Shown: piece by piece, positions 1 through 37,226 of the stretch
How positions within the stretch are numbered: the stretch's first letter is position 1
How the letters are laid out: each line of letters begins with the position of its first letter
Source of the DNA: Candidatus Nanopelagicales bacterium
GTDB taxonomy: Bacteria > Actinomycetota > Actinomycetes > S36-B12
DNA: 37,226 nucleotides
Reading direction: 5' to 3'
NCBI GenBank assembly: GCA_017854795.1
Contig: JAFMHB010000021.1
Location: 1 to 37,226, forward strand
Position numbers and translations under genes: made by a program
The notes under the pieces: model-generated
What the model was told of the DNA's origin: nothing
Databases searched by the model: none
Seen by the model: only the letters and a program-made list of their open reading frames with translations

Positions 1-2197
1 GATCTTCTTTGAGAATGTCGGCTTGAACGGTGCCACGCACGTTGGTGAGAACCCAAGCTCTGATTTCGGCGGCTTCTTCTGCCGTGGGTTCACGATTCTC
101 CCGCTCACGGAAAGCGTCAAGACGTTGGTCGATTGCCGTGTTCATGAACATGGCAAGAATTGTTGGGGCCGGGCCATTGATTGTCATGGAGACCGAGGTC
201 ATCGGATCACACAGGTCAAAGCCGGAGTACAGAACCTTCATGTCATCAAGGGTTGCGATTGATACACCGGAGGTTCCGACCTTGCCGTACACATCTGGCT
301 CTTCATTGGGATCGCGGCCGTACAGGGTGACCGAGTCAAATGCAGTTGAAAGTCGGGTTGCTGGCTGACCTGAGGAGAGCAGGTGGAATCTGCGGTTAGT
401 CCGAAATGCGTCGCCTTCACCGGCGAACATCCGGGCGGGTGCTTCACCATCACGTTTAAACGGGAAGACACCTGATGTAAATGGGTAACTCCCGGGCAGG
501 TTTTCCTCTCGCAGGTAGTGAACGAGTTCACCCGAATCTTCAGTGTGGGGGAGGGCCACGCGAGGAATGCGTGAGCCAGAAAGTGTGTCTTTCCACAGGT
601 TTGTGTGCAGTTCTTTGTCCCGGATAGTGACTACGAGTTCTTCTTGTGAGTACTGCTCGCGAACTTCTGGCCAAGAAGTTAGGAGTGAAACTACGTCGCG
701 TTGCATTTCGGATTCTTGTTTTTCACGTAAGGCTTGGACTTCACTTGCGTCGGCGCCTTGTGCTGCGAGCATGTCCGCAGCAGTGCCTAGGTGTTGCACG
801 CGCCTAGCGATCTCTGCTTGATCATTGGTTGTTGCGTGGTAGGAGCGCACGGTGTCGGCGATTTCGGCAAGGTAGCGTGCGCGGCCCGGTGGCACGATTG
901 TGGTGAGACCTGTTGGTTCCATTCCATCAATGCGGTTCAGTACACCGGGGTTGCTCACCAAACCTTTAGTGACCAGCAGGTCGTAGAGGTAGTGGTAGAG
1001 GTGGGTAACCCCGTCGTCGGCGAAGCGGGCGGCCGAAGTGCCGAAGACCGGCATGTCCTCCCAGGTGGAGCTAAACGCTTGGCGGTTCCGCACGAGTTGG
1101 CGGGCGACATCGCGGCGGGCATCTTCAGCGCCACGACGCTCGAACTTGTTAATTGCCACAGCGTCTGCGTAGTCGAGCATGTCGATTTTTTCGAGTTGTG
1201 AAGCTGCACCAAACTCCGGTGTCATGACGTACAGGGATGTGTCTACGAAAGGAACAATTCCTGAGTCCCCTTGGCCGATTCCGGGGGTCTCAACAACCAC
1301 TAGGTCATGGGTTGCCCGGTACAAAGTTATGACGTCGGCGAGGTTTTCGGGGATCACCGAGCCGGCGCCCCGAGTGGCCAGCGAACGGAAGGTAACGGAT
1401 CCAAGGTCAATGGTGTTCATTCGGATTCGATCACCCAGAAGCGCCCCACCACCCTTGCGACGAGTTGGGTCAACCGCGATTACCGCAATCCGGAGTTTGC
1501 CTTCTTGATCGGTTCGGAAACGTCGCAGGAGTTCATCGGTCAACGTGGACTTTCCGGAGCCACCGGTGCCGGTGATACCGAGTACGGGGGTAGAAACCTG
1601 CGCCGCGGCGGCTTGGATTTTTTCTAGCCACCCTGCCGGCGCACTACCTTCTTCCAGAAGTGTTACCGCCCGAGCAAGTTCGCGTTCATGTCCCGCGAGT
1701 ACCGCGTCCAATGCAGGTATATCTTCGGTGAGGGGTACATCGCACTCTTCCACCATCGAGGCGATCATGCCGACAAGTCCTAGTCGTTGACCGTCCTCGG
1801 GGGAAAAGATTCGCACCCGTTTTTTTGCCAGCAAAGCGATTTCTTCAGGGACAATGACGCCGCCCCCACCACCGTAAATGCGGATGTGTTCTGCGCCTCG
1901 ACTGTCTAACAGGTCGCGCAGGTAGCTGAAGTACTCAACGTGCCCGCCTTGATAAGAGGAGATCGCGATACCTTGAACGTCTTCTTGGATGGCGGCCCGG
2001 ACAATCGTTTCAACACTGCGGTCATGTCCGAGGTGGATTACCTCACACCCTTGTGACTGCAGGATCCGACGCATAATGTTGATCGCTGCGTCATGCCCGT
2101 CGAACAGGCTGGCGGCCGTGACAAACCGAACCGGATTTGTGGGTAGTCGGTCAATGTCGTCGGTGCTCATGGCGCTCATGGTGCTCACGGTGCTCAC
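1..2197 (-). CDS. icmF: Fused isobutyryl-CoA mutase IcmF, C-terminus beyond the left edge
   Basis: Adenosylcobalamin-dependent fused mutase that interconverts branched and linear acyl-CoAs such as isobutyryl- and n-butyryl-CoA. I translated the minus strand from 2197 to the window edge and met no stop (732 codons of the roughly 1,080-1,090 usual). The N-terminal B12 domain has DGHDAAIN at residues 33-40, with H35 the expected axial cobalt ligand, and HIRIYGGGGGVI near 104-115. A MeaB-type GTPase follows with Walker A GITGTGGSGKST at 207-218. The N-terminal part of the mutase barrel follows, with TLYGRDP and PDVYGKVGTSGVSI near residues 624-645. The start is GTG 2197 because GAGGAGAG lies 5-6 bases upstream, directly after an in-frame TAA; ATG 2179 and ATG 2170 are alternatives. 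Domain order separates IcmF from two-subunit methylmalonyl-CoA mutase. Substrate range is inferred from the family. Confidence 0.95.
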   Translation of the reverse strand, partial: MSTVSTMSAMSTDDIDRLPTNPVRFVTAASLFDGHDAAINIMRRILQSQGCEVIHLGHDRSVETIVRAAIQEDVQGIAISSYQGGHVEYFSYLRDLLDSRGAEHIRIYGGGGGVIVPEEIALLAKKRVRIFSPEDGQRLGLVGMIASMVEECDVPLTEDIPALDAVLAGHERELARAVTLLEEGSAPAGWLEKIQAAAAQVSTPVLGITGTGGSGKSTLTDELLRRFRTDQEGKLRIAVIAVDPTRRKGGGALLGDRIRMNTIDLGSVTFRSLATRGAGSVIPENLADVITLYRATHDLVVVETPGIGQGDSGIVPFVDTSLYVMTPEFGAASQLEKIDMLDYADAVAINKFERRGAEDARRDVARQLVRNRQAFSSTWEDMPVFGTSAARFADDGVTHLYHYLYDLLVTKGLVSNPGVLNRIDGMEPTGLTTIVPPGRARYLAEIADTVRSYHATTNDQAEIARRVQHLGTAADMLAAQGADASEVQALREKQESEMQRDVVSLLTSWPEVREQYSQEELVVTIRDKELHTNLWKDTLSGSRIPRVALPHTEDSGELVHYLREENLPGSYPFTSGVFPFKRDGEAPARMFAGEGDAFRTNRRFHLLSSGQPATRLSTAFDSVTLYGRDPNEEPDVYGKVGTSGVSIATLDDMKVLYSGFDLCDPMTSVSMTINGPAPTILAMFMNTAIDQRLDAFRERENREPTAEEAAEIRAWVLTNVRGTVQADILKED

Positions 2198-2236
2198 TTA
2201 GGCTCTCCTCAATCGGACGCCGGCACCACGCCGGCC

Positions 2237-2264
2237 TGTCCTATGGACTCCAAATTATAGGACA
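2237..2264 (-). promoter_or_regulatory. icmF promoter -10 box inside a perfect dyad
   Basis: TGTCCTAT and ATAGGACA form perfect 8-base arms separated by 12 bases. On the minus strand the arm at 2264-2257 runs into a consensus TATAAT (2259-2254), 57 bases before the icmF start. A further GTCCTAG at 2279-2285 falls where the -35 would lie, and the -35 itself is poor (about GGACGT). The arrangement suggests an operator overlapping the promoter. The regulator is unknown. Confidence 0.55.
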
Positions 2265-2336
2265 TCAATGTTCTTTACGTCCTAGTGTCTTAGCGCTTTG
2301 GGATTCTAGGGCAGATCAAGCGTGGGAGGGGAGAGA

Positions 2337-3551
2337 TTAGGGGAGTTTCACCGCGCGGGGGCGCTTGAGTTCCCAGCGGGAGATCGAGCGAAGGTGGACC
2401 TGGTCGGGTCCGTCAAAGATCTTGAGCGCGCGCTGCCAGCCGTACATCTTGGCGAGCACGGTGTCATCACTGACCCCAAGGCCACCATGAACCTGGATGG
2501 CCCGATCAATCACATTGCAGGCAATGCGCGGAGCAATGACCTTGATAGCCGCGATCTCGGTCTTAGCCGACTTTGCCCCAGCTTGGTCAATCATCCATGC
2601 GGCCTTCAAGGTCATAAGGCGCGCCTGCTCAATCTCGATTCGTGACTCGGCAATCCATTCTTGGATGGATCCTTGGTCAGCAAGTGGCCCACCGAATGCC
2701 ACCCGAGAGTTGGCTCGCTCCACCATCATTTGCAATGCACGCTCGGCTTGGCCGATTGAACGCATGCAGTGATGGATGCGACCGGGCCCTAGGCGTGCTT
2801 GGGCGATCATGAACCCGTCACCTTCGGTGGCGAGAATATTGCTTGCGGGTACCCGAACATTTTCAAACTCGATCCACGCGTGGCCGTGCTGATCGTGACG
2901 GCCGAACACGGTGAGTGAGCGAACTATGCGCACACCAGGAGTGTCTGTAGGAACCAAAACCATGGATTGCTGGCGGTGAGCTGGGCCGTCCGGGTCGGTC
3001 TTTCCCATCACGATCAGGATCTTGCAGCGAGGATCCATTGCTCCACTGGTCCACCACTTGGTGCCATTAATCACGTACTCGTCACCCTCGCGCGTGATGG
3101 TGCATTCAATATTTGTGGCATCACTGCTGGCGACATACGGTTCCGTCATAGCAAACCCAGAGCGCATGGTGCCGTCAAGGAGTGGCTCGAGCCATTTTTC
3201 TTTTTGTTCATCGGTACCGAAGAGGTGAATTGTTTCCATGTTTCCGGTGTCTGGGGCTTGGCAGTTGATTGCCTCGGGGAAAATGTCAACACTCCAGCCG
3301 GAGATTTCCGCGAGTTGCGCGTACTCAACGTTGGTGAGTCCGCTGAACTCTGGCAGGAATAGGTTCCATAGTCCCAGTTCACGGGCTTCCGTCTTCAATT
3401 CCTCAACGATGGGAGGGAGATTGAAGTCATCGGGGCCAACGGATGCGCGGTATTCGTCGTATATGGCTTCGGCGGGCAGCACCCGATCATTAAGGAAAGC
3501 CCACATCAACTCAGAAAGTTCTTGAGCCTTTTCGCTAGGTTGAAAGTCCAT
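2337..3551 (-). CDS. Acyl-CoA dehydrogenase, ACAD10/11 type
   Basis: FAD enzyme that introduces the alpha-beta double bond into an acyl-CoA. At 404 residues it has normal family length. The FAD/substrate loop [14 protein letters not shown], the [16 protein letters not shown] segment typical of the ACAD10/11 and FadE subgroup, and the C-terminal [11 protein letters not shown] and FDGPDQVH motifs are all visible. The catalytic base position (E376 of medium-chain enzymes) aligns with D380 in FDGPDQ; aspartate is usual in this subgroup. ATG 3551 follows GGAGTAAAC, a good ribosome site. It lies upstream of icmF on the same strand, 140 bases away, but icmF appears to have its own promoter. It is divergent from the CoA ligase. 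The subgroup often handles branched or hydroxylated acyl-CoAs; the substrate here is unknown. Confidence 0.93.
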
Positions 3552-3582
3552 GTTTACTCCGATTACTCCGTGATGTTGGTGC

Positions 3583-3654
3583 CGGACAGTTTTCGGACAC
3601 TACCAGAGGGAGTAATCTCCCGCCTGTGCTAGGAATGGTACAAATGGTGAAATT
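3583..3654. promoter_or_regulatory. Divergent control region with repeats between dehydrogenase and CoA ligase
   Basis: The 130-base gap between the two divergent genes holds two direct copies of CGGACA (3583-3588 and 3594-3599, 11 bases apart, one helical turn). It also holds an inverted repeat GGGAG-TAAT-CTCCC (3608-3621) and an AAATGGTGAAATT element (3642-3654) that matches the tandem repeats at 9797-9824. No clear -10/-35 pair stood out. Confidence 0.35.
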
Positions 3655-3681
3655 GTGTTGCCCCGATAAAAAGGATGTGCT

Positions 3682-5247
3682 GTGGCTGAATTAAATCTTG
3701 GGCCGATTGCCGAGATCGCTGCAACTCAGCCCACAGAAATCGCACTGGTTGACGGATTGTCGCGCCGAACATGGGCGCAGACGGCTGCTGAACTCCGAAG
3801 CGTTGCTTCGTTGATGCTGGCGGGTGCGCCCGACCCGGATCAGCGCTGGGGCATCCTTGGAGACAATGCTTCCCCCACACTGCTGGCTCACGCTGCAGGG
3901 CTGATGGCAGGTGTAGGCACGGTGGCCGTGTCACGTCAACTCACCCTTCCAGAACTGCGCGATCAAATTGAAGATGCACACATGGTTGGCCTGATTACAG
4001 GGCCCGGTGGCGCCGCAACGGCAGTGTCGGCGCTCGAGGCGGGGCTGGTGAACACGGTTGTGTTGCACTCTGGAGCCACTAACTCCTCCGAGCATTCAGG
4101 CCTGATTGAGTGGGATGAATGGCTTGCCGCTGCACCCACTGGTGTGGAATTCCACGAACGCCCAGCGTGCCCCACCATGGTGTACACGTCGGGAACAACA
4201 GGTCGCGCACGTGGAACCTCTACTCGTTGGGTGCTCGCCAAGGTTTCGAATCACCTGCAATACCTGGATAAATTACGGGAGCGTGCGCAGTTCCCCGAAG
4301 GTGCACACATAGTTGTTGGTCCACTGCAACATAACGGTCCTCTCACCGCGGTACGTCACCTGTTACTCGGACGCCCGGTGGTTGTTGTCGGGAAATTTGA
4401 CGCCGAGAAAGTATTGGGTCTGATCGACACTTACCGCGTGAGTTCATCCGTCATGGTGCCGACACATTTTCAAAGGTTGCTGGCCGTTGATCCCGATGTG
4501 CGGGCTTCATTTGACGTTACTTGCGTGCAACTCATCGCACACACTGGTTCTGCCTGCCCGCCAGATGTTAAGCGGGAGATGATCAACTGGTTTGGTCCCG
4601 TACTGCTGGAGTCCTATGGCGGCAGTGAGACCGGAACCCTGTGTCGCATCACTTCACCGGAATGGCTCGAGCATCCAGGTTCTGTTGGGCGCACAGTTGA
4701 GCCCTTCGATGTCATAGTTGTTGACGAGGATGGCAATGAGTTAGGAGTGGGTGAGACCGGGATCCTCGCATTCCAAGCGCCCGAGGGATATGGGCCGAGC
4801 TACCACCAAGATCCCGAGAAAACGGCGAAGGCGTACGTGCGACCGGGTGCATTCACGCTGGGTGACATGGGCCATGTTGACGAGAACGGCTTTATCTTCA
4901 TTACCGACCGCCTCTCAGACATGGTTGTCTCAGGAGGGGTCAACCTTTATCCGTCTGAGAGTGAGAATTCGTTGCTCGATCACCCGGGCGTTGCAGAGGT
5001 TGCGATTATCGGGATTCCTTCCGTCGATCTGGGCGAGCAACTCCTTGCATTCATCGTGCCCTCGAATCCTTCAGACCCACCCACAGCCAATGAACTGCAG
5101 TCTTTCTGCCGCGAACGACTGGCGGCTTATAAAATCCCTCGCCAAATTGAGTTCATCGATGAGTTGCCGCGTAATGAAATGCAGAAGGTGGATAAGAAGC
5201 TACTCCGACGCCCTTATTGGGACGGGCAACGTAATATTGCTGGCTAA
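3682..5247 (+). CDS. Acyl-CoA synthetase / AMP-dependent ligase (ANL superfamily)
   Basis: Activates a carboxylic acid to its acyl-CoA via an acyl-adenylate. At 521 residues it is normal length. The phosphate loop YTSGTTGRARGT is at residues 168-179; it departs from the usual TGxPKG (A for P, R for K). The adenine motif is LESYGGSETG. The hinge region has LGDMGHVDENGFIFITDRLSD, and the catalytic lysine is K502 in RNEMQKVDKK, aligned with the family TGKV lysine. The start is GTG 3682, preceded by AAGGA six bases away; a nearby ATG at 3675 is out of frame and stops at once. It pairs naturally with the divergent acyl-CoA dehydrogenase. Substrate (fatty, aromatic or terpenoid acid) cannot be read from sequence. 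Confidence 0.92.
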   Translation: MAELNLGPIAEIAATQPTEIALVDGLSRRTWAQTAAELRSVASLMLAGAPDPDQRWGILGDNASPTLLAHAAGLMAGVGTVAVSRQLTLPELRDQIEDAHMVGLITGPGGAATAVSALEAGLVNTVVLHSGATNSSEHSGLIEWDEWLAAAPTGVEFHERPACPTMVYTSGTTGRARGTSTRWVLAKVSNHLQYLDKLRERAQFPEGAHIVVGPLQHNGPLTAVRHLLLGRPVVVVGKFDAEKVLGLIDTYRVSSSVMVPTHFQRLLAVDPDVRASFDVTCVQLIAHTGSACPPDVKREMINWFGPVLLESYGGSETGTLCRITSPEWLEHPGSVGRTVEPFDVIVVDEDGNELGVGETGILAFQAPEGYGPSYHQDPEKTAKAYVRPGAFTLGDMGHVDENGFIFITDRLSDMVVSGGVNLYPSESENSLLDHPGVAEVAIIGIPSVDLGEQLLAFIVPSNPSDPPTANELQSFCRERLAAYKIPRQIEFIDELPRNEMQKVDKKLLRRPYWDGQRNIAG

Positions 5248-5298
5248 ATTGCCGGCTCTCAGTCTTTCTCCGAGTGAAGTACAGCACATAGTTTTTAC

Positions 5299-5327
5299 CT
5301 GACAGGAATGCCTACTGCGGGTAAATT
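5299..5327 (+). promoter_or_regulatory. Sigma-70-type promoter of the SDR-LLM operon
   Basis: CTGACA (5299-5304), a 17-base spacer and TAAATT (5322-5327) lie about 70 bases before the SDR start. A dyad GTTCTG-N13-CAGAAC (5335-5359) sits just downstream, where an operator would block transcription. The gene itself has AAGGAGG four to five bases before its ATG. Confidence 0.6.
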
Positions 5328-5394
5328 AAGAAGTGTTCTGCCGTAGGAACCACCAGAACGCCGGTCGTCGGCCGGTCCCCATCAAGGAGGATTA

Positions 5395-6171
5395 ATGTTA
5401 AAAGGAATTGCCGGAAAAACCGCGATAGTGACCGGAGCAGCTGGCGGGATCGGTGCCGCTGCCGTGCGACGACTGCATGCTGAAGGTGCAAATGTTGTTG
5501 CCGTTGACATCAACCAAGCCGGTGTGGATGCACTCGCAACCGAGTTGGGCGATCGAGTTCTCGCAATCGGCGCCGACGTCACCAGCCCCGAAGACACGGC
5601 AAAATTTTTCGCAACCACCGTTGAGAAATTCGGCAGTGTCGACATGTTTTACGCCAACGCAGGAGTTGAAAGCCGCGTACTCACCGTCGCTGACTTCGAC
5701 ATTAACGACTTTGAGAAAGTTTTCGCTGTAAACGTTCTTAGTGCGTTTCTGGGTGCCTCCGCGGCGATGCGACAGATGGCAACCCAACCTGAACGCGGCA
5801 AAATCGTATTCACGGCCTCGATCGCAGGCTTGAAGGGCGACGCTGGCGTTGGGGTTTACGTTGCCAGCAAGCACGCAGTGATCGGAATGTCGAAGTCACT
5901 GATGAAAGAAGCTGGACCACAGGGCATTCGCGTTAACGTCGTGGCACCTGGTGTGGTTGACACTCGCATGATGCGCCCCCTAGAAGAAGGGCTCGCGGGC
6001 CTTGCCGGCATAGATGTCGAAACATTTAAGGGCGCTATGAGTGCGGCAGTCCCCATGGGTCGGTACGCAGAACCGGAAGAAATCGCCGCAACGGCCGCTT
6101 GGCTTCTCAGCGACGAAGTTCCCTACATGCACGGCGAAGTCGTCACCGTTGGTGGCGGTCTTTGGCCGTGA
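5395..6171 (+). CDS. Short-chain dehydrogenase/reductase (SDR 1)
   Basis: NAD(P)-dependent oxidoreductase of the classical SDR family, 258 residues. The cofactor motif TGAAGGIG lies near residue 14-21, followed by NAG (FYANAGVE), the catalytic serine in VFTASIAG, and YVASK carrying the active Tyr and Lys. The Asp after the second strand (VVAVDIN) favours NAD over NADP. ATG 5395 has a strong AAGGAGG site. Its stop TGA overlaps the GTG of the LLM gene, so the two are probably translationally coupled and may act on the same intermediate. One of five SDRs in the window; substrate unknown, probably a secondary alcohol or 3-hydroxyacyl compound. Confidence 0.92.
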   Translation: MLKGIAGKTAIVTGAAGGIGAAAVRRLHAEGANVVAVDINQAGVDALATELGDRVLAIGADVTSPEDTAKFFATTVEKFGSVDMFYANAGVESRVLTVADFDINDFEKVFAVNVLSAFLGASAAMRQMATQPERGKIVFTASIAGLKGDAGVGVYVASKHAVIGMSKSLMKEAGPQGIRVNVVAPGVVDTRMMRPLEEGLAGLAGIDVETFKGAMSAAVPMGRYAEPEEIAATAAWLLSDEVPYMHGEVVTVGGGLWP

Positions 6172-7091
6172 CCGATCGCATGCGCGTCGGCCTTGCACTC
6201 CCTCAGTTGGGTAGCAATGTCGACGCGAGTGCTGTTCGTGGATTTGCCGAGCGAGCCGAGGAACTCGGCTTCGGGCACCTATTCGTGCAACAGCATCTGT
6301 TCTACCCGCACGAAGTGTTGTCGGGTTACTCAGCGCGGCCTGGGCTTCCTGTTCCGCAGGCGTATCGCTCGGTGTTGCAGCCAATGGAATTGTTGTCGGT
6401 TGTCGCAGGTTGGACCTCTGAAATCATTTTGGGAACCAGCATTCTCGTGGCAGGCTACAACCGGCCGGTTGACTTAGCCCAGCGGATCACAACACTGGAC
6501 GTACTCTCGGGCGGTCGGACCGTTTTTGGTTTTAGTGTCGGGTGGTCCGACGAAGAGCACGCGCAGTACGACGTTGACCCGCGTACTCGGGGTCGTCGCG
6601 CAGGTGAATTTATCGACGCCATGAAAGCTTGCTGGGGTCCTGATCCCGTGATTCATCAGGGTGAGTTTTTCTCCATTCCCGCATCTGATGTTGACCCCAA
6701 ACCAATTCAGCGGCCGCACCCGCCACTGATGGCGGGCATGCGATCAGAGATTGGTCTCAAGCGGACCGCCGAACAATTCGATTGGTGGAATCCTGCATCG
6801 GGGACACTCGAGCAGCATTTGGAAACGATGAACCTTCTTGCCACAATGCGTCCGGCTGAACTTGCCCCGCTAAAAATGTGTTGGAACCTATTTACTGACC
6901 CACCCGTGGTCGTGGCAAACCTACGGCCGCTCAGTGTTGACGAGTTGTGTGTTGAGGTGGCCGCCGCTGCAGCCGCGGGGGTCGACGCCGTTTCTATTGA
7001 TGCGAACTTTGATCCTGCAATTTTGTCTCCGCAGGATTGGCTCGGTATACCCGATCGACTCGCACCTTTGCTTGACGCAGCTGTTCGGTAA
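6168..7091 (+). CDS. LLM-class flavin/F420-dependent oxidoreductase (LLM 1)
   Basis: Luciferase-like TIM-barrel oxidoreductase of about 307 residues using FMN or F420. Visible family features are the start RVGLALPQLG, the LGFGHLFVQQH strand, the IILGTSILVAGYNRPVDLAQRITTLD region cut here into its typical parts (IILGTSIL; LAQRITTLDVLSGGR) and the GFSVGWSDEEH segment. I chose GTG 6168, whose GTGA overlaps the SDR stop; ATG 6180 is the alternative, and a longer reading back to 6099 would overlap the SDR deeply with no homology. It is the last gene of the unit and runs into the HAD gene tail to tail with 11 bases between. Possible roles include Baeyer-Villiger-like oxygenation or F420 hydride transfer. 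Confidence 0.88.
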   Translation: MTDRMRVGLALPQLGSNVDASAVRGFAERAEELGFGHLFVQQHLFYPHEVLSGYSARPGLPVPQAYRSVLQPMELLSVVAGWTSEIILGTSILVAGYNRPVDLAQRITTLDVLSGGRTVFGFSVGWSDEEHAQYDVDPRTRGRRAGEFIDAMKACWGPDPVIHQGEFFSIPASDVDPKPIQRPHPPLMAGMRSEIGLKRTAEQFDWWNPASGTLEQHLETMNLLATMRPAELAPLKMCWNLFTDPPVVVANLRPLSVDELCVEVAAAAAAGVDAVSIDANFDPAILSPQDWLGIPDRLAPLLDAAVR

Positions 7092-7102
7092 TAACTAAAC
7101 AA

Positions 7103-7774
7103 TTAACGCGATTCGGGTAACAGCACGTTTCTTAACTCTGCAACCGTTGCTGCCCGGTGGGTCGGCGCGCATTCATCAAGTTCACCCAATGGCGCGTAAC
7201 CCCAATAGGCCGCGATGCTGTCTACTCCATGCGCCTGGGCAGCATCAAGATCAAGGGCGCGATCACCCACCATGACAATTCGTTGCGTGACGGCATTGAC
7301 CTGCATATGCGTGAATGCATGTTCGAGTACATCGGTTTTGTTTTGACGCGAACCGTCGGAAGCTGATCCCGCTACGAAAGTGAAGTGATGATCAATGTTG
7401 GCGTGTTGCAAGATTCGCTCTGCAGACTCTGCAGGCTTGGATGTTGCCAAGGCAATTGATACCCCCGCATCAAACAGGTCATTGACTAAATCGAGCATTC
7501 CCGGGTACAGATCAAAGTCGTACTCCATGCCGTGGAAATACACCGAGCAAAACAGCTCGAAGAAGCGTTGTTCATCGGCTGGATCGGTGAGTCCGAAAAC
7601 TTTCGGCAGCACCTCCGACAGAGGTGGCCCCATGAATTCCTCGAGTTCGCCTTGGGTTGGCGTTATGCCAAAGCCATTGATGAGTGCATGGCGGACTGCG
7701 GCCTGCACGCCTGGCTCCGAATCAATGATGGTGCCGTCGAGATCAAGAAGTACCAAATCATAAGGAAGGGTCAC
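7103..7774 (-). CDS. HAD-superfamily hydrolase, phosphoglycolate-phosphatase-like
   Basis: Predicted small-molecule phosphatase of about 223 residues. The nucleophile loop LLDLDGT gives D11 and D13. A helical cap, the second motif ATSK, a downstream Lys and the acidic loop VMVGDRALDLDAA complete the HAD set. GTG 7774 overlaps the upstream SDR stop as GTGA, matching other junctions in this operon, and gives the typical start MTLPYDLVLLD; an ATG at 7792 would lie inside the SDR. It is the last gene of the ferredoxin-SnoaL-SDR-HAD operon. Its presence suggests a phosphorylated intermediate, but HAD proteins are promiscuous and could serve general repair. Confidence 0.88.
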   Translation of the reverse strand: MTLPYDLVLLDLDGTIIDSEPGVQAAVRHALINGFGITPTQGELEEFMGPPLSEVLPKVFGLTDPADEQRFFELFCSVYFHGMEYDFDLYPGMLDLVNDLFDAGVSIALATSKPAESAERILQHANIDHHFTFVAGSASDGSRQNKTDVLEHAFTHMQVNAVTQRIVMVGDRALDLDAAQAHGVDSIAAYWGYAPLGELDECAPTHRAATVAELRNVLLPESR

Positions 7775-8571
7775 GTGCGAATCCCGCGCCAAGCAAGTGT
7801 GCCGCCGTCAACGGGGTAAATCCCGCCGGTAACAAAGGAAGCTGCATCCGAAGCCAGGAAGCAGGCCACCTGAGCGACTTCGTCCGCCGCGCCGAAGCGA
7901 GGAATAACCTGCGTGCCGGTCATGCGTAGTTCGGTCTGAGCTGGATCAACTCCTGAAACTAAATGACTTTGTGCCATAGGGGTGTCGATAGTTCCGGGCA
8001 AAAAGGCGTTGACCCGAATGTTCGGACCTAGTGCAACGGCGCAGGATTTCGTCAGTTGGATCACCCCGGCTTTGCTCGCCCCGTAAGCAATGGCGCTGGT
8101 AGTTCCATGAACACCGGCAACCGATGCCGAGTTCACAATCGAGGGTCCTCGACCCGATACCCGCAGGTGGGGGGCGGCAGCTTTCGTGGCTAGCCAGACC
8201 GCCTTGAGGTTTACGGCCATAACTGTGTCCCACGTGGTTTCGTCGAGGGTGTCGAACCCGGCCGGGTGCAGAAAAGCAGTATCGATCACACCGGCGTTAT
8301 TAATCAACGTGTCCAGCCCACCGGCAAATGACGCCGAAGTTTCGATCATCTCGTGAATCTGATCAGGTTGGGTTAAATCCGCGGTGATCACCAGTGCGGT
8401 TGCTCCGGCATTGCGAACCAATTCAGCGGTCTCTTGGGCTAAATCATCTTGGATGTCAACGATGGTGAGTGCTTCGGCGCCCTGCACCGCGCACGCGATT
8501 GCAATTGCCCGACCCATGCCCTGAGCGGCTCCGGTAACGAGGACACGTTTGCCCTTGAGTGCCTCACTCAC
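7771..8571 (-). CDS. Short-chain dehydrogenase/reductase (SDR 2)
   Basis: Classical SDR of about 266 residues. It has TGAAQGMG near residue 12, NNAG (TLINNAGVID), catalytic Ser in VNSASVAG, YGASK, and the PGTIDTPM and VDGGTLAW C-terminal segments. The start GTG 8571 overlaps the stop of the SnoaL gene (GTGA); a TTG at 8583 is the only longer option and is less likely. VDIQD after the second strand points to NAD. The operon places it between a double SnoaL protein and a HAD phosphatase, with a ferredoxin at the head. Substrate unknown. Confidence 0.9.
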   Translation of the reverse strand: MSEALKGKRVLVTGAAQGMGRAIAIACAVQGAEALTIVDIQDDLAQETAELVRNAGATALVITADLTQPDQIHEMIETSASFAGGLDTLINNAGVIDTAFLHPAGFDTLDETTWDTVMAVNLKAVWLATKAAAPHLRVSGRGPSIVNSASVAGVHGTTSAIAYGASKAGVIQLTKSCAVALGPNIRVNAFLPGTIDTPMAQSHLVSGVDPAQTELRMTGTQVIPRFGAADEVAQVACFLASDAASFVTGGIYPVDGGTLAWRGIRT

Positions 8572-9446
8572 GGTTTCGCCCAACCAACGCGGGAGTCCGC
8601 GTGAATTTCCGCTGTGATCCGCTTGTCCTGGATGTAACCGACGCTGTCAATGATCTTGATGCGATCGACGTAGTTACCCCAACCAAGAATGGATGTGTTA
8701 TCGCCGGCGAATGTGTATATGAAGTAGGACTCCACTAGCACTAAACCCGGACCGAGTGGTGTGATCGACTGATTCACCAAAAAATGCTTTCGTTTGACCG
8801 GTGTAACAAGTGCCTTTTCGTAGTAGTCGAGCACTTGATCGCGGCCAGTGCGTGAGCCCTTACTCGTGGTCAGGACAGCATCTTCGGTGAAGACACTTCT
8901 CAACAACTCGAAATCCGGAGTGTCAACAGCATTGGCATAGCGCCATGTGGCTGCTCTGGCCAGTTCGGCAGTTTCAAGTTGCTCTAATCGAGTGGTCAGG
9001 CTCGCGACGCTGCCCGGCAGATGCTGGGCCGGGGTGAAAACTTTCCGTGTGATTACGCCGATCCCGTCGGTGACGGAGATCTCGTCGGTGTAATCTCCCC
9101 AGCCGGTTGCTTCGAAACCAGTGCCTTCGTGGGCGTAGTAAATAGTTGCGTGCACGGTAGCCCGACCGGGTGATTTCCACGTGACCTGCGGGTTCACAAT
9201 CAAGTGACGAGTAAGGAATTCGGTTGGCAGCATGCCTTGCATCGCTTCGACGATCGCGGTGCGACCGGTTAAGACCAGACCGGGCATTTCGACAACGGCA
9301 TCCTCGCTGAAAACTTCACCGAGCATCGACCAATCCCGAGTGTCCACCGCCTGCGCATAGGTGAACAGGGCTGATCGGGCGGCCTCGGTTGTCTCAAGCC
9401 GTTCGAGTCGCAGGGTAATCGCCTGCAGGTCAGTTGATTCGCTCAT
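8568..9446 (-). CDS. Protein with two tandem SnoaL-like (NTF2-fold) domains
   Basis: 292 residues made of two homologous halves. Half one has LETTEAARSALFTYAQAVD and VFSEDAVVEMPG (about residues 14-60). Half two repeats the pattern with LEQLETAELARAATWRYA, VDTPDFELLRSVFTEDAVL and a matching C-terminal sheet (about residues 146-280). SnoaL_4-type domains act as cyclases, isomerases, dehydratases or hydroxylase partners on polyketides, steroids and terpenoids, normally as dimers of single domains; here the dimer is probably fused. ATG 9446 lies four bases past the ferredoxin stop, with AGAGG upstream. A single-domain relative is encoded at 17389. No catalytic residues can be assigned with certainty. 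Confidence 0.87.
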   Translation of the reverse strand: MSESTDLQAITLRLERLETTEAARSALFTYAQAVDTRDWSMLGEVFSEDAVVEMPGLVLTGRTAIVEAMQGMLPTEFLTRHLIVNPQVTWKSPGRATVHATIYYAHEGTGFEATGWGDYTDEISVTDGIGVITRKVFTPAQHLPGSVASLTTRLEQLETAELARAATWRYANAVDTPDFELLRSVFTEDAVLTTSKGSRTGRDQVLDYYEKALVTPVKRKHFLVNQSITPLGPGLVLVESYFIYTFAGDNTSILGWGNYVDRIKIIDSVGYIQDKRITAEIHADSRVGWAKP

Positions 9447-9449
9447 CTC

Positions 9450-9761
9450 TTAGACCTCTTCACTCAAACGAACACCACGTTTGGTAAGGGTCACCGGACC
9501 CGTGACCTTTAGTCGACAGGCAAGTCGCCGAGAAGAATCAATCATGCCCATAGTTCGTTCAAGTGTTTCCCGCTCTTCTTCGAGCATTGCTTCGCAGTTT
9601 TCGGTGCCTTCACGAATAATGCTGACACATAGGCCGCAGGAGGCCTCCCCCTGACATTCGGTGGGCCAGATGTAGCCCGCCTCGTGCGCCGCTGCCATTA
9701 CTGGCTGGTCTTCTGCCACCTCGAGTTCGAGGCCCAGCGGGAGTACCGTCACGGGATTCAT
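9450..9761 (-). CDS. 2Fe-2S ferredoxin, plant/bacterial [CxxxxxCxxC] type
   Basis: Small electron carrier of 103 residues. Cysteines lie in CQGEASCGLC and, about 36 residues later, in RLACRL, giving the four ligands of a plant-type 2Fe-2S cluster (C-x5-C-x2-C...C). The long acidic stretch EEERETLE before the last ligand resembles ferredoxins that serve oxygenases. ATG 9761 is chosen over ATG 9773 because GGAGG lies five bases upstream of it. It heads the minus operon. It is the only ferredoxin seen in the window, so it is a candidate donor for the Rieske oxygenase at 20393; no dedicated ferredoxin reductase is visible. Confidence 0.9.
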   Translation of the reverse strand: MNPVTVLPLGLELEVAEDQPVMAAAHEAGYIWPTECQGEASCGLCVSIIREGTENCEAMLEEERETLERTMGMIDSSRRLACRLKVTGPVTLTKRGVRLSEEV

Positions 9762-9774
9762 GGGTGCCTCCATT

Positions 9775-9824
9775 GAAATGGTGAATTGGTGAAATCGAAA
9801 TGGTGAAATCGAAATGGTGAAACG
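9775..9824. repeat. 14-base tandem repeat in the ferredoxin leader
   Basis: The unit GAAATGGTGAAATC occurs at 9797-9810 and, with two changes, at 9811-9824. A third near copy, TTGGTGAAATC, lies at 9786-9796, and the first ten bases of the unit recur at 9775-9784. Copies of (A/T)TGGTGAAA are therefore phased at 14 bases, directly upstream of the ferredoxin ribosome site. The same AAATGGTGAAAT core occurs at 3642. It could be an operator array or a slipped duplication. Confidence 0.6.
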
Positions 9825-9889
9825 TTGTGAGGAAAAACACGATGCGATACCGGTAAAGAGTTTATGTTGTCATGACGATCGGATAACAT

Positions 9890-9900
9890 GGACATCCTAG
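9890..9900 (+). promoter_or_regulatory. Candidate shared operator, site A (GG-N3-TCCTAG)
   Basis: GGACATCCTAG lies 44 bases before the SDR 3 start, in the divergent gap shared with the ferredoxin operon. It is one of four intergenic matches to GG-N3-TCCTA(G/T); the others are at 21614, 25553 and 32375. Confidence 0.4.
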
Positions 9901-9943
9901 CTTCGGCACGCCAAGTGTCTAACACCCCAAAGAATGGAACAAC

Positions 9944-10708
9944 ATGGATCTCGGTCTCACTGGAAAACGTGCTCTCGTCACCGGCGGTACCCGCGGTATC
10001 GGTCGCGCCACCGTCGAACTTTTAGCAGCCGAAGGTGCATCCGTTGCATTTTGCGCACGCAATGAAGAAGCCGTTGAAGCTTTTGCCGCGGAATTGCGTG
10101 GAGCCGGCGTCACAGTTTTTGCCCGCGCAATAGACGTGAGTAAGGAAGACCAACTTAAAGGATTCATCCGCGATGCAGCTGAGAACCTGGGCGGCCTTGA
10201 CATCCTCGTCTCCAATGTCACCGGAGGTTCACTTAAAGGCCCAGAGCAGTGGCAGCAAAGCCTCGAACTTGACCTATTGCCGTTGGTTCACCTCATCGAC
10301 GAAGCCACACCAATCCTTGAAGCAGCCGGCGGCGGTTCGATCATCGCACTATCCTCGACCTTCGGTTTTGACAATGTTTGGCCGAGTTCACCCAATTCCT
10401 ACGGCGCTTTCAAAGCGGCAATCGTCCGACATGCGTCCGCTGCCGCCCACGCCCTCGCTCCCAAAGGGATTCGCGTGAACACCGTTTCACCCGGACCCGT
10501 CTTCTTCGAAGAGGGTGATTGGAGCAAGATCAAGGCCGGCCGTCCCGAGGTCTACGAAAAAGTTCTTGCATCAATCCCATTGGGACACATGGGCAAGCCC
10601 AGCGAAATTGCCGCGGTTATTGTCGGTTTGGCCAGCCCGGTCATGGGCTACTGCGTTGGCACCAACGTGGTGTGTGACGGCGGCATGACAGTCCGAACCC
10701 AGTTCTGA
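9944..10708 (+). CDS. Short-chain dehydrogenase/reductase (SDR 3)
   Basis: 254-residue SDR beginning MDLGLTGKRALVTGG. It has the cofactor motif TGGTRGIG, catalytic Ser in IALSSTFG, SYGAFK with Tyr and Lys, and VCDGGMTV at the end. The usual NNAG motif is replaced by VSNVTGG, as in the 3-oxoacyl-ACP-reductase-like subgroup. FCARNEEAVEAF after the second strand (Arg, no Asp) suggests NADP. The ribosome site before ATG 9944 is weak (TGGAAC). It is transcribed away from the ferredoxin operon; a 124-base gap separates it from the next operon. Confidence 0.9.
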   Translation: MDLGLTGKRALVTGGTRGIGRATVELLAAEGASVAFCARNEEAVEAFAAELRGAGVTVFARAIDVSKEDQLKGFIRDAAENLGGLDILVSNVTGGSLKGPEQWQQSLELDLLPLVHLIDEATPILEAAGGGSIIALSSTFGFDNVWPSSPNSYGAFKAAIVRHASAAAHALAPKGIRVNTVSPGPVFFEEGDWSKIKAGRPEVYEKVLASIPLGHMGKPSEIAAVIVGLASPVMGYCVGTNVVCDGGMTVRTQF

Positions 10709-10832
10709 TCACGACAAACATTCTGAGTCTGCAACCACAGCTGATTGTGCAGTGATGGTGGAGGTGGGCGATCGCGTGCCGCACGAAATGCACTGCGACT
10801 GCCCCCTCACCGGTCAAGGCAATTCTCACCAA

Positions 10833-11594
10833 ATGAATATTGCCTTGGTTGTGGGTGGGCGCTGGCACGACGTGGACTACGCCCGGGCCGAATTACTCAA
10901 ATTCCTCGGTGACCACGAATCCGTTCAATGCACGTTGCACTCCGATTTTTCAGATGTCGATGCACTTGGGAATGCTGATGCTGTTATCGCCTACACGTGC
11001 GATGTACGACCATCTCGTGCAGAATCAATGGCCCTCGCGCAAGCAGTTCGCGGTGGCACGCGCTTACTTGCACTGCATGCGACTAACTCAGCGATCGATC
11101 CACCGGTTACAGGTGGACCGAAAATATTTCGCACCCCCGACGCGATGCCCGAGTTCACTGCGTTGCTGGGAAACCGATTCCTTGCACACCCAAAAATTTC
11201 ACCCTGGCGAGTTGATGTTGTTCAGCAGGAGCATCCACTTGTAGCAGGAGTTTCATCTTTTGTGACCACCGACGAGTTGTATGTGATGGAATTGCGCGAG
11301 GATCTTGACGTCCTCCTTGACACCGAGTTCTCCGGGGAATGCCCGGGATTTGAGGTTTCTCACTCGGGGTCACGCACGCGGCATCCAGTGCTGTTCACCC
11401 GCAAAGAAGGTGACGGCGAAGTTGTGTATTTCACCTTGGGCCATTGCCGCGGACGATTTGACGTTACTGATCTTGGGATTGCCGACACAGGTGTCGTGGA
11501 CCGGGTGGCATGGGAATCTCAGGAATACCGCGAGGTCTTACGGCGATGTGTAGCGTGGGCGGTGCACGGTAAATCTGATGAGGAGAGTGGATGA
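10833..11594 (+). CDS. ThuA-like protein (ThuA 1)
   Basis: About 253 residues with the ThuA (trehalose utilisation) fold, related to class I glutamine amidotransferases but lacking their catalytic triad. The opening strand is MNIALVVGGRWHDVDYA; LLALHATNSAI fits the loop after the central strand, and HPVLFTRKEGDGEVVYFTLGH matches the family C-terminal signature. ATG 10833 fits the family start; ATG 10752 in the same frame would add 27 residues but has no better ribosome site. It overlaps the next SDR (ATGA). ThuA relatives occur in sugar and glycoside catabolism near xylose-isomerase-like proteins, as here; the reaction is not established. Confidence 0.8.
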   Translation: MNIALVVGGRWHDVDYARAELLKFLGDHESVQCTLHSDFSDVDALGNADAVIAYTCDVRPSRAESMALAQAVRGGTRLLALHATNSAIDPPVTGGPKIFRTPDAMPEFTALLGNRFLAHPKISPWRVDVVQQEHPLVAGVSSFVTTDELYVMELREDLDVLLDTEFSGECPGFEVSHSGSRTRHPVLFTRKEGDGEVVYFTLGHCRGRFDVTDLGIADTGVVDRVAWESQEYREVLRRCVAWAVHGKSDEESG

Positions 11595-12349
11595 ATAGCA
11601 AAGGAACCGCGGTTGTAACGGGAGCGGGTCAAGGTATCGGTCGGGCGATCGTCGAACGCCTTGTCACCGACGGTTATGACGTACTCGCCCTTGACGTCGC
11701 AGAGGGCCCACTCGTGCAAGTGCGAGAGTCACTTGGTGTTCGCACCGCGATCGTCGATGTTTCCGATGCCGAGGCGGTGGCTGCCGTAACTGCTCAAGCA
11801 CCGGATTGCCGGGTGCTCGTGAACAACGCTGCGATCCAGCGTTACCAGGATCTTTTGCGCACCACGCACGGTGAAATGCGAGCCATCCTTGACGTTAACG
11901 TGATCGGCCCGGTGCTCATGGCTCAGGCACTCGTACCCGTAATGGCAACCCACGGCGGTGGAGTAGTTATCAATCTTTCGTCCATCACGTCACAGGCCCA
12001 TGCGGCCGGTACATCGCTGTACCCGGCGTCGAAAGCCGCCGTGAACCAACTTACCGAAGCAATGGCGGTGGAGTTCGCGCCATTGGGTGTGCGCTGTAAT
12101 GCGGTCGGCCCCGGAACGGTGCTCACCGAAGGAACTGCTGGCCATTACGGTGATGCGAACGCGCAGGCAGCTATTGCCGGAGTGCTCCCTATTAATCGGA
12201 TGGGTATGCCGCAGGACATCGCTAATGCTGTTAGTTTTTTATGTTCAGAACAAGCATCGTGGATCACCGGACAAACTCTCTTTGTTGACGGCGGGTTCAC
12301 AGCCGCACAAGGTTCGTTCTTCCGATCCGCACGAAAGGCACACACATGA
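11591..12349 (+). CDS. Short-chain dehydrogenase/reductase (SDR 4)
   Basis: 252-residue classical SDR. TGAGQGIG is near residue 10-17, followed by VNNAAI, INLSSITS with the catalytic Ser, and YPASK. LALDVAEG suggests NAD. ATG 11591 overlaps the ThuA stop and has GAGGAGAG just upstream. Its own stop overlaps the ATG of the LLM gene. Three consecutive overlaps imply one polycistronic message and coupled translation, so its substrate is probably shared with the neighbouring ThuA, LLM and TIM-barrel proteins. Confidence 0.92.
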   Translation: MNSKGTAVVTGAGQGIGRAIVERLVTDGYDVLALDVAEGPLVQVRESLGVRTAIVDVSDAEAVAAVTAQAPDCRVLVNNAAIQRYQDLLRTTHGEMRAILDVNVIGPVLMAQALVPVMATHGGGVVINLSSITSQAHAAGTSLYPASKAAVNQLTEAMAVEFAPLGVRCNAVGPGTVLTEGTAGHYGDANAQAAIAGVLPINRMGMPQDIANAVSFLCSEQASWITGQTLFVDGGFTAAQGSFFRSARKAHT

Positions 12350-13320
12350 AACGGCCGTTTCGTTTTGCTATTCAGGCATTCAGTTCTACTTCACTTAAGG
12401 AGTGGGTTGACCTTGCTCGCAAAGTAGAAGACAGCGGGTATTCCACCCTGCATGTCGCTGACCATCTGTTGGGTCCGGGTAGCAAGATCGAAGGGACAGG
12501 GCATCGGGTTCAAACTCTTGCGATCATCCCGGCTATGACCGCGGCCGCAATGGCAACAACAACACTTCGAATCGGCTCACGGATGGCGTGCGTGAGTTAC
12601 CACCTACCCACCGTCCTGACAAAAGAGATGGCCTCAATTGATGTTCTCTCCGAAGGACGACTCGAGATCGGGCTGGGAGCAGGGTGGTTGGTGAACGAAT
12701 ACGAGGCACTCGGGATTCCATGGGAATCCGCGGGCCGGCGCATTCAATTACTGCGCGAAACAGCAGAGTTCATGCGCATGGCCTACGCCGACGAAGGTGA
12801 GGTCGACTACCACGGTGAATTCATCGAGTCATTCGGGTACCGCGCGGTGCCGCAACCGGTGCAGCGTCCATGGCCGCCACTGATGATCGGCGGCGGAGCA
12901 CCCAAAGTTCTTGGCTTAGCGGGTGAACTCGCCGACATTGTCAGCGTCAATTTCAATAACAGCAGTGGAACCGTGGGAGCGGGAAGTATTGCGTCTTCAA
13001 CAGAAGGTGAAACACACAAAAAAATTGAGTGGATTAAAGAGGGTGCGGGGGAGCGATTCGACGACATAGAACTGGAAACAGCCACCTACTTCATCTCGGT
13101 CGAAGGCCGTTCGGAGATCACGGCAGAGTCGGTTGTTGCTCGAACAGGCATGGAGTTAGCCGAACTAAAACGCTTCCCACATGCGGCGGTGGGCAGTGTT
13201 GATGAAATTTGCGAAGAGTTACAACGTCGACGCGAGGAGTTCGGCTTCTCTTACATCACCGTTGGGGATGCGCACCTTGATGCGTATCTTCCGATAGTTG
13301 AGCGTTTGGCGGGTACGTAA
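12346..13320 (+). CDS. LLM-class F420-dependent oxidoreductase (LLM 2)
   Basis: 324 residues, luciferase-like TIM barrel. Evidence includes FAIQAFSSTSLKEWVDLARK, TLHVADHLLGPG, TTTLRIGSRMACVSYHLP, LSEGRLEIGLGAGWLVNEY and RPWPPLMIGGG. Together they fit the actinobacterial F420-dependent subfamily better than FMN luciferases. ATG 12346 overlaps the SDR stop (ATGA) and AAAGG lies about seven bases upstream. It is only distantly related to LLM 1. A partnership with the adjacent SDR in a ketone/alcohol sequence is plausible but unproven. Confidence 0.9.
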   Translation: MKRPFRFAIQAFSSTSLKEWVDLARKVEDSGYSTLHVADHLLGPGSKIEGTGHRVQTLAIIPAMTAAAMATTTLRIGSRMACVSYHLPTVLTKEMASIDVLSEGRLEIGLGAGWLVNEYEALGIPWESAGRRIQLLRETAEFMRMAYADEGEVDYHGEFIESFGYRAVPQPVQRPWPPLMIGGGAPKVLGLAGELADIVSVNFNNSSGTVGAGSIASSTEGETHKKIEWIKEGAGERFDDIELETATYFISVEGRSEITAESVVARTGMELAELKRFPHAAVGSVDEICEELQRRREEFGFSYITVGDAHLDAYLPIVERLAGT

Positions 13321-13321
13321 T

Positions 13322-14137
13322 ATGTCGCGTTCCTACGGACTGGCGCACCTTTCCATGATGGCTGTTCCACCCGCACGACTTGCTTTCGTTGCCGCTGAAG
13401 CAGGTTTTGACTTCACAGGTTTTCGGCTCACGCCGAGCCCGTCAACCGGAATCGACCACGCAGTTTTAGGCAATGACCGTGCACTTGACGCACTGAGTCG
13501 CGCTGTAAAAGAAGAAGACGTCAACATTCTTGACGTTGAAGTGATTCGCATGATTGACCCGTCCTGTGTTGTAACAGCCCGCCCGTTACTGGAAGCGGCC
13601 CAGGCGCTGGGTGCCCGTTATGTAATTGCCACTGTGGAAGACGAAGACCCACTACGCAGGGTGGAAACACTCGCGCAGATTGCCGAAATGGCGGCGGAAC
13701 ATGGCACTTCCATTGCGGTTGAATTCATGTTGTTTTCGGCGGCGAAGAATCTCGACACGTGTGTCCAGATTGTCACGCAGTGTGGTGCTCCCAATGTTGT
13801 CGTCCTTGCAGACTCCCTGCACCTAGAGCGCTCCGGTGGACACCCGAGTGACCTGCGCCTTTACCCGTCAGAACTTTTTGCATACGCACAGATTTGCAGT
13901 GCTCCAGGAGCAGGACCCGCTCCTGATGCCCAAGCCGCACGCAGTGAAGGTGTGCACGGTCGTTTGATGCCCGACGAAGGGGATCTTCCAGTCCGAGAGT
14001 TCATCGCCGCGCTACCCCCTGAAACAACCCTCACAGTTGAATCACCCATAAAAGGTCAATCCGACCCTGCCGATCCCGTTGCTCTGGCTCGCGAAATGCT
14101 GGCATCAGCTCACCGAGTTGCAGGTGATCACGCATGA
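13322..14137 (+). CDS. Xylose-isomerase-like TIM-barrel protein
   Basis: 271 residues of the sugar phosphate isomerase/epimerase family (AP endonuclease 2-like barrel). Likely metal ligands are the glutamate in SIAVEFMLF, the Asp/His pair in LADSLHLERSGG and the glutamate in LTVESP, in the order expected for the fold. ATG 13322, one base after the LLM stop, gives MSRSYGLAHLSMM; a longer TTG start at 13298 would overlap the LLM gene. The next gene overlaps its stop. Neighbourhood with a ThuA-like protein recalls sugar or glycoside isomerase cassettes, but related barrels also serve in inositol, hydroxypyruvate and aromatic pathways. Confidence 0.85.
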   Translation: MSRSYGLAHLSMMAVPPARLAFVAAEAGFDFTGFRLTPSPSTGIDHAVLGNDRALDALSRAVKEEDVNILDVEVIRMIDPSCVVTARPLLEAAQALGARYVIATVEDEDPLRRVETLAQIAEMAAEHGTSIAVEFMLFSAAKNLDTCVQIVTQCGAPNVVVLADSLHLERSGGHPSDLRLYPSELFAYAQICSAPGAGPAPDAQAARSEGVHGRLMPDEGDLPVREFIAALPPETTLTVESPIKGQSDPADPVALAREMLASAHRVAGDHA

Positions 14138-14898
14138 GTGCTTACCGCGCAGAAGAATCTCGTGCAGAGGAACTGCGCATCGATGGCCTGGTCAATGTCC
14201 GTGATCTTGGTGGACTGCACGTGCAAGACGGTCGAGTAATTCGATCGCGTCAAGTGATCCGCAGCGATAACCCCAAAAAGCTGACCGAGCAGGGGCAGTT
14301 GGACTTGTCTAATGTAATCGCTCCAGCAGTTGTTGTTGACTTGCGCATGGTCATGGAAGTAGACCACGAGGGTTATGTAATCGAACATGAATCTGCACGT
14401 TTGGTTCACCACCCGATGAATCCCCAGTCCGGTATTACCCCTGAGCAAATTGCGGCAGGCGGTGCCGACAATTTGGTTGACGACTATCTACGACAGCTGG
14501 AAATTAATGCTTCCTCGATCGTTGAGGTTTTGAGCTTAATAGCAGATCCAAAGAACCGCCCGGTGGTTATTCACTGCTCTGCAGGAAAGGACCGCACGGG
14601 AATTGTCATTGCGATGCTGCTCGACATTCTCGGTGTTGAACACGAAAACATTGTTGCCGACTACCACGTAACAAGTGCCAATATGGCCCCAATTATCGAA
14701 CGAATTCGCAGCACACAGGTATATCAAGAAAATGGTTTGGCTGGCGCCCCTGATTGGATCTTTGCTTCTGAGCCCGAGACGATGCGTGCGTTTCTAGAAA
14801 CCATGACACAGACCTACGGCAGCGCCGAACAATGGGCCCTCACAAAAGGTTTAGACGCAATCGATATCAACAGCTTGCGCGAAACCATCCTCGTTTAA
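14134..14898 (+). CDS. Tyrosine/serine protein phosphatase (PTP family, MptpB-like)
   Basis: 254 residues. The P-loop HCSAGKDRTG places the nucleophile at C148 and the phosphate-binding Arg at R154. The N-terminal NVRDLGGLHVQDGRVIRS is typical of the Y_phosphatase3 family that includes mycobacterial PtpB. These enzymes can hydrolyse phosphotyrosine, phosphoserine, phosphoinositides or small phosphoesters. ATG 14134 overlaps the TIM-barrel stop, placing it as the last gene of the five-gene operon, so a metabolic role (dephosphorylating an intermediate) is at least as likely as signalling. It ends 43 bases from the convergent esterase; I see no clear terminator hairpin there. Confidence 0.92.
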   Translation: MSAYRAEESRAEELRIDGLVNVRDLGGLHVQDGRVIRSRQVIRSDNPKKLTEQGQLDLSNVIAPAVVVDLRMVMEVDHEGYVIEHESARLVHHPMNPQSGITPEQIAAGGADNLVDDYLRQLEINASSIVEVLSLIADPKNRPVVIHCSAGKDRTGIVIAMLLDILGVEHENIVADYHVTSANMAPIIERIRSTQVYQENGLAGAPDWIFASEPETMRAFLETMTQTYGSAEQWALTKGLDAIDINSLRETILV

Positions 14899-14941
14899 AA
14901 CTTAACCTTTCACGTGCACTGTGACATTTTTCGCAAGAGGC

Positions 14942-15901
14942 TTAAGCCAGAGCGGTCTGTAACGCGGCAATGCGCGCCGCCCAGATTCGCTGACTGAGTT
15001 CAGCGGTAGGGGCGAAGACTTCGGATGCGTGGTAGGCGCCCGGGTAAACATGCAATTCAACCGGTACGTCTGCATCTTTTAACCTTTGGGCGAATTCCAC
15101 ATCCTCATCCATGAACATGTCTTGGTCGCCGACATCAATAAAGGTTGGTGGTAGTCCGGTGAGGTCACTCGCCCGAGTGGGGGCCGAGTATTGGTCAGCA
15201 GGGTTACCACCGAGGTACCACTCCCAGGCCTCGACATTGCCGGCGCGATCCCAGATACCGATATCGACGATTACTTGACTGGACTCCGTCACGTTGCGGT
15301 CGTCGATCTGTGGGTAAGGAGCCATCAAGAATCGAATTGCTGGTCCGCCCCGATCCCGGGACACGAGAGCCGTCGCAATTGCCAGACCGCCGCCGGCACT
15401 TCCGCCATAAATAGCAAGTCGATCAACGGGGGTGTAGCCCAGTTCGTCAGCATGCGCGGCCATCCACTGTAGGCCGGCATAGCAGTCTTCGATTGCCGCG
15501 GGAGCTGGGTTTTCTGGGGCGAGTCGGTAATCAACAGAGACAATGAGTGCTCCGATGGTCTCGCACAGCATGACCGCGGTGAGGTGATCGGTATCCAAGG
15601 TTCCCATCACCATTCCCCCACCGTGGAGGAACAGGATGCCTGGCAACGGGCCGGTCGCATTCGCGGGACGGTAGATGCGCACCGCGAGATCGGGGTTACC
15701 TTCGGGCCCAGGGATTACCCGGTCTTCGAGGACCACATTTTCATTGGGTGGCAGATCCGCTGTCATCGCTTCGAGCATGCCGTTGAGTGTTGCGCGGCGT
15801 GCATTGATGTCGGGGATTGCGTTGAAGCCACCAGGAAGCGCTGAGTAGAGCGCTACCAGTGGTTCCAAGGACTGCGGGTCAATGTTTTCGTGCTGCGGCA
15901 T
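14942..15901 (-). CDS. Alpha/beta-hydrolase esterase, HSL family
   Basis: 319 residues, hormone-sensitive-lipase type carboxylesterase. The oxyanion motif HGGGMVMG starts at residue 93. The nucleophile S168 sits in GGSAGGGLA. The acid lies in FIDVGDQDMF and the histidine in YPGAYHASE. VDYRLAPENPAPAAIEDC is the usual family segment. ATG 15901 follows GGAGGAAAA, a strong site. It has no signal peptide, so it acts in the cytoplasm. Last of three minus-strand genes with the SDR 5 and FMN split-barrel genes. It could open a lactone or ester made by an LLM or Rieske step. Confidence 0.94.
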   Translation of the reverse strand: MPQHENIDPQSLEPLVALYSALPGGFNAIPDINARRATLNGMLEAMTADLPPNENVVLEDRVIPGPEGNPDLAVRIYRPANATGPLPGILFLHGGGMVMGTLDTDHLTAVMLCETIGALIVSVDYRLAPENPAPAAIEDCYAGLQWMAAHADELGYTPVDRLAIYGGSAGGGLAIATALVSRDRGGPAIRFLMAPYPQIDDRNVTESSQVIVDIGIWDRAGNVEAWEWYLGGNPADQYSAPTRASDLTGLPPTFIDVGDQDMFMDEDVEFAQRLKDADVPVELHVYPGAYHASEVFAPTAELSQRIWAARIAALQTALA

Positions 15902-15976
15902 TTTTCCTCCGGAAATTCAGTGAATGAGATTGCTGGAGTATTGCATGAATTCCGCGAATTGGAAGTGGAATTTTCG

Positions 15977-16729
15977 TTATGCGAGTGTCTCTCCGCCGTC
16001 CACCAGCAGGGTTTGTCCCGTGATGAAGGAAGCCTCGTCACTGAGGAAGAAACAGATTGCTGCTGCCAGCTCATTGGCTCGGGCCATGCGCTTCATGGGA
16101 ACAGCTGCACCAAATACTTCCTCACCTTTTTCCATGTCACCGCCACGGGCCAACATCAGTGGGGTTGTCATCCCGGTTATTGTGCGGCCGGGTGCAACGC
16201 AGTTGATACGAACCTCAGGGAGCGCTTCTAGGGTGAACTGACGAGTGAGGCCAGCTATTGCAGCTTTGGCCGCGCCGTAAGGAACATTGTTGTTGTTGGC
16301 CTTGAATGCGGCGACAGATGCGATTGTGACGATGGCACCGCTGCCACGCGCCTTCATCACGGGAGTTGTGTATTTGCACACATTGAAAGTGCCACCGACA
16401 TGGACTTCCATCATTTTGTTGAAGCGGGCCATGTCCCACTCAGCGAGCGGACCGAACTCTGCATGGCCGGCAGCTGCAAGCACGAGGTCAATTCCACCGA
16501 GGGCTGCCACCGTCGCGTCGACCGCTGCCTTTACCTGTGTTTCGTCAACCACATCTGCTTGCAAACCAATGCAACCTCCACCGATTTCGGCAGCGACAGC
16601 CTGAGCCTTCGCAAGGTCGAGGTCGACCAACGCGGCACGCCCACCCTCGGCTACTACTCGCTCAGCGGTTGCGCGACCGATTCCGCTTGATCCTCCGGTG
16701 ACAAATAGAACCTTATTTTCAAAGCGCAT
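15977..16729 (-). CDS. Short-chain dehydrogenase/reductase (SDR 5)
   Basis: 250-residue SDR. It has TGGSSGIG near residue 11, LVDLDL (NAD-type Asp), catalytic Ser in VTIASVAAF, YGAAK and LLVDGGETLA at the end. The structural NNAG motif is replaced by AAAGHAE, which is unusual though tolerated in some SDRs, and an Asn run (KANNNNVPY) precedes the active Tyr. ATG 16729 is preceded by GGAAGG. It is followed by the esterase after 75 bases, in which AATTCC-N13-GGAATT forms an inverted repeat (15948-15972). Confidence 0.91.
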   Translation of the reverse strand: MRFENKVLFVTGGSSGIGRATAERVVAEGGRAALVDLDLAKAQAVAAEIGGGCIGLQADVVDETQVKAAVDATVAALGGIDLVLAAAGHAEFGPLAEWDMARFNKMMEVHVGGTFNVCKYTTPVMKARGSGAIVTIASVAAFKANNNNVPYGAAKAAIAGLTRQFTLEALPEVRINCVAPGRTITGMTTPLMLARGGDMEKGEEVFGAAVPMKRMARANELAAAICFFLSDEASFITGQTLLVDGGETLA

Positions 16730-16768
16730 GGTTTTCCTTCCGATTATTTGGGGCAGTGTTATTCAAAG

Positions 16769-17293
16769 TCAGTGTGATGCAGAGGGTGAGTCACTCGGAC
16801 GTGCGGCCTCGGATGCTTTCCACATTTTGGCGCTGTCGAATCCAATCCGAGTTTCGGGAATGAGTTCGAAAACAACTCGACCCGGGGAGTCCAGCATCTC
16901 GCGGAAAGCTTCGGCCTTTTCTGGTTCACCCGGACGCATCGCGTTGGCGAACTCGGGAATTACCCAGTCAAGGGTTTCGCGATCGGTGTGAACAATTGCG
17001 CGGCACTTGTACGTTAGTGAGCGGCGCTCGGTCACTCGCGAGCCTTTTGAGGTGATAGCAATGCTGACTCGTGGGTCTTTGCGAATGGAGTTGACGCGTG
17101 GGCGCTCCTCGCTTGCGGTCAACCAAAAACGACCGTCGCGATTGATGTAATTCACGATCACTCCCATGGGCCAGCCTTCCTTACCAGCCCAGATCAAGGT
17201 GCATTCAATTTGGGCATCGAACATTTCTTGTTCGTCCGCCTCGTCGAGTGAATAGGACTTGACGTCTTCCCAGTTCTTTGCCTTTTCGGACAT
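16769..17293 (-). CDS. Pyridoxamine-phosphate-oxidase-like FMN/F420 split-barrel protein
   Basis: 174 residues of the flavin/deazaflavin split-barrel superfamily. Typical features are the cofactor strands WPMGVIVNYINRDGRFWLTA, the RVNSIRKDPRVSIAI segment and the closing GRVVFELIPE. Members bind FMN, F420 or heme; which one cannot be told here. With two LLM proteins nearby F420 is attractive, but this is inference. ATG 17293 follows AAGGAG at a six-base spacing. First gene of the minus block, divergent from the SnoaL-like gene. Confidence 0.85.
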   Translation of the reverse strand: MSEKAKNWEDVKSYSLDEADEQEMFDAQIECTLIWAGKEGWPMGVIVNYINRDGRFWLTASEERPRVNSIRKDPRVSIAITSKGSRVTERRSLTYKCRAIVHTDRETLDWVIPEFANAMRPGEPEKAEAFREMLDSPGRVVFELIPETRIGFDSAKMWKASEAARPSDSPSASH

Positions 17294-17334
17294 GGACTAC
17301 TCCTTGATCGAGGTAATTGATTATCGTCTGGTGC

Positions 17335-17381
17335 GGACTTTATTGGAAGTCCTTGCATTAAGTGAAGCCACGGTCTATTTT
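17335..17381 (+). promoter_or_regulatory. Leaderless-type promoter with abutting dyad operator
   Basis: TTGCAT (17353-17358), a 17-base spacer and TATTTT (17376-17381) are followed after exactly seven bases by ATG 17389, the spacing expected when transcription starts at the A of the start codon. No ribosome site precedes that ATG. A perfect dyad GGACTT-TATTGG-AAGTCC (17335-17352) ends on the base before the -35 and is a likely operator or activator site. Confidence 0.6.
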
Positions 17382-17388
17382 CTCTGTC

Positions 17389-17838
17389 ATGACCATGAAT
17401 CTTGCGAACATAATAGATCGGATCGAGATCGAGGAATTGCTCGTTCGCTATGCGCGGGCTATTGATTCTAAAGACTTTGACACTCTCGAGACCCTATTTA
17501 CCCCCGACGCGACTTTCGACGGTGGAAGTCTTGGCTGCCCTACCGGGGCACCTCAAATCCGGGCAATGATTGAAGGCACGCTGACCGGGTTGGACTCAAC
17601 CCAACACCTGATTGGAAAAAGTCTCATTGAGCTTGATGGTGACCAGGCCGAAGTAAAGACGTACCTGATCTCCCAGCACATTAGGGAATCAACACCCGGT
17701 CCGGTGAAGCACTACGCTCTGGGTGGCGAATACGCCGACCGCGTTATCCGCACCCCTGACGGTTGGCGGATCGATTACCGCCGGTTGGATCGACTGTGGA
17801 AAGAGGGTGACCGCGAGGTCATCTCGGGTGCATCCTGA
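17389..17838 (+). CDS. SnoaL-like (NTF2-fold) single-domain protein
   Basis: 149 residues. IEELLVRYARAIDSKDFDTLETLFTPDATFDG (cut here as IEELLVRYARAID and LETLFTPDATFDG) and TPDGWRIDYRRLDRLW at the C-terminus mark the SnoaL_4/hydroxylase small-subunit-like family. It resembles each half of the tandem protein at 8568. The start is ATG 17389 (MTMNLAN) or ATG 17395; no ribosome site is visible and the promoter spacing indicates leaderless translation. It heads a plus-strand run into the first swivel protein 58 bases downstream. Role may be isomerase, dehydratase or oxygenase partner. Confidence 0.85.
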   Translation: MTMNLANIIDRIEIEELLVRYARAIDSKDFDTLETLFTPDATFDGGSLGCPTGAPQIRAMIEGTLTGLDSTQHLIGKSLIELDGDQAEVKTYLISQHIRESTPGPVKHYALGGEYADRVIRTPDGWRIDYRRLDRLWKEGDREVISGAS

Positions 17839-17896
17839 ACTTGCTTAAATATTTTTTACCTATGATTTTATTTAGGACCAAATCAATGGAGGATCG

Positions 17897-19648
17897 ATGA
17901 AAACTTGGATTGCCGACACCCAACCTAGTGAGCGTTTTCCCATTTACACGCGCGCCAATGCTGACGAAGTTGGCCCAGAGCCGTTCACTCCGTTGAACTG
18001 GACGCTGACGTGGGAACAAGGGATGGCGCCAGGAACAGCCGACGCCTGGATCGCTCTCGGCACTTTTGAGCCCGATGAGTTCCTGTGGACCGAACCGGAA
18101 ACGTATGGATCATGGGGCGGCTATTTCTATAATCAGGTTTCCCTGGGTCGCGTGTTCGGTCACCGCATGCCGGGCGCTACACCTGATGCAATCGATATTT
18201 CCTTCTTCGGCCAGAACTCAACGGTTCCGCCGTATGTCCACGATCCACGCGACGACAATGAAGCGTGCTCGGTGAAACTGGGCGAGTCTTTCGGCGCGAT
18301 TCTGGGTGGAGCGCAGGAAGCGCTTGCGGCTGAATACTTAGCAAATGCCGCGAAATGGCGGGCCACTAGGCCAGACCTCTCAACAATTTCAGACACGGAC
18401 CTCGTCGAGTACGGACGTACCTCGGCCCGCTGGCAACGACCAGGTTGGGATGCGTACGCGCAGGTCGTGATTGGCGCAACGGTTGGACCGCAAATTGTGC
18501 AAGGTATCGCTGACGCGGTCGGTAAATCCGAATTAGCAATTCAAATATTTGGCGCATTGGGTGACGTCGCGTCGGCGGGAATGCCTGAGCGAGTCTGGGA
18601 TCTGTCCCGTCTAGTTCGCGGATCAGCTGAGTTAACGGCCGCATTCGACGCTGGTATGGGCGGCCTCGCCGAACGCCTCGCCGCTGAACCGACCGCGGCG
18701 CAGTTCAATTCGGAATTTGATGAATTGATTGTCATGTTCGGCCATCGCGGTGTGAACGAATGGGAGATCAGTGCGCAAACGTGGTTGATCAACCCAACAC
18801 TTGCCTACCAAATGATTGATCGTGTCCGCCGACAAGAAGATGCAATGTCACCGACCCTGCGGGCTGGCGAGTCAGCCAAGCGCCGTGAAGCTGCAGTGGA
18901 AGAACTCACCGCAGCGGTCGCTGGGGACGAAGCAACAGCAGGGTTATTGGCTGCGGGTATTTCCTCGGGTCAAATCGCATATCGACTACGCGAAGCCGGC
19001 AAAAACGCCACCGTGATGTTGATGCAGGAACCCAAACTTGCTTTCCGCGAACTGGGCCGCCGGATGCACGAGCGCGGTCACCTCACGGACCCAATGCATG
19101 TATTCCAAGTGCTGGAAAGCGAACTGGATTCATTTATCGCAGATCCAGCATCCTTCACCGAAATAACGGCAGCACGGCACGCGCAGTGGTTGACACTCGC
19201 TGAACTCGAGCCGCCCTACGTGGTGATTCGCGACCAGCCCATTCCGCCAATCAGTGAGTGGCCCAAACGCCGTCGGTTCGCCGAAGGTGAAGGTGCCGCA
19301 GTGGGAACGCAGATGAAGGGCATCCCCGGTTCACAAGGTGCGGTGACCGCCCGCACACGGGTGATCTTGGATCTTGCCGACGCTGACTCGCTACAGCCCG
19401 GGGAAATTCTTGTCTGCACTACCACCGACCCTTCGTGGGTTCCACTGTTCATGATTGCCAGTGCGGTGATCTGTGAAATCGGCGCCCAAGCCAGCCACGC
19501 GGTGATTGTCAGCCGGGAGCTGGGAGTTCCCTGCGTTGTCTCATTGGCGGGTGCGAGTACATCACTGCCAAGTGGCACGCTGGTTGAACTCGATGGATCC
19601 ACGGGCACCGTCACAGTGCTTGAATCAGCAGAGCTCGAGTCCGCATGA
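17897..19648 (+). CDS. PEP-synthase/RPH-like swivel protein without ATP-grasp domain (swivel 1)
   Basis: 583 residues. The first part begins SERFPIYTRANADEVGPEPF, matching the start of the substrate-binding domain that follows the ATP-grasp in rifampicin phosphotransferase and related PEP-synthase-like proteins. The C-terminal 85 residues are a phosphohistidine swivel domain: GSQGAVTARTRVILD, GEILVCTTTDPSWVPLF and ASHAVIVSRELGVPCV, with catalytic H534. No glycine-rich GGKG motif or ATP-grasp domain is present, and no in-frame sequence upstream could supply one. ATG 17897 follows GGAGG. Phenylphosphate synthase of Thauera also divides ATP-grasp and swivel parts between subunits, which is the closest precedent. 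The stop overlaps a histidine phosphatase gene. Confidence 0.85.
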   Translation: MKTWIADTQPSERFPIYTRANADEVGPEPFTPLNWTLTWEQGMAPGTADAWIALGTFEPDEFLWTEPETYGSWGGYFYNQVSLGRVFGHRMPGATPDAIDISFFGQNSTVPPYVHDPRDDNEACSVKLGESFGAILGGAQEALAAEYLANAAKWRATRPDLSTISDTDLVEYGRTSARWQRPGWDAYAQVVIGATVGPQIVQGIADAVGKSELAIQIFGALGDVASAGMPERVWDLSRLVRGSAELTAAFDAGMGGLAERLAAEPTAAQFNSEFDELIVMFGHRGVNEWEISAQTWLINPTLAYQMIDRVRRQEDAMSPTLRAGESAKRREAAVEELTAAVAGDEATAGLLAAGISSGQIAYRLREAGKNATVMLMQEPKLAFRELGRRMHERGHLTDPMHVFQVLESELDSFIADPASFTEITAARHAQWLTLAELEPPYVVIRDQPIPPISEWPKRRRFAEGEGAAVGTQMKGIPGSQGAVTARTRVILDLADADSLQPGEILVCTTTDPSWVPLFMIASAVICEIGAQASHAVIVSRELGVPCVVSLAGASTSLPSGTLVELDGSTGTVTVLESAELESA

Positions 19649-20358
19649 AGGTGGTTCTTCCTCCGCTTTCACCCGAGCCACCGTTTTCGGTTCGGATCCC
19701 GTTCCTTCTTCTTGCCGACGGTGTTACCCGACTGACATTGGTGCGCCATGCCCAGCAGGTGTTCCCGACCGAAGACGAGTTTGACCACACCGCATGGGAT
19801 GACCCAATATTGAGTGAACTCGGTCGGGTTCAGGCAGCTGCACTTGCAGGTGTGTTGACCGAACAGGATGTTGATGTTGTGGTGTGTAGCTCAATGCATC
19901 GGGCAAAGGAAACAGCGGAGATCATTGCGTTTCCGCTCGGGCTCACACCAGAAGTGCGTCCGGAGTTTGTAGAGATTGCCTCCTACCGCGAGCTCGAACC
20001 AGGGGTCAACCCGCAGACTCTGGTTGACCCCGAGGAATGGGCCGCGCGTGAGCAGGCCTTTTACCGCCAGGTCATGTGGGACCATATGTTTTTTGGTGAA
20101 GGTTCAGCAGAGTTCCGCGCCCGCATCATGGGGGCCATCACAAAATTGATTGCAGATTACGAAGGACAGCACATCGTCTTGGTGAGCCACGGTGGTGTCA
20201 TCAATGCAGTCATCAGTGAGATCTTGGGGATCGAAGAAGACATGTTTTTCCTTCCATCACACTGCTCGGTGAGCAGGGTGTGGATCAAGGAAGATATTCG
20301 ACGAGTGCACTCGATCAACGAGAGCCAGCATTTGCATGACGGTATCCGTACAAACTGA
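19645..20358 (+). CDS. Histidine phosphatase superfamily protein (phosphoglycerate-mutase-like)
   Basis: 237 residues. The phosphoacceptor motif is TLVRHAQQV with H35, HAQ replacing the common HGE. SELGRVQAAALAG, VVVCSSMHRAKETA and LVSHGGVINAV supply the remaining active-site residues. About 28 residues precede the first core strand, longer than usual. ATG 19645 overlaps the stop of swivel 1 (ATGA), so the two are translationally coupled. That suggests the phosphatase acts on the product or on the phosphorylated form of the swivel protein, but coupling alone does not prove this. SixA-type members dephosphorylate phosphohistidine; this protein is larger than SixA. Confidence 0.9.
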   Translation: MKVVLPPLSPEPPFSVRIPFLLLADGVTRLTLVRHAQQVFPTEDEFDHTAWDDPILSELGRVQAAALAGVLTEQDVDVVVCSSMHRAKETAEIIAFPLGLTPEVRPEFVEIASYRELEPGVNPQTLVDPEEWAAREQAFYRQVMWDHMFFGEGSAEFRARIMGAITKLIADYEGQHIVLVSHGGVINAVISEILGIEEDMFFLPSHCSVSRVWIKEDIRRVHSINESQHLHDGIRTN

Positions 20359-20392
20359 TCAGTAATTTTCTACCGAGGGGTAATATTTTTCT

Positions 20393-21601
20393 ATGACCGA
20401 GACATTGCCCCAATACACATCTGGTGCACACACCGCGATGAGTCGTGAAGAAGCAATGTCAATTCTTGATCGACTCGTGTCCCACCTTCGCAACCAGACC
20501 ACCGACATGGCCCCGGAGCAACTGAAGGTTCCGATTTCGGACTACCTGGATCAAGATTTATGGGAACGGGAAATCAGGGAGATCTTTCATGCGATTCCCT
20601 TGCCGGTAGGTACTTCCGCCGAACTCGCTAACGTCGGTGATTTTAAAACAATGCGGGTAGTTGGCAAAGAAATCATCCTTGTTCGCGGCAAGGATGGCGT
20701 GATGCGCGCGATGCTCAATGTGTGTCGACACCGCGCAATGAAACTTCTGCCCGATGGCTGCGGTAGTGCGCGCAGATTCACCTGCGGCTATCACTCGTGG
20801 ACCTATGACACCGACGGAAAACTTACGGGTGTACCCGGCGAAGATACTTTCGGTGAAGTGAACAAAGAAGATTACAGTCTGGTGCAACTGCCGTGTGAAG
20901 AACGAGCCGGTTTTATTTTTATTGGACTCACTCCCGGCAGGGACCTTGGGATCGACGCGTGGCTCGGTGAGGCGTTGCCGCACCTCGAGGCACTCGAACT
21001 GGACAAGTGCACGCACTTCACCACGAAAACACTGCCCGGTCCCAACTGGAAAGTGACCCTGGACGGTTATCTCGAGGGCTATCACTTCAGTTCATTGCAC
21101 GCAAAAACCGTTGCCCTCACCAACCACACGAACCGTATGACGCTAGATTCATATGGTCCGCACGTGCGCAATGTGTTCGCTTTGAAGACCCTTGACGCCA
21201 TGATGGAAAAACCACGTGATGAGTGGGATCCCGCGGAGGCGATGGGCCTCGTGTACTGGGTATTCCCCGGTATGGCGATCGCCGGCGGATTGCGCGAGCG
21301 CACCGTCATCTCGATCATGCTTCCAGGTGACTCATGGGGTGAGTCGATGACCTGGCAGACAACGCTGCTGCGCACGGCGCCGCAGACCCCCGAAGAGTTT
21401 CTGGAGGCAGAGAAAACCGCCGATTGGTTCTTCGCTGCATTCCGTGACGAGGACTACACGGCGCAGACCGACGTGCAGAATGGCCTCGCTTCCCTCGCTG
21501 ATAAACACATGACCATCGGTCGTAATGAGATTGCCGTTCAGCACGCCCATGAAACGATTCGTCGACTGTTAGCCCATGAGCCGGTTCACGGCCCTCGATA
21601 G
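20393..21601 (+). CDS. Rieske non-heme iron oxygenase, alpha subunit
   Basis: 402 residues. The Rieske cluster ligands are C111, H113, C131 and H134 (CRHRAM...CGYHSW). The mononuclear iron site is DGYLEGYHFSSLH, with H231 and H236; the carboxylate that bridges the two centres is E228 instead of the usual Asp, as reported for carnitine monooxygenase CntA. An acidic third ligand probably lies in RDEDYTAQTD. ATG 20393 has GAGGGG only at a long spacing, and TAATAT six bases upstream would allow a leaderless message. No reductase gene is near; the ferredoxin at 9450 is a candidate partner. It could hydroxylate or demethylate an amine, aromatic or terpenoid substrate. Confidence 0.93.
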   Translation: MTETLPQYTSGAHTAMSREEAMSILDRLVSHLRNQTTDMAPEQLKVPISDYLDQDLWEREIREIFHAIPLPVGTSAELANVGDFKTMRVVGKEIILVRGKDGVMRAMLNVCRHRAMKLLPDGCGSARRFTCGYHSWTYDTDGKLTGVPGEDTFGEVNKEDYSLVQLPCEERAGFIFIGLTPGRDLGIDAWLGEALPHLEALELDKCTHFTTKTLPGPNWKVTLDGYLEGYHFSSLHAKTVALTNHTNRMTLDSYGPHVRNVFALKTLDAMMEKPRDEWDPAEAMGLVYWVFPGMAIAGGLRERTVISIMLPGDSWGESMTWQTTLLRTAPQTPEEFLEAEKTADWFFAAFRDEDYTAQTDVQNGLASLADKHMTIGRNEIAVQHAHETIRRLLAHEPVHGPR

Positions 21602-21613
21602 TGTGAATTCATA

Positions 21614-21631
21614 GGTAGTCCTAGTTTGACA
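21614..21631 (+). promoter_or_regulatory. Candidate shared operator, site B, before swivel 2
   Basis: GGTAGTCCTAG (21614-21624) matches GG-N3-TCCTA(G/T), within TAGG-TAGT-CCTA. The longer GTCCTAGTTTGACA (21618-21631) agrees at 12 of 14 bases with GTCCTAGTTAAACA at 32379-32392. It includes TTGACA, but no good -10 lies 17 bases beyond it; TAATGT (21636) is closer. Confidence 0.45.
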
Positions 21632-21675
21632 GTGGTAATGTGCGGTTCTCACCCACTCACGAAATGGACGTTCAC

Positions 21676-23391
21676 ATGTCAGAAAAGGCGTGGCTCACTG
21701 ATACCGAGCCCAGCGTAAGGTTCCCGATTTTCACCCGGCTCAACGCCGCAGACGTGATGGCTGATCCGATAACACCGCTCGGTGCAACAATGTGTTGGAT
21801 CCCCAACGTACTTCCCGGCTGGTCATCCGGTTACGTCGAAGACGTGTGTTTCACGGCCGACGAACTCACCGAAGAGTCCGCCGTTGCTGGTTTCTTCTAC
21901 GGCTACCTTTACATCAATCAAAGCTCCGTCCGAGTTCTGGGAATCCGCAAGGGCATGACCGCGGACATTATCGATTCAATCTTCTTTAACTCCCCGGGAG
22001 CTCCACCCCACGTTGCTTCACCAACCGATGCCAATGAATCACTCACCGCACTGGGCGGTGCTCGTGCTGGCTGGGTACTCACCACTTCAAAGTTTGAGGG
22101 CGCCGACGAAGACTCCGCGATCGCTGATGATCTGCGTCGAAACCGCCCTAACCTCAAGGCCATGAGCAACCGCGCCTTGGTCGCGCGAGCCCGTTCCGTG
22201 ATGCCATATGAACGCTTGGCTTGGCGCTCCGAACAGATCGGTGCCTCGAATGCGGCGGTCGGTCCAGCCGTTGCCGGTCAAATCCTGGGTGCGGACAAAG
22301 CCCATCTGCTGATCACAATCCTTGGTTACGCAGGTGACGTCGAATCTGCAGCACCCACCTATTCACTGTGGTCGCTTTCGCGCACGGTGAAGGGCAGCCC
22401 AGAGATGACGGCGCTGTTTGACAGCGGTGTGGACAAGGTTGCCGCTCAACTCCCGACCGCCACCGGTGGCTTCTGGAATGAGTTCGCTGCATTTATTGCA
22501 GAGTTCGGATACCGCGGTCCCTCCGAATGGGATCTAGGAACCGAGTCATGGGAGTCCAAGCCATCACTTGCACTCGCGTTGGTCGACAAGATGCGTCAAC
22601 TCGAAGACTCCGAATCACCTTCGGCAAAGCAGGCACTACACGCTGCGGCTACCGACCAGGCGATGCTCGAGGCTACGGAAGGGATGGACGCTGCAACGGA
22701 GGCAATGTTCCGTGGAGCTATTGGTTCGGCTCGACGTTTCGCCGGTTGGCGTGAAAGTGGAAAGTCATCCTGTATCAAGATCATGAACGAAGCCCGGATG
22801 GCCTTGATCGAATTGGGTAGCCGCCTTGCAGCAAACGGTGTCCTCGACGACTCGCGACAGATCTTCATCGCACTGGACAGTGAACTGGATGCCCTCGCAC
22901 TCGGTGAGAACACCCTGCTACCGAGTATCCGCGAACGCCAGAGCGCATGGTTGGAACTCAAAGACCTTGAAGTTCCTACTTTCCTGGACAGTGCAAAGCC
23001 AATCCCACCAATATCGGAAATACCTCGCAAGGGTTCAGTCGATGTTGAACGCGCAAAGGTCGGCGACATTTTCAACGGAGCTGCTGCATCACAAGGTGTG
23101 GTCGAGGGTCGTGCGCGGATCATTCTTGGCACCGACGCTATTGGTGAATTCGAGCCCGGTGAAATTTTGGTTGCACCCCAGACCGATCCGTCATGGACAC
23201 CGCTATTCATGGTGGCCTCAGCGGTCGTGGTTAACACCGGCTCAATGGCTTCCCACGCAATGATCGTTGCTCGCGAACTCGGTATCCCGTGTGTTGCCGG
23301 CTTGCCAGGCGCGACCAAGATGTTCAAATCAGGCGATCTGCTGCGAGTTGACGGCGCCAAGGGCACCATCGAGGTTCTCGAGACCGTTTAG
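21676..23391 (+). CDS. PEP-synthase/RPH-like swivel protein without ATP-grasp domain (swivel 2)
   Basis: 571 residues, paralogous along its whole length to swivel 1 (KAWLTDTEPSVRFPIFTRLN against KTWIADTQPSERFPIYTRAN). Substrate-domain-like region first, then a swivel domain with GEILVAPQTDPSWTPLF and GSMASHAMIVARELGIPCV. The catalytic His is residue 527 counted from ATG 21676. No ATP-grasp or PEP-binding barrel is present. ATG 21676 aligns with the start of swivel 1; ATG 21664 and GTG 21640 are in frame and no clear ribosome site decides. The Rieske gene lies between the two paralogues. Divergence between the two in the middle region suggests different substrates, or a heteromeric pair. Confidence 0.84.
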   Translation: MSEKAWLTDTEPSVRFPIFTRLNAADVMADPITPLGATMCWIPNVLPGWSSGYVEDVCFTADELTEESAVAGFFYGYLYINQSSVRVLGIRKGMTADIIDSIFFNSPGAPPHVASPTDANESLTALGGARAGWVLTTSKFEGADEDSAIADDLRRNRPNLKAMSNRALVARARSVMPYERLAWRSEQIGASNAAVGPAVAGQILGADKAHLLITILGYAGDVESAAPTYSLWSLSRTVKGSPEMTALFDSGVDKVAAQLPTATGGFWNEFAAFIAEFGYRGPSEWDLGTESWESKPSLALALVDKMRQLEDSESPSAKQALHAAATDQAMLEATEGMDAATEAMFRGAIGSARRFAGWRESGKSSCIKIMNEARMALIELGSRLAANGVLDDSRQIFIALDSELDALALGENTLLPSIRERQSAWLELKDLEVPTFLDSAKPIPPISEIPRKGSVDVERAKVGDIFNGAAASQGVVEGRARIILGTDAIGEFEPGEILVAPQTDPSWTPLFMVASAVVVNTGSMASHAMIVARELGIPCVAGLPGATKMFKSGDLLRVDGAKGTIEVLETV

Positions 23392-23413
23392 TTATTCATT
23401 AGTCATTCGGGTT

Positions 23414-23442
23414 ACTGGCCCGGCTACAGCAGCTGGGCCAGT
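23414..23442. terminator. Hairpin between convergent swivel 2 and OYE-like genes
   Basis: ACTGGCCCGGCT, loop ACAGC, AGCTGGGCCAGT gives a 12-pair stem with one G-T wobble. It contains the stop codon of the minus-strand flavoprotein and lies 22 bases past the swivel 2 stop. No T-run follows on either strand, which is common for actinobacterial terminators. It could serve both directions. Confidence 0.6.
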
Positions 23443-25397
23443 TCGAATGCTTGCTTGGTTGCGAAGGTCATTCGTCGTGGCGCCCAAGCGTCACCGAGTA
23501 GGTGGGTTTGTGGGTGGTACATGGATACCGACCGATACAACGCGTCGTTGCCAACCCCACCGGTGACAAGTACTACCGAGTCAATTCCACCGACGGTGAA
23601 CCGGCGACGGCTGTAAGCATTTGCGAACTCAACCTCATTGGTTCGAATCTCGGTGGCGACAGCCATCTGCATAATTTCCACACCGACCTCGTCCAAACTT
23701 TCAAACATGGCACCGGCGGAGTACTTGCCCACAAGTGGTGAAGGCCCAGGTGTTTCAAAGGCCAGCACGACCTCATGGCCTAAATGTGCGAGGTGGTCTG
23801 ACACCGTCAGGGGAGCTGGGCCGTCGTCGGCTGCGATCACGAGTACGCGATTCCCCAGAGGTTGGGTAACCCCGCGAATAACGGCGTCGGCCCCGAAAAC
23901 GTGCGGAAGGTACTCCCCAGGAATCCCGGGGCGCCTAGCGTGCGCGCCCGTAGCAAATGCAACGACGTCGAAGTTGCCGTCCAGAATTGAGCGCACCGAA
24001 GCGCGTCGACCAAGGTAGGTATTGACCCCCAGTCGTGGCAGTCGGGCAGCCGCCCAGTTAATCCAGTCTTGGTAGGTCGGGTTCGCCCGCAGTTGGGCGG
24101 CAATAGCGAAGCGACCACCGAGTTCGGCTTTTTCCTCCCACAACTCAACAACGTGTCCGCGCTCTGCGGCGTTGGCAGCGAGTTCCATCCCGGCTGGACC
24201 ACCACCAACAACGAGTAGGCGTAAAGCTTTTTCACTTGTCGTTATGGGTGGCAGTGATTCACGACCCGCATGTGGGTTAACTCCACAGCCAAAGCTCAGG
24301 CCCTCCAACGTGTATCGGTGGATGCAGTCATTAAGTGCGATACATGGCCGAACTTCTTCGGGTCGCCCGTCAAGTGTTTTGCGCAACCATTCGCGGTCTG
24401 CGATCAGTGCACGGACCATGCCCACCATGTCGGCGTTTCCATCTGCGATTACTTTCTCGGCGGTCTCCGCGTGCACAACCCGACCCACATAAAGTACGGG
24501 GAGATTCGTGACCGCTTTGGCTTCGCCACACATTTGTGCCCACGCAGCTTCCGGGTAGATGCCGTGCTGCAGGTAGGTGATTGCTCCCCAGTTCCCGCCC
24601 ATGTCAAGATTGAAATAATCGACGGTTCCATCGGCCTCAAAGCTTTGCATTAAACGCAGGCATTCATCGAGTCCGTAACCACCGTCCATGTCTTGATCGA
24701 GTGCGAGGCGTAGACCAAATGTGATTGGCCGATCAACACGTGCACGAACTCCGTCGGTGATCTCTTGCAAGAAGCGTCGCCTGTTGGCGTAGGAGCCGCC
24801 GTATTCATCGGTTCGCGTATTGGTCAGCGGGGAAAGAAACCACTCAATAATGTCGTCGTGATTACTGTGAAGTTCGATTGAGTCCGCACCGGTTCGTGCT
24901 GCAATTACGGCTGACTCAATGTATTCGTTGATAACCCACTGCACTTCATCATGGTTCATAACGTGCACACCGCGGTGGTCCAAGAATCCGGAGAAGGTGG
25001 CGGAGGGAGCACTGGGCATGCCGCCCTGTTGGAGAAGTTGAATGCCCATGTATCCACCGGCAGCGTGAACGCGATCAACGAAGTGCGACATCCGGTCGTG
25101 AAAGAGGGGGTGTCGGAAGTTTCCATCTTCCTTTCCCAGGGCGCCGATACCGGTGGGTTCAAAGCCGGGAATCTGCAGATGCCTGACATGGCATGGTGGA
25201 CCACCGATCCATTGGAATCCGTCTTCTACGCGGGAGAGCCAATAGTCGAGCATGGCTTGGAATCGGGTGTCGTCACCGGTGAGGGATCCCGCGCCCCCAC
25301 CGTGGGTCGGCACGAATAATCGATGCGAAAGGTTCATGGTGCCAACCGTGATCGGCTGGAGGACCGCCTGAAGTGGGCTGTTTGAGGGAGTGGTCAC
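23424..25397 (-). CDS. OYE/trimethylamine-dehydrogenase-like flavoprotein (FMN, Fe-S, FAD)
   Basis: 657 residues, the length of 2,4-dienoyl-CoA reductase and trimethylamine dehydrogenase relatives. Residues 1-345 form the FMN barrel (GYMGIQLLQQGG, ELHSNHDDIIEWFLSP, TRTDEYGGSYANRRRF). The Fe-S segment CIALNDC...GC has C352, C358 and C371, spaced as in trimethylamine dehydrogenase (C-x2-C-x2-C-x12-C), but the second ligand is L355. The FAD/NAD half starts with LLVVGGGPAGMELA (GGGPAG at 398-403). The start is GTG 25397 with no obvious ribosome site. It may reduce a conjugated double bond or oxidise an amine; the HxNHDD active-site variant and missing Cys make assignment uncertain. Confidence 0.9.
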   Translation of the reverse strand: MTTPSNSPLQAVLQPITVGTMNLSHRLFVPTHGGGAGSLTGDDTRFQAMLDYWLSRVEDGFQWIGGPPCHVRHLQIPGFEPTGIGALGKEDGNFRHPLFHDRMSHFVDRVHAAGGYMGIQLLQQGGMPSAPSATFSGFLDHRGVHVMNHDEVQWVINEYIESAVIAARTGADSIELHSNHDDIIEWFLSPLTNTRTDEYGGSYANRRRFLQEITDGVRARVDRPITFGLRLALDQDMDGGYGLDECLRLMQSFEADGTVDYFNLDMGGNWGAITYLQHGIYPEAAWAQMCGEAKAVTNLPVLYVGRVVHAETAEKVIADGNADMVGMVRALIADREWLRKTLDGRPEEVRPCIALNDCIHRYTLEGLSFGCGVNPHAGRESLPPITTSEKALRLLVVGGGPAGMELAANAAERGHVVELWEEKAELGGRFAIAAQLRANPTYQDWINWAAARLPRLGVNTYLGRRASVRSILDGNFDVVAFATGAHARRPGIPGEYLPHVFGADAVIRGVTQPLGNRVLVIAADDGPAPLTVSDHLAHLGHEVVLAFETPGPSPLVGKYSAGAMFESLDEVGVEIMQMAVATEIRTNEVEFANAYSRRRFTVGGIDSVVLVTGGVGNDALYRSVSMYHPQTHLLGDAWAPRRMTFATKQAFELAQLL

Positions 25398-25474
25398 GGC
25401 AAACTATGGCATAAAGATTGTGCTCGGGACGAGTGAAATCGATAAAATCGTCTAGACAACTTTCCTACCTTATT

Positions 25475-25506
25475 CACAACCCTTGGGGTGGGACCCAAAA
25501 GTTGTG
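25475..25506. promoter_or_regulatory. Large imperfect dyad in the divergent OYE/PPDK control region
   Basis: CACAAC-CC-TTGGG, centre GTGGGA, CCCAA-AA-GTTGTG gives 11 of 13 symmetric pairs. It lies in the 215-base gap between the divergent flavoprotein and PPDK operons, the largest gap in the window. A possible promoter for the right-hand operon, TTGTGG (25502-25507), 16 bases and TATAAA (25524-25529), overlaps the right arm, so binding here would control it. Confidence 0.5.
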
Positions 25507-25550
25507 GGTTTGGCGCATTCCTATATAAATGGGGGCGGGTTATGCAATAG

Positions 25551-25563
25551 TAGGACTTCCTAT
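25551..25563 (+). promoter_or_regulatory. Candidate shared operator, site C (TAGGACTTCCTA dyad)
   Basis: TAGGA-CT-TCCTA is a perfect dyad and contains GGACTTCCTAT, a match to GG-N3-TCCTA(G/T). It lies 49 bases before the start of the PPDK-operon accessory gene and downstream of the predicted promoter, a typical repressor position. Confidence 0.45.
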
Positions 25564-25612
25564 TAATCGGTCAGCCGCTCAAACGGCGGCCCTGTGGTGC
25601 GGAGAATCAAAA

Positions 25613-26227
25613 ATGAGCGAGTTGGTTTTGGCAGAAGGAGAGCGCGATGCTCTCGTGACCTTGGTGATTCGGGGAATGGCCCGTGGCGAAGTCTCACCTG
25701 AACAGCAGGCTTTGGCCGACGCTGGGTTGATTCTGATCAAAGGCCCGATCATGATGCCGACTCCTGCTGGAACCGCATTCGTTGCGGAAAGCTTGCGACT
25801 GCCCGATGACGCCCCCGAGCGCGAGCGCATCATGGCCACCTTTCACCGCTTTCTTCCGGTCAACCGCTCGCTACGTGATCTGTGCACGGCGTGGCAGGTC
25901 CGCCCTGATGGCAGCGTCAATGACCACTTGGATGAGAACTACGACGCCGACATCCGGGATCGTCTTGACGACATCGACGATTCGGTGGCCCCGCTCCTCA
26001 AGCGATTCACCGAGGATATTCCTCGCATGGCCGGGTACCGCGAAAAGCTCACGGTGGCCCTGGCAAAACTCGATGACGGAGAAGACACTTGGCTCGCATC
26101 GCCGCTCATCGACTCGTACCACACAGTCTGGATGCACCTTCACCAAGAACTTATCTTGACCATTGGCATGTCTCGCAAGGAAGACGAGGAGCTTGAGGAG
26201 CGTCTCATTGCGGAGAGCGGGGCGTGA
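25613..26227 (+). CDS. Unknown protein coupled to the PPDK-like gene
   Basis: 204 residues, no family I can name. The first 65 or so look like a small winged-helix or helical domain: ALADAGLILIKGPIMMPTPAGTAFVAES resembles the recognition-helix/wing pattern of MarR-like proteins (shown cut: ALADAGLILIKG, MPTPAGTAF). The remainder is acidic and helical (NDHLDENYDADIRDRLDDID, HLHQELILTIGMSRKEDEE). ATG 25613 has GGAG seven to eight bases upstream. Its stop overlaps the GTG of the PPDK-like gene, implying stoichiometric or coupled production. It may be a subunit, a regulator of the phosphotransfer protein, or a transcription factor for the operon. Confidence 0.8.
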   Translation: MSELVLAEGERDALVTLVIRGMARGEVSPEQQALADAGLILIKGPIMMPTPAGTAFVAESLRLPDDAPERERIMATFHRFLPVNRSLRDLCTAWQVRPDGSVNDHLDENYDADIRDRLDDIDDSVAPLLKRFTEDIPRMAGYREKLTVALAKLDDGEDTWLASPLIDSYHTVWMHLHQELILTIGMSRKEDEELEERLIAESGA

Positions 26228-28809
26228 GCCCAACAAATCGACAAGGGCCGGTAGATGACGTTGGTCTTGTCCCATTCGGTCGTGGCATAGAGCGCGGGCT
26301 TGATGCCCGTTCACTGTGCACCCGCGGGCTTGAGCTAGAAACCCTTGCTGGCCTAGGCCTTCCTGTGGGCGCAGGGCTAACCATTCCCGTTCCCAACGTC
26401 CCTGGTTTCACCTCGCCTGACCGGGCCAAAGCAGCGATGAACTTGCTAGAAGATATCTCTGGCCGAGAGATCAGCACCACCACCGAGACCGGTGGCCTCG
26501 TACTCCTACGGTTGAGCGCAAGTGCACCGGTCGCTGCTGCTGGCCTACCTCCGGACCTGACCTGCTTGGGACTTAAGCGGAGTGTCATCCCTGATGATCT
26601 CGGTACCAAAGCACGAAGTGACTTAGGCGTTGCCTGGTGGAAAACCGCTGCCTTTATTGCCGAGCATGCCTTGGGAGTTCCCCTTGAAGACTTGGGCTCA
26701 CTGGATTTTGACTATCCGGATCTTGTTGAGCGGGTTGAACCGTTTCGGCGGTTGTGCGAGGAGAAAGGTTCATCGCCTTTTCCCACCAAGAGAAGTGAGC
26801 AGGTTGCTGCCGGTGCCCAAGCAATGTTGGTGCGCTGGAATTCACCGCGGGCAGCGCGTGCCCGACGCAAACAAAACCTTCCCGCTGATCTTCCATTAGC
26901 CCTCCACCTTGAAACAATTGTCGTTACCGAACATGATGCAGAGGGACATGGTTTCGCTATGTCGCGTGACATGGAATCGGGACAGTTCGCTCCCAACGGA
27001 TTATTCCGACATGGCTTCCGCACCGGCAGTGAGCGTCAGCAAATTGGTCATCCATTAAGTAAATTGCCTAACGGAGTGGAGATGTTGACCGGCGTGTTAG
27101 CCGAACTTGAGGGCCGGCTACGCAGTTCGGTAATTGTCGACTTTGAATTCGGTCCTGACGGCCTCGCACTTGTCGGGTTGGAACAAATGCGCAGGTCTAA
27201 TGCGCGGGCCTCAACCAGCCTCATCGTTGATCTGGTTACACGTGGAATCACCAACGAAACCGATGCAGTGCAAGCGGCAGAACCCGCGCACGTGCTCGAG
27301 TTGCTTCACCCCCAACCTAAACTCACCGGCGACGAAATCCCTTTTGTTTCTGGTTTAGCCGCATCCCCTGGAGCAGCGGTCGGGCGCATTGCAATCACCA
27401 GCGAAAGTGCTGTTGATTTAGCGGAGGCTGGTGAATCAGTTCTTCTTGTCATGAGCGAGACAACCCCGGGTGATTTACCAGGCATGATGGCTGCAACCGG
27501 GATCCTGACCGTCAACGGTGGCTCCGCCTCGCACGCGGCAGTGGTTGCTCGAGGAATGGGTCGACCAGCGATCTGTGGTGCAGGAGGGCTGCGCATTGAT
27601 CAGGAAGCGCAGACGATCACAGCGGGTACGCATGTTTTGAACGCGGGAGACGTTATCTCGATCGACGGTGCATCGGGTGTCGCCTACGTGGGTGAATTAA
27701 CAATTGAACCCCCGGTTCCTTCACCTAGTCTGACCACACTGCTGGGTTGGGCCGATGACCTGCGAAGGCTGGGTGTTCGGGCCAATGCCGACACGGGAGC
27801 CGACGCTGCTATTGCTATGGATAGTGGAGCTGAGGGAATCGGTTTGTGTCGCACCGAACATCAGTTCATGGGCGATCGCTTGCCGCTCGTGCGCCGAGTA
27901 ATTCTTTCCCACGACTTCGATGCTGAAGAAGCCGCACTAGCAGCCCTCGCCGACGCCCAACGCGAAGATTTTCGAGATCTATTACGCGCTGTTGGTGACC
28001 GGCCGGTGACCGTTCGATTACTTGACGCACCGATGCACGAATTCCTCCCCGCCAGTGAGGAGCATGCAGAAGATGAAAATCAAGCCCGGATGTTGGAACA
28101 CATGCACGAAGAAAATCCAATGCTTGGAGTTCGCGGTGTGCGGCTTGCACTGATGCACGAGGGTTTGTACCCCGCCCAGGTTGAGGGACTTTTTAATGCG
28201 TGGGTCGATGTCGTCTCCGCGGGTGAAGCCCGACCTGAGCTTGAAGTAATGATCCCCTTGGTGTCCATCCCGGACGAATTGCTCATGATGCTCCGATTGA
28301 TCCGCCGGGTGAACCAGGAAGTGTCATCGCGCACAGGAATGGTGATTCCGTTTAAAATCGGCACAATGGTTGAGACCCCGAGGGCGGCATTGCTCGCTGA
28401 CCAACTCGCCCAATGGGCTGAATTCATTTCATTCGGCACCAACGATTTAACCCAACTCACATACGGCTTTTCTCGAGACGACGTTGAGCGTCGCATGCTC
28501 GGCACATACCTCTCCAAAGGACTCATGACCGCCAGCCCATTTGCTGAGCTCGACGAGTCCGGTGTCGGAGCATTGATGTCCTACGCGGTTGACAAGGCTC
28601 GATCGGTGCGGCCCGATATCAAGTTGGGCATTTGTGGTGAACACGGTGGAGACCCTTCGTCAATTGAAATCTGTGAGCGACTTGGACTCGACTATGTTTC
28701 TTGCTCACCATCCCGCATTCCGGTGGCCCGTCTAGCTGCGGCGCACGCACGCGTTGGGTCTATGAATCAGGCACCTGACGCGGCTGAAAAAAGCGGTATC
28801 GGATCGTGA
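26224..28809 (+). CDS. Pyruvate-phosphate-dikinase-like protein with eroded ATP-grasp half
   Basis: 861 residues, close to PPDK length. The swivel domain is intact with H437 in GGSASHAAVVARGMGRP. The PEP/pyruvate barrel is also intact: IGLCRTEHQFM, NPMLGVRGVRLALMHEG, KIGTMVETPRAALLAD, FISFGTNDLTQLTYGFSRDD and the catalytic Cys, C804, in GICGEHGGDPSS. The N-terminal half still aligns in outline (LAGLGLPVGAGLTI, LLRLSASAP, GFAMSRDMESGQ), but the GGKGANL loop is replaced by DARSLCTRGLEL and the INAQGEDVVAG strand by FRHGFRTGSERQ, so ATP binding looks lost or altered. GTG 26224 overlaps the preceding stop. Possible roles are a PEP-dependent phosphodonor resembling PTS enzyme I, or a PPDK with an unusual nucleotide site. 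Confidence 0.88.
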   Translation: MSPTNRQGPVDDVGLVPFGRGIERGLDARSLCTRGLELETLAGLGLPVGAGLTIPVPNVPGFTSPDRAKAAMNLLEDISGREISTTTETGGLVLLRLSASAPVAAAGLPPDLTCLGLKRSVIPDDLGTKARSDLGVAWWKTAAFIAEHALGVPLEDLGSLDFDYPDLVERVEPFRRLCEEKGSSPFPTKRSEQVAAGAQAMLVRWNSPRAARARRKQNLPADLPLALHLETIVVTEHDAEGHGFAMSRDMESGQFAPNGLFRHGFRTGSERQQIGHPLSKLPNGVEMLTGVLAELEGRLRSSVIVDFEFGPDGLALVGLEQMRRSNARASTSLIVDLVTRGITNETDAVQAAEPAHVLELLHPQPKLTGDEIPFVSGLAASPGAAVGRIAITSESAVDLAEAGESVLLVMSETTPGDLPGMMAATGILTVNGGSASHAAVVARGMGRPAICGAGGLRIDQEAQTITAGTHVLNAGDVISIDGASGVAYVGELTIEPPVPSPSLTTLLGWADDLRRLGVRANADTGADAAIAMDSGAEGIGLCRTEHQFMGDRLPLVRRVILSHDFDAEEAALAALADAQREDFRDLLRAVGDRPVTVRLLDAPMHEFLPASEEHAEDENQARMLEHMHEENPMLGVRGVRLALMHEGLYPAQVEGLFNAWVDVVSAGEARPELEVMIPLVSIPDELLMMLRLIRRVNQEVSSRTGMVIPFKIGTMVETPRAALLADQLAQWAEFISFGTNDLTQLTYGFSRDDVERRMLGTYLSKGLMTASPFAELDESGVGALMSYAVDKARSVRPDIKLGICGEHGGDPSSIEICERLGLDYVSCSPSRIPVARLAAAHARVGSMNQAPDAAEKSGIGS

Positions 28810-28830
28810 TCGGAAAATACTTGGAAAGCC

Positions 28831-28858
28831 TTGCATCTCGGAGATTTGTGGGTAACCT
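28831..28858 (+). promoter_or_regulatory. Probable promoter of the ABC transporter genes
   Basis: TTGCAT (28831-28836), 16 bases and TAACCT (28853-28858), with the same -35 hexamer as the promoter at 17353. An 11-base palindrome ATCTC-G-GAGAT (28835-28845) lies in the spacer. The ATPase start follows 24 bases later behind AGGGAGG. Confidence 0.45.
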
Positions 28859-28882
28859 TGGCTCGACCATAAGGGAGGCTCC

Positions 28883-30415
28883 ATGACATCGGCGACATCC
28901 GCGCTCAGTGTGCGAAACGCAACGAAGATCTTCGGGGCGCAAGTAGCACTGGACAACGTCAGTATTGATGTTGCGGCAGGAGAAGTCCGAGCGTTAGTTG
29001 GCCAAAACGGCTGCGGTAAATCAACTTTGATCAAGATTTTGGCTGGTTTTCACGAACCTGAGCCAGGTATCGAGGTCCTCGTCGGGGGTGAGTCACTAGC
29101 TCTGGGAGATCCGATCGCAAGTGAGGCAGCCGGTTTGCGTTTTGTACACCAAGACCTTGGGCTTGTGGGTAATCTCGACACCGTTGACAACTTGGCATTG
29201 GGTCAGGGTTACATCACGAATGCGACCAAGACAATTAGTTGGCGCAAGGAACGGGCAAAGGCTCGCGAGGCGTTAGCAGCCTTGGGCTACGAAATTAACG
29301 TGAGCATGCCAGTCGCGGGACTCCAAATGTCAGAGCGAACAGCGGTCGCAATCGCTCGGGCTATGTCAGAGCGTGGAACACCGCCAAAGATGCTGATTCT
29401 TGATGAACCCACAGCAAACCTTCCTGGTCCAGAGGCACAACGTCTGTATCAACTCGTTCGTCGGGTCGCAGACTCAGGTGTAGCCGTGTTGTTCGTCTCA
29501 CATCACTTCGACGAAGTATTCGAGATGGCCGAGTCGGTGACAGTGTTGCGCGACGGGAAATTGATTGAAACTCGTGCGGTTGCTGGTTTGACCGAAGATG
29601 AACTTATTGAACTTGTTGTCGGGCGCAAACTTGAAGAGCACGACAAGGGTGAAGCTGCTGACCGTGAACACGGGACACAGGTGTTGCAACTCTCCGGCGT
29701 TGGTGGGCGCAATGTTTCGGGTATGGATCTCACTGTTCATCGGGGTGAGGTGGTCGGAGTTGCCGGAATCACTGGTTCCGGTCGGGAGGAAGTTGCCGCA
29801 CTAGTTTTTGGTGGTCACGAAAGGTCCGGTGAAATTACCGTCGATGGAAAGACTCTTCCCCAGAACCGACCCGACATTTCGATCGATCGGGGCGTCGCTC
29901 TTGTTCCCGCTGAACGGCACGCTAATGCATCACTACTTGATCAAACATTGCGTGAAAACATCACCTTGGTTGATCCAGGGCGACACATGTCCTTAGGTAT
30001 CTTGCGCCGCAACCCGGAGAAAGCCGACGTTCGAGTGTGGTTGGACCGTTTGTCGGTTAAGCCAAGTGGGCAAACGGAATACAACATGAACCAGCTGTCC
30101 GGTGGAAACCAGCAGAAAGTTATCTTGGCGCGCTGGCTTCGACAAGAGCCAACGGTATTGGTCCTCGATGAGCCCACCCAGGGAGTTGACGTTGGCGCAA
30201 AGGCTGACATCCACACTCTCGTCGATGAAGCCGCAGCGCAAGGAGCGGCGGTTCTTGTGTGTTCCACCGACCATGAAGAACTTGTTCGAGTCTGCGACCG
30301 CGTAGTGATCATGCGCCGTGGCAAGGCAGCGGAAATTCTTCGCGGAGACAAAATCACCGCCGAGAACATCACCGCGGCAACGATCGGTCGCGACACGGCA
30401 GAACCTGCGGCTTAG
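28883..30415 (+). CDS. Sugar-type ABC transporter ATPase with two nucleotide-binding domains
   Basis: 510 residues, RbsA/MglA type. Domain one has Walker A GQNGCGKST (40-48), Walker B MLILDEPTANL and a degenerate signature LQMSERTAVAIARA in place of LSxGExQ. Domain two has GITGSGREEVAAL as its modified Walker A, an intact LSGGNQQKVILARWL signature and VLVLDEPTQGVDVG. This asymmetry is typical of the carbohydrate-uptake-2 family. ATG 28883 follows AGGGAGG. It energises the permease encoded next. No periplasmic binding protein or second permease is nearby, so the substrate (a sugar, polyol, nucleoside or other hydroxylated compound) is unknown. Confidence 0.94.
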   Translation: MTSATSALSVRNATKIFGAQVALDNVSIDVAAGEVRALVGQNGCGKSTLIKILAGFHEPEPGIEVLVGGESLALGDPIASEAAGLRFVHQDLGLVGNLDTVDNLALGQGYITNATKTISWRKERAKAREALAALGYEINVSMPVAGLQMSERTAVAIARAMSERGTPPKMLILDEPTANLPGPEAQRLYQLVRRVADSGVAVLFVSHHFDEVFEMAESVTVLRDGKLIETRAVAGLTEDELIELVVGRKLEEHDKGEAADREHGTQVLQLSGVGGRNVSGMDLTVHRGEVVGVAGITGSGREEVAALVFGGHERSGEITVDGKTLPQNRPDISIDRGVALVPAERHANASLLDQTLRENITLVDPGRHMSLGILRRNPEKADVRVWLDRLSVKPSGQTEYNMNQLSGGNQQKVILARWLRQEPTVLVLDEPTQGVDVGAKADIHTLVDEAAAQGAAVLVCSTDHEELVRVCDRVVIMRRGKAAEILRGDKITAENITAATIGRDTAEPAA

Positions 30416-30425
30416 TTAAAAAGCT

Positions 30426-30469
30426 GAAACCAAAAAAACCAAAAAACGAAACAACCAAACGACACCACG
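30426..30469 (+). other. T-free A/C-rich leader between ATPase and permease
   Basis: A 44-base stretch without T on the coding strand, mostly A with C (AAACCAAAAAAACC and similar), occupies more than half of the 78-base gap. Such RNA cannot form stable pairs with itself and may be a ribosome stand-by or processing site. The permease ribosome site just beyond is weak (GAGCGGAT). Confidence 0.4.
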
Positions 30470-30493
30470 TCGCCGAGACCTAGAGCGGATCCC

Positions 30494-31474
30494 ATGTCTG
30501 AAATACAAGAAGTAGCAGCCCCTCGCCGCCGCATCAACTTTGGCTTCGACAAGTACAGCGGTATCTACGTGTGGGCGTTGCTGGTATTGGTCTTCGCTTT
30601 ATGGATCCCGGACCTGTTCCTGCAGACCAGCACCGTCAAGCAGGTTTTGACTTTTCAAGCTATTAGCGCGATCGTCGCATTGGGCTTGATCCTGCCGGTC
30701 GCAGCAGGGGCGTTCGATCTGACAATTGCGGGAACGCTCACAGTGTCGGTGTGTTTCACCGCGTGGGCCCTGACTAACGGCTACGGCATTGTTGTAGCAG
30801 CAGGTGGATCAATTCTCATCGGTATCATCATTGGTCTTGCCAACTCGTTAGTGGTTGTCAAACTAAAGGTGAACTCGTTTATCGGCACCCTCGGCATGAG
30901 CAGCATCCTGATTGCCATTGCCTACATGATCACCGACAGTTCCCAGATCGTGCTGAGCACTTCGGGCTACGCACCATTTTTTGAGTTTGCCCGGACCGAA
31001 TTATTCGGCTTGCCACTTTCGGTCTACTATGCCGCGCTTATTGCATTAGTTTTCTGGTGGATCTTGGAGTACACCCCGGGCGGTCGCTATCTCTATGCGG
31101 TGGGTGGCAACCCGGTCGCCTCGCGCCTTGCCGGGGTTCGTGTTGGTCGCGTCACCATGATCGCTTTCATCGCTTCGGGTGCCTCCTCAGCTTTCGCGGG
31201 AATCGTCTACTTGGCCACTATCGGCACGGCCACACCGGACAGTGGCAGCGGCTATCTGCTGCCAGCGTTCTCCGCGGTCTTCCTCGGTGCCACCCAAATC
31301 CGACCAGGGCGCGTGAACGTACTCGGAACACTTGTTGCAATTTTCCTTCTTGCCACCGGCGTGACCGGGCTGCAACTTGCGGGTGCACCTTCTTATGTAA
31401 CCCAACTGTTCAATGGCGCGGCTCTTATTGTCGCCGTTGCCTTGGCGGCCAGGACGGCTCGACGCCAAGCCTGA
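30494..31474 (+). CDS. ABC transporter permease, ribose/branched-chain (BPD_transp_2) type
   Basis: 326 residues and strongly hydrophobic, with about eight to ten membrane segments (for example YVWALLVLVFALWIPDLF and AISAIVALGLILPVAAGAFD). The family-specific GGRYLYAVGGNPVASRLAGV loop, which contacts the ATPase, lies near residues 195-214. GAFDLTIAG corresponds to the GGIDLSVG segment of RbsC. ATG 30494 starts a soluble N-terminus of about 20 residues. It works with the upstream ATPase. It ends 27 bases before the convergent ThuA 2 gene. Only one permease gene is present, so it probably forms a homodimer. Confidence 0.93.
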   Translation: MSEIQEVAAPRRRINFGFDKYSGIYVWALLVLVFALWIPDLFLQTSTVKQVLTFQAISAIVALGLILPVAAGAFDLTIAGTLTVSVCFTAWALTNGYGIVVAAGGSILIGIIIGLANSLVVVKLKVNSFIGTLGMSSILIAIAYMITDSSQIVLSTSGYAPFFEFARTELFGLPLSVYYAALIALVFWWILEYTPGGRYLYAVGGNPVASRLAGVRVGRVTMIAFIASGASSAFAGIVYLATIGTATPDSGSGYLLPAFSAVFLGATQIRPGRVNVLGTLVAIFLLATGVTGLQLAGAPSYVTQLFNGAALIVAVALAARTARRQA

Positions 31475-31501
31475 TCTCGTTACCTGTCGAACCTATGACC
31501 T

Positions 31502-32350
31502 CTACGGCAGTGGGATCGTAAACGGATTGGCGTGAGCGGCCTTGTTGGCTTCTTCACTCGCTACCCACTCGAGCGCGTTACCGAGCAAACTGCGAAACAT
31601 CGGGTTTGCGAAAGTACCGGGTCCATCGCCCATGAGCAGAGTGGCGATTGGACTGCTGCCAGCGGTCGTTGTCCAACCCATGAGAGCGCTGCCACCGTGT
31701 AGCCCGCCGTCTTGTCCACGGCCTTGGCAGGTAACTCCGGTTGAGGCTCCGTTACTCACTTCATCAAAGGTGTCCTGAAACAGTTCGCCGCTCATGTCTG
31801 CGTCGTTATCCAGAAAAGGCGTCAACCGGTCGTTGAGAAATGGTGCGAAATACAGTTCATCTTCTATTTCAAAGTCGCTAATGCCGTTTGCGATTGGATG
31901 GCTTGGATCGGTGACGCGCACCGTATATGTGCCCATCCGGTATCCAGAGGAGGGAAGGTCTTCACCGCGCAGGCGACCTGGTCGGTAGAGGAATCGGGCG
32001 CCGGTAACTTCGGCCCAACCATCCCATCCCGGCCATGCTGAAATTGCGTGGTGCAAAACCACCATGCCCTGTCCGGCGTCCAAGAGATTGATAACGTCTT
32101 GGGCGGTTTGGGTGTCGGGTCCGACCACTTCGGGTTCTGACCCCCGCTTTAGTGCCAATCCAGGGATGTCATGTAGCAGAATCGCATCCCATTCTCCGGC
32201 GAGTTCACCACTGAGCCAGCGCTGAGCACTTGGTTGAGTGGAATGGGCCCAGACCCAGCCGCGTTGGGTGCAAATGTCAGCGATCGCCGACAAAAAATCA
32301 TCGATGGCAACCCGGTGTCCGCCGGTCACTACAAGAATACGACGGAGCAC
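31502..32350 (-). CDS. ThuA-like protein (ThuA 2)
   Basis: 282 residues of the ThuA/glutamine-amidotransferase-like fold. It begins MLRRILVVTGGHRVAIDDF and has WDAILLHDIPGLAL, MVVLHHAISAWPGWDGWAEV (cut: VVLHHAISAWPGW), VRVTDPSHPIANGISDFEIED and a C-terminal PMFRSLLGNALEWV. The DPSHPI and DELYF segments match ThuA 1 (QEHPLV, DELYV), so the two are paralogues, though distant. GTG 32350 follows AGGAGGG. It diverges from the E1 alpha gene across a gap with operator site D. Function in the family is poorly defined; links to sugar and keto-sugar breakdown are known. Confidence 0.83.
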   Translation of the reverse strand: MLRRILVVTGGHRVAIDDFLSAIADICTQRGWVWAHSTQPSAQRWLSGELAGEWDAILLHDIPGLALKRGSEPEVVGPDTQTAQDVINLLDAGQGMVVLHHAISAWPGWDGWAEVTGARFLYRPGRLRGEDLPSSGYRMGTYTVRVTDPSHPIANGISDFEIEDELYFAPFLNDRLTPFLDNDADMSGELFQDTFDEVSNGASTGVTCQGRGQDGGLHGGSALMGWTTTAGSSPIATLLMGDGPGTFANPMFRSLLGNALEWVASEEANKAAHANPFTIPLP

Positions 32351-32374
32351 GAGCCCTCCTGATGCAATTTACTT

Positions 32375-32392
32375 GGATGTCCTAGTTAAACA
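32375..32392. promoter_or_regulatory. Candidate shared operator, site D, between ThuA 2 and E1 alpha
   Basis: GGATGTCCTAG (32375-32385) matches GG-N3-TCCTA(G/T), and GTCCTAGTTAAACA (32379-32392) matches the element before swivel 2 at 12 of 14 positions. It lies 25 bases from the ThuA 2 start and about 65 bases from the E1 alpha start, so it could control either or both. Confidence 0.45.
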
Positions 32393-32456
32393 TTTTCACT
32401 TAGTGTAGTCTTCGCTGGTCATTTACTGCTTCATTCAATCGAACCGGGAGACCTTG

Positions 32457-33458
32457 ATGGCCACACCCACGGAAGCCCTCGAGGCGGTCATGCCAACCAC
32501 TCGTGAATTGGTCTTGGATCTACATCGACGTATGGTGCGGATTCGCCGTTTTGAAGAGCGTGCCGGAAAACTCGTCGAGTCCGGGGACATGCCAGGTTTC
32601 CTGCATTTGTACGTCGGTCAGGAAGCAGTCGCGGCAGGTGTGTGTTCAGCTCTCACAGATGCAGATCAAATCACCTCCACGCATCGTGGCCACGGTCACG
32701 CAATTGCTAAAGGCGCAGATTTCCGCCCGATGTTCGCGGAGCTTTATGGCAAGACCACCGGATACTGCAAAGGCCGTGGTGGTTCAATGCATATTGTCGA
32801 CATGAACCGTGGCATGCTGGGTGCAAATGCGATTGTTGGCGGGGGCATCCCTATTGCGGTCGGAGCTGCATTCGCATCGCAGTATCGCGGTGACGGAACT
32901 GTCGCAGTGTCGTTTTTTGGTGACGGTGCTACCAATATTGGTGCATTCCACGAGTCGGTCAACATGGCTGCGGTTTTGAATTTGCCGGTTATTTTTGTGA
33001 TTGAGAACAATGGCTACGCCGAGTTCACACCACAAGATCGGCACATGAAATTGACAGACATTGCTGACCGCGCCAGTTCCTACGGCATTCCCGGCGTAAT
33101 CGTTGACGGAATGGATGCTTTGGCCGTTCGCGACGTTGCACTTGTTGCTATCGAGCGGGCCAAGCGGGGCGAAGGACCAACGCTCATTGAAGCCAAGACG
33201 TACAGGTACTTCGACCACCAAGGTATTAAGGGAATGCGGATCCTTTATCGCGATCCGGCTGAAGTGGAAGCGTGGAAAACCCGCGATGCCATCAACCTCA
33301 TTGAGGCGATCGGTGTTGAGCGTGGCCTGGTCAGCGCGGAGGAATTCGCAGAGATTTGGGCACAAACCGAAGCCGACATCGAAGACGGTATCGAGTTCGC
33401 GCGGAACAGCCCTGACCCTGATCCAGTAGATATTCTCGACGACGTCTACACCAGTTAA
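32457..33458 (+). CDS. 2-oxoacid/acetoin dehydrogenase E1 component, alpha subunit
   Basis: 333 residues. The thiamine-diphosphate motif GDGATN (155-160) ending in ENN (183-185) is complete. YVGQEAVAAGV, THRGHGHAIAKG and the GRGGSMHIVD segment are typical of E1 alpha of the acetoin/pyruvate dehydrogenase branch. ATG 32457 has GGGAG at a six-base spacing; the TTG one codon earlier is not needed. With the two downstream genes it forms a complex that decarboxylates a 2-oxoacid or cleaves a diketone-like substrate and passes the acyl group to E2-bound lipoate. The length and GGSMH motif lean toward the acetoin type, but substrate remains open. Confidence 0.93.
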   Translation: MATPTEALEAVMPTTRELVLDLHRRMVRIRRFEERAGKLVESGDMPGFLHLYVGQEAVAAGVCSALTDADQITSTHRGHGHAIAKGADFRPMFAELYGKTTGYCKGRGGSMHIVDMNRGMLGANAIVGGGIPIAVGAAFASQYRGDGTVAVSFFGDGATNIGAFHESVNMAAVLNLPVIFVIENNGYAEFTPQDRHMKLTDIADRASSYGIPGVIVDGMDALAVRDVALVAIERAKRGEGPTLIEAKTYRYFDHQGIKGMRILYRDPAEVEAWKTRDAINLIEAIGVERGLVSAEEFAEIWAQTEADIEDGIEFARNSPDPDPVDILDDVYTS

Positions 33459-33533
33459 TAAGCTGCTTTATTCAACCCAATACATTCAACCCAAGCCCAA
33501 TGCATGCCCGATGAAATCCCGGAGGGACTCCCA

Positions 33534-34520
33534 GTGACAACGCGTGAACTCACCTACGTAAAGGCCTTCAACGAGGGCATGCACCAGGTTATGGCCGAAG
33601 ACCCCGATGTCTTTCTTATCGGTGAGGACGTTGCGGGCTACGGCGGGGTGTTCCACATGTTTGACGGACTCCTCACCGAGTTTGGTGGTACCCGCGTTGT
33701 TGACACACCTATTTCCGAGCAAGCAATCATTGGACTTGGCGTTGGTGCCGCAGCGCGAGGCTTACGCCCCGTTTGCGATCTAATGTTCATGGACTTCGTC
33801 GGTGTTGCAATGGACCAGATTTTCAATCAAGCTGCAAAAATGAAATACATGTTTGGCGGTAACGTTTCTGTACCGCTGACCATCACAACTGCCGGTGGCG
33901 CCGGGATGTCAGCTGCAGCCCAGCACAGCCAAAGTCTTGAGGCATGGCTCGCTCACATTCCCGGACTCAAAGTCGCAATGCCCGCCAGCCCATACGACGC
34001 TAAAGGACTTATCGTCGGCGCGATCCGCGACGACAACCCCACCATCGTTGTGCTCAACAAAAAAATGCTGGGAGTGAAGGGCCCTGTGCCCGAAGAGTTG
34101 TACTCGATCCCATTTGGTGTGGCCAATGTTGTCCGCGAAGGTAGCAACGCAACAATCGTCGCAATTGGGCGAATGGTCGTTGAGGCAGAGAAAGCCGCAG
34201 CTAACCTTGAGGCAGCTGGAATCTCGGTCGAAATTATTGACCCTCGAAGCGTTCAGCCACTCGACATCGACACGATCCTGACATCGGTGAAGAAGACACA
34301 CCGAGTTCTCGTCGTCCATGAAGCGGTCGAGTTTGGCGGAATCGGCGCTGAGATTTCATCACAGATACAAGAGTCCGCATTTGATTACCTTGATGCACCT
34401 GTGACCCGACTTGCGGCTCCATTTGCACCCGTCCCTTTCGCTCCGATTTTGGAGAACGCATACGTACCGGATGCTCCACGCATAGAAGCCGTCGTCCGCC
34501 GACTCCTCGAACGGAAGTAA
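33534..34520 (+). CDS. 2-oxoacid/acetoin dehydrogenase E1 component, beta subunit
   Basis: 328 residues with transketolase pyrimidine-binding and C-terminal domains. LIGEDVAGYGGVF, DTPISEQAIIGLGVGAA, AAQHSQSLEAWLAHIPGLKV, VEIIDPRSVQPLD and VVHEAVEFGGIGAEI are hallmark segments of E1 beta. The start is GTG 33534, preceded by GGAGG eight bases away; ATG 33504 in frame would add ten residues and place the ribosome site inside the gene. A short palindrome GGGACTCCC overlaps that site. It lies 75 bases after E1 alpha, in a gap with a doubled ATTCAACCCAA (33470-33480 and 33484-33494), and three bases before E2. Confidence 0.93.
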   Translation: MTTRELTYVKAFNEGMHQVMAEDPDVFLIGEDVAGYGGVFHMFDGLLTEFGGTRVVDTPISEQAIIGLGVGAAARGLRPVCDLMFMDFVGVAMDQIFNQAAKMKYMFGGNVSVPLTITTAGGAGMSAAAQHSQSLEAWLAHIPGLKVAMPASPYDAKGLIVGAIRDDNPTIVVLNKKMLGVKGPVPEELYSIPFGVANVVREGSNATIVAIGRMVVEAEKAAANLEAAGISVEIIDPRSVQPLDIDTILTSVKKTHRVLVVHEAVEFGGIGAEISSQIQESAFDYLDAPVTRLAAPFAPVPFAPILENAYVPDAPRIEAVVRRLLERK

Positions 34521-34523
34521 CAC

Positions 34524-35924
34524 ATGGCTATTGAAATCCTCCTTCCCAAACTGGGTTTGACCATGGAAGAGGGAACCATCGAAGAGTGGCTCGTCGCTGA
34601 CGGCGCCGTGATCACGATTGGCATGCCACTACTTCGACTGGCAACAGACAAGATCGATGTCGACGTTGAGGCCGAGGCCGATGGAATTTTGGCCCGTGCC
34701 GTAACTGATGGAGCAACTTTAAAAACTGGATCTGTGCTTGGCTGGTTGCTCGAGAATGGAGAGTCCGCGCCGAACGGAGCTGCTCCCAGTGCCCCCGCGT
34801 CAGATTCAACTGAGCCAGACGCAGTTCGCATCACGACAATGCAGTCACCCGATCAGAACGAAGTTGTGCCCTCAGGTGGACGCGCATTCGTCAGTCCAAA
34901 CGCTCGTCGGGTAGCCCTGGAATTACAGGTTGACCTAACACGTATTTCGGGAACCGGACCAGGTGGACGGATTGTGTCCGAGGACGTAGTGGAAGCTGCG
35001 GCACTGACGGTTCACGACGCCACGGGCGGTCGACCCGGGAAGGTTCTCTCTCCATTAGCGCGACGCGATGCTCGTGATGCAGGAATTGATCCCGCTGGAA
35101 TCGCGACTGACGACGGTGTTGTCCGCCGCAGTGATGTACGAGGCGCTGCTGCTTCAACACCACAAACTAATGCTTCTGCAGCGCTTGCCACTACTCCGGT
35201 AAACCAATCGGGAGGTTCGCTTGCGAACTCGGAAACAACTTCAATAATCCCGATGAAAGGGATGCGCGGCACGATCGCGGCGCGAATGTTGCAGAGTCTG
35301 ACCGAGATGGCTCAGCTCACGCACGGCTTTGAAGTGTCGATGGATGCCGTAGTGCAACTTCGCGCTGACATGAAGGACCAGTACGTTGCACTTGGCGTTG
35401 CAGTCCCAAGCCTTAACGACTTCGTGGTGCGGGCTGCTGCGCTTGCGTTGCGTCAACACCCGATACTGAACGCGACAATTATTGACAAGGAGATTCACCT
35501 CCTAGGTCGAATCCACATGGGACTTGCCGTCGCCGTGCCTGGTGGCCTAATGGTCCCCGTGATCCAAGACGCTGATCAACTCTCACTTCCCGAGTTGGCT
35601 CGAGCAACGCGCGATGTTGCAGAGCGTTGTCGTTCCGGTTCCATTAGCCTGGACGAACTTGAAGGCGCAACATTTGCCGTCACTTCTTTGGGCACCTATG
35701 GTGTTGACTTTTTCACGCCGGTTATCAACCCCGGCAACGTTGGCATCCTTGGCGTTGGTCGCCTGCGCGACTCTGGCAAGTGGGAGGGTGAGACCTTTGT
35801 CCGCACACAGGTCCTCACTCTCAGTTTGACCTTTGATCACCGGGCCGTTGACGGTGCACCGGCTGCGGAGTACCTGCAGACGATTTCCCAACTGTTGGCT
35901 CGACCACTAGTTCTGGTTTCCTAA
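34524..35924 (+). CDS. Dihydrolipoamide acyltransferase E2 with two subunit-binding domains
   Basis: 466 residues. The lipoyl domain (1-78) carries K43 in RLATDKIDVDVEAE. A first peripheral-subunit-binding domain is at about 122-156 (SPNARRVALELQVDL, GTGPGGRIVSEDV). A second, more divergent copy is at about 174-206 (LSPLARRDARDAGIDPAGI, VVRRSDVRGA). The catalytic domain (about 230-466) ends with FDHRAVDGAPAAEY, with H439 and the following Asp as the acyltransferase residues. ATG 34524 is three bases after the E1 beta stop. E3, lipoamide dehydrogenase, is not in the window and must be supplied from elsewhere. Confidence 0.93.
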   Translation: MAIEILLPKLGLTMEEGTIEEWLVADGAVITIGMPLLRLATDKIDVDVEAEADGILARAVTDGATLKTGSVLGWLLENGESAPNGAAPSAPASDSTEPDAVRITTMQSPDQNEVVPSGGRAFVSPNARRVALELQVDLTRISGTGPGGRIVSEDVVEAAALTVHDATGGRPGKVLSPLARRDARDAGIDPAGIATDDGVVRRSDVRGAAASTPQTNASAALATTPVNQSGGSLANSETTSIIPMKGMRGTIAARMLQSLTEMAQLTHGFEVSMDAVVQLRADMKDQYVALGVAVPSLNDFVVRAAALALRQHPILNATIIDKEIHLLGRIHMGLAVAVPGGLMVPVIQDADQLSLPELARATRDVAERCRSGSISLDELEGATFAVTSLGTYGVDFFTPVINPGNVGILGVGRLRDSGKWEGETFVRTQVLTLSLTFDHRAVDGAPAAEYLQTISQLLARPLVLVS

Positions 35925-35930
35925 CACCCG

Positions 35931-36575
35931 ATGCCCGTCATCTATCTGCTGCGGCACGGGCAGGCGAGTTTTGGTACCGACGACTACGACGTGCTTTCAG
36001 ATCTTGGTCGCCGGCAAGCTGACGTTGCAGGTCAGGAGTTAGCCCGACGGGGTGTGCGTTCACCCGTAGTGGTGAGTGGGAGTTTGAAGCGACAGATTGA
36101 CACTGCTGCCATTGCCGCGAAAATTCTCAGCGTAAGCCCCTCGGGTACCGATCCTCGCTTTGACGAATTTGATGCACATGCTGCAGTGAATGCTCACATG
36201 GGTGACCAGCGGGCAACCGAGGGAATGTTGTCTTCGGAGTTTCAGCAGCACCTAGATGCGGTCATGACCGAATGGATGGACACTGAAAATAGCCAGTGGC
36301 AAGCATTCTCCGACGGGGCATTTGACGCAATCACGGAGCTTGCTGCGAGCTTACCCAGTGGATCCGATGCAATCGTGGCGACTTCAGCGGGGGTGAGTGC
36401 AGTTCTTGCCGGTCGACTTTTGGGCGCAGACACACACGGTGTGATTTCAATGAATCGGGTAAGTGTTAATGCATCAATCACAACCGTTGTGGCGGGATCC
36501 CGAGGCTTGTCACTCGTGTCCTTTAACGACCACGCACACATGCTCGGTGACCGTACTCTGATGACCAATCGCTGA
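35931..36575 (+). CDS. Histidine phosphatase family protein (second copy)
   Basis: 214 residues. The phosphoacceptor motif is YLLRHGQASFG with H9. SDLGRRQADVAG and VSGSLKRQIDTA follow the family pattern. The usual second catalytic His in SHGG is replaced by ATSAGVSA; a histidine is present later in FNDHAHML, as in an actinobacterial subgroup. ATG 35931 lies six bases after the E2 stop with no clear ribosome site, so it is probably coupled to E2. It may remove phosphate from an intermediate or a cofactor. It is not closely similar to the copy at 19645. Confidence 0.87.
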   Translation: MPVIYLLRHGQASFGTDDYDVLSDLGRRQADVAGQELARRGVRSPVVVSGSLKRQIDTAAIAAKILSVSPSGTDPRFDEFDAHAAVNAHMGDQRATEGMLSSEFQQHLDAVMTEWMDTENSQWQAFSDGAFDAITELAASLPSGSDAIVATSAGVSAVLAGRLLGADTHGVISMNRVSVNASITTVVAGSRGLSLVSFNDHAHMLGDRTLMTNR

Positions 36576-36584
36576 ATAGATGTA

Positions 36585-37133
36585 TTAGTTGATGTAACGA
36601 ACTACATCAGAACCATCCCAATCCTGTGCCAATGCTGCGACCTTGTCGTAAAAGCCGCGCAGATGAACGTTACCCACATAGAGCTCAAGAACACCACCGA
36701 GCAGGTGGCGGGCATCATGGAAGTGAACCTCCATACCCGATGAAGAAGTAAGCGACATTGTTAGTGGCATCCCTTGACTGATCAAGGCTGCGCTCGCGGC
36801 GTCGAGATCCTCAACGAAGCATGCGTAGTGGTTAATCTGACCGGGCTGGTCATGGCTGAGTACTTCACGCATACTCGCCGGCTCGCACTCGTGGAGTTGA
36901 ATAATTTCTAGCATTACCGGACCCCATTGCCCGAAGGCCGCACTATGGTCATAGATCGCAGGCTCACCATTGTGTGTTGCTATTACGGGTAAGTGATTGC
37001 GAACGAGGAACGGGCCGGCGCCAACTTTCTGGGCCCACTCATGGCACGCCGCCTCGAGGTCATCGACTCGGTAGGCGATTTGAACGAGTGCTGCGGGAAG
37101 ACTTGCTTGGAGTGGGTTTGCTGGATTAGACAT
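36585..37133 (-). CDS. VOC-superfamily protein (glyoxalase/methylmalonyl-CoA-epimerase-like)
   Basis: 182 residues. ALVQIAYRVDDLEAACHEW and GAGPFLVRNH begin the first beta-alpha-beta-beta-beta module; INHYACFVEDLDAASAAL begins the second, and GGVLELYVG ends it with a probable metal-binding Glu. The first metal-ligand position is Gln instead of His, common in this subfamily. Possible roles are epimerase, isomerase or ring-cleavage chemistry; an epimerase would fit the acyl-CoA genes at the other end of the window. ATG 37133 has AGGGAT upstream. It converges on the histidine phosphatase with nine bases between. Confidence 0.85.
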   Translation of the reverse strand: MSNPANPLQASLPAALVQIAYRVDDLEAACHEWAQKVGAGPFLVRNHLPVIATHNGEPAIYDHSAAFGQWGPVMLEIIQLHECEPASMREVLSHDQPGQINHYACFVEDLDAASAALISQGMPLTMSLTSSSGMEVHFHDARHLLGGVLELYVGNVHLRGFYDKVAALAQDWDGSDVVRYIN

Positions 37134-37165
37134 CTGTTATCCCTAATATGAAAGTTTCCAATATG

Positions 37166-37192
37166 AGTGTGCCGTTTCACACGAAAGTGTGA
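37166..37192. promoter_or_regulatory. GTGTG/CACAC repeat cluster upstream of the VOC gene
   Basis: TCACAC-GAAA-GTGTGA (37177-37192) is a perfect six-base inverted repeat. It is preceded by AGTGTG (37166-37171), which also pairs with the CACAC arm. The cluster lies about 35-60 bases upstream of the VOC start on the minus strand, so it is a probable operator; as RNA it would form a tetraloop hairpin. The window ends 34 bases later. Confidence 0.4.
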
Positions 37193-37226
37193 GGGATCAT
37201 GACTTTACCGTGGCGCAACTTGTGTA

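Follow-up and report, generated by a model that had tools for sequence, protein, structure and literature searches.

The window, a stretch of 37,226 nt from a Candidatus Nanopelagicales bacterium, a freshwater actinobacterium (contig JAFMHB010000021.1), contains three genes for phosphohistidine swivel proteins, swA, swB and dkW, together with a companion gene, cpW. The forward-strand gene swA (17897..19648) encodes a putative kinase half with an RPH-type substrate domain and a swivel (SHAVIV) but without ATP-grasp domain. Its stop overlaps by 4 bases a gene for a branch 1 histidine phosphatase (19645..20358, forward; PF00300, 4e-34), a candidate for taking the phosphate off later in the pathway. 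A gene for a Rieske oxygenase alpha subunit (20393..21601, forward; PF00848/PF00355) separates swA from swB (21676..23391, forward), which encodes a second putative kinase half of the same layout (swivel SHAMIV); its start was taken as 21676, and the longest ORF opens at 21640. Between swB and cpW, on the reverse strand, lies a gene for an OYE-type flavin oxidoreductase (23424..25397; PF00724); in another genome, G054, a molybdopterin oxidoreductase gene occupies this place (L156:8350-10383). The ORF of cpW opens at 25529, and ortholog starts correspond to Met29, giving a gene at 25613..26227 (forward). Its stop (26227) overlaps the start of dkW (26224..28809, forward), which encodes a PPDK-derived putative phosphoryl donor.

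Directly downstream of dkW are forward-strand genes for the ATPase and permease of a sugar-type ABC importer (28883..31474; PF00005, PF02653), which by synteny lie near dkW in relatives too. They are followed on the same strand by genes for the E1 alpha, E1 beta and E2 components of a 2-oxoacid dehydrogenase (32454..35924; PF00676, PF02779, PF00198), conserved as neighbours of dkW in several genomes, and for a second histidine phosphatase (35931..36575; PF00300). The cluster holds four phosphatases in all (one HAD, one tyrosine-type and two histidine-type), as would be expected if phosphate is taken off later. Genes for the ABC importer and for ThuA, xylose-isomerase-like, SDR, Rieske, AMP-ligase and E1/E2 proteins recur near dkW in distant Actinomycetes, which indicates a conserved catabolic cluster. 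Its substrate, at a guess, is a glycosylated or oxygenated natural product.

The initial annotation had placed three swivel proteins at 17897, 21676 and 26224, none with a clear ATP-grasp domain, and this description held: the ORFs are present, and no product matches PF01326 (ATP-grasp) in Pfam even at E<=10. In the profile searches it had proposed against PF01326, PF00391 and PF02896, dkW matched the latter two, and swA and swB matched PF00391 only (E = 1.9e-20 with motif ASHAVIV and 2.9e-25 with motif ASHAMIV, respectively), without PF02896 (PEP barrel) at E<=10. The two are paralogs, as had been claimed, with 39% identity, and the last ~340 aa of each align with the substrate and swivel part of RPH/PRK06241. 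The predicted structure of swB (pLDDT 88.7) matched residues 317-867 of RPH, which comprise the rifampin-binding and swivel domains (Z 28.6, rmsd 3.7, 486 aligned), and six RPH structures ranked first in a Foldseek search with this model; swA was assigned the RIF-binding-type fold and the swivel through its identity to swB. Taken together, the Pfam results, the RPH alignment and the swB superposition indicate that swA and swB are RPH minus the ATP-grasp, and they could be small-molecule kinase halves that lost the ATP-using part. An ATP-grasp concealed in their first 450 residues, which had been named beforehand as fatal to the proposal, is ruled out by Pfam at E<=10 and by the structure, in which this region is the helical RPH substrate domain. 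Sequence identity to RPH is about 20%, however, and the scores against the rifampin phosphotransferase model NF041857 (106.7 bits for swA, 140.8 for swB) are far under its cut-off of 999. Contig C8 of the same genome carries two further swivel-only paralogs, swC and swD, in tandem beside VOC and SDR genes (L015:8430-12064); they are 85% identical to each other and 48% to swB, and are remote from any donor gene.

The third swivel protein, dkW, matched PF02896 (5e-73) and PF00391 (7e-19). Its alignment to solved PPDKs spans residues 17-842, so the ATP-grasp region (residues 1-345) is degenerate, not absent, and is followed by an apparently live swivel (370-492) and PEP barrel (505-842). At K22, R92, Q335 and R337 (C. 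symbiosum numbering), dkW has R, S, G and E. K22, Q335 and R337 are lost in all of the 25 dkW-type sequences with letters at these positions, and R92 is lost in 24 of the 25. Wherever a dkW-type sequence covers them, R561, R617, E745, N768, D769 and C831 of the PEP site and the swivel histidine are all retained. The ATP-grasp residues are kept in seven PPDK sequences, as they are in 58 sequences of the VadK type discussed below. In PPDK, the ATP-grasp residues are described as catalytic (Ye et al., 2001, as cited in PMC13400623); crystal structures of the K22A and R337A mutants exist, judging from structure titles among the Foldseek matches. The suggestion that this protein kept swivel and barrel with an eroded ATP-grasp was thus borne out by Pfam, by the PPDK alignment and by the residue table of 25 relatives.

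The dead ATP-grasp of dkW-type proteins shows a conserved pattern of its own, and dN/dS values from one close pair (ATP-grasp 0.07, swivel 0.06, barrel 0.03) point to purifying selection. The dead grasp is therefore a maintained domain, not one in decay, and with conservation across families the same values rule out that dkW is a decaying pseudogene. It has the three-domain layout and the swivel and barrel residues in common with PPDK, but it lost the catalytic ATP-grasp residues, has cpW, and scored 657.6 bits against TIGR01828 (PPDK equivalog), under the cut-off of 843. In a tree, dkW-type, VadK-type and PPDK sequences formed three separate well-supported groups, on long branches and with the branching order unsure. 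Against NF004531 (VadK/short PPDK, cut-off 456) dkW scored 132.5 bits, with the barrel present and the grasp dead, and against TIGR01417 (PTS Enzyme I, cut-off 341.7) it scored 128 bits; Pfam found no HPr-binding domain in it. Like Enzyme I, it combines a PEP barrel with a swivel histidine donor and would serve several acceptors. Unlike Enzyme I, it is of PPDK ancestry, and its acceptors would be RPH-like kinase halves, not HPr/EII.

The companion cpW, which the initial annotation had missed, matched no Pfam or NCBIfam family and is homologous to Rv1126c, the partner of VadK (Rv1127c); an Rv1126c-like gene next door is thus a feature that dkW shares with VadK systems. A paralog with 36% identity, cp27, adjoins a donor gene, dk27, on contig C27 of the window genome. 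We aligned about 100 companions, drawn from Actinomycetota and from plasmids. His 133, 198 and 205 in long-ORF numbering, or 105, 170 and 177 counted from 25613, are invariant; many of these loci were retrieved with patterns containing His 133 and His 198, and His 205 was in no pattern. Most companions adjoin VadK-type genes in Mycobacterium, and the clades of the companion tree track donor type. The predicted structure of cpW (pLDDT 95) has a MarR-like winged helix at the N-terminus (Z about 9) and a four-helix bundle, and, going by topology alone, the invariant residues would lie close to one bundle end. Foldseek gave no match to this model at E<=0.001, and VIA-align gave only MarR-like winged helices and generic four-helix bundles. 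Some companion lineages have no donor beside them: the companion-like genes at L086, L093 and L072 lie near dapA and RNase J. The companion may therefore act outside donor operons too. We also considered a third type of donor beside such donor-less genes, but the scanned neighbours were SURF1, dapA, RNase J or leuA-like genes.

The short PPDK Rv1127c of M. tuberculosis, which has lately been given the name VadK, uses ATP to phosphorylate itself at His422, and virulence depends on it (PMC13400623). Rv1126c is its operonic partner, co-expression of which raises the solubility of VadK, and 2 M salt separates the two. According to the same work, VadK interacts with enzymes of the methylcitrate cycle; it was interpreted as a histidine kinase with a regulatory role, and swivel acceptors do not figure in that description (PMC13400623). 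All 58 VadK-type sequences that we aligned keep R92, E323, Q335, R337 and the swivel histidine and are without barrel. VadK and dkW are alike in being PPDK-derived, with a swivel histidine of their own and an operonic companion of the cpW family, but VadK kept the ATP-grasp and lost the barrel, whereas dkW kept the barrel and lost the ATP-grasp. The two types are thus complementary reductions of PPDK. The window genome holds both, since dk27 is a short PPDK with ATP-grasp and swivel but no barrel (674 bits against NF004531, above the cut-off). The triad of companion, short PPDK and 'PEP-utilizing enzyme' recurs on plasmids of Rhodococcus, Mycobacterium and Diaphorobacter.

Several observations were made on these loci in passing. 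On contig C27 (L016:6801-9091), a gene for a 232-aa protein with a weak swivel is followed by one for a 524-aa protein without Pfam match; homologs of this pair adjoin companion genes in Acidimicrobiia (L048, L055), and the pair is possibly an acceptor with swivel and substrate parts on separate proteins. In M. lepromatosis (L067), the VadK-type gene consists of two short frames beside the companion gene and is probably broken. Four records titled 'Bifidobacterium breve' (L026, L028, L035, L037) are MAGs of freshwater type with genes about 70-94% identical to Nanopelagicales ones, and their titles look wrong.

We compared the distribution of donors and acceptors across genomes. In an even draw of 297 genomes from the class, full-length swA/B-like proteins were present in all 11 genomes with dkW-type proteins and in 5 of the 286 others (Fisher p = 1e-16 by genome and 1e-8 by genus, uncorrected for kinship). 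The genes are often physically linked, and shared transfer of the gene cluster may account for part of this co-occurrence. The five exceptions without dkW belong to one family and have short ATP-grasp donors: in three of them a VadK-type gene occupies a frame of 564-580 aa, with a companion beside it in G522, and the remaining two encode several short ATP-grasp proteins within this size range. The genome of G522, a single contig, encodes 21 swivel proteins and three ATP-grasp PPDK_N proteins, each with a swivel of its own and one of them VadK-type, or about 18 acceptor-like proteins per free donor. Of the 37 genomes in a set around the window, 12 have dkW, and full-length swA/B-like proteins were found in 9 of these and in none of the other 25; the three with dkW and no full-length match (G074, G103, G041) are 91-94% complete.

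Candidate sources of phosphate for swA and swB were then sought in individual genomes. PF01326 matched only the full PPDK and dk27 in the window genome. The search for a stand-alone ATP-grasp subunit that the initial annotation had proposed thus yielded no HpeI/PpsB-like protein, but it did yield the VadK-type dk27 with its companion cp27, which, like swC and swD, had gone unnoticed before. No PTS Enzyme I was among the PF00391 matches of this genome, and we rejected it as donor. In three relatives with dkW (G014, G057, G113), no PF01326 protein was found beyond the housekeeping PPDK, and thus no VadK-type or HpeI-like donor; G720 (100% complete) has no PF01326 match at all, even at E<=10. Each of these four genomes has several swA/B-like proteins, and absence of a dedicated ATP-grasp donor, being read from draft genomes, is not proof. 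G720 has only four swivel proteins: dkW itself and three that resemble acceptors, two of these encoded no farther than about 10 kb from dkW. In this genome, no phosphoryl source for the acceptors is evident other than the PEP barrel of dkW.

These results suggest a divided, PEP-driven small-molecule kinase system, a reading that we consider probable, though well short of assured. PEP would be bound in the barrel of dkW, its phosphoryl group passed to the dkW swivel histidine and pyruvate released, the ATP-grasp being a retained but catalytically dead scaffold. The charged swivel, probably docked by or relayed through cpW, would then charge the swivel histidines of swA and swB, which would turn towards the helical RPH-like pockets of their own proteins and transfer the phosphoryl group to a hydroxyl on an intermediate of the pathway. 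The neighbouring oxygenases and dehydrogenases would process the phosphorylated intermediate before a phosphatase of the cluster strips the phosphate. A single donor may serve several acceptors. The PEP-fed phosphorelay activating a hydroxyl group that was first proposed from the DNA is thus the reading best supported by comparative genomics, with the qualification that this genome also has an ATP-fed donor; the accompanying idea of a single three-protein complex fared less well, as it leaves out the companion and does not reflect that a single donor occurs alongside several acceptors.

Parts of this scheme are familiar. Enzyme I and PPDK both move the phosphoryl group of PEP to their own swivel histidine, and Enzyme I serves many EIIs and, by itself, phosphorylates rifampicin in vitro (PMC13099321). 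Its transfer to HPr is from histidine to histidine, although HPr has another fold; for the swivel of one dikinase-family protein passing its phosphoryl group to that of another, we know of no direct precedent. In the open-access literature, we found no description of the triad of swivel protein, companion and PPDK. The closest systems are HpeHI, CreHI and PpsAB (PMC12167813), which likewise have the substrate domain and swivel on one protein and the phosphoryl donor on another, feed a catabolic pathway and, in the case of HpeI and HpeH, charge the swivel in trans. Their donor (HpeI/PpsB), however, is a stand-alone ATP-grasp protein without swivel, whereas dkW derives from PPDK, combines swivel and PEP barrel with a dead ATP-grasp, and has a companion of its own.

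The same split logic raises the question whether swA and swB are ordinary phenylphosphate-synthase subunits with an ATP-grasp partner elsewhere, since HpeH too consists of a substrate domain and a swivel (PMC12167813). We hold this to be extremely improbable. The PRK08296 models (cut-offs 578-730), our proxy for the HpeH/PpsA type by an equivalence inferred from an adjacent 384-aa PPDK_N protein, gave at most 101 bits for swA and 114 for swB, in the swivel region only, whereas the positive control L158 scored 818 bits and the true two-component pair of the same family in G054 passed. With no HpeI-like partner in the genome, these scores place swA and swB outside the HpeH/CreH/PpsA sequence family and lead us to reject an ordinary phenylphosphate synthase, the second outcome that the initial annotation had named as refuting its proposal. 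That swA and swB are transphosphorylases, moving phosphate from metabolite to metabolite with no protein donor, is very unlikely: HpeH alone does shift phosphate from 4-phosphoacetophenone to acetovanillone (PMC12167813), but it needs HpeI for net ATP-driven phosphorylation, and the genomic association with dkW would stay unexplained.

Other alternatives concern the role of dkW. It might be a pseudoenzyme or regulator, with swA and swB charged from ATP in trans by dk27 or by the housekeeping PPDK. The presence of dk27 with its own companion leaves this ATP-fed route open in the window genome alone, and VadK-type genes do lie near swivel proteins on the Rhodococcus, Mycobacterium and Diaphorobacter plasmids; the fully conserved PEP site of dkW and the four relatives that keep several acceptors without such a donor argue against it, and we regard it as unlikely. 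We give only a little weight to the possibility that dkW is itself a small-molecule kinase, its former ATP-grasp serving as acceptor pocket, and that swA and swB act independently. The strong conservation of its N-terminal domain in a new pattern, with dN/dS 0.07, would fit, as would the finding that Enzyme I of B. subtilis alone phosphorylates rifampicin in vitro (PMC13099321), but the swA/B-like proteins of G720 would be left without donor and the strict association with dkW without explanation. A small probability also attaches to a regulatory role like that proposed for VadK, in which dkW and cpW would act on metabolic enzymes as a protein-histidine kinase; the winged helix of the cpW model and the reported VadK interactions point that way, but the neighbours of dkW are RPH-like acceptors, not methylcitrate enzymes, and the association with swA/B is near perfect.

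The PEP-driven reading has a possible ATP-fed counterpart in mycobacteria. Among the best matches of swA was PRK05865 (NCBIfam, sugar-epimerase family; E = 7e-36). We take this family to be the Rv2047c type; Rv2047c has an epimerase/reductase-like N-terminus and a PEP-utilizing C-terminus. In published TnSeq data, rv1127c, rv2047c and pks12 behave alike, each being needed when mycobactin is high but not when heme is supplied, and rv2047c shares an operon with pks12 (PMC7058343); a 2012 review listed the enzymes for mycoketide reduction and phosphorylation as unidentified (PMC3318773). The TnSeq data suggest that VadK and Rv2047c form an ATP-fed pair equivalent to dkW and swA/swB, and charging of Rv2047c by VadK/Rv1126c would fit mycoketide phosphorylation. 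More tentatively, and with somewhat less than even confidence, we propose a PTS-like soluble network built from dikinase parts, in which a PEP-only (dkW) or ATP-only (VadK) donor with its companion charges many interchangeable RPH-like halves, each acting on its own small molecule, with VadK as donor and Rv2047c as acceptor, possibly the missing mycoketide kinase.

If this is true, small-molecule kinases can run on PEP by protein relay beyond the sugar PTS, and one donor can serve several pathways, for which the surplus of swivel proteins over ATP-grasp proteins in G522 may be compared. Many genes whose sole annotation is 'PEP-utilizing enzyme' would also gain a predicted function. The arrangement may extend to VadK, an enzyme of tuberculosis virulence, which would gain a concrete set of partners, together with a candidate for the mycoketide phosphorylation step.
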